A DNA stretch of 58,155 nucleotides from a virus. Within the stretch, counting starts at the first letter, position 1; each line of letters starts with the position of its first letter. A model generated the notes under the pieces. It was not told the DNA's origin. It made no database searches and was given only the letters and a program-made list of their open reading frames with translations. Below, one piece after another: positions 1 to 58,155 of this stretch. The DNA is taken from positions 1-58,155 of the IMG/VR virus record IMGVR_UViG_3300003690_000009; one strand, written 5' to 3'. The translations under genes and the position numbers were made by a program.

Positions 1-211
1 TCGGCGTCGCCGCACCCACCCACGCGCCGATGCTATTGAACTCCAGATACTCCCGCGCGTCCTCCTCGCTCATCCCGTCACGGCGCACGAGCACCGCAAT
101 GGCTTTCGGGATGGAGTAGACCGCGACGTCCGGCTGACTACAGCGACGGCCGAGGCCGATCAACGCCCCCTCCAACCCGTCCGCCAGCAGAATCCCGTCA
201 GGTACGCGCAT
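1..211 (-). CDS. Conserved small phage protein, N-terminal part (runs off window edge)
   Basis: Open from ATG at 211 to the window edge, 70 codons. I recognise a small uncharacterised phage family: GLGRRCSQPD near residue 20, RRDGMSEEDA near residue 45 and FNSIGAWVGAATP at the edge. Its function is unknown. The start overlaps the end of the oxygenase gene by 14 nt, so the two are probably translated together. If the 8 bases shared by both window ends are collapsed, the frame continues into 58083-58155 and stops after 91 residues, which fits the family's usual size. Confidence 0.75.
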   Translation of the reverse strand, partial: MRVPDGILLADGLEGALIGLGRRCSQPDVAVYSIPKAIAVLVRRDGMSEEDAREYLEFNSIGAWVGAATP

Positions 212-800
212 GCTCGCCCACAGCTATATCACAAAACCCGACGATCACGATACGTCCATCTGCACGGTCGGTTCCCCAGCCCGCCGGAGGCCACCGCGCG
301 TGGAACACCGACGCCGGATACACGAGCGCGCGATTCGGCCGCATCGGACACACGTCGGTCCGCGTCCAGTGCGCCAGGTCCGCCGCGTCCTCCGCCAATA
401 ATCGGTCGTGCTCCTCCGTCGTCCCCGCGAACGAGGGGCCGTGACGGCGGTGCGAGAAAAACGCCGTCCCCACCTCGTCCCCGGCCAACGGGTCCGGTTC
501 CCCGCAATACAACACCCAGGCGTGCGTCGACCCCATCCCCGCATCCGTGTGAATCCGCAGCGTCGCGTCCCGGTCCGCCGTCGCCAGACGCGCAAACAGA
601 TACCGCACCCGCATCATCTGGCCGAAGACCCGGTACATCAGCGTTCCCACCCCATCCTCCACCCATCGACGCACATCCTCCGGCGGATGGGCGAGCACAA
701 ATCCCTCTCCCCCATACGTCTCCCGACGAAAGTGCGCACTGTCACGCGCCCAGCGCTCAATCCCCGCATACTCCTGACAGACCCCGTCCGCTATCCACAT
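198..800 (-). CDS. 2-oxoglutarate/Fe(II)-dependent oxygenase-like protein
   Basis: A 200-residue protein with the signature of 2OG-Fe(II) dioxygenases: an HxD iron-binding pair (H84, D86 in RIHTDAG), a distal histidine (H167 in YPASVFHARWP) and an arginine (R183 in DGRIVIVGF) placed to bind 2-oxoglutarate. Such enzymes hydroxylate proteins, nucleic acids or small molecules. Phages often carry compact versions, and the substrate here cannot be told. It is the second gene of the late minus-strand operon after the small terminase. The start has a G-rich ribosome site (GGGGGAT) 4 nt upstream. Confidence 0.75.
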   Translation of the reverse strand: MWIADGVCQEYAGIERWARDSAHFRRETYGGEGFVLAHPPEDVRRWVEDGVGTLMYRVFGQMMRVRYLFARLATADRDATLRIHTDAGMGSTHAWVLYCGEPDPLAGDEVGTAFFSHRRHGPSFAGTTEEHDRLLAEDAADLAHWTRTDVCPMRPNRALVYPASVFHARWPPAGWGTDRADGRIVIVGFCDIAVGEHART

Positions 801-886
801 ACTATCCCCCAGCGAAGAAACAGCGAAAAAACCCCTATAAAGAAAAGTACTTCTATTCTCTTCTATTCTCTTCTCTTGGGCCGGTA

Positions 887-962
887 CTTTCTGGAACTTC
901 CGGGAACTTCCGGGAAATTCCGGGAAATTCCGGGGGATTCCGGGGGATTCCGGGAGATTCCC
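887..962. repeat. Tandem 10-bp palindromic repeat array, copy 1
   Basis: About eight head-to-tail decamers of the form attccgggaa, each centred on TTCCsGGAA. The 10-bp period puts every copy on the same face of the helix, as expected for a protein-binding array. A purine/pyrimidine tract flanks it on the left. Confidence 0.85.
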
Positions 963-1137
963 AACGGCAACATCAAAAAAGTAGCACTTTCATTGGGTGT
1001 GTGTGGTTTTGGTGACACCTGTTTGGGTTTTTTGGGTTTTTCTCCCGGTTTGAGAAAGGCGTTTTTTGGGTCAAATGAGGGAAAACTGGGCACTGTCATA
1101 GTGTGGTCTCCGGTAGAGAACAAAGGGCGAAGAAACT

Positions 1138-1203
1138 CTTCCGGGAAATTCCGGGAAATTCCGGGAAATTCCTGGACTTTCCGGGAAATTCCGGGGGATT
1201 CCG
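1138..1203. repeat. Tandem 10-bp palindromic repeat array, copy 2
   Basis: About seven decamers of the same TTCCsGGAA family as 887-962, about 175 bp away. One degenerate unit (attcctggac) sits in the middle. Confidence 0.85.
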
Positions 1204-1385
1204 AAAAATAGGTGAATCTTGGGTCGCGGACAGAGACTAGGAACCTATATAGGACTAGGGGGGGCCATCGCGCGTTCCGTGATCACCCCCCCCGCCTTCC
1301 TTCCCTTGGCTCACCCCTCCTCCCATCCCCCCCCACGGCCCGGCGCACACCCTACCCGGAGCGTATCCATCTGTAGTGCGCCCCA

Positions 1386-1985
1386 TCAGCCGCCCTGGTC
1401 GACGTCACCCTCGCCTGGGCCAACCTCGGTGGATACCTCGGCCAGGAGCATGTTGGCACGCTCGACCCGGTCAAGCTGATCGTTGGACATCCCGGCAAGC
1501 TGTGCCGGGCTGAAGGCGTGCAGGTGCAGGTGCTGCTCCGGCATCAGCCGCTTGAGCAGCAGGTCAAGTGCCCTCGTCTTGTCCCACGTCCGGATGCGGG
1601 ACACGGTGGCGGCCCCGTCGACCACGGCCACGTCCACGCTGGCGACACTGGCGGCCACGTCGTCCGGCAAGTCGACCAGGTCGACCAGGCGCTGTTGCCC
1701 CGAGGCACCCCTGGTGAAGAGGCGGCGGAGGTCCGAGAAGGCGATCACCTTCAGTTCGTTGAGCACATCCTCAACCCGGAGGTCGAGGTTGTCGAGGTGG
1801 CGGCGGTGGACCCGTTGGATCTCGACCTGGACCTTAGCATGTTGCAGGAGCCGAGATCCTGTGACGGCCGCGACGCCGTTGTCCTTCCCGGCCGTGTAGC
1901 CTGCCCTGATCGCCGCCTGGGTCGCGTTGAGGTCAAGCACGTACTCCGAACAGAACCGCCGCTGTTTTTCGTTGAGGTAGGCCAT
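1386..1985 (-). CDS. terS: Terminase small subunit
   Basis: A 199-residue protein that starts with the Terminase_2-type DNA-binding helix-turn-helix: LNEKQRRFCSEYVLDLNATQ followed by AAIRAGYT. It should recognise the packaging site and recruit the large subunit. The middle (residues 55-130) fits the oligomerisation region and the C-terminus is acidic and glycine-rich. On the linear window it sits far from the large terminase, but on a circular map it is the first gene of the packaging/structural operon. The start is next to a candidate minus-strand promoter at 2030-2059. Confidence 0.88.
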   Translation of the reverse strand: MAYLNEKQRRFCSEYVLDLNATQAAIRAGYTAGKDNGVAAVTGSRLLQHAKVQVEIQRVHRRHLDNLDLRVEDVLNELKVIAFSDLRRLFTRGASGQQRLVDLVDLPDDVAASVASVDVAVVDGAATVSRIRTWDKTRALDLLLKRLMPEQHLHLHAFSPAQLAGMSNDQLDRVERANMLLAEVSTEVGPGEGDVDQGG

Positions 1986-2029
1986 CCGAAGAGCCTAGCA
2001 CACCCCGCAAGTGACTGTCGAAACAGGGG

Positions 2030-2059
2030 TTATCATGACGTGACTTTAGGGCTTGACAA
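2030..2059 (-). promoter_or_regulatory. Candidate promoter for the terS/late operon
   Basis: On the minus strand, -35 TTGTCA (2059-2054), an 18-nt spacer and -10 TGATAA (2035-2030). Its -35 is the complement of the -35 of the divergent plus-strand promoter. One copy of CATGACGTGACTT (2034-2046) covers its spacer and -10 edge. Confidence 0.45.
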
Positions 2060-2082
2060 CATGGCGTGACTTCCCCTAGAGT
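2053..2082 (+). promoter_or_regulatory. Candidate early promoter, divergent from the late promoter
   Basis: TTGACA (2053-2058), an 18-nt spacer and TAGAGT (2077-2082). The spacer contains CATGGCGTGACTT (2060-2072), a one-mismatch direct repeat of 2034-2046. A regulator bound to these two copies could control both directions. Confidence 0.5.
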
Positions 2083-2663
2083 ATACACAGCCGTGAGGTC
2101 ACGTTGGCTCATGGCGTTGGTCTTTGACAAACGGCGGGCAGGAGTAGCACGGGGCAGTCCCTGGCAGCGACCACCGAGGAAGCGCGACGCGGGACGCGCA
2201 GAAGGTGCCACACGAACCCCAGCCCGACGATACGGAGCCGCAACCCGCGACGGGACCGCACGACCCGTCACGCGGACCGAAGGAGGTGTCCTCAGTCACC
2301 CCCTGGCAGTGACCGCCGAGACCGGCGGGTCTGGCCGGGAGATGACCAGGAGCCCAGCTGATCACTTCGGACCCCGCAGCGGAGAACCCTGCCGACCCCC
2401 TGGAGGTGCCAGTAATGGCCCTGACCGAGGGTGGCAGACAAGCGAGCGCAGGACTGCAGAGCAGACCTCGACCCAACCGGTGCCACCGTGGCAGCCGCTC
2501 GGTCGAGTGAGGCGGAGGGGCAGTCATCCGGGCAGCGACCCGGAGAGCCAAACCAGGGCCACCACGGCCAGGGGGGCGACGACGCGCATCGTGAGGCTAG
2601 CACTTGGTACTAGAAACACTGCTGTGTTGTGCGATTTAACGCACCTGACGAGGTACCGAGATC
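2083..2663 (+). other. Long leader of the early operon, no convincing gene over 40 codons
   Basis: Very GC-rich stretch between the candidate early promoter and the first early gene. It contains a short inverted repeat (CGTGA/TCACG, 2092-2103), a diverged direct repeat related to cctggcagtgaccgccgag (near 2160 and 2305) and one short frame with a good ribosome site (2415-2510). Longer frames here have the arginine/proline-rich look of out-of-frame GC-rich DNA. It could be a structured untranslated leader. Confidence 0.45.
2415..2510 (+). CDS. Possible 31-residue leader peptide
   Basis: ATG at 2415 lies 7 nt after a strong GGAGGT ribosome site, and the frame runs 31 codons to TGA. The product is basic with no recognisable motif. 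The ribosome site is the only support, so it may be chance in a GC-rich leader. Confidence 0.25.
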   Translation: MALTEGGRQASAGLQSRPRPNRCHRGSRSVE

Positions 2664-2996
2664 ATGACCATCACACCGCATGTCATTCTCTACAGCATAC
2701 TGATCAAGACCGCCGACCATCTGCCCGACGCGCGGCAGGCCGTCGCGGAGGCGATCAAGAGCCTGGACGTTGTCCAGGGCGACGGCTACCGGGACGACGG
2801 CGTCTCGACGGACGTCGAGATCGTGAGCGTGTCCTGCGTCATCGACACGCCAGCGCAGCGCGCCCAGGCGGCCGTGCGGGCCTCGCAACCCGGCAAGTCG
2901 ACCCGGCGTGTCCAGGACAGGCTAGTGGTGATCGGTGTGCCCAAAAAGCGCGCGGAGGCGATCAAGCGGCAGATCCTCTCTGCCGTCGAGCGGTGA
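2664..2996 (+). CDS. Early protein of unknown function (110 aa)
   Basis: First clear gene of the early operon. 110 residues, soluble, mixed alpha/beta by appearance, with a basic C-terminus (VPKKRAEAIKRQIL). I do not recognise a family. The ribosome site is weak (CGAG just before the start). The 3' gap (2997-3110) has a strong hairpin at 3007-3030 (GGGAGGGGGC/GCCCCTTCCC) but lacks the pseudoknotted element found after later genes. Confidence 0.65.
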   Translation: MTITPHVILYSILIKTADHLPDARQAVAEAIKSLDVVQGDGYRDDGVSTDVEIVSVSCVIDTPAQRAQAAVRASQPGKSTRRVQDRLVVIGVPKKRAEAIKRQILSAVER

Positions 2997-3110
2997 GGAG
3001 TACGGGAGGGGGCGCTGGCCCCTTCCCACCTCTACCGGAGCGCCTGACGGCGTTGCGGCAGGGGTTCAAGGATGGGGGCAGCGAACGCCCCAGAGACAGG
3101 AGATCAGACG

Positions 3111-3326
3111 ATGAAGTATCAGACACCAGCCACCCACGGCGACAAGTGGGACAGTCAGCCGCTGTTCGACACATCGGCACTCACCCCGGAGCAGGTGGCC
3201 GGGCTCAAGGCGGTACGAGCGGAAGCGGATCGCGTGTGGGAAGCAGCGTTTGGGAAGGACGAGTCCTACATTCCCCCGCCTGCGCCGTGGGACAACGACC
3301 AGGACGGTATCACCCGGGAAGTCTGA
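3111..3326 (+). CDS. Small acidic early protein (71 aa)
   Basis: Start chosen at 3111 because AGGAG lies 9 nt upstream; an in-frame ATG at 3072 has no such site. 71 residues, acidic, ending in IPPPAPWDNDQDGITREV. No family recognised. Its stop codon TGA (3324-3326) is also part of the ribozyme-like element that follows: T closes P2 and GA are the invariant junction bases. Confidence 0.7.
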   Translation: MKYQTPATHGDKWDSQPLFDTSALTPEQVAGLKAVRAEADRVWEAAFGKDESYIPPPAPWDNDQDGITREV

Positions 3327-3381
3327 GAGGCGCGGGCTCCGGCCCGCGTTAAAGGGTAGGACCGGTCTCAAGCCCCGGTCC
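3322..3381 (+). ncRNA. Twister-like self-cleaving ribozyme (type P5 order), element 1
   Basis: P2 3' strand TCT (3322-3324), invariant GA, T1 strand GAG (3327-3329), P1 hairpin 3330-3349, predicted cleavage U3350/A3351, then AA, P2 5' strand AGG, and P4 hairpin 3359-3381 with loop T-CTC-AAG. Loop CTC pairs with GAG, a covariant change from the CCC/GGG of other copies. Confidence 0.8.
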
Positions 3382-3409
3382 ACCGTCAACCATTCACCAG
3401 GAGGCACAG

Positions 3410-3631
3410 ATGAAGACGTCAGCGTATCAACTCGTGATGTTCGGGGTGTATGGGTGCTTGATGTTGGGCGGCGTGATCACGGCCAGCGTCGCCCTGGAGG
3501 CGGCAGCGGTCCAGACGGCGTCCGAAGGCGTGATCGTCGCCCTGGCGCTCGCGGGGTTCCTGGAGTTTTTCGTCGGCGTCGTCGGCGTGATCGTCTTCGT
3601 CGACCCCCGGCACGACCGGAGGGTTCAATGA
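3410..3631 (+). CDS. Small two-helix membrane protein
   Basis: 73 residues with two hydrophobic segments (about residues 8-30 and 41-64) and a short charged tail (DPRHDRRVQ), so probably a membrane hairpin. A good ribosome site (AGGAGG) lies 6 nt before the ATG. It overlaps the next gene by 4 nt (ATGA), implying coupled translation. No family recognised; a role at the host membrane early in infection is only a guess. Confidence 0.7.
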   Translation: MKTSAYQLVMFGVYGCLMLGGVITASVALEAAAVQTASEGVIVALALAGFLEFFVGVVGVIVFVDPRHDRRVQ

Positions 3632-3915
3632 GGGCGTACCGACCGCTGCCGAAGGACGCAGTGCTGACCCTGGTCAGGCGCGCCGCCATCGCCGCCCTGG
3701 CCCCACCGCCACCTTCCATCGTGAAGGCGGCACGGGACGACGGCGTCTCGACGCAAGTGTACGAGGACGCCATCGACCAGCGGGTCCAGCGCATGGAGAG
3801 GGCACTGGAGCGAATCGCGGCACTGACCCATGCTCGCCTGTTCGACGGCGAGACACTGCTGCTGGTCCCGGAGTTCTGGCGGGAGTGGCGCGGAGGCTAC
3901 CACGAGGAAGTGTGA
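3628..3915 (+). CDS. Early protein of unknown function (95 aa)
   Basis: Starts inside the stop of the previous gene (ATGA at 3628) with GGAGG 6 nt upstream, so the long upstream extension of this frame is not used. Mostly helical and charged, with a likely coiled-coil stretch (QRVQRMERALERIAAL). No family recognised. Its TGA stop supplies the invariant GA of the next ribozyme-like element. Confidence 0.7.
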   Translation: MRAYRPLPKDAVLTLVRRAAIAALAPPPPSIVKAARDDGVSTQVYEDAIDQRVQRMERALERIAALTHARLFDGETLLLVPEFWREWRGGYHEEV

Positions 3916-3967
3916 GGGCACGGCCACCGGGCCGTGTAAACGGTGCGACCGGTCCCAAGCCCCGGTC
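3911..3967 (+). ncRNA. Twister-like self-cleaving ribozyme (type P5 order), element 2
   Basis: P2 TGT (3911-3913)/ACG (3940-3942), GA 3914-3915, T1 GGG 3916-3918 pairing with loop CCC, P1 CACGGCC/GGCCGTG (3919-3936), cleavage U3937/A3938, P4 GACCGG/CCGGTC (3947-3967) with loop T-CCC-AAG. The layout matches type P5 twisters. Confidence 0.83.
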
Positions 3968-3998
3968 GACGTTCACCCATTCACCCAGGAGGCAAGAC

Positions 3999-4376
3999 AT
4001 GACAGACGTCAAGACGGCGATCGACTCTACCAGCCTGTGGGACTATGACGACCCCATCGCAGGTGCGGTCACCGACTCGCACCCGGAGGGCTACGACATC
4101 CCCAACTGGATCGACCAGGAGATCACCGGCACCACCGTTGCCGCCATCCGCCAGGGCGGCTGCGCCTCTGGCGCCTACATGGACGCCGTGACCTACTACG
4201 ACGCCCGCCGGACGATGGACGGACACGGGGACGCCGTATTGGAGTACATCGAGTGCGCCATGGGCGAGATTCCGCAGCCGAAAGACGGTGAAAGCTGGAG
4301 CGGGTTTGCGGTGTTTTATCTGTCCATGGCCGTTGAATTGTGGGCGGCAACAGAGTTTGACGACTGGGACCGGTGA
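3999..4376 (+). CDS. Acidic early protein of unknown function (125 aa)
   Basis: ATG at 3999 follows AGGAGG by 6 nt; upstream parts of the frame cross the preceding RNA element and are not coding. 125 residues, strongly acidic, with a tryptophan-rich C-terminus (WSGFAVFYLSMAVELWAAT, then EFDDWDR). Acidic small early proteins are sometimes DNA mimics that block host enzymes, but nothing in the sequence proves that here. No family recognised. Confidence 0.72.
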   Translation: MTDVKTAIDSTSLWDYDDPIAGAVTDSHPEGYDIPNWIDQEITGTTVAAIRQGGCASGAYMDAVTYYDARRTMDGHGDAVLEYIECAMGEIPQPKDGESWSGFAVFYLSMAVELWAATEFDDWDR

Positions 4377-4378
4377 CG

Positions 4379-4439
4379 TGTGATGGGACGGGGCCGCAGT
4401 GGCCCCGTTTAAGCGGTAAAGCCGGTCCAAAGCCCCGGC
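4379..4439 (+). ncRNA. Twister-like self-cleaving ribozyme (type P5 order), element 3
   Basis: P2 TGT/GCG (4379-4381, 4413-4415, with wobbles), GA 4382-4383, T1 TGG 4384-4386 pairing with loop CCA, P1 GACGGGGCC/GGCCCCGTT (4387-4409), cleavage U4410/A4411, P4 GCCGG/CCGGC (4421-4439) with loop T-CCA-AAG. T1 is changed on both sides relative to element 2. Confidence 0.82.
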
Positions 4440-4466
4440 CGACGTTCCTCTCACCTGGAGGTAGAC

Positions 4467-5054
4467 ATGACGAAGAAAGATCCCACCCGCGATGACTGGC
4501 TCGCCCGCGCCGTGACGGCGCTGCGGCCACTGTTCGCGGCGGCCGGACACCCCATCGGCGCGCAGCTGATCCGTGTGTCGGTCGGGTTCCCATCGAAGCG
4601 CGCGATGGCGGGCAAGTGTCAGCGCATCGGTGAGTGCTGGGACCGCGCCGACGACGACGGGGTGCCGCAGTTGTATATCTCGCCTGTGCTCGATGAGCCC
4701 GTGCGCGTCCTGGACGTCCTGCTGCACGAACTCGTCCACGCGGCGGTGGGCAACAAAGCCGGGCACAAAGGCCCGTTTCGGAAGGCAGCGATCGCCCTGG
4801 GTCTCACCGGCAAAATGACTGCTACCGTGGCCGGGGACGCCCTCGCGCTCACGCTCACGGCGATGGCTAAGACGCTGGGGCCGTTTCCCCACGCGGCCCT
4901 GGACCCGTCGCAGGGACGGCCCAAGCAGTCGACGAGGATGCTCAAAGCGGAGTGCCTGACGGACGCCTACATCGTGAGGCTGTCCCGGAAGATGATTGAG
5001 GAACACGGGTGTCCCGTGTGCCCGACCTGCCAGGAGCAGATGACCGAGGCGTAG
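4467..5054 (+). CDS. SprT-like zinc metalloprotease
   Basis: 195 residues. The active-site helix LLHELVHAA gives HExxH at 87-91 with a third ligand candidate H100 (GHKGPF), the SprT/Spartan arrangement. The family's C-terminal zinc ribbon seems partly degraded: C163, C182, C185 and C188 remain but spacing is irregular. SprT-type proteases act on DNA-bound proteins; phage copies are common and poorly understood. It might strip host proteins from DNA early in infection. A GGAGG site precedes the ATG, and RNA elements lie on both sides. Confidence 0.8.
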   Translation: MTKKDPTRDDWLARAVTALRPLFAAAGHPIGAQLIRVSVGFPSKRAMAGKCQRIGECWDRADDDGVPQLYISPVLDEPVRVLDVLLHELVHAAVGNKAGHKGPFRKAAIALGLTGKMTATVAGDALALTLTAMAKTLGPFPHAALDPSQGRPKQSTRMLKAECLTDAYIVRLSRKMIEEHGCPVCPTCQEQMTEA

Positions 5055-5114
5055 GGTGAGGGCACGGGCTCCTGGCCCGTGTAAACGGTGCGGACCGGTC
5101 CCAAGCCCCGGTCC
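5055..5114 (+). ncRNA. Twister-like self-cleaving ribozyme (type P5 order), element 4
   Basis: GA 5058-5059, T1 GGG 5060-5062 pairing with loop CCC, P1 CACGGGC/GCCCGTG (5063-5081), cleavage U5082/A5083, P4 GGACCGG/CCGGTCC (5092-5114) with loop T-CCC-AAG. P2 is the weakest of the set (GGT/ACG, two pairs and one G-G). Confidence 0.8.
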
Positions 5115-5128
5115 AGAAAGGGTAGAGA

Positions 5129-5350
5129 ATGAGTAGAGCTTTAGCGATTATGCAGCGGGGAGGTATCAACGCCGTGCAGAAACGCATCGAACTCCTGGAC
5201 TCCGAGCCGGGTGCGTGGGGCCATGAACCCCAAGACTGCGAATATGGGCACTTCGACTGTAGCTGTAGCCCCGGAGGGGCCTGCAACGACGAACTGATGG
5301 GCCTTGTGAACCGGTCCCAAGCCCCGGTCCAGAAAGGTAGGAGAGCATGA
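5129..5350 (+). CDS. Small cysteine-rich early protein (73 aa)
   Basis: Starts 8 nt after a GGGTAG ribosome site. The cysteine/histidine cluster CEYGHFDCSCSPGGAC could bind a metal. The last 14 codons are encoded by a remnant of the intergenic RNA element (P4 and loop at 5310-5328), so the C-terminus looks acquired and the original stop may have been lost. Its stop overlaps the start of the next gene (ATGA). Confidence 0.6.
   Translation: MSRALAIMQRGGINAVQKRIELLDSEPGAWGHEPQDCEYGHFDCSCSPGGACNDELMGLVNRSQAPVQKGRRA
5310..5328 (+). ncRNA. Partial ribozyme-like element (P4 stem-loop only)
   Basis: ACCGG, loop T-CCC-AAGCC, CCGGT, the same P4/L4 as the full elements, but the P1 hairpin and cleavage site are missing. 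It lies inside the coding end of the preceding gene, and is probably a decayed copy. Confidence 0.6.
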
Positions 5351-5646
5351 TCTTTAGACTGAGCAGTGACACGGCGGTGGTGCCCGTCCGGGTGAACCTG
5401 AGCCTGGAGCAGCAGGTGCTATTGCTGCGGATCATCACACGCTATCACCGCCCCCCGCGCGGAGAACACTACCCGCTGGTCAACGACCCGCAACAACATC
5501 GGCGCGATGGAACGACGGCATCGGCCCTGGGCCGCAAGGGGCTGGTGGTCTGGAACCGCCCGGCCAAGACGGCGACCCCCACCATGGAGGGGTTCTGGTT
5601 GGGCGACGCACTCCGCATCGAGGCACGGCGGCGTGAGGCCGAGTAG
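5347..5646 (+). CDS. Early protein of unknown function (99 aa)
   Basis: The ATG overlaps the preceding stop and has GTAGGAG 6 nt upstream. The sequence suggests a winged-helix fold: a helical segment (SLEQQVLLLRIITRYH) and TASALGRKGLVVWNRPAKTA, which resembles a recognition helix and wing. A small regulator of host or phage transcription is plausible but unproven. RNA element 5 follows 3 nt after its stop. Confidence 0.68.
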   Translation: MIFRLSSDTAVVPVRVNLSLEQQVLLLRIITRYHRPPRGEHYPLVNDPQQHRRDGTTASALGRKGLVVWNRPAKTATPTMEGFWLGDALRIEARRREAE

Positions 5647-5648
5647 AT

Positions 5649-5710
5649 CCTGAGAGGCACGGGGGAATCGCCCCCGTGTGAAAGGGCCGTCCAGGTCTCA
5701 AGCCCTGGGC
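5649..5710 (+). ncRNA. Twister-like self-cleaving ribozyme (type P5 order), element 5
   Basis: P2 CCT/AGG (5649-5651, 5683-5685), GA 5652-5653, T1 GAG 5654-5656 pairing with loop CTC, P1 GCACGGGGG/CCCCCGTGT (5657-5679), predicted cleavage G5680/A5681, P4 GTCCAGG/CCTGGGC (5689-5710). The base before the scissile bond is G, not U, which may slow cleavage. Confidence 0.78.
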
Positions 5711-5745
5711 ACCGTCAACCGTCCACCATCCTCCGAAGGAGAGAC

Positions 5746-6078
5746 ATGGCCGAATATCGAATCACCGGCACGTACATCGGCAGGGACGCACGACCACTCC
5801 GCAAGGCGCTAGGTAATCTCGGCGTCAACGCACGGGTCCAGAAGGTGGACCGCCACCCATCGCGGGCCAGCCGATTCTCGGAAGCGCTCGACCGCATCCG
5901 GCACGGCCAGGAAGACCTCGTGGAACTACGCGACGAGCTTCAAACATGGCGCGACAACCTCCCGGAGAACCTGGAGGACGGCCAGAAAGCCGAACAATTG
6001 GACACGGCGATTGACCAGCTGACCGAATTTGAGGAGATCGAGGTCGACGTCGACGTCGACTTTCCGACCATGTTCTAA
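5746..6078 (+). CDS. Helical early protein sharing a segment with the giant virion protein
   Basis: 110 residues; ATG preceded by GAAGGAGAGAC. Mostly charged helices with an acidic C-terminus (EVDVDVDF). Codons for LDTAIDQLTEFEEI (5996-6040) are identical over 45 bp to a stretch of the minus-strand giant virion gene (33649-33693), read in the same frame. Function unknown; the shared segment may be an interaction helix copied between genes. Confidence 0.72.
   Translation: MAEYRITGTYIGRDARPLRKALGNLGVNARVQKVDRHPSRASRFSEALDRIRHGQEDLVELRDELQTWRDNLPENLEDGQKAEQLDTAIDQLTEFEEIEVDVDVDFPTMF
5996..6040 (+). repeat. 45-bp perfect repeat, early copy
   Basis: Identical to the reverse complement of 33649-33693, with no mismatch over 45 bp. 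It encodes LDTAIDQLTEFEEI in both genes. Confidence 0.95.
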
Positions 6079-6080
6079 GT

Positions 6081-6141
6081 GGCGATGGGCGCGGGCCTTC
6101 GGGCTCGCGTGAAGCCCCCAGCGCCGGTCCAAAGGCCGGGC
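6081..6141 (+). ncRNA. Twister-like self-cleaving ribozyme (type P5 order), element 6
   Basis: P2 GGC/GCC (6081-6083, 6114-6116), GA 6084-6085, T1 TGG 6086-6088 pairing with loop CCA, P1 GCGCGGGC with GCTCGCGT (one wobble; 6089-6110), predicted cleavage G6111/A6112, P4 6123-6141 with loop T-CCA-AAG. Confidence 0.77.
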
Positions 6142-6168
6142 ACAGTGAGGCAGGGAGAGAGGACAACA

Positions 6169-6372
6169 ATGCTGCAAGTGACATTCCAGCAGGACGGCAA
6201 GGTGCAGGTTTTTGCGATGCAGGACGGGGACGTGGTCAGCGTGACGACAGACGCCAATCGCCTGCCGACTATGCTGCCAGCCGAGACAGCCGAGATATTG
6301 TGCGGTGCCGTGGCTGAACTACACGAGACGCTCTCGGCAGTGATGCCACGGACGCTCAAAATCGTGTCCTGA
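6169..6372 (+). CDS. Small early protein of unknown function (67 aa)
   Basis: Start set at 6169 because GGGAGAGAGG lies just upstream and the longer frame reads through the RNA element. The N-terminal half (LQVTFQQDGKVQVFAMQDGD) looks like a small beta-sheet and the C-terminal half is helical. No family recognised. The 34-nt gap to the next gene has a ribosome site but no RNA element, so the two probably stay on one processed message. Confidence 0.62.
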   Translation: MLQVTFQQDGKVQVFAMQDGDVVSVTTDANRLPTMLPAETAEILCGAVAELHETLSAVMPRTLKIVS

Positions 6373-6406
6373 GAGGTCCGGGGCGTTCACCTGGAGGGGG
6401 AGACAG

Positions 6407-6589
6407 ATGAAACAGAAAACGTGCGAGGTATGTGAGGTCGGGTATACGTCCGGGTGTACCAACTCCCGGTGCATGGAATGCCACGACAAATACTGTACGC
6501 CGGGCGGGGCCACGTCCCCCGGACACTACCCCGGACACCCACCGACATCTCGCTTGTGGCCGAGATCGGTGCAACCAGAGAAGGCATAG
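6407..6589 (+). CDS. Small cysteine-rich protein, likely zinc-binding (60 aa)
   Basis: Ribosome site GGAGGGGGAG precedes the ATG. Cysteines come in pairs: CEVCEVGYTSGC, then CMECHDKYC, suggesting one or two zinc sites in the first 31 residues, followed by a proline-rich tail. Function unknown; such fingers in phage early operons often bind nucleic acid or host proteins. Only 4 nt separate it from the next gene. Confidence 0.6.
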   Translation: MKQKTCEVCEVGYTSGCTNSRCMECHDKYCTPGGATSPGHYPGHPPTSRLWPRSVQPEKA

Positions 6590-6593
6590 GGTG

Positions 6594-6830
6594 ATGGAGA
6601 TGCAAGACGATGAACGTGACTACGACGAGGATCGGCGGATGCCGGACGGCACCACCTTCGCCACTCCCGGCTCGGCGTTGCGCTCGGCCACGGCCCGCAA
6701 CCCACGCAACCTGCCATGCCCCACCTGCGGGCAGGCGAACCGGCTGACGCCAGCGGATCGCCGGGCGGGGTATCAGTGCGACACCTGCGCTGACCGCGCG
6801 GAAGGTGTCTACATGGGCGGCGACTACTGA
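6594..6830 (+). CDS. Zinc-ribbon protein (78 aa)
   Basis: A CxxC...CxxC ribbon (CPTCGQANRL, then YQCDTCADR) sits in the C-terminal half behind an acidic N-terminus. Start chosen at ATG 6594, close behind the preceding stop and after AGGGTG; ATG 6600 is also possible. Probably one processed message with the two genes before it. Partner unknown. Confidence 0.62.
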   Translation: MEMQDDERDYDEDRRMPDGTTFATPGSALRSATARNPRNLPCPTCGQANRLTPADRRAGYQCDTCADRAEGVYMGGDY

Positions 6831-6841
6831 CGGCAAGATAG

Positions 6842-6899
6842 GGCGATGGCACGGGCTCCGGCCCGTGTAAACCCGCTACGACCCGGTCCACAGTCCGGG
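6842..6899 (+). ncRNA. Twister-like self-cleaving ribozyme (type P5 order), element 7
   Basis: P2 GGC/ACC (6842-6844, 6871-6873; one A-C mismatch), GA 6845-6846, T1 TGG 6847-6849 pairing with loop CCA, P1 CACGGGC/GCCCGTG (6850-6867), cleavage U6868/A6869, P4 CCCGG/CCGGG (6882-6899), loop T-CCA-CAG-T. Confidence 0.8.
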
Positions 6900-6941
6900 C
6901 GATGTTCACAGACAGGCGGGACAACCACGAAAGGGGGCGCT

Positions 6942-8951
6942 ATGACGCTCAGGTTCGACCCAGCCGTCGCCCAGTATATCTGGGACGGAGGCTACACCAA
7001 CCGACACCTGCCGAAAGGGGCTGGGATGCGCTGGAACCCGGCGCTGCGGCACTGGTGGACGGATTCCGACGAGAGGGCCGCAAAGCTGATCGAGTTTGCG
7101 GACCCGGCCACGGCGGCTCGGCTCCGGCCTAACGCCACGGCACACGCGGACGCGCTCACGGCCTCGCGGGCCAGCAGCGCCGACGTCACGATCTCTGCCC
7201 CGGACGGCTACACCTACCGGGACTTCCAGCTAGCGGGGATCACGTTCGCCCTCAACCGCGATGCCACGCTGATCGCGGATGAGATGGGGCTTGGGAAAAC
7301 GATCCAGGCAATCGGCCTGATCAACGCGGACCCAACCATCACGCGGTGCCTGATCATCTGCCCGGCGAGCCTCCGGCTCAACTGGGAACGCGAACTGCAA
7401 CGGTGGCTGACCCGGAAGTTGTCGATCGGGATCGCCACCACCAAGGATTGGCCCGACACCGATATCGTGATCGTGAATTACGATATCGCCTGGCGCGCTG
7501 GCGTCGCCGGTCCGATCAACGCCGAGACGTGGGATCTGGTCTGCCTGGACGAGAGCCACTACGTCAAAAACCCCGACGCGAAGCGCACCCGCGCGATCGT
7601 CGGGCAGCCCCGGTCCAAGCGGGGCGGCGCAGCGCACCCCGGCATCCGGGCTCGGCGCAAGCTGGCCCTGACCGGTACGCCGATCACCAATCGCCCGAAG
7701 GAACTGTTCAGCACGTTGCACTGGCTCGCACCCACGGCGTGGCCGAATTTCTTCGGCTTCGCCAAGCGGTACTGCAACGCGCACAAAATTTCGATTGGGC
7801 GCGGTCGGACAGCCTGGGACGTCGGCGGGGCCAGCCACCTGGACGAACTCCAGGACCGGCTTCGCAGCACGATCATGGTGCGCCGACTGAAGGCCGACGT
7901 ACTGACGGAACTACCCGCCAAGGTGCGGCAGGTGATCGAAGTGCCCGCCAACGGGGCTTCGTCTGTCGTCAAAGCAGAGCGGGACGCCTGGGCGGTGCAG
8001 GAGCGGACACTGGGTCCACTCCGGGCGCAGGTGGAGCGGGCCAAGGGCGGGACAGAAGCGGAGTACCGGGACGCGGTGCAGCGGCTCACCGCAGCGGAGA
8101 ACATTGCGTTCTCCGAAATGTCAGCCGCACGGCACGATACGGCCGTCGCGAAAATCCCGGCCGTCCTGGCCCACATAGTCGACGCCCTGGAGGCGTCCGA
8201 CGACGCGAAGGTTGTGGTCATGGCGCACCATCACGATGTGGTGGACGCCTTGCTCGACGGCCTGACCGGACAACTCACGACCGAGGGGCCATACCACCCG
8301 GTCTCGCTGACCGGGCGCACCCCGCTGGCCGACCGGCAGGCAGCGGTCGACCGGTTCCAGGATGACCCGGAGTGTCGGGTATTTGTCGGGTCAATCACGG
8401 CAGCGGGCGTGGGAATCACACTGACGGCATCGTCCCATGTCGTTTTCGCGGAACTCGACTGGGTGCCCGGCAACGTCAGCCAAGCCGAGGATCGGTGCCA
8501 TCGCATCGGACAGCAGGATTCGGTCCTGGTGCAGCATCTCGTGATTGACGGGACGCTGGACGCGCGCATGGCGCACACGATCGTCAAGAAGCAGAAGGTC
8601 ATCGACGCGGCACTCGACACCAAGCCGACGCCCACCGTCCTGGTGGCAGAGTCGCCCAAAAAGCAGCAGGTCGCCCTCCAGGCGGACCGGCTACTCCCCG
8701 AGGACGTCGCGGCAATTCATGCCGCCTTGCAACGGCTCTCGGGGATGTGCGACGGCGCGCGCCACCTGGACAGCGCGGGCTTCAATAAGCACGACACCGA
8801 CATCGGCAAGTCGCTGGGGAACGTCCAGGCACTCACGGCCAAGCAGGCCGTGCTGGGGTTGCGAATCGTCCGGAAGTACCGCCGACAGCTGGACTCGGCC
8901 ATGGTGGACGCACTGACGGCGGCGGCGGATCGCATCAGGAAGGAGGGGTGA
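6942..8951 (+). CDS. SNF2-family (SMARCAL1-like) DNA translocase
   Basis: 669 residues from ATG 6942, after GAAAGGGGGC; the frame's upstream extension reads through RNA element 7. The N-terminal 50 residues (FDPAVAQYIW, GMRWNPALRHWW) resemble the HARP-like module of annealing helicases. Then comes the SF2 core: Walker A DEMGLGKT (113-120), DESH box (203-206) and motif VI QAEDRCHRIGQ near 513-524. SNF2 enzymes move on duplex DNA, remodelling forks or displacing proteins. It probably acts in phage replication or recombination. Largest early gene; its TGA stop overlaps the next RNA element. Confidence 0.87.
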   Translation: MTLRFDPAVAQYIWDGGYTNRHLPKGAGMRWNPALRHWWTDSDERAAKLIEFADPATAARLRPNATAHADALTASRASSADVTISAPDGYTYRDFQLAGITFALNRDATLIADEMGLGKTIQAIGLINADPTITRCLIICPASLRLNWERELQRWLTRKLSIGIATTKDWPDTDIVIVNYDIAWRAGVAGPINAETWDLVCLDESHYVKNPDAKRTRAIVGQPRSKRGGAAHPGIRARRKLALTGTPITNRPKELFSTLHWLAPTAWPNFFGFAKRYCNAHKISIGRGRTAWDVGGASHLDELQDRLRSTIMVRRLKADVLTELPAKVRQVIEVPANGASSVVKAERDAWAVQERTLGPLRAQVERAKGGTEAEYRDAVQRLTAAENIAFSEMSAARHDTAVAKIPAVLAHIVDALEASDDAKVVVMAHHHDVVDALLDGLTGQLTTEGPYHPVSLTGRTPLADRQAAVDRFQDDPECRVFVGSITAAGVGITLTASSHVVFAELDWVPGNVSQAEDRCHRIGQQDSVLVQHLVIDGTLDARMAHTIVKKQKVIDAALDTKPTPTVLVAESPKKQQVALQADRLLPEDVAAIHAALQRLSGMCDGARHLDSAGFNKHDTDIGKSLGNVQALTAKQAVLGLRIVRKYRRQLDSAMVDALTAAADRIRKEG

Positions 8952-9004
8952 GGGACGGGGCCAGTGGCCCCGGTAAACCACAACGTCCGGTCCCAAGTCC
9001 GGAC
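8947..9004 (+). ncRNA. Twister-like self-cleaving ribozyme (type P5 order), element 8
   Basis: P2 GGT/ACC (8947-8949, 8977-8979), GA 8950-8951 (part of the helicase stop codon), T1 GGG 8952-8954 pairing with loop CCC, P1 CGGGGCC/GGCCCCG (8956-8972), cleavage U8974/A8975, P4 GTCCGG/CCGGAC (8985-9004), loop T-CCC-AAG-T. Confidence 0.83.
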
Positions 9005-9027
9005 ACAACCACAGAGAGGGGGCACAC

Positions 9028-9375
9028 ATGCCCAAGGTCGAATTGTTCAGGTTGTCGGTGCAGGGCCACATTGACTGGCAGAACCTGCTGGACGCCGTGT
9101 CCGAGACCATCGACTTCAGCCACCTGGAGCAGTTGAACCGGGCGGTGGTCACACGGATGCGCGCGCTACGAGGCGTCGAAGAGTCCACCGCTGCCCTGGG
9201 GTTCACGTTGGGACAGCAAGTGGAATTCACGGGCAAGCGGGGCATCCACCGAGGGACGGTCATCAAGGTGAACCGCAAGAGTATCAGTGTCAAGGAGACG
9301 TCCGGTCCACGGTGGAATGTCTCCCCGACGTTGTTGCGGCCGGTCCGCGCAGCGATCGATCATGTGAAGGCATGA
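9028..9375 (+). CDS. Early protein with KOW/SH3-like C-terminal half (115 aa)
   Basis: The C-terminal half (about 60-110: LGQQVEFTGKRGIHRGTVIK, then WNVSPTLLRPV) has the strand-turn pattern of KOW/SH3-like barrels that bind RNA, DNA or protein. The N-terminal half is helical. It could be a small nucleic-acid-binding regulator. GAGAGGGGG precedes the ATG. RNA elements lie on both sides. Confidence 0.7.
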   Translation: MPKVELFRLSVQGHIDWQNLLDAVSETIDFSHLEQLNRAVVTRMRALRGVEESTAALGFTLGQQVEFTGKRGIHRGTVIKVNRKSISVKETSGPRWNVSPTLLRPVRAAIDHVKA

Positions 9376-9435
9376 GGTGAGGGGTGCGGCCACTGTGGCC
9401 GCATTAAACCACAACGTCCGGTCCCAAGTCCGGAC
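9376..9435 (+). ncRNA. Twister-like self-cleaving ribozyme (type P5 order), element 9
   Basis: P2 GGT/ACC (9376-9378, 9408-9410), GA 9379-9380, T1 GGG 9381-9383 pairing with loop CCC, P1 GTGCGGCC/GGCCGCAT (9384-9404), cleavage U9405/A9406, P4 GTCCGG/CCGGAC (9416-9435), loop T-CCC-AAG-T. Confidence 0.85.
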
Positions 9436-9450
9436 AGAAAGGATGGCAGA

Positions 9451-9759
9451 ATGCCACCACATCCAGTCAGAAAGGACACGCTGGACAGGCAGATTGACTG
9501 GCTCAACAGCGCGTCCGGTGGAGACTACAGTCTCGACTGGGCCAACGGCGGAGTCCAGATCGCCTGCGCGGGCGGGTCGCACATCGTCTCCCCGCGACGG
9601 GGGACCAAGCGCGAGGTCGACGCTCAACTGCGGGTCATGGTCGAGGCGGTCAGACGCTACAAGGCCCGCATGGCGCATGTGGTGATGCGCTGCGACACCT
9701 ACGGGAAGGTCGGCCGCACGGTCGAACGGATCGTGGTACCCGAGGAGGACTGGCGATGA
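9451..9759 (+). CDS. Early protein of unknown function (102 aa)
   Basis: 102 residues starting after AAAGGATGG. The pattern is helix, short beta segment (YSLDWANGGVQIACAGG), long helix (REVDAQLRVMVEAVRRYKAR), then a beta end. No family recognised. It overlaps the next gene by 4 nt, so the two are coupled and probably share one processed message between elements 9 and 10. Confidence 0.68.
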   Translation: MPPHPVRKDTLDRQIDWLNSASGGDYSLDWANGGVQIACAGGSHIVSPRRGTKREVDAQLRVMVEAVRRYKARMAHVVMRCDTYGKVGRTVERIVVPEEDWR

Positions 9760-10031
9760 GTAATCACTGGGTCATCACGGCAGATCACGTCGCAGCACCG
9801 GGTGCGAAGCCGCGCACCAACAGCAACGCGGTCGGCGTCGCCTCGCGGGGCTACCTCGACGGCGAGACGCTGCCGGTGGAGTTCCGCGCATACGACGGGG
9901 ACGGGGAGTTGTACTACGAGGGGCGGATGCAGGAGGAAGACTTCCACCCCATGGACGACTTCTGCCGACCGAACGCCGGGTGTGTCGAACTCCGATATCG
10001 CCGGGGCACCGGCTCCTGGAAGATACTCTGA
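9756..10031 (+). CDS. Early protein of unknown function (91 aa)
   Basis: Starts at ATGA overlapping the previous stop, with GAGGAGG upstream. 91 residues, acidic, beta-rich in appearance (EFRAYDGDGELYYEGRM, then CVELRYRRGTGSWKIL). No family recognised. Last gene before the operon's internal spacer. Confidence 0.68.
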   Translation: MSNHWVITADHVAAPGAKPRTNSNAVGVASRGYLDGETLPVEFRAYDGDGELYYEGRMQEEDFHPMDDFCRPNAGCVELRYRRGTGSWKIL

Positions 10032-10091
10032 GGTGAGGGGTGCGGCCCCCGTGGCCGCATTAACCCGCAACGCCTGGTCCCAAGTCCAGGC
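10032..10091 (+). ncRNA. Twister-like self-cleaving ribozyme (type P5 order), element 10
   Basis: P2 3' strand GGT (10032-10034), GA 10035-10036, T1 GGG 10037-10039 pairing with loop CCC, P1 GTGCGGCC/GGCCGCAT (10040-10060), cleavage U10061/A10062, P4 GCCTGG/CCAGGC (10072-10091), a double compensatory change relative to element 9. Confidence 0.84.
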
Positions 10092-10454
10092 AGGATCTTA
10101 TGCAGGGAGGTGCCATTTCTGGCCTTCCAGGTGCCATTTCGGGCCTTTCAGGAGGATCTTTCGTTTCTTTCGCAAGTTTGTGGGGGGGTAGCACAGACCG
10201 ATGTGCGCTTCAGCAGGCGACAACCGGACAGACGGGGGTTGATCACTTCCGCGCTGCCGGGCGTCGCCCCTGACACCAGCGAGCCTTACAGGGTGATCAC
10301 CTGGCCGGTTTCGTGGGGTGGAGGGCTGACGCCCTCAGAGACGCTGGATCAATCCCCAGCCCCCCTCTTCCCAAACCTACAGCCAGAGCGTTTACACGCG
10401 ACGCGAGGCGCTACACCTAATCCGCGCACAATTACCTACCGCGCCTGCCAGGGC

Positions 10455-10524
10455 ACTGAACCTACGGCCACCGGATCGACTGAACCTACGGCCACCGGAA
10501 TGCACAGACTGAACCTACGGCCAG
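10455..10524 (+). repeat. Three direct repeats upstream of a promoter
   Basis: actgaacctacggccaccgg at 10455 and 10479, and a shorter copy at 10508. They sit about 15-85 bp upstream of the -35 at 10539, where activator or repressor sites would be expected. Confidence 0.75.
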
Positions 10525-10538
10525 CAAACCAGACGTGA

Positions 10539-10567
10539 TTGCACGGTCTTGACACGTATGCTATACT
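10539..10567 (+). promoter_or_regulatory. Extended -10 sigma70-type promoter
   Basis: TTGCAC (10539-10544), a 17-nt spacer, then TGC-TATACT with the -10 at 10562-10567. It drives the last three early genes separately from the rest of the operon. An overlapping TTGACA at 10550 has no good -10 at 17 nt. Confidence 0.7.
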
Positions 10568-10630
10568 GCTTAGTAGACGTGAAGTCCAGAATGGCACTCA
10601 CGATGAGACGAACGAGAACGAGGGGGAGCG

Positions 10631-10843
10631 ATGTTGCACTGGCTCAGATTTAGCGTCAGCGTGGGGGACCGTGGAAACATCCACACGGTGCCAGTGATGG
10701 CGCGCGCCTCCGAGAACGACTCCGACTACAGCGGCGCGCACCCGGCCGTCGTGCAGCGGGCCACCCAGCGACTCCTGGACCGCTACGCGGGGGAGTCCGA
10801 CGTGACGATCGAATTCACCAGGGAGGTCTACCCCTACAGATGA
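10631..10843 (+). CDS. Small early protein of unknown function (70 aa)
   Basis: First gene after the 10539 promoter, with a GAGGGGGAG ribosome site. 70 residues: a beta-like start (LHWLRFSVSVGDRGNIHTVP) and a helix (AVVQRATQRLLDRYAG). It overlaps the next gene by 4 nt. No family recognised. Confidence 0.65.
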   Translation: MLHWLRFSVSVGDRGNIHTVPVMARASENDSDYSGAHPAVVQRATQRLLDRYAGESDVTIEFTREVYPYR

Positions 10844-11130
10844 GTAAAGTGAAGCGGGCTTGCATGGTGTGTGGACGGATGATCTCCGTGAAGTATGCCA
10901 TCCAGAACAACGGTGGTGGCAAGCAACGTGTGCGACATCTGTGTCCACATGGGGTGGTGTGCATTACTGGAGTCGGTCCTACGTATGGCACAAGCTCGAC
11001 CGGTGCGCCACCAATCGCCGGACCAAATTCCTGCAAAGAATGTGGACGCAGGAAATTCCTGGAACTTCACGGAATGTCCGGGAACTTCCCGGAGATTCCC
11101 GCTGAAGAGAAGAGAAAAGAACTGAACTGA
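10840..11130 (+). CDS. Small cysteine-containing protein whose C-terminus is repeat-encoded
   Basis: Starts in the preceding stop (ATGA). Has CMVCGRM, HLCPHG and CKECGRR, a possible zinc site. The last 25 codons are encoded by the third decamer array (11050-11101) plus a purine tract, the same combination found non-coding at 850-962. The original protein may be shorter and extended by insertion of the array. Confidence 0.55.
   Translation: MSKVKRACMVCGRMISVKYAIQNNGGGKQRVRHLCPHGVVCITGVGPTYGTSSTGAPPIAGPNSCKECGRRKFLELHGMSGNFPEIPAEEKRKELN
11050..11101 (+). repeat. Tandem 10-bp palindromic repeat array, copy 3
   Basis: Five decamers of the TTCCsGGAA family followed by gaagagaagagaa, which is the reverse complement of the layout at 850-962. 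Here it lies inside a coding frame. Confidence 0.75.
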
Positions 11131-11168
11131 AACTGAAGCGTCAGGTAGACTGGCGGCAGGAGAACGAC

Positions 11169-11510
11169 ATGGCGAAGAAAAAGAGATCCAAGAAGATAGT
11201 CCTGTTCAAGACGCCTGAAGAGGTGGCCGAGCACTTGGCCTCGTTGGACGGGGAGTCGGACTACGAGACCGAAGCACGGGTCGCGGGTCAGATTGCGCGT
11301 CTCGGGGCACGTCTGATCAAGAGCATCAAGGCGGAGGAACTGAAGAACCCGCGCATGTGCGCGCTATCCTGCGGGCTGGTCTCGATGTTTCTCTTACGAC
11401 TCGCAGATGTGCCGGAAGACGAGCACGAGGATTTCTTTGTGCTCTTGATGAAAGAATACAAGGAACTCGACAAGTGGATGTTCGACACCGAGAGCGGCAC
11501 CGTCCACTAG
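11169..11510 (+). CDS. Early protein of unknown function (113 aa)
   Basis: Begins MAKKKRSKKIVLFKTPEEVA after GGCAGGAG, then a helical, acidic C-terminal half (ADVPEDEHEDFFVLLMKEYK). No family recognised. It is the last plus-strand gene and its stop overlaps the converging minus-strand gene by 4 nt; no terminator hairpin lies between them. Confidence 0.7.
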   Translation: MAKKKRSKKIVLFKTPEEVAEHLASLDGESDYETEARVAGQIARLGARLIKSIKAEELKNPRMCALSCGLVSMFLLRLADVPEDEHEDFFVLLMKEYKELDKWMFDTESGTVH

Positions 11511-11710
11511 CCCGTCAAGCGGGCAATCTGGAGGGAAAGCACACGGTCGAGCACTGTCCGGACCTCGGCCAGCGCCATGCGGTACTCTTCCGCCTCCCGG
11601 CGCGAGGCCGTCAGGGCCGTCAGAATCCGATCCCGGTCCGCCTGGACGTCCTCCAGGGCACGTTCCACGCCACGTAGCTGGAGGGCCGTGTCCCGCGTGT
11701 CGATGTCCAT
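11507..11710 (-). CDS. Small coiled-coil protein (67 aa)
   Basis: Almost entirely one charged helix with heptad-like spacing (residues 12-60: LRGVERALEDVQADRDRI onward). The start follows the previous stop directly (TAGATG), so it is coupled to the upstream gene. Function unknown; short coiled coils of this kind can be spanin, tether or assembly partners. Last gene of the minus-strand replication operon. Confidence 0.65.
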   Translation of the reverse strand: MDIDTRDTALQLRGVERALEDVQADRDRILTALTASRREAEEYRMALAEVRTVLDRVLSLQIARLTG

Positions 11711-12709
11711 CTAGCCCTGCCCTCCAGACGTATCCTCGTACGCGTTGTAGCGGTCCATCCGGACGTCCCAGGTGGATTGATGCCGCGCCACCTCGAAATA
11801 CCTGAACGCCCCATCCCCCATATAGTGCCTGACCCGCCCCGCGATGCCCGGCAGATCCACATCGCTCCACGGGTATTCAAACGCCCAGAAGGCCGCGCCG
11901 TCATTGGGGTCTGGATGGTCCGCTGTCACCTCATCGAGGCGTGGCTGGTAGAGCAGTCCAAAGGTGAGCCCCCGGTCTCGCCCTTCGCGCCACAATGTGT
12001 GGTCGTCAGTGTCATGTGGCCCGGCGCCTGCCCACCATCCGGGTCGAAAGTGGAGATCCAGCGGGGTCGTGGGAGCCAGGTCACGCAGCACCGAGAGAAA
12101 ATCCAGCAACTTCCAGCAGTCGCCCGACCACCCCCACTCGATGCCGTCTGCGCCCGCATAGCCCGCGCCCCGCGTGGGGTCCGGGAACTCCCACCCCGTA
12201 CAGATAAAATCCGCGTTCGTGCGCGGGATGATGTATTCCGCCCAGGCCACCGACTCGCCGTAGCTCATGGGACTGTCGCCCCGGTTGGTGATCAGCATGT
12301 GCAGCCAGCGCATCCCGTCCTGATGTAGCTCGTCCTCAAAGCGGAGTGCGAGGTCGAGGGCAGCTTCCTTCGTAGTCGGCAATCCATTCCCTCCCGGCAT
12401 CACACAAAACGGGAGGTCGGTATAGCCACCCGCGAGGTATGCCGCCCGGAACCGGGCACGCTTCTCGTCATCCCACCTGTAGTAAAACAACCCACAATCA
12501 GCGTCCCGATCGTCGGCCATTTCCCAGTCCGGACCGAAGGCCAGGAAGTTTGCGTTGAGCGTCCCGCGCCCGCGCACCACTTCCACGACGTTCGTCACGA
12601 CGTCAGCCATGACTTCCGGCGACGGCACGATATACACAGGGACTGGCCGCACCGGCTCAGTCTTCCCCCCAAACAGCGACACCAGCCAGCGAAAGAATCG
12701 TGTGATCAT
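11711..12709 (-). CDS. Putative TIM-barrel glycoside-hydrolase-like protein with N-terminal anchor
   Basis: 332 residues. The N-terminus (MITRFFRWLVSLFGGK) is amphipathic or membrane-seeking. The rest has features of a (beta/alpha)8 hydrolase: aromatic-rich segments (GLFYYRWDDEKRARF, DGIEWGWSGDCWKLL, DLHFRPGWWAGAG) and acidic residues at strand ends (FICTGWEFPD). I cannot name a family; a cell-wall or surface-polysaccharide hydrolase is an inference. It lies at the distal end of the replication operon. Confidence 0.6.
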   Translation of the reverse strand: MITRFFRWLVSLFGGKTEPVRPVPVYIVPSPEVMADVVTNVVEVVRGRGTLNANFLAFGPDWEMADDRDADCGLFYYRWDDEKRARFRAAYLAGGYTDLPFCVMPGGNGLPTTKEAALDLALRFEDELHQDGMRWLHMLITNRGDSPMSYGESVAWAEYIIPRTNADFICTGWEFPDPTRGAGYAGADGIEWGWSGDCWKLLDFLSVLRDLAPTTPLDLHFRPGWWAGAGPHDTDDHTLWREGRDRGLTFGLLYQPRLDEVTADHPDPNDGAAFWAFEYPWSDVDLPGIAGRVRHYMGDGAFRYFEVARHQSTWDVRMDRYNAYEDTSGGQG

Positions 12710-12745
12710 AAAGGGAGTGATCCGTCTTGTTGACGTCGTTTACAC

Positions 12746-12768
12746 GCGCTTGAATTTAGCGCTTTTTT
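12746..12768 (+). terminator. Possible plus-strand rho-independent terminator
   Basis: GCGCT, 7-nt loop, AGCGC, then TTTTTT. A 5-bp stem is short. It would stop early transcripts that run past the convergence at 11510, but it also overlaps the coding end of a minus-strand gene. Confidence 0.3.
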
Positions 12769-12908
12769 CCTTTGTGCTTGAAGTACTCGACCTGCGCCAG
12801 CCGCTTCTGGGCGGCCTTGCGCGTCGACCCGCCACCAAGGTTCTTGCCGCTCTCGGACCGGACCTGATAGTGGCGCTTGCCTTTCTTGGTCGTGCGTACG
12901 ATGGTCAT
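12756..12908 (-). CDS. Small basic phage protein (50 aa)
   Basis: Begins MTIVRTTKKGKRHYQVRSES and ends in KHKGKKR; 50 residues, strongly basic. I recognise the type from other phages (a short protein that reads like an isolated integrase-type arm-binding domain), without a known function. ATG at 12908 follows CAGGT by 7 nt. Confidence 0.7.
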   Translation of the reverse strand: MTIVRTTKKGKRHYQVRSESGKNLGGGSTRKAAQKRLAQVEYFKHKGKKR

Positions 12909-12911
12909 GCG

Positions 12912-13121
12912 TTACCTGTTCACCGCCATCGTGCCGCCCACGAACGCGGCGACCACGGGGGCCAGCTGAAGTACCATTTCTCCGATGAATGCGGGGGTCA
13001 CCTCACCCCACGAGGTGAGTTCAGACATCTCGGCTCCGATGAGCCCGAGTGCGGCCATTACCGCGATGGCGCCAACCGAATGCCCGGCGTTGAGTCTTCC
13101 GTTTCGATATACGATGGACAT
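12912..13121 (-). CDS. Small two-helix membrane protein (69 aa)
   Basis: Start chosen at 13121, where GGAGAGTAGG precedes the ATG. Two hydrophobic helices (about 15-30 and 47-66: GAIAVMAALGLIGAEM and LAPVVAAFVGGTMAV). Size and topology resemble a holin or small inner-membrane protein, but it is far from the lysozyme gene, so a holin role is uncertain. Confidence 0.62.
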   Translation of the reverse strand: MSIVYRNGRLNAGHSVGAIAVMAALGLIGAEMSELTSWGEVTPAFIGEMVLQLAPVVAAFVGGTMAVNR

Positions 13122-13274
13122 GATCCTACTCTCCAAATGCAGTCCTGGACTTCGACGCCCACCGGGAAAGGTGGCCTCAGAGACCACCACGGGCTCCACA
13201 GGGGCCGCGACCGAGACGGGCAACGAAGACCCCGCCGGTCGCCCCAGACGTCACCAGGAGGCTGACAAGAATTC

Positions 13275-13493
13275 TCATGACTTCAGTTTAGCATTCCTCG
13301 ACAACCTGAACTTCCGCTTCTGTCCACTTTCAAGGACACCGAGCAGCTGACGGTAGGCTTCCCAGCGTTTCCACTGGCGATCATCCAGCTGCACAAATCG
13401 CTGCACCACGGCACGTTTTGGTGTGCGTTCCACATACATGCCAACGCAGACGCCGAGGAGGGCCACCGCCAGCATGACCACGCCTCCCATCAT
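13275..13493 (-). CDS. Small membrane-anchored basic protein (72 aa)
   Basis: Start at 13493 after GCAGGAG. One N-terminal transmembrane helix (MGGVVMLAVALLGVCVGMY), then a basic helical tail (QWKRWEAYRQLLGVLE, then GQKRKFRLSRNAKLKS). No family recognised. It overlaps the nuclease gene by 4 nt. Confidence 0.6.
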   Translation of the reverse strand: MMGGVVMLAVALLGVCVGMYVERTPKRAVVQRFVQLDDRQWKRWEAYRQLLGVLESGQKRKFRLSRNAKLKS

Positions 13494-13813
13494 GTGCTGT
13501 CTCCTGCCCGGATGCGCTTGACCCACATCACGGCGTGGTCGACGCTCATCAAGATGATCACAGGCGACCCCAGCCACCCGGTGATGAACCGCTCCTGGGC
13601 CGGGGTGAGGGCTTGCCGACTCACGGTCTTGGCCCCGTCCTTCACTTCCACGAGATGGGTCTCACCGCCAGCGGCGGTCGGGATGCCGACCAGCAGGTCC
13701 GGAACGCCCTTGCCGACGTCGGCCAGCGACGTACAGCTGGCCCCGGCCGCGCGCAGGGCGCGCATGATTTCCAGCTGGTTGCGGTCCGTCCGTCCATGGA
13801 AGAGCACGTTCAC
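13490..13813 (-). CDS. VRR-type PD-(D/E)XK nuclease
   Basis: 107 residues from GTG 13813, which overlaps the helicase stop (GTGA). The sequence follows the VRR_NUC pattern: RNQLEIMRALRAAGAS, GKGVPDLLVG with D39, then HLVEVKDG with E56 and K58. Such nucleases cut branched DNA or act with helicases. Being coupled to the replicative helicase suggests a role in replication or recombination intermediates. Confidence 0.78.
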   Translation of the reverse strand: MNVLFHGRTDRNQLEIMRALRAAGASCTSLADVGKGVPDLLVGIPTAAGGETHLVEVKDGAKTVSRQALTPAQERFITGWLGSPVIILMSVDHAVMWVKRIRAGDST

Positions 13814-15114
13814 CAGTCCTGTGCCGCTCGCTTCACCGGGTCCGTCTCGGGCGGTGCCTCGTCGCACTGCCGGAACCGCTGTTTCGACCCATCGAAGTCG
13901 AGCAGCACGCGCCCGGTCGGGCCATTGCGATTCTTCGCGATCTTCAGCACCGAGAGTTCACCCTTCGGGAAGATGATCATCACCACGTCTGCATCTTGTT
14001 CCAATTCACCCGAATCTCGCAAGTCGGCCAGGACGGGCTCCGCTTTCCGGCCGCGTCCCTCGACCGCGCGCGACAGTTGCGACAGCGCCAGGACCGAGAC
14101 CCCACAGTCATGCGCGATGGCCTTCAACCCGCGACTCAAAGCGCCCACCTCCTGGACCCGGTTCCCATAGGCACGGGTCTCGGCAGGCGGACGCAGCAGC
14201 TGAAGATAATCCACCACCAGGAGCCCATCTTTGCCGACGATCATCCGGCGCAGGTCGTTGAGCCCCATGCCTGGGCTGTCGTCGAGTTCGACGGGGAGCG
14301 CGGACAGGCGGTCGACCCCGTCCACGAGCCGAGCATACTCTGTCGAGGTCAGCTGCGCGCTGCTCCGCAGCTTCAGGAATTCCACGTTGCTCTCAGCCGC
14401 CAGCAGCCGCATCGACAGTGAGACGTGGCGCATCTCCAGCGACGCGAACCAGACCTTGGTGCCTGCCATCGCCACCGTGCGAGCCATCGCGAGGGCGAGA
14501 GCGGTCTTGCCCGCCGAGGGTCGACCACTCAGGAGGGTCAGTTCTCCAGGTCTGAACCCGGCCCCCAGCGCATCCAGCGACCGGAGCCCTGTGGGACAGA
14601 CGCGGGGCGGGTCATCGAGCGCGACCAGCAGTTCCTGAAGGCTCGCCGCCAGCGTGACGCTGCGCCCGCGATGCCCGCGCACGGCTTCGCTGAGTTGCTG
14701 GACGATCCCCGTCGCGAATTCGGAGGGACTCGCTTCCTCGATCGCGCCCTTCACGCCATCCCGGCAGATCGCCTGGAGACGGCGCCGGTCCGACATTTCC
14801 ATCACGATGCGGCTGTAGTGATCCGCGTCGGTGGAGCGCGGCACGCCATCGGTCAGCGCGGTGATGTAGCTGGCGCCACCGACACGGTCGAAGTCGTTGG
14901 ACCGGTCCAGTTCGGCACGGATGGAGACGAGATCGATTTGCCGACCGCCCGTGTGGAGCACCCGGAACACGTCCCACAACATGCGGTGCGCGTCCCGGTA
15001 GAAATCCTCCGGGGCCAGTGCCTCCAGGAGTGGCCCGACGACCGCCGGGGTAATCAGGACCGCCCCCAGCAGGGCTTTCTCGGCTTCCAGCGAGTGGGGA
15101 ATAGTGTCAGTCAT
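13810..15114 (-). CDS. dnaB: Replicative DnaB-type helicase
   Basis: 434 residues with both DnaB domains: an N-terminal helical domain (SLEAEKALLGAVLITP) and a RecA-like ATPase with Walker A GRPSAGKTALA (about 197-207), Walker B LLVVDYLQLL and the downstream SQLSRAVEGR, LRDSGELEQDADVV block. It unwinds DNA at the phage fork. No loader or polymerase is visible, so host machinery probably completes the replisome. A large repeat array lies directly upstream. No strong ribosome site; GAGCG 6 nt before the ATG is part of the repeat family. Confidence 0.92.
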   Translation of the reverse strand: MTDTIPHSLEAEKALLGAVLITPAVVGPLLEALAPEDFYRDAHRMLWDVFRVLHTGGRQIDLVSIRAELDRSNDFDRVGGASYITALTDGVPRSTDADHYSRIVMEMSDRRRLQAICRDGVKGAIEEASPSEFATGIVQQLSEAVRGHRGRSVTLAASLQELLVALDDPPRVCPTGLRSLDALGAGFRPGELTLLSGRPSAGKTALALAMARTVAMAGTKVWFASLEMRHVSLSMRLLAAESNVEFLKLRSSAQLTSTEYARLVDGVDRLSALPVELDDSPGMGLNDLRRMIVGKDGLLVVDYLQLLRPPAETRAYGNRVQEVGALSRGLKAIAHDCGVSVLALSQLSRAVEGRGRKAEPVLADLRDSGELEQDADVVMIIFPKGELSVLKIAKNRNGPTGRVLLDFDGSKQRFRQCDEAPPETDPVKRAAQDW

Positions 15115-15130
15115 ACACGCTCAAGGTTTT

Positions 15131-15503
15131 TGGTGCCCTCATGGTCTGTGGCTGGCGCTCCTATGACTTGGTGCTCTCATGACTCGTGGCTGGCGCTCCT
15201 ACTGCTTGGTGCTCTCATGACTCGTGGCTGGCGCTCATGGTCTTTGGTTCCTTCGGTTCCTTCGCGATAAGTTTGTGTTTCGCTACGTGGAAACACGCCT
15301 GGTTTGTACCCCAGGCCAGTCGGAACCTTGTACGTCCTCTTTCGGACTGGCTCGCTCGTGCAGCTTGGTACGCTCGGGAATTGTGGCTCGCTCACGTCAA
15401 GTGATGCTCTCACAGTGTGTGGCTGCCGCTCACGCCCCTTGGTGCTCTCCTGGCTGTCTGGCTCGCTCCATCCCATTGGTGCTCTCCCTCTGCGTGGCTC
15501 GCG
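15131..15503. repeat. Alternating A/B repeat array, block 1 (upstream of the helicase gene)
   Basis: On the plus strand two motifs alternate: A, ttggtgctctc, and B, tggctggcgctc, each about 18-19 nt from the next, so A-to-A spacing is 36-39 nt (A at 15131, 15168, 15206, 15364, 15401, 15439, 15477; B at 15149, 15187, 15225, 15348, 15384, 15420, 15459). A 110-nt interruption (15237-15347) holds CCTGG/CCAGG and other short inverted repeats. The period is not a multiple of three and no motif is palindromic. Confidence 0.88.
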
Positions 15504-15787
15504 TTGCTTGGCACCCAGTGACCGCCGAACAGGTCTCGCTGGATGGCAGACAGTCTACTCCGGGGCAACCCCCGGCAGGTCCGGCACCAGGGGGCGCCGT
15601 TCGCATCGCGGTGCAAGATGGGGGTGAAGTGAGCGCTGCGTCCACAGCGCGAAATCCAGTAGCCCCCCACATGATACGGATTGCTGTAGGCCCGGAGAAT
15701 CGAGACGCCATCAATCCAGTGGACGGCCCCGCGTGGTCGTCCCGTCAACTGCACCGTGATAGACCTTGTCGTCAGGCGCTCGATCAC
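15410..15787 (-). CDS. Possible cysteine-containing protein with repeat-encoded C-terminus (125 aa)
   Basis: GTG start at 15787, inside repeat block 2. The first 80 residues look genuine: a beta-like N-terminus (SITVQLTGRPRGAVHWIDG), then C48 (WISRCGRS) and WCRTCRG, a possible zinc site. From about residue 90 the codons come from repeat block 1, so the original end may be lost. No family recognised. Confidence 0.45.
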   Translation of the reverse strand: MIERLTTRSITVQLTGRPRGAVHWIDGVSILRAYSNPYHVGGYWISRCGRSAHFTPILHRDANGAPWCRTCRGLPRSRLSAIQRDLFGGHWVPSNASHAEGEHQWDGASQTARRAPRGVSGSHTL

Positions 15788-15788
15788 A

Positions 15789-16019
15789 ATGGCACTCTCA
15801 GCTTCTTTGGCTAAACGCTCCGCCTCTATGGTGCTCTCGGTAGATATGGCTGGCTAAACGCTCCATCTCATTGGTGCTCTCGCTTCACCTGGCTGTCTAA
15901 ACGCTCTGTTAGCATGGTGCTCTCTGTCGATATGGCTGGCGCTCATAGGGCATGGTACGCTCACATTGTGTGGCTCGCTCACGGATATTGGTACGCTCAC
16001 TACGTGTGGCTGCGCTCAT
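15789..16019. repeat. Alternating A/B repeat array, block 2
   Basis: Twelve half-units of the same A (atggtgctctc) and B (tggctggcgctc) motifs. Several B copies contain taaacgctc or tcgctc variants. It fills the gap between the 125-residue frame and the winged-helix gene. Confidence 0.86.
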
Positions 16020-16023
16020 CACC

Positions 16024-16497
16024 CTAGAACAACTTCCCCTCGATGACGGGTGCGACCGGGAGGACTTCTGTCGGCGCACTGAGCGCGATGACTTTCACGG
16101 CCCGCCACGCACGATACCGTGCCGACCGTGGTGAGATCGCCTTCACGGTGAGCGTCAACCGCTTCGCCTGAAATCCTGGCACGCGCAACTCGACCGGCAC
16201 CCGGTACGTCCGCAATTTTGGCACGGGCGACGCCAAGTGGTACCACGCCACGCCCGTCTCGCCGTTCTCGCGGCGTAGTTGGACATCGTACCCCGCAGAG
16301 CGCAAGGTCGATATCTTGGAGAAGTACTTGAGGCTGATCTGCGCGAGTTGCACATTGCTCACTTCATCGCAGGCCAGAAGCAGGTCAAGCACTTGCCGCT
16401 CCTGCCGACACAAGCGGACGTCCGTCTCGACCGGAACATCGGCCTTTGCCGAGGCGTCAATCGGGTATTCGTGCGGCCCTGATCCTGATGTCTGCAT
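16024..16497 (-). CDS. Winged-helix DNA-binding protein (157 aa)
   Basis: Start at 16497, with GGAGCTAGG just upstream and 1 nt after the preceding stop. Residues about 35-85 (CRQERQVLDLLLACDEVSNV, then LAQISLKYFSKISTLRSAGY) have the winged-helix pattern seen in small phage proteins that recognise DNA, ending YHL. The C-terminal part is basic and beta-rich. It lies between repeat blocks 2 and 3, so it is a candidate to bind them. Confidence 0.68.
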   Translation of the reverse strand: MQTSGSGPHEYPIDASAKADVPVETDVRLCRQERQVLDLLLACDEVSNVQLAQISLKYFSKISTLRSAGYDVQLRRENGETGVAWYHLASPVPKLRTYRVPVELRVPGFQAKRLTLTVKAISPRSARYRAWRAVKVIALSAPTEVLPVAPVIEGKLF

Positions 16498-16498
16498 C

Positions 16499-16657
16499 CT
16501 AGCTCCGCTCCACCCGGACATCGAATCGAGCGGCGAGCAACCCAGCTGCATAGCCGCACAAGACGGCGAGCGCGGTGGCAATCATCGAGGGCCACCAGAG
16601 GCCGACCATCAGCCCCACGAGCGCGACGACAGGCGCGGCAAGCGGACCCAGGCTCAT
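16499..16657 (-). CDS. Small two-helix membrane protein (52 aa)
   Basis: ATG at 16657 after CTGGGGGAT, a ribosome site like that of the oxygenase gene. Two hydrophobic helices (LAAPVVALVGLMVGLWW and MIATALAVLCGYAAGLLA), then a charged tail (RFDVRVERS). The stop is 1 nt from the next start, so the two are coupled. Function unknown. Confidence 0.6.
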   Translation of the reverse strand: MSLGPLAAPVVALVGLMVGLWWPSMIATALAVLCGYAAGLLAARFDVRVERS

Positions 16658-16681
16658 ACGATCCCCCAGCGCTCGTGTCTC

Positions 16682-16855
16682 ATGGTGCTCTCTCTCTGCT
16701 TGGCTCGCTTAACCAACTTGGTGCTCTCTTCCTGACTGGCTGGCGCTCAGTCGTGATGGTGCTCTCTCCTTGTTTGGCTTCCGCTCTGGTTGCATGGTGC
16801 TCTCTCCTGAGTTGGCTGCCGCTCGCCTTCTTTGGTGCGCTCAATCAAGAGTGGC
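16682..16855. repeat. Alternating A/B repeat array, block 3
   Basis: About ten half-units of the A/B family (for example catggtgctctc at 16681 and tggctggcgctc at 16737), directly downstream of the IS110-like gene and reaching its stop codon. Confidence 0.86.
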
Positions 16856-16857
16856 TG

Positions 16858-17706
16858 CTAGAACGGCCAATTCGGCACCTGGACGGCGTGCGTGTGTCCC
16901 AGGTGTTCCAGCACGTACGGCTTCGGTGCGTTCGTGCCGAACTCGTGGCGGTACGCGACCGCGTGCCAGTGCGCCAGGAACAGCTTGACGGCCCAGCGCT
17001 TCGCTCGCGCATGGATGTGGCCCTTCGGCAAAATCCCCGTGCTGTAGGCTTTGTAGGCGTCGGTGGTCTTGCCGATCTTGAACCGCTCCAGCTTGGCAGC
17101 GGCCTGATCCGCAAAGTCGCCGTTCTCGTTCTTCGCCTCTTCCTTGGCCTTCCGATCGGCATACAGGTGGCCGTAGACGTCGTGCTCGTTGTTATGCACC
17201 TTCACGAACGACTCGCCAATCTTCCAGCACAAGACCTTGAGTGCCGCATTCCAGGGACGCTTCTTGCCCTTCTTCCATTCGGTGGTGGGGTCGAGCCCCG
17301 CGAACCGCCAGATGTGGCCCACCGTGGGCGCCTTCTTGATGTCGATGTGCGCGCTCAACCCAGCGCTGATCACCGGCCCGATGCCCATGATGCTCCGGGA
17401 CCACCGTCCCATGAAGTCGCACGACGAGTAGGCGTCGAGCGCGTTCTTGATGTTGCGCTCCAGCAAATCCGTGTTCGCAAACAGCCACGCGATCACTTCG
17501 TGCGGCTCCCCGAACGCGGTCAGCGCCTTCACCTGGCTGTCCGTGCGCTTCCGGTTGTCCTGCTGCGTGTAGTAGGCGTCGACCAGGAAGCGTACCTCTC
17601 CCAGCGACATGGGCGTCGTACCCTCACCCCCAGCTGCTGCCTTTTTGAGATCCCGCGTCAATCGCTGGATCGGTTCCAGGGTTTCTGCGTCCGACATCCA
17701 TCCCAT
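16858..17706 (-). CDS. IS110 transposase C-terminal-like domain protein, probably not a transposase
   Basis: 282 residues. MGIGPVISAG (107-116) and WRFAGLDP (133-140) match the helix-hairpin-helix start of the IS110/IS116/IS902 C-terminal domain; the rest (KGHIHARAKRWAVKLFLAHW) follows a version common in phages. The N-terminal DEDD nuclease domain of real IS110 enzymes is absent and I see no serine where their catalytic one lies, so it is likely a domesticated DNA-binding protein. Ribosome site GGAGG lies 8 nt upstream. Its neighbours are a replisome-organiser-like gene and repeat block 3. Confidence 0.72.
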   Translation of the reverse strand: MGWMSDAETLEPIQRLTRDLKKAAAGGEGTTPMSLGEVRFLVDAYYTQQDNRKRTDSQVKALTAFGEPHEVIAWLFANTDLLERNIKNALDAYSSCDFMGRWSRSIMGIGPVISAGLSAHIDIKKAPTVGHIWRFAGLDPTTEWKKGKKRPWNAALKVLCWKIGESFVKVHNNEHDVYGHLYADRKAKEEAKNENGDFADQAAAKLERFKIGKTTDAYKAYSTGILPKGHIHARAKRWAVKLFLAHWHAVAYRHEFGTNAPKPYVLEHLGHTHAVQVPNWPF

Positions 17707-17709
17707 TCC

Positions 17710-18402
17710 TCATTCCTCCGTGGTTGGGCGCCCAGTGACCTTGAGCGCGGTGGCGAAACTTCCGGCCATGGTGACGAGCTTTGGCAGCGTGCGCTGCCCG
17801 GCCGCGATCAGCTTGGCTTTCGGGTGGTCCGCATCGATCGCCAGATACATCTGCACAATCTGGCTGAGAGCAGCGCGATTGTAGGCCACGCACAACGCGC
17901 GTGCGGCCTCCAGGTCTTTGCCCCGCTGTCTGTTGCTCTGGACGTAGGGCTGCCCGAGTGTCTCCAGGTGCTGCGCCGGATAGGCTTCCACCAGCTGCGT
18001 GGCCCGGACATCCATCTCATCCGGCTCTGCCTCGGGCGGGAGCACCCCATTCGGGGCGTCCGGGAACTTGCTCTTCGTACGCTTGTGCAAGCCCTGCTGG
18101 TGCGTCGAGAACTGGACGATCTGAATCACCTGCTTGTCTTCAGACAGGTAGCGGTACATCAGCCCAGCTGACACCATCAGGTCGATCGCCATGTCGAACG
18201 CATCCTCACTGCGCTTCGACGTCGGCCAAACCCGGTGCTTGATGGTGAAGGCGTCTCCGCTAAATTTCCCGAAGTCGTCGCACCAACTGACGATCAGCGG
18301 GAACAGGCACTGCGCGAACTCGCCCAGCTGTTTGTGCTCGCCCAGCTTCGCGAATCGCTGGGAGGTACCGAGGGTAATGCTGATCATGCGTCCGCGCGCC
18401 AC
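17710..18402 (-). CDS. Replisome-organiser-like winged-helix protein
   Basis: Start set at GTG 18402 because AGGAG lies 7 nt upstream, giving 230 residues; longer frames include the end of the kinase gene. The N-terminal 110 residues (SQRFAKLGEHKQLGEFAQCL, then CDDFGKFSGDAF, LMVSAGLMYRYL, FSTHQQGLHKRTKSKFPD) match the helix-turn-helix half of phage replication initiators and DnaD/DnaT-like organisers. The C-terminal helices could contact the helicase. It probably recognises the phage origin, for which the nearby A/B repeats are candidates. Confidence 0.72.
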   Translation of the reverse strand: MARGRMISITLGTSQRFAKLGEHKQLGEFAQCLFPLIVSWCDDFGKFSGDAFTIKHRVWPTSKRSEDAFDMAIDLMVSAGLMYRYLSEDKQVIQIVQFSTHQQGLHKRTKSKFPDAPNGVLPPEAEPDEMDVRATQLVEAYPAQHLETLGQPYVQSNRQRGKDLEAARALCVAYNRAALSQIVQMYLAIDADHPKAKLIAAGQRTLPKLVTMAGSFATALKVTGRPTTEE

Positions 18403-18418
18403 GGCGATTCTCCTGATG

Positions 18419-18814
18419 TCATGCGGTAGGTTGCCACCGAGCACGCATGGACGTGAGGGTGCCATTCGGCACTTCGTGGCACGAGCCGTGGTCCCCATGA
18501 CACTCAATGATCGTCACGGTGTAACCATGTGTCTCGGCCAATTTGCGATACGGTGCGTACTCCCACTCCTGCGTGAAGGTGTTCGACACGGCGATGATGG
18601 GCAACTCGAAAGCCATCGCGTGCTCGGCCCGCTTCTGGCAGTAATAGTGGGCGTCCTTCAGGAGGTCCGCGTTGAACGTGTAGTCCCCATCGGCCGTGAT
18701 GAAGTAGTCGTCCGCCTCGCAGACCCGGCCATCGTAGGCCGTTTCAACGAGCGCGCGGGCCAGCGTGCTCTTGCCGCTCCCTGGCAGTCCCCGAATGAGA
18801 TACAGACGCTTCAT
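18419..18814 (-). CDS. P-loop kinase-like protein
   Basis: Begins MKRLYLIRGLPGSGKSTLAR, with Walker A GLPGSGKST at 9-17. The layout (EADDYF after the second strand, YCQKRAEHAM, IIAVSNTFTQEWEYAPYRKL) resembles AAA_33/polynucleotide-kinase-like proteins of the N4BP2L1 type. It could phosphorylate 5'-OH nucleic-acid ends. That is notable because self-cleaving ribozymes leave 5'-OH ends, but the link is conjecture. Start at 18814 chosen over an upstream ATG inside the SSB gene. Confidence 0.72.
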   Translation of the reverse strand: MKRLYLIRGLPGSGKSTLARALVETAYDGRVCEADDYFITADGDYTFNADLLKDAHYYCQKRAEHAMAFELPIIAVSNTFTQEWEYAPYRKLAETHGYTVTIIECHGDHGSCHEVPNGTLTSMRARWQPTA

Positions 18815-18824
18815 GGGCGGACGT

Positions 18825-19199
18825 TTAGAAGGGGATGTCATCTTCCAAAGGCGATGGAGGCGTATTCTTGGGGACGGGCTTGCCCAGCAGCACGATGCGG
18901 TAGACCCGAATCTCGGTCATGTAGCGCTTCTCGCCGTCCTTCTCGTAGGTGCGCGTGTGGATGGAGCCGATCACCGACAGCTGGGTGCCCTTCAGCAGGT
19001 ATTGGCCGATGGCATCGACGCCTTTCCCCCAGAAATTACAGCGGTGCCAGTCGGTCTTTTCCTCCTGCTCTCCGGCCCGATTCTTGAAGCGCTCCGTCGT
19101 CGCCAGCGAGAAGGTCGCCAGCGGGCTCCCCTTGATGTTCTTGATCTCGGCATCGGCACCGAGGTTGCCAATCAACGTGACCTGATTCAAACACCCCAT
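18825..19199 (-). CDS. ssb: Single-stranded DNA-binding protein
   Basis: 124 residues with the OB-fold pattern of bacterial SSB: MGCLNQVTLIGNLGADAEIK, TDWHRCNFWGKGVDAIGQYL, then KGTQLSVIGSIHTRTYEKDG, and the acidic tail ending EDDIPF that recruits partner proteins. It protects single strands during replication and ERF-mediated annealing. It overlaps the end of the preceding coiled-coil gene by 13 nt. Confidence 0.93.
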   Translation of the reverse strand: MGCLNQVTLIGNLGADAEIKNIKGSPLATFSLATTERFKNRAGEQEEKTDWHRCNFWGKGVDAIGQYLLKGTQLSVIGSIHTRTYEKDGEKRYMTEIRVYRIVLLGKPVPKNTPPSPLEDDIPF

Positions 19200-19948
19200 T
19201 CTTCGTTGTCCTTTCTCGTCGCGACGACCGCGACATCCTTTGTGGACTTAACCGTAACGCCCGCCAGATCCAGATTGTCCCGGAGCGCCGTGGCAAGCTT
19301 CTTCAGTTCAGCCTTGTTCACCGACAACACGCGCTGCCACTTCGGCTCCAGCGCGCATTGCTGAATCAACGCATTCATGTCCGTCACCGTCGCGACCCAC
19401 CGGGTCCGGTACTGGAGCCCGTCCACCTCCGGCACCGAGTCACGCAGCACGACCGGCGGCAGCGTCAACGGCTCGCGGGAGAGTGCATCCGCTTGCGCGC
19501 TTTCTCCGCTGGCCCGCAGCACCTCGACCTGTGACGCGCGCACCGCTTCAACAGTCTCGCGTGCCTGCCGTTCTCGGGTGACCTGCGCCGCCCGTTCCTC
19601 GGTCTCCTGCTTCTCCCGCCACGCGGCGATCTTGCCTTTCAGGAGGTGCTCCGATGTTACTAGCGGGTCATCCTGTCGTTTCCTGACGGCCACCGCTTCC
19701 TTGTGCGCGCGATGGGCCTGGGTGACCATGGGTCCGTAGGCGTCCTCCACCCGCTTGCGGATCGCCTTGATGGCCCGGAGAAACTCAATCGCCTGCCCGT
19801 AGTCCCGCTGCGACAAGATCGAAAGGGCGGTCACCTGCTCCACCACCGTCAATGTCTGAGCATGGATGTGCGTGTTCTCCGCGACCACCTCTCCCGTATC
19901 TAAGGCGATCAGGGCGGTCATGTCGGTCACGTCGGTCACGTCGGTCAT
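19187..19948 (-). CDS. Coiled-coil recombination-module protein (253 aa)
   Basis: Start at 19948 (MTDVTDVTDMTALIALD); the upstream ATG at 19984 lacks a better ribosome site. The middle (about 60-140) is a long charged helix region and the C-terminus (RTRWVATVTDMNALIQQCAL, then WQRVLSVNKAELKKLATALR) is a conserved module often found next to SSB, ERF and nuclease genes. Biochemical role unknown. Confidence 0.68.
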   Translation of the reverse strand: MTDVTDVTDMTALIALDTGEVVAENTHIHAQTLTVVEQVTALSILSQRDYGQAIEFLRAIKAIRKRVEDAYGPMVTQAHRAHKEAVAVRKRQDDPLVTSEHLLKGKIAAWREKQETEERAAQVTRERQARETVEAVRASQVEVLRASGESAQADALSREPLTLPPVVLRDSVPEVDGLQYRTRWVATVTDMNALIQQCALEPKWQRVLSVNKAELKKLATALRDNLDLAGVTVKSTKDVAVVATRKDNEEWGV

Positions 19949-19990
19949 GTGCTCCTTCCATTGAGAGCGTGTAAACGCTCCCAAATACCC

Positions 19991-20686
19991 CTATCGTTCC
20001 CTCCCGCCGCACTGCCTGATCCAGTGCGCGACGGTGAGTGCGGAGGTGAAAACGCCCGCATCCATGGGGTTTACGTAGGGGGTTAATGTGTAATTCCCGT
20101 TCTCACGCAGGTAAAGCCCGTAGCGCTTGATCTTCACGGCATCAGCGGCGGCATCACGCCGGGCGAGGTACTGGGTCAGTAGGTGGTGATACCCGGCCAG
20201 CTGGATTGCGTGCCAGGGAGCTTGGCCCCCGCGCCCGGTCTTCAGGTCGATGATCGCGTCCTGCGGGACGCCCTTGACCGTGATGGTCCCGACGCGGTCG
20301 ATGGTTCCGGCCACATCGCTGACGTCATCGGCAAAGATGGCTTCCACCCGCGTGTAAACGGGCGTGCAGTCATCCAGAAAGCGGCGGTAGGAGTCCAGGT
20401 AGGGCTTGATGGTTCCGTCGACCGTCTGCTCGTCCAGCTGGCCCAGGTCGTGCAGCGCTGCCGCGCGATGAAAATAGGTGCCGCGCACCCTCGCACGCTC
20501 GTTGAACCATTTCGTGTCCACGAGCCCGGCGAGGTGCAGCGTCTCGTTGACGCCCAGGGCTTGACGGCCGTCCTGTTTGAACCAGTAGGTGTGGTCTTGC
20601 GCGACGAAGTCGATCGCTGGATCGAGGGACGCACCCCACGCCGTACGAGGAGTCTGCTGATCACCCACCGAAGAGAGCCGACTCAT
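19991..20686 (-). CDS. PD-(D/E)XK exonuclease (Cas4/RecB-like)
   Basis: 231 residues. Motifs in order: D130 (AGTIDRVG), D147-x-K149 (AIIDLKTGRG) and the QxxxY helix (AIQLAGYHHLL), as in PDDEXK_1/RecB-like nucleases. Paired with the ERF annealing protein it should resect DNA ends for single-strand-annealing recombination. Its start overlaps the ERF gene by 26 nt. Confidence 0.83.
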   Translation of the reverse strand: MSRLSSVGDQQTPRTAWGASLDPAIDFVAQDHTYWFKQDGRQALGVNETLHLAGLVDTKWFNERARVRGTYFHRAAALHDLGQLDEQTVDGTIKPYLDSYRRFLDDCTPVYTRVEAIFADDVSDVAGTIDRVGTITVKGVPQDAIIDLKTGRGGQAPWHAIQLAGYHHLLTQYLARRDAAADAVKIKRYGLYLRENGNYTLTPYVNPMDAGVFTSALTVAHWIRQCGGRER

Positions 20687-21404
20687 TATCTATCTTTACC
20701 TTTCGAGTGTTCCGCTTTGGCTGTGGCTCGGTCATTCCGTGCGTGGTCGCGGGCTTGATGGCAGCCGCCCGCTTCAGATTCTGTGTGAAGATGGCTTTCA
20801 GGGCATCGCGCTGGTCGCTTTCGGCCAGCTGGCCGTGTTCGTCAATGAAGTGTCTTTTCTCGTTGTCGGAGAAATGCATCTCACCGAAGGCGTATTCACG
20901 ATACGTCTCAAAGGAGTCGAAGTCCTTGCGGGTCTTCTTCCGGGCGCGCTTCGTGACGGGCACCGGCTTGGCGGGACCGTGGTCGGCCGCTTCCGCGTCA
21001 TCGTCAACATGATCACTAACGCCGCCATCGATCTCGTCACCCACAATGATCTGCACCATCGCTCGTAGCCCGAGGCGCTGGCCGTAGGTGGAGCAGGACG
21101 AGATCGCTTGGGAACCGGGCCGCTCTGGCTTCAGCGCAATCTCACTCGACAGAAACTCGCCCGACTCGTGGAGCAGCATCGTCTCCATCACAAGGTGTCC
21201 GTTCTCCGGGTCCGTCGACGGCGCCTGAATCACGGTCAGACCGTGCTTGGCGAGATGCGCGAGCGCGGAGCGCTGCAAGGACGACAGGCCAGCGAACTCA
21301 TTTCCGAAGTGATCGTTTTTCTGGTCGGCCTGGGCCAGGGGAAAGCCTTCCTGCGCCTTCACCCGCGCCGCCGCCAGCTTCGTGATGCTGTCGCTGTGCT
21401 TCAC
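20661..21404 (-). CDS. erf: ERF-family single-strand annealing protein
   Basis: 247 residues. The N-terminal 130 match the ERF fold: SSLQRSALAHLAKHGLTVIQ, METMLLHESGEFLSSEIALK, SCSTYGQRLGLRAMVQIIVG. The C-terminal third is basic and probably contacts DNA or SSB. ERF rings anneal complementary strands; in P22 they circularise the incoming genome. Start overlaps the regulator gene's stop by one base. Confidence 0.87.
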   Translation of the reverse strand: MKHSDSITKLAAARVKAQEGFPLAQADQKNDHFGNEFAGLSSLQRSALAHLAKHGLTVIQAPSTDPENGHLVMETMLLHESGEFLSSEIALKPERPGSQAISSCSTYGQRLGLRAMVQIIVGDEIDGGVSDHVDDDAEAADHGPAKPVPVTKRARKKTRKDFDSFETYREYAFGEMHFSDNEKRHFIDEHGQLAESDQRDALKAIFTQNLKRAAAIKPATTHGMTEPQPKRNTRKVKIDNESALFGG

Positions 21405-21700
21405 TATGCCACCTTCCTCTTTAGTCTCTTCTTCGGACTCAACTCGATGTCTGTCAACGGCGGAAACAAATCCGCAATCGCAACCTCAAAAAAAGCCGCG
21501 AACCGGTGCGCGTTCTCAACAGTGATGGTGCGGTAGCGATTGCCAGCCACATCGCTGATGTAGCTCCGCGCGATCCGCAATTCGTACGACAGTTCGTCTT
21601 GCGAGATCCCGACGAGCTTCAGGGCAAGCGCTAACCGGTTCCCCTTTTTTTGCCGTCGCAGGCTGGCGAGATGTATCTTCGTGAGTGGGCGATTCAACAT
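21404..21700 (-). CDS. Cro/C1-type helix-turn-helix regulator
   Basis: 98 residues. The HTH_3-like motif spans residues 24-70 (LALALKLVGISQDELSYELR, ARSYISDVAGNRYRTITVEN, AHRFAAFFEVAIADLF), followed by a basic tail. First gene of the replication operon. It probably controls its own promoter through the dyad at 21742-21762. No integrase is present, so it need not be a lysogeny repressor. No clear ribosome site; the mRNA leader may be very short. Confidence 0.82.
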   Translation of the reverse strand: MLNRPLTKIHLASLRRQKKGNRLALALKLVGISQDELSYELRIARSYISDVAGNRYRTITVENAHRFAAFFEVAIADLFPPLTDIELSPKKRLKRKVA

Positions 21701-21712
21701 GACGGAGACCAG

Positions 21713-21762
21713 GGTACAGGAAACCCCCAGCCGTTGTCAACGTGAAAAACGAACTGTTTCAC
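21713..21762 (-). promoter_or_regulatory. Promoter and dyad operator of the replication operon
   Basis: A dyad GTGAAA-N9-TTTCAC (21742-21762) lies directly upstream of a minus-strand TTGACA (21740-21735). The best -10 (TGTACC, 16 nt on) is weak, as expected of a regulated promoter. The dyad is a good candidate operator for the adjacent regulator. Confidence 0.55.
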
Positions 21763-21780
21763 ACTGGGTGTGTAAACGTC

Positions 21781-22248
21781 CTACGACGGCCACTCTCCGG
21801 TGCGGAGGATCTCGGCCAGCTGGAGCGCACGGTCGCCCACCGTGGTGGCGTATTTTGAATCCAGCAGTTCGATGCTGGCCTCTTCAAAGTCACCGAGGCG
21901 GAGCGCCTCATGCGTACGCTTGAACGAACTCCAGCCCACCACCCCGCAGTTGAAAACCATCGAGATGCACACCGCTTGGCGCGGCTCATTCAGGTCGGCA
22001 AAGTACTGGTAGACTTTCGCGCCGGAGCGGGCGATGGTGATGTCGCGGTCGAACAAGATCATGATCTCGGTGCGCGACAATCCCCGGTCGGTCAGGTTCC
22101 GGCCGACGCCGATGGTGAGCTTGCCTCGCAGGCGAGTGCCACGCTTGAGCGCGCGGCCGGTCTGGTCGTCGTAGGGTTTTTTCCTGAGCCCTTCGTGCGC
22201 GATCAGGAGGTCTTGCAGTCTGGAGAGAGGAATCCGGGAGAGAGACAT
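21781..22248 (-). CDS. T4-type lysozyme (GH24) endolysin
   Basis: 155 residues from ATG 22248. Catalytic pattern of GH24: E19 in IAHEGLRKKPYDD, D28, and T45 in GKLTIGVGRNLTDRG, with a 10-residue insertion between D and T compared with T4. C-terminal half WSSFKRTHEALRLGDFEEAS is typical. It cleaves peptidoglycan at lysis. No signal peptide, so it relies on a holin; two membrane proteins sit directly upstream. Confidence 0.88.
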   Translation of the reverse strand: MSLSRIPLSRLQDLLIAHEGLRKKPYDDQTGRALKRGTRLRGKLTIGVGRNLTDRGLSRTEIMILFDRDITIARSGAKVYQYFADLNEPRQAVCISMVFNCGVVGWSSFKRTHEALRLGDFEEASIELLDSKYATTVGDRALQLAEILRTGEWPS

Positions 22249-22250
22249 CT

Positions 22251-22517
22251 TTACCGCTTCGATCGCCACACGAACTTAATCCGAGAAAGGCGCCAGCCCG
22301 TCACCGCACCCAGCGCGCTGCCACTGGCGTAGGGCAACCAGCCCCACGGCACCTGCTCGACGGTCGCCAGGACGTTCCCATACCAGCAGCACGCGAGCAC
22401 AAAAGCACCCCAGCAGATACGCCACGCGCTCCCGTACTGAAGGTTTCGGGTCTGCCAGGAGACGAGGCCGACGAGGAGAAATCCACGAACGGCGAGATAC
22501 AAAAAGTCAGGGATCAC
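22251..22517 (-). CDS. Putative holin (88 aa membrane protein)
   Basis: 88 residues with three hydrophobic stretches (FLYLAVRGFLLVGLVSW, AWRICWGAFVLACCWYGNVL, WLPYASGSALGAVTG) and a basic tail (RIKFVWRSKR), a three-helix holin-like layout. It is directly upstream of the lysozyme gene, which supports a lysis role. It overlaps the upstream gene by 4 nt. Confidence 0.68.
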   Translation of the reverse strand: MIPDFLYLAVRGFLLVGLVSWQTRNLQYGSAWRICWGAFVLACCWYGNVLATVEQVPWGWLPYASGSALGAVTGWRLSRIKFVWRSKR

Positions 22518-22777
22518 GGCTCTGGGTCAACCGGCTCCTGGGCGTCCCCTACCACACTCTCGTTCAGCAAATTATCCAGCATCATCGCGCGGGTGAGGGC
22601 GTTGCCCTCCGGCGTCCGGATGTTGGTGCCCTGGAAAAGCCACTCCATCGCCGCTGTCACGGGTGGCTCCTGCGCCCCCTGGACTTGCCGGACGCGATAC
22701 TCCACCGACCCCAGCCAGAGAAGACCGAGAACCACCAGCAACACGTAGAAGGCGAGCTTGTATGTTACCGTCATCAT
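22514..22777 (-). CDS. Single-pass membrane protein of the lysis cassette (87 aa)
   Basis: N-terminal transmembrane helix (LAFYVLLVVLGLLWLGSVEY), then an 60-residue soluble acidic part ending EPVDPEP. Position next to holin and lysozyme genes suggests an inner-membrane spanin or antiholin, but there is no long coiled coil and no lipoprotein partner is visible. Confidence 0.58.
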   Translation of the reverse strand: MMTVTYKLAFYVLLVVLGLLWLGSVEYRVRQVQGAQEPPVTAAMEWLFQGTNIRTPEGNALTRAMMLDNLLNESVVGDAQEPVDPEP

Positions 22778-22784
22778 CAGTGCC

Positions 22785-25700
22785 TTAGTTATAATACAGG
22801 GTCACCCAAACGGTGTCACCCGCAACAAAAGACAGCGTCGCGTCATCCATTTGGATCTGGTTGTCGGTAATCGTCGCGGCCCCACAGTATTCGGGACTGT
22901 GGTCTCGCCCACTACATGGATATGCTATAGACACACTGGTGTCATAGTATATAAACGAAGACCCTCTCACGTCAGACGAGTCAATCGTTGTAGTCATCCT
23001 GACGAAACCATTCGACACATCAGTTGCATCAATGACTCGACTAAAGATACCCACATTCCACGCAGCCCCGGCTCCTGCATCTATTCCACCCGTGGCCGTT
23101 AACGTAGAATCCAGCGTGACGGCTCCAGTGGCCCGAAACGTGCCATTCAGATCGAGCTTATAGGTCGGGGTGGTATCATTTATCCCGACGTTGCCTCCCG
23201 TTTCCCAGGTCATTACATCGGACTCGTTCGCCTGATCGTGGACATTGAGATAAGCATCCGCCCCCATCATCCCGATACGCCATTTGAGAGAGTCCGCTGT
23301 ACGCCAATGGACGTTTGCGTCATAGCTGGTACTCCCACGGTCGAGGGCAATGTTCGCGTGGTTGCTTCCGTCCACCCCGACATAGGCATTGGTGTCCGAA
23401 ACCGTCAGCGTATCTACTGGAGTCGCCGTACCGATGCCGACCCGATTCTCCCCCCCGTCCACGAAGAGCATTGCACCATTCGCATTGGACTCCACCCTAA
23501 AGTCTATATTCGCACTGGGATCATTGATAATGACTCCCGTGGAATCGATCCGTAGTCCCTCAACCATTGGCGGTGCGTAGCCCATAACTAGTGCCCCAGC
23601 AACCGTGCCCACCCCGTGGCTCGTCCATTGCGTGCCGATGAATGGGCCGCGATCAGTTATAAGCCCGTTTGTATCCTGCGTAATAAAGGAGAGGAAACTA
23701 TAATTATCGTTCGTTGTGTTGGTATTCAGGATCTGTACGGCTTGATTGTCGCCACCATTGATCGTTGTGTTGGCATTGAGATGTGCCACTCTTAAAACTG
23801 TTGGTCCGGGCATCGAAGCAGTGGAAGAAGTGTTGATTAAGACAGCATCCTCACCCGCGTCCACGATGAACATACCCGATTCAGTGTTTCCCTCAATGCG
23901 GAAGTTGTTATCATTGCCGTTCTCATTAAATACTGATGCCCCATTTAATACGGTGAAGGCAAGCTCTGCCGTTATAGCGCCCGTGGCCCGAAACGTGCCA
24001 TTCACATGGAGACGGTCCGTGGGTACGTTTTCATTGATGCCGACGTTGCCATCTGCGCCATGAACAAACACAGCAGCAGAGTTTGAATCCGACTCGATAC
24101 GGAAGTCCGCGTCTATGCCCCCCTCGTTGAACACGACATTGTTTGTAAGGCCATAGAACACAGCGGCCACGCCCATCCCCGAGCCAGCATTCCATATTTC
24201 CAAGTCCTCCGTTGCATTACCTATCTGCCCCTTCATGCCGACAGCCCACTTCGTCGATGTGTTTACATTAAAGAAAACACTAGTATCAGTATTGTTATTA
24301 TTTGACGATCCAGTATGCGATCCAATATAGAGATACCCACTTGTCCCCGTCGTCCCAGATGATCCACCCGTATTCCCATCTTTATCAATCAGGGTATCTC
24401 CTGCGATGGTGAGTAATCTGAGAGGTGCGGTTTCACCGATGCCGACCCGATCCGTGGACGCATCTACAAACAGAAGATTCTGGTCGGTGTCTCCCTCAAC
24501 CCGAAAATCAACACCGGCTCCAGCGTCGTTGAAGACCGCTGCACCGACGACAGCAAGCGTCCCATCCAGCGTGGTGGCTCCTGCGACAGCAAGCGTCCCA
24601 TCCAACGTGGTGGCTCCTGTCGCCCGGAAGGTACCATTCAGATCGAGCTTATAGGTCGGAGTGGTATCATTGATCCCGATATTACCGTCATTCTTCCAGG
24701 TAAATATATCGCTATCCAGAGAGTCCACGTAGACGTTGAGAATGTCGTCTGCTGCCATCTGGCCGAGGCGGAAGTTGGCCGTCGCTCCGTTCGTTGCCCA
24801 CTTGATCCCAGTGTCGTAACTGGTATTTGTCCGATCCAGGGTAACCGATGAGTGGTTGCCATCAATCCAGACATACGCATTATTGGTTACCGTATCGCCA
24901 ATCGTGACAGTTGCGTCTTGGAGAGTGTCTGTTCCAAGGCCGATTTTATCAGACGCTCCATTTATGAAGAACATCGTCGCGTTGTCATCAGACTCTATGC
25001 GGAAATCCAAGGCATTACTGCCATCATTGAAGACCCCGCCACCGTCCACCGTGAGAGAATCGGTCGAGGCGATGTAGGTCAGACCCGCATCCCCCTCAAA
25101 CGCTCCGCTGTCATTGTATTGCACCTGCGTATCGGAGCCACCAGGGCTGGAGCTAGAGCCTACCGGCACTCCCCAGGTATTGTCACCACGCAGAAAGGTG
25201 GTGGTGGAAGCGGTGCCCGAGCCGAGGTTGGCCGTCCCGATGACCGTGTCGAAGGTTGCGGCCCCGGTCACACGGAAGGTGCCGTTGACATCGAGGTTGT
25301 ATGAGGGACTAGAGTCCAGGATGCCGATGAAACCGCCATTCGCCACAGTGAAAACTTCTACAGTTGTATCGAATATATTGACTATATCCCCTGTTCCATC
25401 CTGCCTAACATACAGGGGTATTGCTGTTGTGCTGGCGTAGTCTTGAATGATTTCTACAATATTTCCTGTGTGAGTGGTTTCATTTGAAGTAAACCGAGCC
25501 ACTGTTCCACTAGTCATAGTATCTGATGTTGGACCCACCGTCAGGATCGTGCCGGTTGTTACATCGGTAGTGACGATCTGGAACCTTGAATTAGGTATCG
25601 ATGTCCCCACCCCGAAATCGCCTGCTGCCGTGACCCGCAGTCGTTCAGATCCGTTCGTAGCGAAGATCATGTAGTCGCTTAATTCATTGCCAGTGATATA

Positions 25701-25928
25701 GTTGTTGGTCCCTCCCCACTCGATAGGCTGATTATTCGACAAGCGAACGGTACCCTCCAGCGTGGAGTTTCCAGTCACCGTCAGCGTCGAGAACACCCCA
25801 GGCCCACCACTCGACGACCCAGTACCGCCAGACACCCAGACACCCCTCCTGCCTGGGTCAGGAAGCTGCGCGCTAAGTGATGTCACACACAACAACACAC
25901 CAATACATGCACAGAGAAACCGTTTCAT
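22785..25928 (-). CDS. Large modular fibre-like protein with signal peptide
   Basis: 1047 residues from ATG 25928 (GGGTGAT 5 nt upstream). The first 20 residues (MKRFLCACIGVLLCVTSLSA) form a Sec-type signal peptide with an AXA-like cleavage site. The rest is a series of beta modules built on repeats such as VGINDTTPTYKLDLNGTFRA and DFRIESD, typical of fibrous or intramolecular-repeat proteins. It ends in the aromatic strand VWVTLYYN. Probably a fibre or receptor-binding protein; export of such a protein is unusual. Confidence 0.72.
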   Translation of the reverse strand: MKRFLCACIGVLLCVTSLSAQLPDPGRRGVWVSGGTGSSSGGPGVFSTLTVTGNSTLEGTVRLSNNQPIEWGGTNNYITGNELSDYMIFATNGSERLRVTAAGDFGVGTSIPNSRFQIVTTDVTTGTILTVGPTSDTMTSGTVARFTSNETTHTGNIVEIIQDYASTTAIPLYVRQDGTGDIVNIFDTTVEVFTVANGGFIGILDSSPSYNLDVNGTFRVTGAATFDTVIGTANLGSGTASTTTFLRGDNTWGVPVGSSSSPGGSDTQVQYNDSGAFEGDAGLTYIASTDSLTVDGGGVFNDGSNALDFRIESDDNATMFFINGASDKIGLGTDTLQDATVTIGDTVTNNAYVWIDGNHSSVTLDRTNTSYDTGIKWATNGATANFRLGQMAADDILNVYVDSLDSDIFTWKNDGNIGINDTTPTYKLDLNGTFRATGATTLDGTLAVAGATTLDGTLAVVGAAVFNDAGAGVDFRVEGDTDQNLLFVDASTDRVGIGETAPLRLLTIAGDTLIDKDGNTGGSSGTTGTSGYLYIGSHTGSSNNNNTDTSVFFNVNTSTKWAVGMKGQIGNATEDLEIWNAGSGMGVAAVFYGLTNNVVFNEGGIDADFRIESDSNSAAVFVHGADGNVGINENVPTDRLHVNGTFRATGAITAELAFTVLNGASVFNENGNDNNFRIEGNTESGMFIVDAGEDAVLINTSSTASMPGPTVLRVAHLNANTTINGGDNQAVQILNTNTTNDNYSFLSFITQDTNGLITDRGPFIGTQWTSHGVGTVAGALVMGYAPPMVEGLRIDSTGVIINDPSANIDFRVESNANGAMLFVDGGENRVGIGTATPVDTLTVSDTNAYVGVDGSNHANIALDRGSTSYDANVHWRTADSLKWRIGMMGADAYLNVHDQANESDVMTWETGGNVGINDTTPTYKLDLNGTFRATGAVTLDSTLTATGGIDAGAGAAWNVGIFSRVIDATDVSNGFVRMTTTIDSSDVRGSSFIYYDTSVSIAYPCSGRDHSPEYCGAATITDNQIQMDDATLSFVAGDTVWVTLYYN

Positions 25929-25933
25929 GATAA

Positions 25934-26299
25934 TCACCCAGTCACTGGCTGTCGCCAGCAATGAATTTGTAGTGAGACGTCAGTCGCGTCGTCCCGGATA
26001 AATCGAATCGCCACCGCTTGCTCCGTGTTATCTATGGAAATCGTCTCCCCACTGGACGCAACCACACCCACCGAGGTGGTCGGCGCCGTCCCGTCAAAAC
26101 GATACCGGAGGTTCGCGCCATCCACGTAAAGCGTACAGAAGTTGTTCTGCGAGCCCTGTCCGGAAGGCCGGATCGTGGTCGCGGTGATTCCCACGGAGGT
26201 TGTGGATACCGTGAGATCCTCAAAGGTCGCGGCCCGCTGCCCAGCCGCACTGGACGCCAGCGCCAGCAGCACTCCACACAATATGAGTATTCGTGTCAT
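25934..26299 (-). CDS. Small secreted beta-rich protein of the fibre module (121 aa)
   Basis: Begins MTRILILCGVLLALASSAAG, a clear signal peptide, then a beta-rich domain of about 100 residues with two cysteines (NNFCTLYVDG, LQIHCWRQ) that could form a disulfide in the periplasm. No family recognised. It lies between two fibre-like genes, with 5 nt to the next start. Confidence 0.68.
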   Translation of the reverse strand: MTRILILCGVLLALASSAAGQRAATFEDLTVSTTSVGITATTIRPSGQGSQNNFCTLYVDGANLRYRFDGTAPTTSVGVVASSGETISIDNTEQAVAIRFIRDDATDVSLQIHCWRQPVTG

Positions 26300-26309
26300 C
26301 GATCGCTCC

Positions 26310-27197
26310 TTAAAACTTCACGCGCGTGATCACGCTCCCAGTGTAGGTGATACCACCAGCAGCTGCCGACGCATTTTCGCCCGTTATCTTCAACTCCAAA
26401 GCCGTGGTATCCAAGTTAGATACGGTGAACGCTGCCGCTGTGACATCTGCATCGAATTCCCCAGACCCGCCAGTGGTTCCCACCTGAATGAAGCCATTCA
26501 TATCCACAGTAGTGCTTGTCAGCCGTATGATTCTGCCGTGGGCAATAAATTGCTCAAGTTGAGCCGTGATATTCACACCATTATCCAGATACATATGGCC
26601 GCCAAAAGACAATCTCAATTCGCGAATCCCCCCAGTGGTGGCGTACTCTCCGAAGTACCAGACATCGAGATAATCCCCATTGGTGAACAGGGTGCCTGCT
26701 GGCACCGTAAAGGTACGCAAAAGCGTCTCAACGGTACTTGCTGGAGTCTCGGATTCTGTGCTGTCCTGGTCGATGCAGCGCGTCACCGTCTCGGTCGTGA
26801 CCGACCCCCCAACCACCAGCCAGTTCGTCCCATCCGACACGATCGTCAGGCTCGCATACTGCTGGGACAACGCCCAGGTCAGGCGCCCGTCAATGGTTTC
26901 CGCGCCATTCCCGTCCACGGTGACCGTGTTCGTGCTGCCATCCGTGCGCTTCACCGTCACCACGGCCCCGTCATTGCTCCCCGCCGTATAGAGGTCGATG
27001 GTGACGTTCCCGTCCCCAGCATTGACCAGCAGGAGCCCGTCATTGACCGTCACCTCATACGGGGTGTCGGCGTAGACGACCGAGGTGGCGTCGAGCCGCA
27101 TCCCGGTGCCCGACAACTCCAGATCCCACTGTACGTCACTGCCGCCGAGGGTGCCGTCGATCCGAAGATTCTGCTTCAGCGCGCTACGTCGTCCCAT
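26310..27197 (-). CDS. Fibre-like structural protein (295 aa)
   Basis: 295 residues, almost all beta-strand and turn. MGRRSALKQNLRIDGTLGGS, LLLVNAGDGNVTIDLYTAGS and LTIVSDGTNWLVVGG resemble the carbohydrate-binding or shaft modules of phage fibres. No signal peptide. Probably a virion fibre or a cap on the neighbouring fibre. Confidence 0.65.
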   Translation of the reverse strand: MGRRSALKQNLRIDGTLGGSDVQWDLELSGTGMRLDATSVVYADTPYEVTVNDGLLLVNAGDGNVTIDLYTAGSNDGAVVTVKRTDGSTNTVTVDGNGAETIDGRLTWALSQQYASLTIVSDGTNWLVVGGSVTTETVTRCIDQDSTESETPASTVETLLRTFTVPAGTLFTNGDYLDVWYFGEYATTGGIRELRLSFGGHMYLDNGVNITAQLEQFIAHGRIIRLTSTTVDMNGFIQVGTTGGSGEFDADVTAAAFTVSNLDTTALELKITGENASAAAGGITYTGSVITRVKF

Positions 27198-27208
27198 TTA
27201 CCCATCTC

Positions 27209-27907
27209 CTACGCCACGCATTCCAGGGTCACTCCCCACGCGAACGCATAATTCAACGCATTATTGCTGGACATCTTGATCCCGTAATTCTGGACCCCCG
27301 AGCCGGTCCAGGTAATCGCCCCGGCGGTGACCTCCATGGCGCCCACCTGACTCGTGGACGTCAACGTCCCGTTGGTCAGGGGCGTCGTGTCGCCACTTGA
27401 TAAATTTACCACGCTGACGGTGACGGTGGGGGTGGACGTGGTCCCATCCACGCGCAGCATCCCCCGCAACCGCCAGGTTTGCCCTGAAAATTCAGCCGGA
27501 TCAACCGTCACGACGCCCGATCCGGGCAGCAGCTTGTCAGACGTGGTCCCGGCCGCAAACCCCGTCGCATTATCACCCACGGCGTTGGTCCCATACAGCG
27601 GGAGGCGCCGGGTCTTCACCACCGCCGCCAGTTCGGTGCTCTGCACGTTGTCCGCTGTATACACCTCCACATCCGCAGACGTGTGGAGCACGAACTTGTA
27701 GCTCAGTGCCTGCACGTACACCTTCGCCATCCCGGCCGCGTTGAGCACCACCGGATTCGCATTCGCGGTCACGCCCGGCGCATCCGCATACGTCGTCAGC
27801 GCCGAGGTCGTGCCCGCCGTGTAGGTGTAGAGCTTGCCACTCGGAACCGGGTCGCCGGAACTGTCGAGCCCGACGAACAGCGGTGAGGGCATTACCGTAT
27901 AAGCCAT
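27209..27907 (-). CDS. Tail fibre protein with head-binding-like N-terminal domain (232 aa)
   Basis: The N-terminal 75 residues (FVGLDSSGDPVPSGKLYTYT, then GTTSALTTYADAPGVTANAN, VVLNAAGMAKVYVQALSYKF) follow the pattern of the particle-binding domain of many podovirus and siphovirus fibres. The C-terminal part is beta-rich. GGGGAGC precedes the ATG. Follows the giant virion gene by 15 nt. Confidence 0.74.
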   Translation of the reverse strand: MAYTVMPSPLFVGLDSSGDPVPSGKLYTYTAGTTSALTTYADAPGVTANANPVVLNAAGMAKVYVQALSYKFVLHTSADVEVYTADNVQSTELAAVVKTRRLPLYGTNAVGDNATGFAAGTTSDKLLPGSGVVTVDPAEFSGQTWRLRGMLRVDGTTSTPTVTVSVVNLSSGDTTPLTNGTLTSTSQVGAMEVTAGAITWTGSGVQNYGIKMSSNNALNYAFAWGVTLECVA

Positions 27908-27922
27908 GTTGTGCTCCCCGTG

Positions 27923-30900
27923 CTAGGGCTGCGGGTCTCCGGACCGTCGCCCAATACTCTCAAATGGTTCATTCCGGCGCCTGTTAAAACTCTCCATCAC
28001 GTCCTCTGAGAGCAGCGTGGTACCCTGCAACGCGCGATAGAAGACGTCGAATTCCTCTTCGGTGCCGCGCTTCCTCGCGGCATCCACCATGCGATGCAAA
28101 TACCCAACCTTGAGGCTATTTCTCGCCAAACTGTCAAAGGCTCTGAAAAAATGCTGATGCTCTCCCGTGTTGAGGGCTATCCTCTCCCGAAGGGCTCGTT
28201 CCATGGAATTCCGTTGTGCCGCTAGCATTCCATCGGAAAAGAGATCCGGTGCCTCCTCTTCCAGGCGGCTGATCGCCTCATCTAGCTGGTTGAAAATCGC
28301 ACCCTCACGTTGGTTGAGGGATGTCTCCAAGACGTTCTTCAGGGCAACCGTAATTTCATCGCGTATGCGGTTACGCCGTTCCACCACAGGCGCATTCGCT
28401 ATCTGCGCCTCACGATCCGTCGCCTCTTCCTCGCCGTACGACGAGAAGCGAACAAAGCGGCCAAGCACGTTATACGCGAGGGGCGCCTCAAAGATCCTCT
28501 GTAAAACTCCCGGCGCATCCGGTCCCTCACTGGGTTTACTAAACCACCGAGCTTTACTCATGATCTGCCCGAAACCCATTTGCCGGAATTCATACGAGAT
28601 CAATGTCTTGAGGCGTTTCCAGCGTCCGTAGCCCTCCTGCAACAACATCTCTTCACGGCTGAACACACCACGCTGACGGAACGGATCGTACGGATTCTCG
28701 CCCTTGAGCACAGCGGTCACATCCGCAAGAAACCCAAAAACAGGAATCGCTGTGGGAACCTGTCCGGACGTATAGGCCGCCACGGCCTGCACCGTCTTCC
28801 ACACCTCTATGTCCCCTGCCATGAGACCGCCCCTGAGCATGTTCCACGTAATCGCACCAATCACGCGACCCGTATCATCCTGTGGGAGACGCAGGTGCAT
28901 CACCTCTCCCGTATCCGTTCGCATCATCGGGATGATGAAAAAATTCGTTTTGGCGTATGCCGGAACCGAGCGCATGAAATCCGACAGCTGTTTCTTATAG
29001 CGATCCACCGGACGCATATCACCTGCCGCAACCCCAAATATGCCACCAGCAATCAGGCCCGGCACACCACCCACCGTCGCGCCGACCGTCCCCCAAAACC
29101 CAGCATCCTTGAGCTTGTCCCACATCTCTTCATCGTCGTCGTCAGCCTTGCCCCACCATCCCAGCGTCGCGGCCATCATCATGACCTTGGGCAATACCGT
29201 CATCCGCGCCGTCTTCCACAAATACCCAGACCGCGTCTCGGACTCCGTCATCGTTTTGATGTCACTGCGCCAGCCCTGGATAATGGCGTTGGAGAACAGG
29301 AACAGATTATTCGTCAGCGGCTTCCACGTTCCACCCGCCAGGAAGTCCGGACTCCCCACGCGCTCCCGAATGAACGCCCGCTCCTGTTCAGTCAGGTCCG
29401 CAATGCTACGGTCTACCGTAAAGTGATGTATCGCGGCGGCCTTGGGCAACGTCTCAACAAAGTCCCCAATGGACGAGACCCAGTTCGCATACCCAACAAT
29501 CGCGCGCGGGATAATCGACCGCTTTTCTGGCTCCGGACTCAGCATCCCTCCTTGCTTGAGCAACCGTTCCATCTCGGCATCTTGAATGTTTCCGGCGCCC
29601 GGCTCAAAGCCACGCCCGATGTTCGCCATGGTGGCGGACAGGATGCGTCCCTGATAGCTTCCCTGCAACTCCTCAAATGCTGCCAGCTGTCGTTCTGTGG
29701 GCGGTTTGCCCTTCTTGAGTAGCCCAAACGCGCGCCTCCGGCCCTCCGTGGGGAGCCCATAAGCGCGCACCCGTCCCACCGTGCGGGCGCCCCAGTACAG
29801 CCTCACCGCCTTAAAGACCGACACGCTGCGACGTTTGCCGCCGCGCAGTCCCCTGTGTGACATGGCCTTCCAGAATCGGAAGAAGTCACGAATGAGGTTG
29901 TATCCCTGGAATCCCAAATTGGCCGTCGTGAACATCGGACGGAACCAAGTATTGTTCATCTTTTCAAGGATCTTGATGGCCGCATTTTGATGGCCGATGG
30001 AATCATTGTTCAGGGATTGTGCAACATACAGATCCACCCAGACGCCCTTGACCTTGCCCTTCTCGTAATACTTCACCAGCCCCCACGTCACCTTGTCGAG
30101 TGGCGACGTCGGAGGTTGCGGCACGGGAACTCCATTCACCGTGCTGATCGGGGCCGCTTTCACCTCATCAGCGAAGAACTTATTCAGAAACCGCAGTCCG
30201 GCCGACTTGATCTTTTGGCGCTCTACCGCCTGCAAGACCAACAGCGTCTTCATCATGGTGGAATCCGCCGGATTGGCAACAGCCTGGATGGTGCCAACTT
30301 GATGATGGACCCGCGCATCCAGCGCCTTATCCATGTGCTCCACGACACGGAACGTGGCATACGCCGGGTTCGCCATCATTTGCTCATACATCTCATCGCT
30401 GTAGAGCCCTGCCTGATGCGCTTTTTCGGTGACGGTGTTCACTGCTGTGCGGAGCAACTGAATCTGCTCTCGCAGGAACACCTGTTCCTCCTTGGTCATC
30501 GGTATAAATTCACCGTCCGGCCCACGCCGAAACGTCTCGATCATGTGGTCGTACTGTTCCTGGGCACGCGCTCCACTCAATCCATGCGGGTTGGCAATGC
30601 CGCCCCGGTCACCTTCCGTCATACGCTCAAACTCCAGCGCCATTCCGAAAACCTCCCAGGCGTGGTGTCCGAACCTGTTGTCGTTCAACGTACTCTTGAC
30701 CAAGGCTGTGAGTATCGGCTGAAAGTATTCATCCGAGAACGCCTTGGTGATGCTCCCGATATAGCTCCTGGCTGACAGCAGGTGCCGAATATCAAAATCT
30801 TCAGAGACGGCATGGCGCCCCAGCCGCTTCATCGTCTTGACTATACGGTCAATCATTGCGGCATTATTATCGACAAACGCCACGCGCATCCATGTCCAGA

Positions 30901-33900
30901 CGTCCCATTGCATGGCCTTGACACGAGCCGCCATTGCCTCCGACGCCTCCATAATCACCTCAAACGAGCGCCGGTATCCCCTCACGATGTTAATGTTGAC
31001 CGCGTCAAGCATGTCCTCTCTGATGCCACCCAAGAGCGCTTGGATGTCAAAAAAGGCTCTCTCTATCTCGGGGGCGGCTTTCAACTCTTTGAAGAATTGC
31101 CTGTAGAACTTCGGTGCATAGGTGGAAAACACCCCCGGATTCACCAGAATGCCTGAAATTGCATCGGCGTACAACTCCACCGCGCTGTTCCGGTAGCGTT
31201 TATACGCGGGCGAAGGATTGTCAGGCCACGGGCGCCACTTCGCTGAAAACTCTATCAGTTCTTTACGCAATTCCGCGTTCGTGATGATCGTGCCCTCCTG
31301 CGAGACGAACGTCCCTTTCATGTGGTTCTTTAATTTCCTGAGACGGCCTATCAGATTCCCTCGACTCAACTGCCCCTCTTCAAGCCAGTCCACGACGTGC
31401 CCGATCTCATGCGCCAGCACCCGCGCCAGTTCAATAGCCTGTCCCGGCTCTTTTCCTGTCTCAAACAAGTCCGCGAGGAGCGTGATCCGTTGTCGTTTGG
31501 GACTAAACGTCCCGAGCGTCCCCGCCTTCCCCCTCAATCGCTTGACGATAGCAATGATCTCTTTGTCGGGCCTTCCCAGAAGCTCCCTGACGAGACTGAT
31601 CATTTCCGGCAACTCCAGCGGTTGAATCATCTCCCGACGCTGTTCCTCACCTGTCCGCTTGTCCTCACCTGTCCGCTGTGCCTCGGCCAGATCCAGCAGC
31701 GTCTGTGTTTCCGAGACGGCCGGTCCAGCACTCGGCCGATCCATCGTGGCCTTGCCCAGCGCATCCTTGTAGAGCGCCGCTATCTCATTCTCGTAATCAG
31801 ACAACTGCTCTAAGAGGTCTCCCCATTCTTCCCGGAGCACCTGCATGAATTCGGACTCGCTCAGATACTTCCCGGTCTCCTGGAACCTGGCCCCCAAGTA
31901 GCCGACAGACCACTGAGTCAGAGCCAACAGTATTTTCGCCGCCTCCGTTGGGTCCACCAACGCATGCAGGCGCGTGGGGTCACCCAGGCGCTTCATGGCC
32001 TCCGCCATGGTCTCCTCGGCATCCTCCTGCATCTGCTCAAACAGCCCAGGCTCCACGGGCGTCCGTGTCGCGGCTTCCCCGGTCAGCGCGAACGGCGCCT
32101 CCGCCACCTTGGTCTCTGCCGCCTCGGTCGGCATCTCGACGCCCGGCAGCAGCGGATCGTCCCGCACCACCTCAAAGCCCCCGTCCTCAAACGCCTTCAC
32201 CTGCTCCTCGACGGTGGTCTCGGCCAGGTCTGCGACCTGCGCGACGTCACTGTAGCTGACGCGCTTCCCCTCGACATCCAGGGTGGGGGTCGTTCTGATC
32301 GCGCGCAGCAGCGACAGGTTGAACAACTCCTTCAGATTGGCGGTGGCCTGAGACATGAACCCTGGCAAGTCCTTCGCCATGGCATCTCGCCAGCGAGAAT
32401 ACAACTCCGATGACTGATGCACGCCGGAGATCACGAGCTTGGCGATCTTGACAGCCCCGATGGTCACGATCGGACTCAGAATCGACAGGTCAACTCCCGC
32501 CGTGATCTGCGTCCCTCCCGTGAGTTGCTTTAGCTTCGCCTTGAGCTTTACTGTTTGCTCTTTCTCTATGGCTTCAAAAAAGCCCAGCAGCGTCTTGGCC
32601 CCCGTCCCTTCCTTCTCCGTCCCGAGAAAGGGCATCCCCAGAGCGATGATCGACTCTTGCATCTCGGGCGTGATCGGCATGGAATGAACGGTTTCCCACG
32701 TTGCAGGCTCCGGCTCTCCGCGTGTGGGATACTCTTCACTCCATGCTGAAGGTACGTCTTTGGTCATCACCTCGGCGTCGGAGACGGTCGAACGCCACGG
32801 CTTGCCGAACTTATTCATCAGCCGGACCAGCATCTTGTCGTAGAACTCTGCCATGCCCGTCTTGTCGATTCGGATACCCTTTCCCTCAAAAAAGCCTGTC
32901 TCCTCCTTCGACGTGAGCACATCATTCGCCATCGCCCGCCCGATGGCATCCGGAAGCATCTCTCTGGAAAACTTCTTGGTAGCAACTGTCTCCCATAATT
33001 GAGCAGCCGGTCCCTCTGCTAGAACCCTCTCGCCACCTACCCACACGCTGCCCCCAGTCACATCCGACACCGCCCCCGGATGTCGTTGCCCCTCCACGCG
33101 AATTTTGCCATCAGGGGTTTTCGTCCAGGTAATCCGGTCGAACTTTTCACGCAGTCGGCTCTCCCAGCGCTCCACCTGCTGGATGCCGGTCGTCCAGGCA
33201 ATCGCATCGACGCCCTCGGACGCGGCAAAGTGCAGCATCCGACGCATCCCCAGTTCCGCCCAGCTGGTCTTGAACGGCGCATCCGGCACCCGATCGGCCG
33301 CAAATTCACGCGGTGCATCAGCCAGTTCAACCCGATCGTCAGCTATCGCGCGAGACAACTCGCGCTGGACCCGACGACGCACGATGGCCTTCGCCGCAGC
33401 CTGCGCCCGGAACCCCCTGACCTCCGTGACGGTAGTTGCCAGTTGTTCCAGCGACGGTGACATCAACGCACGACGCGCGCCCCCCTGCACCTGTGCTTCA
33501 TCCTGGTAGGTGCGAAGGTCGTCAGCCAAAAGTATCGTTAATTGAGCAGCCGTTCTCTCTTCAATAGGCCCGGTCGGATGAATCCAATACTCTGCGTGCG
33601 GCGGGTGCGCGGGGTGGGGCGCTGGCGGAGGCACGGTCGGCACACCTGCGATCTCCTCAAATTCGGTCAGCTGGTCAATCGCCGTGTCCAATTCACTTGT
33701 CAGAGCCTCCGAGACCCACTGGGTGTAGGCACGTTCCTGGAGCGGGTGATCAAACTCCCATAGGATCTGTTTCCCCGTCTTGGTGACTGCTACCTTCAGT
33801 CCCGCTCCTGGAAGATCATAGATTTTTTGACGAAGCGACTCAACATTCGTGACTTCTTCCGATTCTGGAATTCGTACATACGAGGCATCGTCGGGAAGCC

Positions 33901-36900
33901 ACACCTTGTTCAGTTTCTCCCTGAAGTCTGCTGGCAGATCCTCTGGAGACTCCGCCATCATCCACAAGAGTTCCAGCCGATCGATCGCCCGACGCTGCTG
34001 TCCCTCAAGACTGATATTGCGCGCGGCGATCGTCATGTCTCTGACTTCACCCTCTGCAATTTCAAACTCCTCTTCAGCCGCGACCAATCTCGTGCGTGCC
34101 GCTGCGAAGCGCTGTCGAATGCGCGCTTTCTGTTCCGTGTTTAATTCCCCTCGCACCATCTCCGAAACAGGCTTGCCAGGGAGTGGGCGCCTTACCGTCT
34201 CCACGTCCCCGTCCGGAAGTTCAGTGAGACGACCGAACCAGTCTCCAGCTAATTCAAACGCGATGTCGCTCAACTCGTCTGAAGTCGGGTCGACGATCAG
34301 CGTGTCTTCTGGAACCGTCCAGGTCTCTTGAAACGGCACACCCCCACGAATACCGGGCTCCACCTCCGTGACAACGTAGCTCTGCTGGGCCGGGTCATAC
34401 GCAACTGTGTATTTTGCTGTCGCTGTCGTATCTCTCTGGTAACCAAAGTCGCCCGGCACGAGCGCGCTGCCCATTTCATCGGGGAAGGCCGCCTCTGCGG
34501 CTTCCTCGCCAAAAATGGGACCGGCTGCTAATACATCCAGGGCGGCTGCATGTTCCTCCACCAAGCGCTCCCTCTCCACCTTGAGTCTCCGCTTGATCTC
34601 CTTTGTGCGGACCTTGCGCGCGTCCTCATGCCAGTCCGATTGTATTTCCTCGACAAACAACACGGTGCGCCCGTCGCGGGTTTTGCGAATGTTGAAGCGT
34701 ATGAATGCGATGACGTTCTTGGTTCCGGGGTAATGAAAATCTTCCACGAAGTCTGTAGCCCCTGGTGCCTTCAGGCGGCTCGGCAACACCAGCAGCACGT
34801 TGCGATACTGCTCCCCACTCGCCGGAGTGTCTGTCTCAAGCCCTGACAGCGTATACTGGCGCCACTTCGCTGGCTTGCCGCGAGGCACCTTCCGTTGCAT
34901 CTCTTCTTGCACATACGTCGCAGCCTGTTCCTTGCTTTCAAAGGTCGTACCTCCTCTGCCGATGCCTGCGCTTGGAAATTCAGCGATCCAGTAATCATGC
35001 TTCGTCAAGCTCGCTATCTGGCGATCGGTGAGGTCCGTCACGTCTTGGTCGAGAAGACTGCGCTGGACTTTCGTGAACGGGACGTTCCCTCGCGTCAGCC
35101 TGACCTTTCCTGTGACCGTCTGCCGTCCCGGCCCTGCCGCCATGCGAGGATCGTCTCTTCGGTATACCCCTCCACCAGGTCTCGGGACCGGGGCATCTGC
35201 GGTGATGGTCACATCAGATTCGTCCGTCAGCGCGCGCCACGTATCATATTGACGTTGCGTGAGAGGGATTACTTGGTCCGGCTGGGCCAGATCCAACGCA
35301 CGCTGCCCAACGAGCTTGGTCTCCTTGAATTCCAGCGTCTCGGACGGTGCGCCATAGATGTCTTCCTCCACTTCCAGGGCGTGCGACCGGAGGTAATCCA
35401 GAACCTCGTTTTTCGTCACCGTTCCTTGGCGCTGTCCCCTCAACCACTGCACCACGCCGCTCCATTTCATATCCTCCTTGGAGAGAGCGCTTTTTTCAAA
35501 CGTCCTGATCAAGGACTCAATGTTAGGTATTGGAGCCATTCCGCTCCCACGCGCCACCTCAACCAGCTTCTTGTAGAACGGAGGCGACCCCGTCAAGGTC
35601 TTCTGCACGATCGTGGCAGCCCCGGCCTTGGCGGCCTTATACATCTCCACAAGGTAGTCCGACACCCGCTCGCCAAACTCCCCCTCCATCACCTTCGTGA
35701 ATCTCTTGAAGCCCATCTCCCTGCCCCTGAGCGCGGCGATGCGGATTTTCAGCGTCGCCAACTCCGTGACGGCAAGAATGTCTCTGGGGTCCAACCCCGT
35801 CCTGACGATATTGGGATCGAGAACACGGCCCGGCTGCCGCATTCTTTCCGTGACAGCTGATTCAAGACGAATCAGCATATCCAGAAGAATCTTGAATTGG
35901 GGCTCAGAAGGTGGGGGTCGTACGCTTACTCGTCGTCGTCCGCGAACACTTCTTCCATCGTCTGCGGCATCGGGCCTGGGAGGCCCATCGGTATCTGGTC
36001 GAGGTCGTCCCCGTTCGGGGGCACGCTGAACTCGTCCTCTGTCGCGAGCAGCCGCCGCACGTACTGCGCGTTGGTCACCACCTCTCCGGGCGCCTTGAGC
36101 CCAAATGGGAGTGGAAAATCCTTCTGAGGCTTCAAAGATGTCTTTGTAGAGGGCATTGCGACTGATCCTACCACGCGCATACCGCAGCCACAAGTGGCCT
36201 GTTTTCTTCACCAATCCGGCCTTCTTCTGGGGCGTCGTGAAGAGCGACCGTGCCGCCTCCCAAACCACCGACTGCACCTCACGAGGCAGCACCGGGTCCG
36301 CTGCCGTGCTGAGTGCTTCTGCCGCACGGAAGTACGCCTCGGCTACCACCGCATTCACACCCACCAATCCAGCCGAATCACTGCTTGGAGCCCCCTTCCC
36401 TTTCCCAAACGCCCACGTCACTTCCGGGTCGCTTATCCCAAAAGCTTGCATGAAGGCAGCGGCCACAGCGTGCGTATCAATCGTCACCGCGTTGGGATTG
36501 GAGGGATCGAAAATGTTATTCGCGAAGGACCGCACCTTCGGCGTCTCCCCTAGCTGTTCATTGATATTGGAGTCGCTACCGTCTTCAATGATAGAGAGCG
36601 CACGGGCCAGCGGTCCGTACGCAGCTGGCTTGAGACCCAATAGCTCCCCGGCCCCAAGGCCAGCCTTCGTATCAGCGTGAGCGAGTTCGTCACCATACAC
36701 ACCAGGAACCACGTTCCCGCTTGGACCGTACGAAGGGAAGTGAATCGGATACTTCGTGGGATTCAGTTCCATCACCGCACGGCCCATCTTCGCTCGTCCT
36801 AGTTGTGGAAGCTCACTCCACCGTTTCCCCTCCAGGGCTGCATCTTCATCGAATATTCCTTGGCGAATAGCACGATATTTCCGAAGTGTCGTCTCAGACA

Positions 36901-39900
36901 CACCTTTCGCCCTGTCGCTCTTCACCCGCTCTTTCGTCGCCTTAATAAATGTCTCCCTGTAATGAGCAAAAAGTTTCGGCGTGAACCGCTTCGATGGCGT
37001 TTTGTTCAGACTGAGCACGACATCAATCCAATACCGGGCCATCGCGAGATTTGAGTTCCATTCACCTTTCGGAGACGTCAGCGCAATGACGGCGGCGACC
37101 TGTTCCATCGCGAGACCGGTTTCCTTCGCCAGTTCCTTTGCGTGTGTATGCGCCGAGTCATACCACTGCCGTGCCTGCTTCCTCAATGTCGTATCAAATG
37201 ACTTCCACAAATGAATAATGTTCCGGGTCATCGACTCGACGTATGCGTTCAAGACCTCCTCGTCAGACTTGCCCTCCAAAGAAGCCCTTTTCTTGTCCGT
37301 CAGCAGAGACGTTGTCTTAAATAGCTTGGCTGCCCTCTCGGCAAAGCTCCCACCCACGTTCGGTTTGGGCGCGGCCAGGGCCGCTGCGAGGTTTGCCACC
37401 AACGGCTTCGGCTCCGGCGCGCGGCCCACCTTGATGTATGAGGGCATCCGCACCGACACATGCAAGAGCCCCTTCACACGCTCGTAGGGCGACAATTTAG
37501 CGAGTTCAATCTGCCCCAGGTCGACGACTTCTCGCAGGGTCTCTATTGACACACCAATCCGTGCCACCGCCTCACGACTAAACCCGAGTGCATCTTTGAG
37601 GAGGTCGCGAGACTTCAGCCAGATACGATTCCACTGCTTCGTGGTCAGGATATACTTCGTCTCCGCCGCCATCTCCTGAATCCACGTAGACTGCGTCACC
37701 CCCAGAGCAATCTTGTTCGCCCCCATTTCCACCATGATCGCCAGCTGCTCACCGCCTGGGAAGACCGACATAGACGGCCTCCCTGGTTTCACGCTGGCGG
37801 CGAGCCTCTGTCTTAGCTTGGCTTGGTATTTACGGAGCTTGGCCGTGGCCTTCTTAAAACTCTCACGTTCAGATTCCTTTCTAGCCTGGAGAGAGGGGAA
37901 GATCAGATCGCGCTCTTTGAAGTCGTCGTCGCGAACAATGGCGTCACCCTCTAGATCTGCCTTCTCTGCCGCCTCTCGCTTCTGCTCGCGCTGTTGCTCT
38001 GGGGTGAGAGGCCAGACGACCGCTTCAACGCCCTCCGTCCCCTCCCGCATACTGTCGATGAGCGCACGACCCGCATCCCGGCCATCATCAGCCAGCCACG
38101 CGCGCTCTTTATTCACTTGACGGGTAGGAAGGCCCGCCACCTCCTCTGATGCCACTTGAATGGCCGCTATCACAATCTTGCGCTGTACACTGTTCTGATT
38201 CGGCCCCAAATCACCAATGCGGAGATACCGGTCCACCGCTGATGCAAGGTCTCCGGCCGAGTATGGGGTTGTGTTGCCGGTCCGAGCTTGATGGGCATCG
38301 TTGATGTCCCAGTACACCGACGCTGCCGTCTGCGCCGGAATGATGATCGGCTGGCCGGTTTCGTCTAAAATAGGCTCCCCTCTTAAAGTTTCGCCCGTCG
38401 CGTCCCTGGCAATATTAAGGCTCTCGTGTTGGAACTGATCCAATTCACCCACCATGCGCGCCAGTTCAACCGCGACCGGCGTTGGTATTGGATCGAAAGC
38501 TGGCCCGACACCTTCTTTCCTCTCAGTCTGTGCAGTCTCCTCCTCACTCGCCAGACGCGCGGCCGTGTCCTCCCGTTCCGCTTCGGTCGCAGCAGCCTGG
38601 GTCGCCGCCTCCTCGTCAGTAACTTCAGGCGTGACAGGTTCGACAGGTGCTTTAGTCTCAGGAGTAGCAGGCTTGGCAGCAGGCTTGGCAGCAGGCTTGG
38701 CAGCAGGCTTGGCAACAGGCTTGGCAGCGGGCTTGGCAGCGGGCTTGGCAGGGTCAGCGAATAGTCCTGCCCACAAGCCGCCCTCGACTACCGGATACTG
38801 ACGCACGCCATCAACAGTCTCTCCCTGCTCAAAGATGCGGCCCTTGAGTTCCCCGGCCCGATCCCAAATCATATCGTCGGTCTCGCCTGGAAACTGCGTC
38901 CTCAAGAGGTTCATTCTGGGGCGGTACGTCGAGGTGGCAGGGGCGTCAGCGGCGCGGTCATAGCGAACGGAATAGAGAAGTCTATCTAAATCAGAAGCCC
39001 AGGCAATCTGGATGCCCCCTGAGAACTTGGGATCGGGACTCCCTAACTCTTGAGGTATTGTGAATGTAGTGGGGTCTGGTGGGACAGCGGGCTCAGGAGC
39101 AGCAGGCTCAGGAGCAGCAGGCTCAGGAGCAGCGGGCTCAGGGGTAGTGGGTTCAGGGGTGGCTCCAGGCTCAGACTGCCGCTCTATCACCTCAATGTCT
39201 CGGACCTCGACCTGTGTGGGATCGATAACAATCTCACCCTCTCCTGGATGCCCACGCATCACCACATACCCAGGTCGAACCCTGAATCGCACCACAACGC
39301 GCGGACCAGCATCGACGCCTTCGCGTTGTGTCATCGCTGCCAGGTTTGTCCAATTACGGGCCAGCGATTCTGAGGTGGTCACACCAATCGGATTTTGCTC
39401 ATCCACCCAGGTGTCAAATCGTTCCTGACTCATATTCCTGTAGGCCGTAAACTCATCCCCATGCTCACGACGCACTTCATCCTCAACCTCTTGCCGATAC
39501 TCCTCATAGCCAGGAACCTTCTGAACGGCAAGTGCGGCATTGGGATCTCCAAAATCTCCAACGCCCCCCACCCACGTCTCTTCAAGGGTCTCAAAATCCT
39601 CACGATGGATAGCTCTCTCAGGGGCAGCGGGCTCAGGGGTAGTGGGCTCAGGAGCAGCGGGTTCAGGAGCAGCCTCGGTAACGGGTGGTCTGGAGGGAGG
39701 ATACCCACCTTCCTTCAGGAGGTCGTCCAGAGAATCGACAAGGTCTCTGGTCTTATTGCGGTCATCCCAAACACCTTCCTCTTTGAAACGCTCGATCTGA
39801 TCTTCCAGTCGAACAATTTCAGGGGCTCGCTCTTCAGTCTCAGGGGCAGCGGGCTCAGGGGTAGTGGGCTCTTCATCCAGGGGACGCGCGCCTGCTTCTT

Positions 39901-41971
39901 CTTCAGCGGCGGCGGCGTCACGGAGCGCTTTACGCACCTCTCTGATGGCATCTACACGAATCTCACCCCTCCTCTGTGTCGCACGTTCCACCAGGGCCGC
40001 ATCAATACCAAGTTCTCGGGCCTGCTCAACCTCTTGCACTCTCAGGGCGCCGGAAGGCTCTGGTGGTCCCCCCCGCGTCAAGTCTTGCGCCTGGCGATTG
40101 AGCAGATCGAATTCAGAAAGAGGGGGATCTGGTGGCGCACCTGAGATCGCACGGGAAACAAGCTGTCCCCCGGCCCCCATGAAAAACCCAGCAAAGACGC
40201 CCATGACAATCGCCTCGTCAACGCCCTCCCACAACGGCTTGCCAGTCGCGTGGTTCGTGGCGACCTGCTCCTGAACGCTCTGGGGAAACTCCTCCATAAC
40301 GCCTTCCTGCCACCCGCCTGCGATAAGCGCGACGACAAGGTTGCGGCGGGCTCTCGGGTTCGCCACGGCACCAGCCATCATCGTTTCAACATCCGCAATC
40401 CCGAGTCTCCTGGCGAGTCTGGCACCAAGTACGCCAATGCCACCGGTCGCGATACCGGAGGCTCCGGCGATCGCGGCCTGGGCGGGGTCGAGCGTGCCGG
40501 ACTCCTGACGAATCGCCTCCGCCGTGGAGCCGCCCGACATAATCCCCTCCCCCGCCGCTCCGGCCCACGCCGGACGTAGCCATTTGGCCACAGCCAGGGC
40601 GCGTCCAATGACGCCACCGACAATCATGGGTGGCAGTGACTCCAAGACGGTGTGCCAGACGATGCTAGGATTGGTCAGCGCGACCGTGGCCTTCTCAACA
40701 ATGCCTTCCGCCTCCTCCAGTTTCTTGTTCTTATACTTGCGTTGATCCGAATAGAAGGTGTTGAGAGTCTCCTTCCAACCTCTGGGATCATACCCAACAC
40801 GCTCCAACTCCCCTCCGAGCGTCCGGCGGGGTTTGGGCGGCAACCCCTTCTCCTCACGCAAGCTCTCGTGAAGCTCCTGAACTTTACCGAGATCGGACAT
40901 AGCCAGGGACATACCAGCCCACCCTACTACGGACTCTGATATGCCGATCACACCCGTTAACGCCGACACGCCGTTATCTCTCACCCGCTCCAGGAACGTG
41001 GGCGCGACCACTGTCGCCTCTCCTATCTTCTCCTCCAGTTTTTCCAGGTCTCGTTCAATCGAGCGGACGAGGCGCCGCGCCGGTCCAGTTCTCTTCCCGG
41101 TCTGCTCCGCCTCCGCCGCCGCACGCCTTGCCTCTTCCAGATATTCGCGAGCCGATAACATGCGGTCACTCAACTCCGTTGCCCGACGAATCTGATCGTC
41201 CTCGACCTTGGAAGCCTCATCAGGGATGGGCTCTGGGGGAATAGGCTGATACCTCTCCTTGAATCGCAAACTCGACGCTCGCGCTTCCAAATCATCCAGA
41301 CGTTCACTGGGAGGCTGAATACGACCGGGCTCAACATAACCCGTGGGGAGCCCTCGACTCGGATCGAGATGTTCAGGAGGAGGCGCGAGAGAGTCGCTCC
41401 AGGTCGCCGCTTTCAGCAGCACGTCCCGGTCCATCGGAGCACCCAGCGGACCAATCACCTGATCGGAACCAGGCTCCAGCGGAGCGCCCAGCGGCCCAAT
41501 CACCTCGTCGGTGCCTCGCTCGCGATCCCGCGCAGCCTGACGCAGACGCTCCCTCGCAAACCCTGCATCCAACGTACGACGATCGAGGAGAGTGGTACCA
41601 CGGAACGGATTCAAATACCCCATACGTTCACGTTCTGGGGGAGGCTGTGGGGGAGGCCGTGGGGGAGGCCGTGGATCAAGCTGCCCCATGGTGGGGACTG
41701 GTTGGGCACTGACTGGCGCAGCTGGGGGTGAGACCAGAGGCTGAACAGGGGGCGTCGCGCGCGCGCGCTGTTCCTCTGCCTCAGTCGGAGCTTGCAGATT
41801 ACTCAGACGAGAGAGCCGGTTCCGCTCCTCCCGTTCGCGTTGACGCTCGCGCCAGAGGTCAGACGCCTCCCGCTCTCTGGATAGCTCGTAAAAACCCCTA
41901 CTGCTACGCAACCCACGAAGAATTCTGTCGCGGCTACTCTTCGGGATCTGGGGGAGGCGTCGTTGAGTCAT
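27923..41971 (-). CDS. Giant polyvalent virion protein (4682 aa)
   Basis: In order: proline-rich N-terminus; hydrophobic segment about 445-575; EPAAP repeats; an ADP-ribosyltransferase-like domain about 830-920 (FTAYRNMS, GVTTSESLA, GEGEIVID as R-S-E/E motifs); KPAA repeats 1070-1105; an HhH-glycosylase-like domain about 1560-1850 (AAVIALTSPKGEWNSNLA, VTIDTHAVA); a low-complexity linker 1955-2014; two polyvalent-protein modules (FVEEIQSDWH near 2445; VHSMPITPEM near 3100); a zincin HEIGH at 3521; and an LPD38-like C-terminus with membrane segments. It is probably ejected with the DNA to act in the host. Start overlaps the previous stop (TAATG). Confidence 0.85.
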   Translation of the reverse strand: MTQRRLPQIPKSSRDRILRGLRSSRGFYELSREREASDLWRERQREREERNRLSRLSNLQAPTEAEEQRARATPPVQPLVSPPAAPVSAQPVPTMGQLDPRPPPRPPPQPPPERERMGYLNPFRGTTLLDRRTLDAGFARERLRQAARDRERGTDEVIGPLGAPLEPGSDQVIGPLGAPMDRDVLLKAATWSDSLAPPPEHLDPSRGLPTGYVEPGRIQPPSERLDDLEARASSLRFKERYQPIPPEPIPDEASKVEDDQIRRATELSDRMLSAREYLEEARRAAAEAEQTGKRTGPARRLVRSIERDLEKLEEKIGEATVVAPTFLERVRDNGVSALTGVIGISESVVGWAGMSLAMSDLGKVQELHESLREEKGLPPKPRRTLGGELERVGYDPRGWKETLNTFYSDQRKYKNKKLEEAEGIVEKATVALTNPSIVWHTVLESLPPMIVGGVIGRALAVAKWLRPAWAGAAGEGIMSGGSTAEAIRQESGTLDPAQAAIAGASGIATGGIGVLGARLARRLGIADVETMMAGAVANPRARRNLVVALIAGGWQEGVMEEFPQSVQEQVATNHATGKPLWEGVDEAIVMGVFAGFFMGAGGQLVSRAISGAPPDPPLSEFDLLNRQAQDLTRGGPPEPSGALRVQEVEQARELGIDAALVERATQRRGEIRVDAIREVRKALRDAAAAEEEAGARPLDEEPTTPEPAAPETEERAPEIVRLEDQIERFKEEGVWDDRNKTRDLVDSLDDLLKEGGYPPSRPPVTEAAPEPAAPEPTTPEPAAPERAIHREDFETLEETWVGGVGDFGDPNAALAVQKVPGYEEYRQEVEDEVRREHGDEFTAYRNMSQERFDTWVDEQNPIGVTTSESLARNWTNLAAMTQREGVDAGPRVVVRFRVRPGYVVMRGHPGEGEIVIDPTQVEVRDIEVIERQSEPGATPEPTTPEPAAPEPAAPEPAAPEPAVPPDPTTFTIPQELGSPDPKFSGGIQIAWASDLDRLLYSVRYDRAADAPATSTYRPRMNLLRTQFPGETDDMIWDRAGELKGRIFEQGETVDGVRQYPVVEGGLWAGLFADPAKPAAKPAAKPVAKPAAKPAAKPAAKPATPETKAPVEPVTPEVTDEEAATQAAATEAEREDTAARLASEEETAQTERKEGVGPAFDPIPTPVAVELARMVGELDQFQHESLNIARDATGETLRGEPILDETGQPIIIPAQTAASVYWDINDAHQARTGNTTPYSAGDLASAVDRYLRIGDLGPNQNSVQRKIVIAAIQVASEEVAGLPTRQVNKERAWLADDGRDAGRALIDSMREGTEGVEAVVWPLTPEQQREQKREAAEKADLEGDAIVRDDDFKERDLIFPSLQARKESERESFKKATAKLRKYQAKLRQRLAASVKPGRPSMSVFPGGEQLAIMVEMGANKIALGVTQSTWIQEMAAETKYILTTKQWNRIWLKSRDLLKDALGFSREAVARIGVSIETLREVVDLGQIELAKLSPYERVKGLLHVSVRMPSYIKVGRAPEPKPLVANLAAALAAPKPNVGGSFAERAAKLFKTTSLLTDKKRASLEGKSDEEVLNAYVESMTRNIIHLWKSFDTTLRKQARQWYDSAHTHAKELAKETGLAMEQVAAVIALTSPKGEWNSNLAMARYWIDVVLSLNKTPSKRFTPKLFAHYRETFIKATKERVKSDRAKGVSETTLRKYRAIRQGIFDEDAALEGKRWSELPQLGRAKMGRAVMELNPTKYPIHFPSYGPSGNVVPGVYGDELAHADTKAGLGAGELLGLKPAAYGPLARALSIIEDGSDSNINEQLGETPKVRSFANNIFDPSNPNAVTIDTHAVAAAFMQAFGISDPEVTWAFGKGKGAPSSDSAGLVGVNAVVAEAYFRAAEALSTAADPVLPREVQSVVWEAARSLFTTPQKKAGLVKKTGHLWLRYARGRISRNALYKDIFEASEGFSTPIWAQGARRGGDQRAVRAAAARDRGRVQRAPERGRPRPDTDGPPRPDAADDGRSVRGRRRVSVRPPPSEPQFKILLDMLIRLESAVTERMRQPGRVLDPNIVRTGLDPRDILAVTELATLKIRIAALRGREMGFKRFTKVMEGEFGERVSDYLVEMYKAAKAGAATIVQKTLTGSPPFYKKLVEVARGSGMAPIPNIESLIRTFEKSALSKEDMKWSGVVQWLRGQRQGTVTKNEVLDYLRSHALEVEEDIYGAPSETLEFKETKLVGQRALDLAQPDQVIPLTQRQYDTWRALTDESDVTITADAPVPRPGGGVYRRDDPRMAAGPGRQTVTGKVRLTRGNVPFTKVQRSLLDQDVTDLTDRQIASLTKHDYWIAEFPSAGIGRGGTTFESKEQAATYVQEEMQRKVPRGKPAKWRQYTLSGLETDTPASGEQYRNVLLVLPSRLKAPGATDFVEDFHYPGTKNVIAFIRFNIRKTRDGRTVLFVEEIQSDWHEDARKVRTKEIKRRLKVERERLVEEHAAALDVLAAGPIFGEEAAEAAFPDEMGSALVPGDFGYQRDTTATAKYTVAYDPAQQSYVVTEVEPGIRGGVPFQETWTVPEDTLIVDPTSDELSDIAFELAGDWFGRLTELPDGDVETVRRPLPGKPVSEMVRGELNTEQKARIRQRFAAARTRLVAAEEEFEIAEGEVRDMTIAARNISLEGQQRRAIDRLELLWMMAESPEDLPADFREKLNKVWLPDDASYVRIPESEEVTNVESLRQKIYDLPGAGLKVAVTKTGKQILWEFDHPLQERAYTQWVSEALTSELDTAIDQLTEFEEIAGVPTVPPPAPHPAHPPHAEYWIHPTGPIEERTAAQLTILLADDLRTYQDEAQVQGGARRALMSPSLEQLATTVTEVRGFRAQAAAKAIVRRRVQRELSRAIADDRVELADAPREFAADRVPDAPFKTSWAELGMRRMLHFAASEGVDAIAWTTGIQQVERWESRLREKFDRITWTKTPDGKIRVEGQRHPGAVSDVTGGSVWVGGERVLAEGPAAQLWETVATKKFSREMLPDAIGRAMANDVLTSKEETGFFEGKGIRIDKTGMAEFYDKMLVRLMNKFGKPWRSTVSDAEVMTKDVPSAWSEEYPTRGEPEPATWETVHSMPITPEMQESIIALGMPFLGTEKEGTGAKTLLGFFEAIEKEQTVKLKAKLKQLTGGTQITAGVDLSILSPIVTIGAVKIAKLVISGVHQSSELYSRWRDAMAKDLPGFMSQATANLKELFNLSLLRAIRTTPTLDVEGKRVSYSDVAQVADLAETTVEEQVKAFEDGGFEVVRDDPLLPGVEMPTEAAETKVAEAPFALTGEAATRTPVEPGLFEQMQEDAEETMAEAMKRLGDPTRLHALVDPTEAAKILLALTQWSVGYLGARFQETGKYLSESEFMQVLREEWGDLLEQLSDYENEIAALYKDALGKATMDRPSAGPAVSETQTLLDLAEAQRTGEDKRTGEEQRREMIQPLELPEMISLVRELLGRPDKEIIAIVKRLRGKAGTLGTFSPKRQRITLLADLFETGKEPGQAIELARVLAHEIGHVVDWLEEGQLSRGNLIGRLRKLKNHMKGTFVSQEGTIITNAELRKELIEFSAKWRPWPDNPSPAYKRYRNSAVELYADAISGILVNPGVFSTYAPKFYRQFFKELKAAPEIERAFFDIQALLGGIREDMLDAVNINIVRGYRRSFEVIMEASEAMAARVKAMQWDVWTWMRVAFVDNNAAMIDRIVKTMKRLGRHAVSEDFDIRHLLSARSYIGSITKAFSDEYFQPILTALVKSTLNDNRFGHHAWEVFGMALEFERMTEGDRGGIANPHGLSGARAQEQYDHMIETFRRGPDGEFIPMTKEEQVFLREQIQLLRTAVNTVTEKAHQAGLYSDEMYEQMMANPAYATFRVVEHMDKALDARVHHQVGTIQAVANPADSTMMKTLLVLQAVERQKIKSAGLRFLNKFFADEVKAAPISTVNGVPVPQPPTSPLDKVTWGLVKYYEKGKVKGVWVDLYVAQSLNNDSIGHQNAAIKILEKMNNTWFRPMFTTANLGFQGYNLIRDFFRFWKAMSHRGLRGGKRRSVSVFKAVRLYWGARTVGRVRAYGLPTEGRRRAFGLLKKGKPPTERQLAAFEELQGSYQGRILSATMANIGRGFEPGAGNIQDAEMERLLKQGGMLSPEPEKRSIIPRAIVGYANWVSSIGDFVETLPKAAAIHHFTVDRSIADLTEQERAFIRERVGSPDFLAGGTWKPLTNNLFLFSNAIIQGWRSDIKTMTESETRSGYLWKTARMTVLPKVMMMAATLGWWGKADDDDEEMWDKLKDAGFWGTVGATVGGVPGLIAGGIFGVAAGDMRPVDRYKKQLSDFMRSVPAYAKTNFFIIPMMRTDTGEVMHLRLPQDDTGRVIGAITWNMLRGGLMAGDIEVWKTVQAVAAYTSGQVPTAIPVFGFLADVTAVLKGENPYDPFRQRGVFSREEMLLQEGYGRWKRLKTLISYEFRQMGFGQIMSKARWFSKPSEGPDAPGVLQRIFEAPLAYNVLGRFVRFSSYGEEEATDREAQIANAPVVERRNRIRDEITVALKNVLETSLNQREGAIFNQLDEAISRLEEEAPDLFSDGMLAAQRNSMERALRERIALNTGEHQHFFRAFDSLARNSLKVGYLHRMVDAARKRGTEEEFDVFYRALQGTTLLSEDVMESFNRRRNEPFESIGRRSGDPQP
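28653..28678 (-). repeat. 26-bp segment shared with 57581-57606
   Basis: One mismatch over 26 bp with the reverse-strand gene at 57367-57822. Both encode RQRGVFSR(E/D)EM. Confidence 0.85.
33649..33693 (-). repeat. 45-bp perfect repeat, virion-gene copy
   Basis: Reverse complement is identical to 5996-6040. It encodes LDTAIDQLTEFEEI at about residues 2760-2774 of the giant protein, just before a proline-rich linker. Confidence 0.95.
35926..36156 (-). CDS. Embedded alternative-frame gene inside the giant virion gene (76 aa)
   Basis: ATG at 36156 to TAA at 35926, shifted one frame from the giant gene. Its product looks like a normal acidic phage protein (DFPLPFGLKAPGEVV, TNAQYVRRLLATEDEF, IPMGLPGPMPQTMEEVFADD). 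Over the same bases the giant frame reads as arginine/glycine/aspartate-rich low complexity (ARRGGDQRAVRAAAARDRGR). It could be an overlapping gene, a former separate gene read through out of frame, or a sign of an indel. Confidence 0.4.
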   Translation of the reverse strand: MPSTKTSLKPQKDFPLPFGLKAPGEVVTNAQYVRRLLATEDEFSVPPNGDDLDQIPMGLPGPMPQTMEEVFADDDE

Positions 41972-43800
41972 TACGGTCTATTCCGATACGGCTCTTCAGA
42001 CTTCGCCACGCCTCGCTGGTGAAATCTCGCTCTGATGGCGGCTGCGTCAAACGGACTGAACAGATCCTCAAGATATTCATCTGTAAAACCCTCCATCACA
42101 ACCCAGATGTAGTCTTCAGGAATACGATAGAGATATCTATTCTTCAGGCTCCCCGAGCGCCCTTTGTTTTTAATGTCATCCTTCCAAGGAAAGTCTCCAA
42201 GCGAATCCAAAATCTCGTCGTCATCTATAGCGAGGTCAGAGATCACCCGCTTCATGTTATCCAACTCATCATTATTGGGCACTTGTGCCGCCCCAAAATG
42301 ATTTTCATCTATTACGTCCAGCAACTCCTGCGACTGATCCGCGTTATACCACCTGTCATCTTCCTCGACATCCGCACCCTCCAGATAGAACGCATCCAGC
42401 AACTCTGCTTCTGGGAGGTCGCTCATCTTAAGATCAGGAGTTTTCGTTTCCTTGTCGAGGTCATCTGCGCGCTGCTCCGCTTGTAATTCCTCAAGAATAG
42501 ACGCCCAGCGCGGGTTTACTGTGACCCATTTCTCCGTCGTGGGATTGTATCTATTGGGAGGAGGCATCGAATCATCAGACGCATATGTTCGATTGGTAAT
42601 AGCATTACGGCCCCGCCGCCATGCGAGCCTTGAACTGTACGACGATTGGTCACCGTCACCATCCCTACCATCCCCACCATCTCCATCGGTTGGCGCCCGA
42701 GCCGCTGCGGACCACTCCTCCCTGTGACGAATAATCGCGTTGTAACAATCCATGTCACCAGCCATCAAACAATTCAGCGCTCGCACCTCCGCCCCCGTCG
42801 TTTCTTCCTCTCCAAGCCGACGCTGCGCCATGCGCTCCAAGTCCTCCCACTTTTCTGGAGAGTACTCCAGGAACTCCGAATACTTATCTATTATTTGATC
42901 TGGAAACAGAGGCCGATTGTATGCACGCTTCTCATCCTCGTCCATCAGCCGATATTCTCGGCTTGTGACATCGCCAATGTCGCCTTTTGCTTTTATCCAA
43001 AAATCATCAAGTTGCTCCTGAGAATCAACGTCCCGCAACCCCAACAACATAGACTTTTCAGTGGCGTCGAGAAACTCAATCGCTAACTTAGGATCATCTG
43101 GTACCTTCGTTCCTCCGCCCCACGCCTTCATGGACTCGGCAAGCATATCTGCGCGAATCCCTTTCTCTATTTGTGTCCGTCCACGGTCCGCCGTCTCTGT
43201 CAGGACATCGGCATCATACATCTGCGGAAGCAACAAATTCACTGTCTCTGGAGGAATGCCCACTTCAATCAATGCATCTTTGAACCCTTGCACCTTCTTC
43301 TGATAGCTCTCCATCGGAGTGTTCGACCTCTCAATGGCGTCGAGGTCTCTCGTTATGCCCGCAAAAACACTGAGTTGGTTCGTTCTTTCCCTTGTATCAT
43401 TATCAAGTGCCTTCAGACGGTTCTCTTCTTTCCGTGCAGCCCACTCTTCGACAGCCCCTAACACATCAGCATCCGGCTGACCCATACCCCACTCTATGAC
43501 TGCTACAGGGTCATCGCCAAGCCTTCTCCGCTGCTCAAGCACGATATTGTTCACTTCGGTGGCGCGTTCACCGGCTTTAATCTCTTGTGCTACGCGCTGC
43601 CGCTGCGTTTCGTAATACTGATCCTGATTGGCTCGATACTGCTCCTCCAGCTGGCGAGTTTTTTCACGCTGGAAACCACCAATGGTCGCTTCCACCGCCT
43701 GCGGAGCCATCTGCCATTGGTCCGCGAGAGATTGCGCGCGCTGGGCACCGCCCTGAGCAATCAGGTTTGCCAGCTGTCCGACGTTCGATCGGTATGCCAT
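41971..43800 (-). CDS. Internal/ejection-type virion protein (609 aa)
   Basis: Start at 43800 (MAYRSNVGQLANLIAQGGAQ); the upstream ATG at 43872 lies inside the previous gene. Helix-rich, with glutamine- and arginine-rich coiled-coil stretches (REKTRQLEEQYRANQDQYYE) and acidic linkers. Position between the gp7-like protein and the giant protein suggests a DNA-ejection protein analogous to P22 gp16/gp20. No catalytic motif seen. Confidence 0.7.
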   Translation of the reverse strand: MAYRSNVGQLANLIAQGGAQRAQSLADQWQMAPQAVEATIGGFQREKTRQLEEQYRANQDQYYETQRQRVAQEIKAGERATEVNNIVLEQRRRLGDDPVAVIEWGMGQPDADVLGAVEEWAARKEENRLKALDNDTRERTNQLSVFAGITRDLDAIERSNTPMESYQKKVQGFKDALIEVGIPPETVNLLLPQMYDADVLTETADRGRTQIEKGIRADMLAESMKAWGGGTKVPDDPKLAIEFLDATEKSMLLGLRDVDSQEQLDDFWIKAKGDIGDVTSREYRLMDEDEKRAYNRPLFPDQIIDKYSEFLEYSPEKWEDLERMAQRRLGEEETTGAEVRALNCLMAGDMDCYNAIIRHREEWSAAARAPTDGDGGDGRDGDGDQSSYSSRLAWRRGRNAITNRTYASDDSMPPPNRYNPTTEKWVTVNPRWASILEELQAEQRADDLDKETKTPDLKMSDLPEAELLDAFYLEGADVEEDDRWYNADQSQELLDVIDENHFGAAQVPNNDELDNMKRVISDLAIDDDEILDSLGDFPWKDDIKNKGRSGSLKNRYLYRIPEDYIWVVMEGFTDEYLEDLFSPFDAAAIRARFHQRGVAKSEEPYRNRP

Positions 43801-43805
43801 GTCAG

Positions 43806-44753
43806 TTACCCGCGCAGAGCGTTCTCGGCCTGCCACCCCTGATCCGTAGGCCACTGCACTTTCCGCTGCCACTCACGCTCGTCCTGCCATCTCGACTCAC
43901 CGCGTCCCATGAGATACTCATTCATCTGACGCTGATACATATCGTTGTATTCCGACCGCCTGGCGTCGTATCCAAGCCGCTGGGCTGCGAGGTCACGTCC
44001 GGCGCCCGTTTCGGCCATAGTCGCTTCAGCCTGCGCGCGTGCCATCTCATCCCCGCGCACATCCTGGCGCTGGCCGTATCCCATCTGATACTCGCCCAGC
44101 GCACGCCCGTACCGGTCCCGATCTGTCTGCAACGCCTGCTGGTACGACATCTGATGCTCGCCCAGCGCTTTCCCGTATTCCTTGTCGTACTCCGACGTGG
44201 CGTATTCCTGACCGTACTTCATCAGGTCTTTCCAGGTATTGCCCGACCGCAACATGCCCCCCGCTGAAGCGGCGTTCTCCAAGGCCCGCTGTCCCTCCTG
44301 GAGACGGAACTGATACCCCGGCCGCTGCTGCGCCTGCTCCCAGGACGGCGCTTCAAAGTCGCGGAAGTCCACGGCTCCGCCAGGAGACTGAAATTGCGCG
44401 CCAGGATCGAATTGACCCAGCGCATTCATCATGCCCTTGCCGCCCTGGCCGCTCGTGAACGATCCAAACGTCCCCGGCGACGTGGCCCCCGTGAACCCCG
44501 TTCCCAGCGGCCTCGTCCAGTATCCGTACTGATCAGAGACGGCAGGGTCTCCATCCTTCTGCTGCTCTGGACTGAGAGGAGCGAAATCTTGCGGTGGTCC
44601 CCCAGGAGTGGGCGTGTACCCTGGGTTCCGTTCCTGCCCACCCCCATACGGACCGCCCCATCCACCGTCTGGGTATTGTGCGTTCGGGTCACCCCACCCA
44701 CTATAGTCGCCACCATACCCGTCCCCGCCAGGAAATCTCCAATTTTGGGCCAT
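43806..44753 (-). CDS. DNA-transfer/ejection-type protein (315 aa)
   Basis: Glycine/tyrosine-rich N-terminus (about 1-60), then the motif block RPGYQFRLQEGQRALENAAS, AGGMLRSGNTWKDLMKYGQE, YATSEYDKEYGKAL, which I know from many podovirus and siphovirus virion proteins in the P22 gp7 position. The C-terminal half is a long glutamine/arginine-rich helix. Probably carried in the virion and ejected with DNA. Confidence 0.72.
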   Translation of the reverse strand: MAQNWRFPGGDGYGGDYSGWGDPNAQYPDGGWGGPYGGGQERNPGYTPTPGGPPQDFAPLSPEQQKDGDPAVSDQYGYWTRPLGTGFTGATSPGTFGSFTSGQGGKGMMNALGQFDPGAQFQSPGGAVDFRDFEAPSWEQAQQRPGYQFRLQEGQRALENAASAGGMLRSGNTWKDLMKYGQEYATSEYDKEYGKALGEHQMSYQQALQTDRDRYGRALGEYQMGYGQRQDVRGDEMARAQAEATMAETGAGRDLAAQRLGYDARRSEYNDMYQRQMNEYLMGRGESRWQDEREWQRKVQWPTDQGWQAENALRG

Positions 44754-44762
44754 TATTCTCTC

Positions 44763-45434
44763 CTACGTGTACAGGTCACTCATGCGCCCACGCGGGGGAC
44801 GAGGTGGAGGAGGCTGTAAATCCTCGATGTAGCCGGTACTCGCGTTGATGCCAGGTCGCTGTTGTGCCGGACCACGCGCCTGGAGGTCTCTGGCGCTCGC
44901 GTACCCCCCGCCAGCCCCGGCATATTGCTCCGGGAAATACCCCGCCGGAGGTGGCGTAAAGGCAGACGGGTCCGTCTGGGGGATGTTGACATCCGGGAGC
45001 CCAGGAATCCCCAGCTGCGCCATCGTGTTCCGATACGTCTCGTCAGACCCCATGAGCCGACCGCGCTGACGCTGAAACGTCTGATGTTCTCGCTTCCGAT
45101 TGTAATCTTCCGCCTCCGCCATGGTCGCTTCGGCGCGGCGATTTGCGTCCTCTTGCACCTTGCTGGCACGGCGCTCACCGATCATTCTGCCGATGATCGA
45201 CCCTCCAGCCAGAATGGCAGATGTGACTGCGGCCATATCGAACTCCTCCATGGACTTCTTCAGCAAGCCAGGGCTTCCACCCGGAGCACCAACCTGCGTG
45301 GTCGGAACATACCCCTCAAATGACTGACTCTCGATCGGGGCGTCGATAATACCCTTATACATATCGCCAACGTCTCTCAAGAACTGGCTTGAGGGATGGC
45401 GCTGTGTGACGGGAGAATAACCATTTCCTGCCAT
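44763..45434 (-). CDS. Virion-associated protein of unknown function (223 aa)
   Basis: Start at 45434 (MAGNGYSPVTQRHPSSQFLR) overlaps the acetyltransferase stop (TGATG), so the longer upstream frame is not used. A hydrophobic helix (MAAVTSAILAGGSIIGRMIG) is followed by a charged coiled coil (KVQEDANRRAEATMAEAEDY) and a proline-rich C-terminus. The layout resembles small internal virion proteins. No family name. Confidence 0.65.
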   Translation of the reverse strand: MAGNGYSPVTQRHPSSQFLRDVGDMYKGIIDAPIESQSFEGYVPTTQVGAPGGSPGLLKKSMEEFDMAAVTSAILAGGSIIGRMIGERRASKVQEDANRRAEATMAEAEDYNRKREHQTFQRQRGRLMGSDETYRNTMAQLGIPGLPDVNIPQTDPSAFTPPPAGYFPEQYAGAGGGYASARDLQARGPAQQRPGINASTGYIEDLQPPPPRPPRGRMSDLYT

Positions 45435-45868
45435 CAGAATGCCTTTTGGAAATGCGTCTCCAATTCGGAGAACCCCAGACGCCTGTAAAACGACTTCACC
45501 CGATCGTTCGGCGCCACAACGTGCATCCACGGAATCCGGTTGTCCCGCACCCATTTCTCCGCGTGCTTGAGCAACCGCATCCCATCAAGACCGCCGCGCG
45601 CCTCCGGATTCATCCACCAAAACAACTCCGACGAGAGCGCCTGTCCCGTCATGGGATGGTCGTAGACCAGCACCCCAATCGTCCCCACCACATTCTCATC
45701 CTGCTCCGACACCAGCAAAAACCCGCTGGGATTGGAAATCAATTCCGCCAGGAGTTCCTGCATCTTCTCAGCATTGAAGATCAGCGTGTCCGCATAGTGG
45801 GTCTCCAGAAACGCTTTCGCCATGTCCAGCAGCACCGGCACGTCGTCGTCTGTCGCCCAGCGAATCAC
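45434..45868 (-). CDS. GNAT-family N-acetyltransferase
   Basis: GTG start at 45868 with ATAGGTG upstream, 144 residues. GNAT fold: an N-terminal strand/helix (IRWATDDDVPVLLDMAKAFL), the strand before the acetyl-CoA site (ELFWWMNPEARGGLDGMRLL) and the C-terminal HVVAPNDRVKSFYRRLGFSE, characteristic of the family. It transfers an acetyl group to an unknown amine. Such genes are common among phage tail genes, where they may modify a virion or host protein. Confidence 0.83.
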   Translation of the reverse strand: MIRWATDDDVPVLLDMAKAFLETHYADTLIFNAEKMQELLAELISNPSGFLLVSEQDENVVGTIGVLVYDHPMTGQALSSELFWWMNPEARGGLDGMRLLKHAEKWVRDNRIPWMHVVAPNDRVKSFYRRLGFSELETHFQKAF

Positions 45869-45876
45869 AGCTACAC

Positions 45877-47523
45877 CTATGCAAATGTAACGGACTTCCA
45901 CGAACCATTGAAAATATACAGTTTGTTATTGGTGCGGTCATACACCAATGGAACCGATGTGCCAATCGTCGCCGGACCTTCAGCCAAAGATCCACCTAGA
46001 GTACCTGTCGGCGTTCCGCCCATGCTCGGGATGAAGAAAAACCCGCGTTCTGCACCAGTTGCCAGGCTCTCGCCCCCCACAGACACATTGCCACCCTCAC
46101 GATTGAGCATGAGATGCGCTGGAGTACCCTCATTATTATTCCCCCAATACGGCGCATCTGTACGGGGCTCTTTCTCCGACCACCGCGACTGCTGACCGAT
46201 AAAACCTCCCTGCGCCCCATATGTGGTGAGGTAGGCATTGCAGTTATCGGTCCCAGACGCCACCAATCGCTGAATCGCCACATTCGTCGTGTCCTGGGTG
46301 TTTTCCACAACCATCAGGGCTTTCGGTGTCACATATTCAGTCACATACTCGTTCTTGTCACTCTCCAATTCCGTGTTCGCACCACGCACATCCAGTGTTG
46401 CACGCACGGTCTGCTGATTATTAGCATCCACCGTGTCCGGACCCAGCAGGACGGGGTCTGGAGACGTCAGCAATGGAGATTGATCCACCAGATCGCCGCT
46501 CACCAGGGTCTGTGACATCGTCGTGCGAAGATTCGTGCCCACCGTCGTCGGCAGCGCAAAGGCGTTGTTCCCAGTCGCATCCCCCACCGCCAGCGCGCGC
46601 TGCTGTGTCGGCGTCCCCGTCACGCTATGCACCGTGGTGCAGTCGGCCGTCGAGGGATTCAGGAACACATTCCCCGTATTGCCTGCACCCGACGCCCACA
46701 GAATTCCGACCTCGCAGTCCGTCACGGAAAGATTGACCCAGGTGCCACTCCCGTTCAACGAGATCCCCGTCACGCACCCAGACACCTCACAGTCAACCCA
46801 CAGATTCTTGCTGCTGCCACCCTCACTCAAATCAAATCCAATGGATGGAACACCAAACGACGAATCCGACACCCCCACCGACACACGGACGCCTTCGTAG
46901 GTATTCAACGTGTTGCCAGTGCCCACGCTCAACCCGGTGCCCCCACCGGCCAGAAACACATTTGTGAACCGCGACCGTGTCACGTCATCGCCAATCGCCA
47001 GGGCCGAGCCACTCCTCGCGACACATCCCAGCGCGAGATGCTCAATCACGAGCCCGTCCACGCCACTACACGTCAACACATTCTCACCCACCGTGTCTTG
47101 CGTGAGCACCGACCCCTGCACACCGCTCTCGCCCACCTCGTACCCAGCACCGCAAAGACGAATCGCCCTGGTCACGGTAATAGCACTCGTCAGCCTGTAG
47201 AAAGCGTCCTCCGCGCAGGGGGGGAAGTACACCACTCCTCCAGCTGGACACGCCGCAATGGCAGCCTCGATCGCAGCCGTATCGTCGGTGACACCATCTC
47301 CCGTCGCCCCCCGAGAGACTACATTGATAAATCCGTTGAGCTTGACCTCATTCGCCGCAATCTGCACCGCATTCGCATCACTGACCGTTTTGTTGGTATT
47401 GATCTGGTCGGCCGTGGTCTGCAAATACTGCACATACTCCCGCGTCAGCAGCTTCTTGTCCCACTCACCACCGACCGGATCGATCAACACCCAGTTGCGA
47501 AGCGGAACGTCCGGAAGCGCCAT
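45877..47523 (-). CDS. Tail spike with pectate-lyase-like beta-helix
   Basis: 548 residues. A short N-terminal adaptor and helix (about 1-60) precedes the beta-helix start FINVVSRGATGDGVTDDTAA, IEAAIAACPAGGVVYFPP, the signature of Pectate_lyase_3-type spikes. Repeating coils extend to about 330 (LVIEHLALGCVARSG, NLWVDCEVSGCVTGISLNGS). It probably binds or degrades host surface polysaccharide. It follows the gp10-like tail gene, the usual spike position in P22-like phages. Confidence 0.85.
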   Translation of the reverse strand: MALPDVPLRNWVLIDPVGGEWDKKLLTREYVQYLQTTADQINTNKTVSDANAVQIAANEVKLNGFINVVSRGATGDGVTDDTAAIEAAIAACPAGGVVYFPPCAEDAFYRLTSAITVTRAIRLCGAGYEVGESGVQGSVLTQDTVGENVLTCSGVDGLVIEHLALGCVARSGSALAIGDDVTRSRFTNVFLAGGGTGLSVGTGNTLNTYEGVRVSVGVSDSSFGVPSIGFDLSEGGSSKNLWVDCEVSGCVTGISLNGSGTWVNLSVTDCEVGILWASGAGNTGNVFLNPSTADCTTVHSVTGTPTQQRALAVGDATGNNAFALPTTVGTNLRTTMSQTLVSGDLVDQSPLLTSPDPVLLGPDTVDANNQQTVRATLDVRGANTELESDKNEYVTEYVTPKALMVVENTQDTTNVAIQRLVASGTDNCNAYLTTYGAQGGFIGQQSRWSEKEPRTDAPYWGNNNEGTPAHLMLNREGGNVSVGGESLATGAERGFFFIPSMGGTPTGTLGGSLAEGPATIGTSVPLVYDRTNNKLYIFNGSWKSVTFA

Positions 47524-49014
47524 CTAGGAACTCCCCTGACTGACATCCACGTACGCGGCAATCAAACGCCATGGAATCGGATCACTGACTGCTACCTCAA
47601 ACACACGGTCGCGCCCACGCCCCAACCGTCGCCAGATGGCCCGCGCGTTGTATTCTCCCAATTTGCCGGCCGACACCCAGTGCTCGTTGCCCCAGTTATG
47701 GCCGCCATCATCACTCCAGCGCACCATGATCTGGGGATCACTTCCCTGTCCAGTAGACGCTCCCAATCCGGTCTCCAACAGAATCTGGAACCTGTGATAG
47801 AAGAGCGACAAATTTTCCATCGTCAGGTGCGGTGTCCGTCGCACACGACGAATGACCCCGCCTCCGGCGTCGAGAAAATTGTTGATCGACAGATCGTACA
47901 CTTCACCTGCTTCACGGTCCCCCACCAGATGCTTGCCGAACGCATACGCATGGTGCTGGGGTCTCCAGGCATCGTAGCGACGCTCCGGCGCATTCCAGGT
48001 ACCGCGCTCATGCCAGAGCCCCGTGATCGCATCAAACACCCAGGTCGCGTTCGCGGACGGAAAATTCAACACATAAAACTGATGTCCACCATCCTGGTAC
48101 GTAAACGCCACGGCGTCGTTCACATTCAATCCATCGCGCACATACCCTTGAATCGCAAACTCGACCGCGTGCGTGCTGATGCGCTGGGGGATATACCCTT
48201 TCGCCATCCACACCATGCACGCGCCTTCTTCGCTGCCACCCAACCACACGACCGTGTTCCCAACCCGCGCGGCCGAGAACGGCGCAATGATGCCCTCCTC
48301 AAGAAATGCACCGGGAATCGGCGCAAAGGGAAACGGTGACGTGCCCGCGTTGTACCAGACTTCAGAGGTGTTGCGCCCGAACAGCCAGATATCACGATGC
48401 GCCACCAGGATGGCATCCCACGGGTCGGACCCCGCCGTGCGCTGGGCCACCTGTGTCGCATCCCAGGTCTTGGTCCCATCATTCAATTCCGAAATTTGCA
48501 GGGTCGAAGTAGAGGTGTCAAGCGCCAGGAAGAACCCGTCCAGAAACGCGCCCTGCGTTGCCGCCAGGATGTTCTCACCCGACCCGTACTTCACCTCTGT
48601 CAGCGCATTCGTGCTCAACGTCAGGATGTACCCCCGACCGCCTGACGTCAGGAAAACCTGGTCGCCCGCATCGACATTCGCCGCGAATGTCACGGGTTGA
48701 CCGTCCCAGACCATGGCGCCCAGGAGCGTTGTCGCCCCATCCCCACCAATCTCGTACAGATTGTGTCCAACAGCCACAAAGCACCGGTCGCGATTGCCGG
48801 TATACACCGACGTCATCCCCAACACCGATTGATCGGAAGCATCTGTCACGGGGAAAGTCGCGATCGACGCGCACCCAGGCGTGGGATACAGCACGGCCCG
48901 AGCCGGTTCATCCTGCACCTCGACCTGCTCCACATACCAGTTCACGCACCGCTGGATGGAGGCCCGTGGACTCTGCGACACATACGACGGTCCCACGAAT
49001 CCAGGAAATCTCAT
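47524..49014 (-). CDS. P22 gp10-like tail hub (packaged-DNA stabilisation) protein
   Basis: 496 residues. MRFPGFVGPSYVSQSPRASI, then QRCVNWYVEQVE and LYPTPGCASI are characteristic of the P22 gp10/Phage_stabilise family, followed by beta-propeller-like strands (DIWLFGRNTSEVWYNAGT). It closes the tail channel and carries the spike. It overlaps the gp4-like gene by 4 nt. Confidence 0.85.
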   Translation of the reverse strand: MRFPGFVGPSYVSQSPRASIQRCVNWYVEQVEVQDEPARAVLYPTPGCASIATFPVTDASDQSVLGMTSVYTGNRDRCFVAVGHNLYEIGGDGATTLLGAMVWDGQPVTFAANVDAGDQVFLTSGGRGYILTLSTNALTEVKYGSGENILAATQGAFLDGFFLALDTSTSTLQISELNDGTKTWDATQVAQRTAGSDPWDAILVAHRDIWLFGRNTSEVWYNAGTSPFPFAPIPGAFLEEGIIAPFSAARVGNTVVWLGGSEEGACMVWMAKGYIPQRISTHAVEFAIQGYVRDGLNVNDAVAFTYQDGGHQFYVLNFPSANATWVFDAITGLWHERGTWNAPERRYDAWRPQHHAYAFGKHLVGDREAGEVYDLSINNFLDAGGGVIRRVRRTPHLTMENLSLFYHRFQILLETGLGASTGQGSDPQIMVRWSDDGGHNWGNEHWVSAGKLGEYNARAIWRRLGRGRDRVFEVAVSDPIPWRLIAAYVDVSQGSS

Positions 49015-49745
49015 CGATAGCGATCCGTGCGCCAGTTATACCGCCCGCCATGCACGAGCAGCGCGGTGTCTATGGAGAGCGTTTCCTTGCTGCCGTTTAC
49101 ACGCTTGATGTTCCCGAAGGTATCCATCGCCAGGGCCAACAACTCGGGATTCAACGGACGCCCAAATTCCGGACCCAGCCGCAACGCCAGCTGATACCGC
49201 ATCGCCTCTTCGTACCCTGGTGGGAACGTGTAGTCCGTCGTACGATCCGCAAATTTCACCAGGGCCGTGGGTGTATAGAGCACCAACTGAGCATCACTGG
49301 TGCGCGGAATCGGCCAGACGCTGATCTGCGCCAGCCCAGCCGTCCAATTCTTGTCGTAATAAAACTCAGTCGGAAACGTGCTCGTCGTACCCTTGATGGC
49401 GACATTCTGCCATTGCGTCACAGTCATCGACGCCGTAATCGGTAGCTCGACTCTTTGTTCTGCCGTAGCATCTCTGTTGGGGATCACGCTCGCCGCAGTA
49501 ATCCACAGAGGACGCACAATATCAAACGTGCCTCCGGTGCCGATAGTGTAGTCCTGCGTGGACGACGTGAGATTAAACACCGTGCGCGCGGTGGTATACA
49601 CCGTCAGGCGCTGCGTCGCCCACGTATCAATCATCCCGTTCAAGATGGCAAAGGAGTCTGCGACATCATTGCCGTTTGCGGTTTCACCAGCCGCCAACAC
49701 GCCTATCGTCTTGAGCGTACGCTCAATCAAAGTGTTCGCCGTCAC
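49011..49745 (-). CDS. P22 gp4-like head-tail connector
   Basis: 244 residues. TLIERTLKTIGVLAAGETAN, FAILNGMIDTWATQRLTVYT and the PPGYEEAMRYQLALRLGPEF block match the tail-accessory factor family that binds under the portal. It joins the portal to the gp10-like hub. Confidence 0.83.
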   Translation of the reverse strand: MTANTLIERTLKTIGVLAAGETANGNDVADSFAILNGMIDTWATQRLTVYTTARTVFNLTSSTQDYTIGTGGTFDIVRPLWITAASVIPNRDATAEQRVELPITASMTVTQWQNVAIKGTTSTFPTEFYYDKNWTAGLAQISVWPIPRTSDAQLVLYTPTALVKFADRTTDYTFPPGYEEAMRYQLALRLGPEFGRPLNPELLALAMDTFGNIKRVNGSKETLSIDTALLVHGGRYNWRTDRYR

Positions 49746-49756
49746 AATGACCCCGC

Positions 49757-49942
49757 TTATGAAAAACGCTTCCGCGATTTCTCTTTTTTCGGAGCACCCC
49801 GAAAGGGACCAGCTGGTGAATCAGACCACCCGAACCCCAGCGCTTTGAGCGCGGCCGGGTCATTCACGATCTTCCCCACCACCTTGCCATCGAGCTTGGT
49901 GTACATCCATTTGGGATAGGTAGATTCGTAAGAATCAGGCAT
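49757..49942 (-). CDS. Small conserved phage protein with YPKW motif (61 aa)
   Basis: Start at 49942 after AGGAAGGA; upstream starts are less likely. STYPKWMYTKLDGKVVGKIV, then GFGWSDSPAGPF matches a short motif (YPrWlYhpdG...GWsDtPaaf) present in many phage virion and hypothetical proteins. Basic tail (KKEKSRKRFS). It lies between the coat and connector genes, so it may be a decoration or completion protein. Confidence 0.68.
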   Translation of the reverse strand: MPDSYESTYPKWMYTKLDGKVVGKIVNDPAALKALGFGWSDSPAGPFRGAPKKEKSRKRFS

Positions 49943-50017
49943 TCTCTCGTCCTTCCTCATGACGAAATGGAGCGGAGAGGACGCCAGGCGCCCCCTCCGA
50001 CCACCCACCACAATGCG

Positions 50018-51229
50018 CTAGCCCTGAATCCGACAGGCCAACTCTGGACGCAATGTCGCCCAGCCGTACAGCACATCCAAGCGGCACGGGAACTTATCAG
50101 TCGTGATGTCGTAATCGCGAATGAGGCGAATCGACATACCCAACTGATCGTCCGAAACGCGCGCAGCCATGTCGGTGCCCTTCGGCAGCGGCAAATCGGC
50201 CATCGCCAGCGTGAACGCATCCTTGTGATACGCGAGCGCTGTCGGTGACTGTGTAGACTCAGCCCCCAGGAACGTCAACGCCGCGCCATCCGCTGGCAAC
50301 GCATCAACAGTCTGGAACGCTGTGGTCGTCTTGATCGCCGGACTGATGGGGATCGTCATGGCCCCACCCGACGACGTGGTGTCAGCCGTCACGACAAACT
50401 GCTGCGACGTGCCGGTGGACTGACGGCTTTGCGGGTTGACATGGTTCACGCCAGCCAGCGTGAAGATGTCGCCCTCCTTGACCGTGGACGCACCAGAATT
50501 CCACCCATCGGTCACGACACTCGTCGCCCCGGTGGCCGTGGCCCCATTTGTCAGTGGCGTCGCACTGGTCGTGAAGACTCCACTGGTATGGGTGTTGACG
50601 TTCTGATCCATGTACCACTCAAAGCCAACCGCCGTGCCCATCTGTCCCCGCGCATACTGCGAGGCAATCGCCGTCGACTGCTGAAAGAGTCCCTTCAGCG
50701 CATCTACGATGGTGGCCTGCATCAGCGGGGTGATGCACAAAGTACGACCCCCATCCATCGGGGCCGCATTGTCGTCGAGTTTGACACCGGCCGTCAGATA
50801 CGTGAGGAGCGCAGCCGGGGTGGTCCCCGGTGTGCCCACCGCGCTGGAGATGCCGGTGTAGAGGCCCAACCCGTCGTTGTCGATCTTGTTCGCGATCGTC
50901 GCGACGGCCGGGGTGATGAACCGCTTGCTAAAGTCGGAAATCTTCAACGCCAGGTCTTCCGAGGTGAAGCTGATATCGACACCGAACTGCGTGTCGAGCG
51001 TCACCGCAACCTGCGTTTCGGTCGCGTCCTCAATGGCGAGGGTCGCGCCCGTCCGACCGATGTAGCGAGGCGGCTTTCTGACGTTCAGAACGGTACCGAT
51101 CTTCGCGCCTTCGATACCGAACTTGCTGTCGTACTGACGATTGACGCCCTTGGTGAACGTCAAGTTGTTCTCCAGCACCATCAGGGCTTCCCTGGTGATC
51201 ATGGAGATGGTGAGTAAAGTATTCGCCAT
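50018..51229 (-). CDS. Major capsid protein, P22 coat (gp5) family
   Basis: 403 residues. NTLLTISMITREALMVLENN, LTFTKGVNRQYDSKFGIEGA, GTVLNVRKPPRYIGRTGA and FTSEDLALKISDFSKRFITP are the conserved N-terminal and E-loop/A-domain features of P22-type HK97-fold coats. It forms the shell around the scaffold. It follows the scaffold gene by 33 nt. Confidence 0.9.
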   Translation of the reverse strand: MANTLLTISMITREALMVLENNLTFTKGVNRQYDSKFGIEGAKIGTVLNVRKPPRYIGRTGATLAIEDATETQVAVTLDTQFGVDISFTSEDLALKISDFSKRFITPAVATIANKIDNDGLGLYTGISSAVGTPGTTPAALLTYLTAGVKLDDNAAPMDGGRTLCITPLMQATIVDALKGLFQQSTAIASQYARGQMGTAVGFEWYMDQNVNTHTSGVFTTSATPLTNGATATGATSVVTDGWNSGASTVKEGDIFTLAGVNHVNPQSRQSTGTSQQFVVTADTTSSGGAMTIPISPAIKTTTAFQTVDALPADGAALTFLGAESTQSPTALAYHKDAFTLAMADLPLPKGTDMAARVSDDQLGMSIRLIRDYDITTDKFPCRLDVLYGWATLRPELACRIQG

Positions 51230-51262
51230 CGCACTCTCATCTGCGACAACGATAACGCTATA

Positions 51263-52390
51263 TTATCGATCGCGCCCCTGCATCCGAGCCCGTCGATAGG
51301 ATTGGTAATCCATTTGGTCTAGCGGCACCGTTGACGCTGTAACTCCCCCACCGACCGGCTTGATAGGTCGAGGAGCTTGGGTTAATGATGCCGCAGGTGA
51401 GGCAGGGCCGGTCTGAGCAGCCTCGATCCGCGCTTCTAGTTTTCCCATTTCCCGAATTGCTGCCATCGGTGCCATCGCGGAGATGCGGTCACACTCTTCT
51501 GGGAAGCGACAGAGGTGATACATCACAGCTGGTCCCATGTCTGAGTTCAGCACCGAATCCTGCATCGGGCGTGTCATTGGCAAGTCACGTCCTTGCTCAA
51601 TCACTGCATCGAAATCATCATGCTCCGAACGGAAGGCGTCGATTCGCGACGTATGTGCAGCGACGATCGCTTCCTGGGCACGTTGTGCGGAGGCCCGCTC
51701 GATGCGTTCACGCGCCTCTACGTCATGTTCCGTCAGCCGTAAATTCACTTTCCAGTCTACCAGAGCTTCTTGAAATTGTTCGTAGGTCTCAAAATCATCC
51801 TGCGCGGGGCGCCCAGCTGCCGCCACGGGCGCAGCGTCCGTCTCCGGAACCGGTTGCCGGTACCGTGGTGCGACATCCACCACGTCCTCATCCGATCCGG
51901 TCTTGGCTGGAGCAGGCGGCGTCGGCGTGGGGGGCGGCGGCACGACACGCGCGGCGGCTGTCTTGATCGCCTGCAACTCCACCGCGAGCGCGTCGGCTCG
52001 ACTCTTCTCGACCGCTTTCTCACGCGCCAGCTGACTCGCCCGATCTTTGTAGGAGCGACCCCGACGACGACGACGTTTCGGCTTTTCTACGTCCGCGTCC
52101 TCCGTCTCGTCTTTCGTGTCTACCGTCTCGGGTTCCTCACCGTCGTCCGACTCCACGACCTCCGGTTCGCTCGCGATGACCTCCGGCGACGACTCTTCAC
52201 CGAGCCCAGCCGCATCCATGGTCTCCGCTGTCGGCGCTTCTTCGGAATGCACGTCCGGTTGCGAATAGCGCTGGGCGACGGCCACGACCTCTTCAGGCGC
52301 AGCCGGGATCTCCACCGGTTTGTTCGCTTGTTCCGCAACCTCTGTGACAACTGCTTCGCTGTCAGTCGTGCTCGAAATCGTGACGGTCAT
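51263..52390 (-). CDS. Scaffolding protein (probable)
   Basis: 375 residues. A long acidic disordered N-terminal half (SEAVVTEVAEQANKPVEIPA, EEPETVDTKDETEDADVEKP), a basic patch (RRRRGRSYKDRASQLAREKA) and charged helices, then a short basic C-terminus (YQSYRRARMQGRDR) that could bind coat. Composition and position between portal and coat are those of a P22-type scaffold; the family is too variable to confirm by eye. Confidence 0.75.
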   Translation of the reverse strand: MTVTISSTTDSEAVVTEVAEQANKPVEIPAAPEEVVAVAQRYSQPDVHSEEAPTAETMDAAGLGEESSPEVIASEPEVVESDDGEEPETVDTKDETEDADVEKPKRRRRRGRSYKDRASQLAREKAVEKSRADALAVELQAIKTAAARVVPPPPTPTPPAPAKTGSDEDVVDVAPRYRQPVPETDAAPVAAAGRPAQDDFETYEQFQEALVDWKVNLRLTEHDVEARERIERASAQRAQEAIVAAHTSRIDAFRSEHDDFDAVIEQGRDLPMTRPMQDSVLNSDMGPAVMYHLCRFPEECDRISAMAPMAAIREMGKLEARIEAAQTGPASPAASLTQAPRPIKPVGGGVTASTVPLDQMDYQSYRRARMQGRDR

Positions 52391-52400
52391 AGATCAACTC

Positions 52401-54800
52401 CTACACGGTGCCCGGAGGCGGTCCCGATGGAGGCACTCCCGGTCCAGCCGGACCAGGCCCAGGCCCAGTCGGACCAGGCGGTCGAGCCCCCGGTGATGGA
52501 GGCCGAGCACCCCCGGCTGATTGTCCCTGCCGTTCTCGCACGTCCTTGCGATCTTCCAGAATCATCCGTTCGTAGCGCTGTTCAGCGGCTTCGGATTCCG
52601 ACAAGGAGCGGCCAATCATCCCCTCCAGGCGACGCACTTCCGTCTGAAGCACTTCAGACGCACGAGTCTGTTCGATCTTCGCCAGGGCGCGCGCGTTCTC
52701 GCCCTCCTGCTTGATCGCCTCCAGCTGCATCTTCGACTGTAGCTCACGCTCCTGGCTCGCCGCGTCGGCCGCAATATCCTGCCGCTTGATTTCCAGCTGC
52801 GCCTGCTGCTTGGCCTGATCCGTCTGGAGCGCCTGTTGGGCTTCCTCGTACGCCTGTGTGACCTGCTTCAACTGCGTCTCCAGCCCCTGAATCTTCATCT
52901 GCGCGTCCGGCGGCAGCTGACTGGTGTTCACATCTTCCTGCAAGTTCGGCGGGAGCATCTTCCGCAACCGCGCGGCCACCTTCTTGCTCCCCGGCCAGTC
53001 CATGTTCTCCGCCAGTAAGTCGCCAATCTGCGGGAAGACGGCCGGATACGCCTGGATGAATTTCGTGAGCGCGTCCGTCGCATCCTGACGCCGGGTCTGG
53101 AAACTCGGTCCCACCGACACCGTGACATCGTAGCGCCCGACGCCCAGGTCGTAGATGCCCTCGACCCCCGTGGGCACTTGCTGCGCCTGATCCGGACTCG
53201 GCTGATTCTGCGCGCCCGCAAACACCATCACGTTTTTCACCTGATCATCGACGCCGAGGATACGCATCACGCGCGCCGTGTCGTAAATCTTCGGCATCAT
53301 GTCGACGATGATGCGACCAACCTGCCGGACCGACCGCGCCAGATTTTCCAGGTAGTGGCTGTTCGCCATCTCATCCTGCTGCTGCCGAGACCGGATGGCT
53401 TTGCCGGATTCCTGGGGGCCGCGCATTCCCAGCGACGCATCGTGAAACCCCCCGGTCGACTTCAAATCCTGGTCCGACTGCATGATCGCCGCCGTCATCG
53501 CTTGGATCGGCGGTTCCCACTGCTGGCGTTGCGGCGGAGGCGACAGTTGGCCGCTCACCGTCTTCGGCTTGTATTCCAGGTAGGGATAGTTGCGAATATT
53601 CGCCGTGTTCCACTTCTGCTCGTGCCCCTCCATCTGCCCTTCGGCCGCGATAAACGGCGCGCGCGGCGCGAGCGCAATCATCTCCGTTTGCGCGGAGACC
53701 CAGTAGTTGTACATGCGCTGCGGGTCTTTCGCGTCCCGCACAATCCCCCGATAATCCACCACCCCGTTGATGTTGATCTCGTCCCCGGTGACCGGCACGA
53801 GTGGAATATATTTCCCCGGCCACTCGGTCCCGGCCGTCAACTCCTCGTTGCCTTCCAGTACCTCGACGGCGTTGATGAGCGCCCACCGGACCGTCCGGGT
53901 CGTGATCTCTCGCTCCGTCACAATCGTGACGCCCTGCGGCAACTTCTCGGGGTCAGTGCTTGACAGCGACGACCGGCGCTCGCGCACGCGGCTGCCGTCC
54001 GGGAGCATCAACAAGACCATCGTCTCGCGGGTCTCTTCGATGTAAAAATACTCGGCAATGCGAATGTTGCCTTCCGGCATCCACTCCTGTTCCATGTTGC
54101 CAGAGCTTGTGAAATCCGAGAGCCCGGCCAGTTCGGAATCCGGGAAGCGCCAGCGGTATTCCGAGATCGGCAGATCCTCCACCACGAACGCATAGCGCGC
54201 ATCGGACCCGTCCGGCTTCTGGATGTTGGGGTCCATGTAGACCGCGAACGGATTCGGCACGCGCGCAATCCGAATCTCCTGATCCATCGCGAACTCATCG
54301 TCGTCAAGGTAGTCGGTGACCACCCGGATGTAGCCGCGCCCCATCGTGCATTGATGGTCTCCGGCTGTCGTGTAGGCGACGTCGGCATCGCTCTTCACTT
54401 CGATGTGCCGGACGACCCCCTGGATCACCTCGGCCACATCCTCGTTTGAGTTATCGCCGGTCGGACTGACCTCGATCGCGGGCCGCGAGATGCGCTGGTT
54501 GTTGGTGACCTGCCGGATAAAACTCGGCAGCCGATTCACCGTCAGGCACGGGCGGTTGTCCTGCTCCCGCATCGTCTTGACGTTGGCGGGCCACTGCTCC
54601 GACGCACGGAACTGCAAATCCTCCAGCATGTGCTGCCGCAACATGCTCTCCGCGTCGTTGATGGTGCGGAACCGGTCGTGCGCGAGCGTGAGAAAATCCT
54701 GAACCGCCTCGCGCTGCTCCGCTGCGGGATCGGTCGTCCCGGTCCCAGGCTCTTCCTGGACGACGACCTGATACCCGCCGCCGGTTAAATCGTGTGGCAT
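52401..54800 (-). CDS. Portal protein, P22 family
   Basis: 799 residues. DLQFRASEQWPANVKTMREQ, DNRPCLTVNRLPSFIRQVTN, NNQRISRPAIEVSPTGDN is the classic start of P22-type portals, followed by YIRVVTDYLDDD and the wing and stem regions. The C-terminal 200 residues are a long coiled coil (barrel), ending in a proline/glycine-rich tail. It forms the dodecameric ring for DNA entry. Starts 7 nt after the preceding gene. Confidence 0.92.
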   Translation of the reverse strand: MPHDLTGGGYQVVVQEEPGTGTTDPAAEQREAVQDFLTLAHDRFRTINDAESMLRQHMLEDLQFRASEQWPANVKTMREQDNRPCLTVNRLPSFIRQVTNNQRISRPAIEVSPTGDNSNEDVAEVIQGVVRHIEVKSDADVAYTTAGDHQCTMGRGYIRVVTDYLDDDEFAMDQEIRIARVPNPFAVYMDPNIQKPDGSDARYAFVVEDLPISEYRWRFPDSELAGLSDFTSSGNMEQEWMPEGNIRIAEYFYIEETRETMVLLMLPDGSRVRERRSSLSSTDPEKLPQGVTIVTEREITTRTVRWALINAVEVLEGNEELTAGTEWPGKYIPLVPVTGDEININGVVDYRGIVRDAKDPQRMYNYWVSAQTEMIALAPRAPFIAAEGQMEGHEQKWNTANIRNYPYLEYKPKTVSGQLSPPPQRQQWEPPIQAMTAAIMQSDQDLKSTGGFHDASLGMRGPQESGKAIRSRQQQDEMANSHYLENLARSVRQVGRIIVDMMPKIYDTARVMRILGVDDQVKNVMVFAGAQNQPSPDQAQQVPTGVEGIYDLGVGRYDVTVSVGPSFQTRRQDATDALTKFIQAYPAVFPQIGDLLAENMDWPGSKKVAARLRKMLPPNLQEDVNTSQLPPDAQMKIQGLETQLKQVTQAYEEAQQALQTDQAKQQAQLEIKRQDIAADAASQERELQSKMQLEAIKQEGENARALAKIEQTRASEVLQTEVRRLEGMIGRSLSESEAAEQRYERMILEDRKDVRERQGQSAGGARPPSPGARPPGPTGPGPGPAGPGVPPSGPPPGTV

Positions 54801-54807
54801 CGTGAGC

Positions 54808-55086
54808 CTATCCGTTTACACGGTCTGCGCGGGGAAAGCGACCGTGCGCGCGCTCCCGCAACAACGCAAACGCGCGTTGATAATCCGGCTGCGTGAAGCC
54901 GTGTCCCGTCCACTTCTCCTGCGCCACGCGCATGAACTCGTCTTCGCCGCCCGCGATGATCGCCAGGAGCATCGGGTCGTCAAGCTGAATCATCAACGTC
55001 TCGACAGCGGCCGTGAGAAAATGATCCTTCTCGGTGATACCCGGCGGCAGATGAATGTCCTGCTCTGAGGCTTTGAACAGTGCCAT
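54808..55086 (-). CDS. Small protein between terminase and portal (92 aa)
   Basis: Start at 55086, overlapping the terminase nuclease stop (TGATG). 92 residues, helical (DHFLTAAVETLMIQLDDPML, then GEDEFMRVAQEKWTGHG). No family recognised. Its position suggests a packaging or portal-assembly accessory. Confidence 0.65.
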   Translation of the reverse strand: MALFKASEQDIHLPPGITEKDHFLTAAVETLMIQLDDPMLLAIIAGGEDEFMRVAQEKWTGHGFTQPDYQRAFALLRERAHGRFPRADRVNG

Positions 55087-55826
55087 CAGTGCATCCACCC
55101 CAGGTTCTCGGTCCCCATCTCGCGGAACCGGATCTCCTCGGGCCGTTCGGTCACCGGTTCCAGCGACAACCACTCCACGCCGGACACCACCGCGTAGCGC
55201 GTGGCATCCATCAGATGGTCGTTCTGTTTCACCACGCGCCCCTTCAGGTCACGGCGATACAGCCGGAACTCTTCCACCCACGCCTTGCAACTCGCAAACA
55301 CTTTCAGCTGGCCGGTACTCAACAGCCGCCACATCTCCAGCAACCCTGACTCGACCGCGTTCGGCGCCACGTCGAGCACGAGCCCCATGTCCACGTAATC
55401 CTGGATCAGCTGCGCGCCGTCTTTCTGGCTGCGCCCCCGCGACGCCGGGTCGATGCGGCCGGGAATCCAGTGCCCACGCGCGCGGATGGCGTCCGCGTGG
55501 ATCGAGGGTTCGGCCTCGCCGCGCTTGTGGACGTTGTAAATATAGCGCACGCCTGTTTCGCGATCGTGCGCCATCCAGACGACGGCCGTGCAGTTCCAGC
55601 CGACATCCATGCCGTAGCCGCGCGCGTAGTAGTCCGGGATCGTGAAGTCATCGATCACCACGTCGGTTTCCGGCACCGGAAAGATCGCACCAGACCCCAG
55701 CTGCGGTACCCCCTTCGTGCGGGCCTCGCGCTGGTGCGGCGGGATGGACGCAATTAACTCCGCCTTCTCCGTGGGGGAGAGGTGTGGGACGTCATCCCAA
55801 TCCGCCATCACGACGAACTTGCTCAC
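55086..55826 (-). CDS. terL: Terminase large subunit, nuclease half
   Basis: 246 residues, GTG start overlapping the preceding stop (GTGA). It begins at what is normally the linker after the ATPase domain (ADWDDVPHLSPTEKAELIAS), then the RNase-H-like nuclease: D74 (GMDVGW), D126 (GRIDPASRG) and D203/D207 (NDHLMDATRYAV). It cuts concatemeric DNA at packaging. The matching ATPase half is the separate gene at 55986-56774. Confidence 0.87.
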   Translation of the reverse strand: MSKFVVMADWDDVPHLSPTEKAELIASIPPHQREARTKGVPQLGSGAIFPVPETDVVIDDFTIPDYYARGYGMDVGWNCTAVVWMAHDRETGVRYIYNVHKRGEAEPSIHADAIRARGHWIPGRIDPASRGRSQKDGAQLIQDYVDMGLVLDVAPNAVESGLLEMWRLLSTGQLKVFASCKAWVEEFRLYRRDLKGRVVKQNDHLMDATRYAVVSGVEWLSLEPVTERPEEIRFREMGTENLGWMH

Positions 55827-56008
55827 GCCGTGTCGTCTCCCGTCCCATGTCCGGCGACGATGGGCTGATGCGTGAAGAACCGCAACACAATGTTCACGAC
55901 CGCCAGTCCCTGCGCGATCATCTCCGGGTTCGGCTGATCCATGGCACTCGCCACGATCAACGTCGCAATGTTCACCCAGAACGTCTTACTTTTCCACCAT
56001 GGCTTCAT
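55823..56008 (-). CDS. Small membrane protein inserted between the terminase halves (61 aa)
   Basis: ATG at 56008, 9 nt after GGAG, overlapping the end of the ATPase gene by 23 nt. WWKSKTFWVNIATLIVASAM and GLAVVNIVLRFFTHQPI give one or two hydrophobic helices. The KSKTFW...RFFTHQPI pattern is a small phage membrane protein often annotated as holin-like. The stop overlaps the nuclease start, so three genes are translationally linked. Role unproven. Confidence 0.7.
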   Translation of the reverse strand: MKPWWKSKTFWVNIATLIVASAMDQPNPEMIAQGLAVVNIVLRFFTHQPIVAGHGTGDDTA

Positions 56009-56774
56009 ACGGGTCTTCTCCTTCAATGGGCATCCGACCGCCAGGGAGAAATTCTAGCACCAGCGGCGTCAATCCCTGGAGCGGCGTAAACGTGAGCATC
56101 AACATGCCGCCGCCGAAGTCGGAGGTCTGCGCCGTCCGCAGCAGACACTCGACGTAGATATCTTCCGGGGGCTCCTCGTCCAGCCAGATGCCGTGCTTGC
56201 GTGTGCCCTGGAATGCTTCGCGTCGTTGGTCGTAGCTCTTGAACCCCAATTCCGAGAGGACGGGGGCACCCCCCTCTCGCTCGATGTGCTTGACCCAGAC
56301 CGTCTCGATGGCATCGGTGACGCCCGGCTTGCGCGAGAAGTGCTCGATCAGATGGCGGGGAATAAACCCGCTGCCGATCTTGTTCATCGGTCCCATCAGT
56401 TCCAGTTGCCCGATGTCGCGCACCGTCTTGGAGGTGTCGCCCACCGTCCACCAGGAGACCGGCCCGTCAAACCGTCGCCCGGTCCACCAGTGCGGATACA
56501 ACCCGGTCAGATGCGCGGTGGTCTCAAACGCCCCCGCCTGCGTCTTCCCGATCCGGTTCGCCGCGATCATCAGCCGCTCCCGGTCAGGGGCGCCAAACCA
56601 CGCGATGTGTTTCGGGTAGAGCACCCGGCACATGCCAACGTGATCATCGCGCTTGCGCGATCGAGGACGACACTGGTCGGTGCAGTCGGGGAAATACGTG
56701 GAGAACTTCCCCCGCTCGCGCTCCAGCCGGAGGGTGCGAATCGCGTCGATCGTGGCGTGGGGGGTGATGGGCAT
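55986..56774 (-). CDS. terL: Terminase large subunit, ATPase half
   Basis: 262 residues with the packaging ATPase motifs: Walker A NRIGKT (73-78, within AANRIGKTQAG), Walker B IWLDEE (196-201) and motif III region MLMLTFTPLQG. It ends in PYEAMVEK, where the linker to the nuclease should continue. The motor is therefore made of two polypeptides that must associate. The ATG follows a basic stretch of the upstream DNA. Confidence 0.88.
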   Translation of the reverse strand: MPITPHATIDAIRTLRLERERGKFSTYFPDCTDQCRPRSRKRDDHVGMCRVLYPKHIAWFGAPDRERLMIAANRIGKTQAGAFETTAHLTGLYPHWWTGRRFDGPVSWWTVGDTSKTVRDIGQLELMGPMNKIGSGFIPRHLIEHFSRKPGVTDAIETVWVKHIEREGGAPVLSELGFKSYDQRREAFQGTRKHGIWLDEEPPEDIYVECLLRTAQTSDFGGGMLMLTFTPLQGLTPLVLEFLPGGRMPIEGEDPYEAMVEK

Positions 56775-56825
56775 CTCGTTTCGCGCGCGTGCGCTTCGCG
56801 CGACGTCGTTTGTCGCGACGACGCA

Positions 56826-57167
56826 TTACCAGGGCACGCCCGTACTCTCGGTCGGGTGGAGCTTGTTCTGCAACTGGGTGTCCAGATTCGCTTCGATTTC
56901 CGCGACGCGATCCGCACCCAATCGGTCGTGCAACCAACCCATCGCCTGCTCTTCGGTGACCTCACCCCACGGGGTGAACGGGTCCAGATCGCCAAGGGGT
57001 TCCAAAGACTCCGAACTGTAAATGCGCGCGTTCACCGTTTTCTCATTCGGCGGCTCGCCCGAGGTCGCACTCCCGACGACCTCCCAGTGCAACGTAACAA
57101 TCACTCGGTCGTGTCCCGAGTACTCGGTTAAATCTTGCATCTGTAAAATATGCCATGCGGCTGCCAT
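56826..57167 (-). CDS. Conserved phage protein of unknown function (113 aa)
   Basis: GGAGGGACGAG ribosome site. 113 residues: VIVTLHWEVVGSATSG, then FTPWGEVTEEQAMGWLHDRL, then VAEIEANLDTQLQNKL and a GVPW end. The order (beta strand with HW, helix with W, helix with IEA, PW end) matches a common small phage protein without assigned role. Confidence 0.66.
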   Translation of the reverse strand: MAAAWHILQMQDLTEYSGHDRVIVTLHWEVVGSATSGEPPNEKTVNARIYSSESLEPLGDLDPFTPWGEVTEEQAMGWLHDRLGADRVAEIEANLDTQLQNKLHPTESTGVPW

Positions 57168-57179
57168 CTCTCGTCCCTC

Positions 57180-57365
57180 CTACGCTGTCCACCACACCAC
57201 GAACACCATCACCACCCAGATCGGCATCATGATGACACACAATTCGCGGCCTGACAGCGGACGTGCTTCGTCACGATACGGATCATACGTCTCCGGGACA
57301 TCTCGCTGAATCACCATCGCCAGATGCCGCCACCACCACACGAGCAGCGGCACACCCCGCGCCAT
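57180..57365 (-). CDS. Small membrane protein (61 aa)
   Basis: Start at 57365, 1 nt after the previous stop; the longer frame overlaps the upstream gene. A hydrophobic N-terminal segment (GVPLLVWWWRHLAMVI) and a C-terminal transmembrane helix (LCVIMMPIWVVMVFVVWW) flank an acidic loop. Function unknown. Confidence 0.6.
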   Translation of the reverse strand: MARGVPLLVWWWRHLAMVIQRDVPETYDPYRDEARPLSGRELCVIMMPIWVVMVFVVWWTA

Positions 57366-57366
57366 C

Positions 57367-57822
57367 TCAATACCGGCTCCGACGTGTGGTCTTCGGTCGC
57401 GATCCCCGTCCCGTTCCGGCCGCAGGCGTACGTCGCGCGCGCGGGGTCTCCGTGATGGCGGTCTCGGAAATGTTGCCAATCTTTGCTCGGCCTGCTGCAC
57501 CAGCCAGCACCCCCACCGGTCCACCCGCCGCGCCAGCCACCGCGCCAGCCACAACGGCATCCCGTACCGACTTCATTTCGTCACGACTGAACACACCACG
57601 CTGACGCAGCTTCTCGTACGCTTCCCTTCGTGCTGCCGGAGCGCGCGTCCTCCCACGTTGGTCACGTTCAGTACGAGTCACCCCCCCGACCTTCGGACGC
57701 CGGGGGCTTTTCCGTGCCGTATCCAGGCGCACAGCGCGCGGATCGCGCGTCACCCCGCGTGCATCCCGCTCGGTACGAGTCACCGCCGCATTGGGGCGTG
57801 ACCGTGCTCTTTTCTGGGGCAT
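57367..57822 (-). CDS. Basic, arginine-rich protein with glycine/alanine helix (151 aa)
   Basis: GAGGAGT ribosome site. Repeated VTRTERDARG/VTRTERDQRG units near residues 14 and 48, then RQRGVFSRDEM (shared with the giant virion protein), an Ala/Gly hydrophobic segment (AVVAGAVAGAAGGPVGVLAG) and a basic C-terminus. It could bind DNA or membranes. No family recognised. Confidence 0.66.
   Translation of the reverse strand: MPQKRARSRPNAAVTRTERDARGVTRDPRAVRLDTARKSPRRPKVGGVTRTERDQRGRTRAPAARREAYEKLRQRGVFSRDEMKSVRDAVVAGAVAGAAGGPVGVLAGAAGRAKIGNISETAITETPRARRTPAAGTGRGSRPKTTRRSRY
57581..57606 (-). repeat. 26-bp segment shared with 28653-28678
   Basis: Encodes RQRGVFSRDEM; differs by one base from the copy in the giant virion gene. 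Confidence 0.85.
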
Positions 57823-57824
57823 GA

Positions 57825-58082
57825 TTACTCCTCACTCTTGGCGGCAATCAGATTCTGCAAACTCACAATCGCGTCAATGCATTTCCGGGTCGCGGCTTCC
57901 ACCTCGTCATCGTTCAACAGGTCGCGCGCCAGCCCGGTTTCCGCCACCCCCAGGATGGATTTGACCATGTAGACCGCCGCATCCTGCTTGTATTTGCCCT
58001 TCCGCGAGATGAACCGCTCCACCCAGCTGATCGCTTCGGTGATCATCGGGAGCAGCCGTAAGCCGATCGCCAGAAATCCCAT
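57825..58082 (-). CDS. Small conserved phage protein (85 aa)
   Basis: MGFLAIGLRLLPMITEAISW, VERFISRKGKYKQDAAVYMV, KSILGVAETGLARDLLNDDE is a pattern found in many phages near packaging genes; role unknown. The hydrophobic N-terminus could be peripheral to the membrane. ATG follows the upstream stop directly (TAGATG). Confidence 0.7.
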   Translation of the reverse strand: MGFLAIGLRLLPMITEAISWVERFISRKGKYKQDAAVYMVKSILGVAETGLARDLLNDDEVEAATRKCIDAIVSLQNLIAAKSEE

Positions 58083-58155
58083 CTACACGTCCTCCTGCGC
58101 GTCGGCGTAGGCGTGTATCTCGTCCAGCGTCATCGCCTCCACCCAGATCGGCGTC
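58083..58155 (-). CDS. Conserved small phage protein, C-terminal part (continues from position 211)
   Basis: Open from the window edge to TAG at 58083. In the frame that joins the gene at 1-211 after collapsing the shared 8 bases it reads IWVEAMTLDEIHAYADAQ and stops. It completes the 91-residue product. Confidence 0.65.
   Translation of the reverse strand, partial: TPIWVEAMTLDEIHAYADAQEDV

Follow-up and report, generated by a model that had tools for sequence, protein, structure and literature searches.

Ten elements set along a gene run of the 58,155-nucleotide stretch of viral DNA analysed here (the window) are, judged by their sequences, type-P5 twister ribozymes. They probably cut a polycistronic phage mRNA at gene boundaries, into messages of one or two genes. 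This segmentation reading is strengthened because like placement recurs in many other phages. With a single ribozyme set at nearly every gene boundary, such arrays in many different phages point to mRNA segmentation as their one job.

Identity and base pairing of the ten elements

The first-pass annotation had assigned ten elements to the twister family in its P5 circular permutation. All ten start positions and the strand order were correct, and the model scores and pairing tests agree with the family (Table 1). It had also called for a search with the Rfam twister models, type P5 above all. With the Twister-P5 model (RF02684), nine elements exceeded the gathering score of 37.6 bits, with 40.4-56.5 bits, and the tenth, at 6842, scored 37.0 bits, 0.6 bits short of the cut-off. 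The matches run the full length of the model, positions 1-58, and no place in the window beyond the nine reaches the cut-off. A model built in this analysis, R1, found all ten with 40-73 bits. Below these it matched a truncated copy at 5309-5328 with 15.8 bits, and what followed in the window was noise. As the first-pass annotation had stated, the GA before T1, whose G we take to be the twister active-site guanine, and the AA after the predicted cut are invariant (10/10 copies for both). The base before the AA, given there as U or G, is U in eight copies and G in two (5649 and 6081). Twisters have been described as having an active-site guanine and an AA after the scissile bond, and the preceding U is not strictly conserved (PMC5408937). 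Self-cleavage of the ten elements would be expected at the predicted U/A or G/A sites.

Table 1. Twister-P5 copies and associated genes in the window (cuts are predicted; scores in bits)
Feature	Position	Strand	T1 pairing	Predicted cut	Upstream stop codon	RF02684	R1	Remarks
Copy 1	3322..3381	+	GAG/CTC	3350/3351 (U/A)	TGA 3324-3326 of upstream ORF	45.6	53	stop overlaps the ribozyme's own GA
Copy 2	3911..3968	+	GGG/CCC	3937/3938 (U/A)	TGA 3913-3915	46.0	55.3	stop overlaps GA
Copy 3	4379..4441	+	TGG/CCA	4410/4411 (U/A)	ends at 4376	41.3	47.3	
Gene between copies 3 and 4	4467..5054	+						phrog_6361 3.6e-45; DNA similar to annotated SprT-like protease genes of Arthrobacter and Microbacterium phages
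Copy 4	5055..5114	+	GGG/CCC	5082/5083 (U/A)	ends at 5054	40.5	59	
Truncated eleventh copy	5305..5344	+					15.8	lacks the catalytic core and keeps only the P4 hairpin and ribosome-binding site; R1 match at model positions 39-58, E 0.005
Copy 5	5649..5711	+	GAG/CTC	5680/5681 (G/A)	ends at 5646	42.9	42.5	
Copy 6	6081..6143	+	TGG/CCA	6111/6112 (G/A)	ends at 6078	40.4	44.7	UUCG loop closes P1
Copy 7	6842..6902	+	TGG/CCA	6868/6869 (U/A)	ends at 6830	37.0	40.4	weakest copy
SNF2-type helicase gene	6942..8951	+						PF00176 5e-31; phrog_62 2.5e-106; copies 7 and 8 on either side
Copy 8	8947..9006	+	GGG/CCC	8974/8975 (U/A)	TGA 8949-8951 of helicase gene	56.5	70.5	stop overlaps GA
Copy 9	9376..9437	+	GGG/CCC	9405/9406 (U/A)	ends at 9375	56.3	71.1	
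Last gene of the run	9756..10031	+						ORF; copy 10 directly after
Copy 10	10032..10093	+	GGG/CCC	10061/10062 (U/A)	ends at 10031	44.9	73	3' of the run's last gene

The base pairing was evaluated in the window over 10 copies and 19 pairs. Paired cells amounted to 91.6% against 70.9% after shuffling, and 39 cells were doubly changed against 14.4; either value was reached in 0 of 500 shuffles. Pairing was 100% for T1, 100% for T2 (G-U counted), 98% for P1 and 90% for P2. The P4 stem paired in 80% of cells, mainly because one extra loop base in four copies shifts the columns; inspection of the single copies showed P4 in its place in the permuted order. The T1 and L4 triplets hold as proposed (GGG/CCC five times, TGG/CCA three times and GAG/CTC twice). 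Double changes are present in P1 and P2, which bears out the compensation claimed for P1 and, in most copies, for P2. The copies at 10032 (T-C in P2), 5055 (G-G in P2) and 6842 (CAG in place of AAG in L4) depart from the best consensus. The test was extended to copies from other phages with the model built in this analysis, which holds the P1 and P4 pairs only and leaves P2, T1 and T2 unmodelled. These unmodelled elements were paired in 95.0% of 986 cells, compared with 72.0% after shuffling and 8-48% with one strand slid, and their covariation across 138 copies is strong. Among 125 distinct copies, T1 is paired in 99.7% of cells; each of its three pairs shows double changes, and it takes at least eight forms. 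T2 pairs in 85.8% over all copies.

These results bear on two other readings of the repeats. The structures could be kept mainly as hairpins, serving as mRNA stabilisers, translation spacers or terminators, with cleavage secondary or absent. P1 and P4 are indeed strong hairpins, and the truncated copy retains P4 alone, 5' of a ribosome-binding site. However, only the catalytic fold needs T1/T2, the GA and the AA that follows the cut, and these are among the best-kept parts. P1 also has no following U-run, unlike an intrinsic terminator. A hairpin role of this kind is thus quite improbable. It is far-fetched that the repeats are not ribozymes but promoters of hairpin form, read by an N4-like virion RNA polymerase that the phage carries. 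A 4682-aa protein of the record partly matches a virion RNA polymerase family (phrog_2206, 2.5e-10), but the match is limited to an N-terminal part, and a search for a polymerase domain in this protein found none. Such promoters would also leave the RF02684 scores and the T1/T2 covariation unexplained, and the arrays are found in phages with quite different surrounding genes.

Gene run and predicted segmentation of its mRNA

From 3327 to 9450, every gap longer than 40 nt contains a ribozyme. The junctions in the run without one are overlapping or at most 34 nt long. The start of each ribozyme coincides with the stop codon of the preceding gene or is about a dozen nucleotides away at most, and 13-40 nt separate the ribozyme's end from the next start codon. 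Therefore, a gap consists essentially of stop codon, ribozyme, ribosome-binding site and start codon. Strand and spacing suggest a common transcript for the genes from 3.1 to 10.0 kb, and the gene content is consistent with the label of early operon.

The anatomy fits a division of this mRNA at the gaps that leaves every 3' end with a P1 hairpin. The cut would fall at U/A (twice at G/A) between P1 and P2. The upstream product would have the P1 hairpin at its 3' end and terminate in a 2',3'-cyclic phosphate. The downstream product would begin with a 5'-OH and about 9-12 bases followed by the P4 hairpin, with a total of 45-73 nt preceding the start codon. In the P5 permutation, one complete hairpin would be kept on either side of the cut, and its use here may be explained in this way, as each product gets a hairpin of its own. 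By analogy with the RNase III processing of T7, P1 and P4 should protect the new ends from exonucleases. We infer that the mRNA is processed in cells and that the products are stabilised. Overlapping genes share one message, and therefore not every gene would be separated.

The helicase gene allows a comparison between loci. Its homologues by blastp have 51% identity at locus L033 and 29% at L226, and in the window as at both of these loci the SNF2 helicase gene directly follows a twister-P5. Locus L033 also has a gene that is C-terminally similar, in a comparison by eye, to the last gene of the run, and it is likewise followed by a twister-P5. Sequence relatives of the helicase at L136-L145 gave no twister-P5 matches at their loci, which shows that such genes can do without the array.

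Recurrence in other phages

Eighteen other virus records carry at least three copies, in a sample that was picked by sequence pattern and is not an unbiased array frequency. The pattern TGAGGG..TAA..GTCCCAAG gave RF02684 matches in only 21 of the 100 records tested, and most of its matches are chance. Matches to stricter patterns were almost always genuine, as in 38 of 38 tests on new virus records. The cultured Tunturiibacter phage Tunturi_4, reached through BLAST of one single-ribozyme query against phages, has four copies in gaps between annotated genes and makes segmentation testable. Tunturi_2, 3 and 5, the three further Tunturi phages covered, gave no match. BLAST against phages with the ribozyme copies of the window and of L226 gave no matches, and a BLAST match in Streptomyces phage Hippo was not a twister. 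One pistol ribozyme was also seen.

The placement found in the window holds across these phages. Copies start -15 to +6 nt from a stop codon on the same strand in 107 of 125 cases (null 9.2%), and the next ribosome-binding site and start lie at most 60 nt away in 110 of 125 (null 16.3%). Both hold together for 94 of 125 copies, compared with 2.5% of random positions. Counted from the ribozyme start, the ends of the stop codons concentrate between -2 and +5. At offset +5 (about 15 copies) the stop TGA supplies the catalytic GA of the ribozyme, and at offset +1 (about 18 copies) P2 begins with the last G of the stop. With the stop codon inside or next to the ribozyme, folding could be blocked by ribosomes that translate the upstream gene. 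Cleavage may thus be gated by translation: a terminating ribosome would unfold P2 and T1, cleavage would occur only with the upstream gene untranslated, and messages would be removed or separated according to translation and not constitutively. The concentration of stop ends and the shared bases favour such gating. On the other hand, genome compaction alone gives like placement, and offsets to -17 and beyond also occur. We consider translation gating possible but doubtful.

The copies might also be selfish or passively spreading repeats, gathered in gaps as insertions within genes are lost. Local duplication is visible: copies 8-10 have one P4 in common and copies 1, 2 and 4 another, and the truncated copy at 5305-5344 is 88% identical to 5089-5128, as a direct repeat. 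The copies are thus partly related by local duplication, and are not of ten independent origins. The helicase loci without the elements point in the same direction. However, in each array scanned all copies are on one strand and none is antisense, the placement from stop to start is far tighter than gene avoidance requires, and stem pairing is kept through double changes. Neither a mobility gene nor an insertion signature was seen, and the selfish reading is unlikely. For mRNA segmentation, a broader proposal can be made tentatively. Stop codon, type-P5 twister and ribosome-binding site may form a widespread module of tailed phages that makes mRNAs self-segmenting, with cutting tied to upstream translation via the built-in stop and with other ribozyme classes (one pistol) able to substitute.

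Comparison with known systems

The elements share with the type-P5 twisters of RF02684 the strand order, P1, P2 and P4, the T1 and T2 pseudoknots, the GA, the U/AA and the L4 motif. As single elements they are no different, but here there are ten in one gene run, with a constant position between a stop codon and the next ribosome-binding site. The early mRNA of phage T7 is polycistronic, and RNase III cuts it between genes and leaves hairpin ends. The cutting of an early transcript between genes, proposed here from sequence, is the same, whereas it is done in T7 by a host protein enzyme and here, as predicted, by RNA encoded in each gap.

For clustered hammerheads of prophages, processing into operon- or gene-length mRNAs was proposed in 2011 (Perreault et al. 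2011, PMC3088659). In the part of that account considered here, clustered phage hammerheads cleave in polycistronic transcripts of ~2 kb in vitro, and one trio also in E. coli. There, single genes or short blocks of genes have several such self-cleaving ribozymes on their flanks, and the run in the window has the same clustered-ribozyme pattern, with several co-oriented copies flanking single genes or gene blocks. The prophage sets, as far as that part goes, differ in being hammerheads, with tandem sets and one triple tested against ten twisters here, and abutment on stop codons is not described in it. Twisters and hammerheads were also found enriched near Mu-like phage genes and other ribozymes, and the biological reason was called unknown (summarised in PMC10085705). 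Phage association and clustering are common to both studies; in the part of that work compared, the evidence is gene-neighbourhood statistics and a layout of one per junction is absent, with Roth 2014 and Weinberg 2015 lying outside this comparison. The theta (HDV-like) ribozymes of gut phages are likewise phage-encoded and self-cleaving with a proposed role in RNA processing, but are sited at tRNAs, where they remove 3' trailers (PMC10879173), and not between protein genes as here. The arrays address an open question, the role of most self-cleaving ribozymes from bacteria and phages. The ribozyme family and the idea of segmentation were already known; the scale, the rule of stop, ribozyme and ribosome site, and the cultured phage are new here.

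Identity and covariation of the ten elements

The window, a complete virus record from IMG/VR (58,155 bases), was scanned with the Rfam Twister-P5 model, RF02684, and the ten elements listed by the first-pass annotation were all present at their positions. The assignment to the type-P5 twister family held. Nine elements scored 40.4–56.5 bits, above the gathering score of 37.6 bits, and the 6842 element reached 37.0 bits. All ten matches are full length and on the + strand, and no other family exceeded its cut-off in the window. A second covariance model, R1, was made from 29 copies with only the P1 and P4 pairs given. Since these 29 include all ten window copies, RF02684 is the independent test. 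In an unfiltered scan of the whole window, R1 scored the ten elements from 73 down to 40.4 bits and, beyond these and a fragment at 5309-5328, found nothing above 8.4 bits. The earlier observation of ten elements is confirmed, and by every computable feature they are ordinary RF02684 members.

Across the ten copies, 91.6% of the cells were paired (70.9% when shuffled), and 39 cells were doubly changed against 14.4. The T1 triplet and its partner in loop L4 were exactly as claimed: GGG/CCC five times (3911, 5055, 8947, 9376, and 10032), TGG/CCA three times (4379, 6081, and 6842), and GAG/CTC twice (3322 and 5649). One P4 is common to 8947, 9376, and 10032 and another to 3322, 3911, and 5055. 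Because some window copies are local duplicates, copies from other phages were added to the pairing test. In this wider alignment of 138 copies (125 distinct), P2, T1, and T2, which are absent from the model, were paired in 95.0% of cells against 72.0% when shuffled. T1 alone was paired in 99.7%. Each of its positions showed double changes, and it took the forms GGG/CCC, GGA/TCC, TGG/CCA, GAG/CTC, CGG/CCG, GTA/TAC, GCA/TGC, and GTG/CAC. The GA ahead of T1 and the AA behind the predicted cut appeared in all ten window copies, as had been noted. Eight copies have U immediately 5' of the cut and the other two have G. According to a review (PMC5408937), this base is not conserved in twisters, and catalysis depends on a guanine that does not vary and on the adenine at the cleavage site.

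Gene run and placement rule

The elements punctuate a + strand run of about 15 mostly short genes (3.1–10.0 kb), including a SprT-like gene and a SNF2-type helicase; from gene content, we infer an early operon. Ribozyme-free junctions have overlapping genes (3628/3631, 5347/5350, and 9756/9759) or a spacer (6589-6594, 4 nt; 6372-6407, 34 nt). The portal, head, and scaffold genes lie on the opposite strand without ribozymes. The P4 duplicate, detected by R1 with 15.8 bits (E 0.005), shows either the route by which copies spread or a use of P4 on its own.

Ribozyme-related features of the gene run
Feature	Position	Strand	Remark
Ribozyme-filled gap	3326-3410	+	
Ribozyme-filled gap	3915-3999	+	
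Ribozyme-filled gap	4376-4467	+	
Ribozyme-filled gap	5054-5129	+	
Ribozyme-filled gap	5646-5746	+	
Ribozyme-filled gap	6078-6169	+	
Ribozyme-filled gap	6830-6942	+	
Ribozyme-filled gap	8951-9028	+	
Ribozyme-filled gap	9375-9451	+	
Ribozyme		+	behind last gene of run (gene end 10031)
P4 hairpin and ribosome-binding site, duplicate of copy 4 (5055)	5305-5344		ribozyme core absent; before gene at 5347

In the raw sequence, TTCCGGGAAATTCC-like repeat units flank the run on both sides (about 890-962, 1140-1203, and 11048-11100), and AGGTGCCATTTC.GGCC (twice) and CTGAACCTACGGCCA (three times) occur shortly past the last ribozyme (about 10100-10150 and 10455-10515). Separately, a 4682-aa ORF on the - strand (27923-41971) partially matches, in its N-terminal region, both phrog_2206 (2.5e-10), a family of virion RNA polymerases, and DUF7178; no polymerase domain was found in it with Pfam or PDB sequences.

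Placement was surveyed for 125 copies by locating, for each, the closest stop codon on the same strand and the following start codon that has a ribosome-binding site, using open frames rather than curated genes in GC-rich DNA with many spurious frames. The copy began -15 to +6 nt from the stop codon end in 107 copies (9.2% of random positions), a start with a ribosome-binding site lay within 60 nt in 110 (16.3%), and 94 had both (2.5%). The random positions came from the same loci and were not restricted to intergenic ones, so part of the excess is gene avoidance; the tight stop offset goes beyond it. The copies were chosen by sequence patterns, one containing TGAGGG, and thus the fractions hold for this sample rather than for all twister-P5 RNAs. 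The commonest offsets were -2, -1, +1, and +5. At +1 the first P2 base is the G of a TAG stop, and at +5 a TGA stop supplies the catalytic GA. Cleavage gated by translation is possible, as the 5' part of the ribozyme would lie under a ribosome that terminates at the stop codon.

Arrays in other records

A 6.2-kb contig (L033) is a diverged relative of the window, with 51% identity in the helicase and a first gene whose end resembles that of ORF 9756-10031. It carries seven twister-P5 copies, whose P1, P2, and T1 sequences differ from the window's. Besides the window, 18 virus records have at least three RF02684 matches each (maximum nine), not counting two that duplicate other records' sequence. 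Three copies were found in a Rhodobacteraceae MAG contig (L161), and single copies above the cut-off in Chloroflexi (L158 and L160) and Nitrospira (L163) MAG contigs; these contigs are possibly prophages. In another twister-P5 array, a pistol ribozyme (RF02679, 64.7 bits; L242:2461-2531) lies between two genes, just 3' of a twister-like 5' half. This one case suggests that the ribozyme class is exchangeable within arrays.

BLAST led to a cultured acidobacterial phage, Tunturiibacter phage Tunturi_4 (PP885687.1). It has four unannotated twister-P5 copies above the cut-off (L245:11050-15853), and every one occupies a gap that separates annotated genes. The distance to an annotated stop codon is at most 7 nt for three of them, whereas the remaining copy begins 27 nt past such a stop. 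The word "ribozyme" is absent from the paper describing this phage (PMC11924767).

Proposed function and known systems

Each ribozyme, if active, would cut the transcript between P1 and P2. The upstream message would end in the P1 hairpin and one base bearing a cyclic phosphate, and the downstream message would begin with 5'-OH-AA with P4 close behind. The predicted cut lies 45–73 nt from the start codon. A type-P1 permutation would put the two strands of P1 on separate products; therefore, it is the P5 form that would give each product a complete hairpin. We think that the function is segmentation of phage mRNA and protection of its ends, and the sequence evidence supports the earlier interpretation of self-cleaving twisters segmenting the mRNA.

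The idea of phage mRNA segmentation by ribozymes is not new. In the prophages studied by Perreault et al. (PMC3088659), several hammerheads flank genes; processing into operon- or gene-length mRNAs was proposed, and cleavage was obtained in vitro and, for one trio, also in E. coli. A later report describes clusters of twister and hammerhead ribozymes near Mu-like phage genes and calls the reason unknown (PMC10085705). Beyond these reports, the present analysis adds a gene run that holds ten copies, a placement rule common to many phages, and a cultured phage, Tunturi_4, that makes testing possible.
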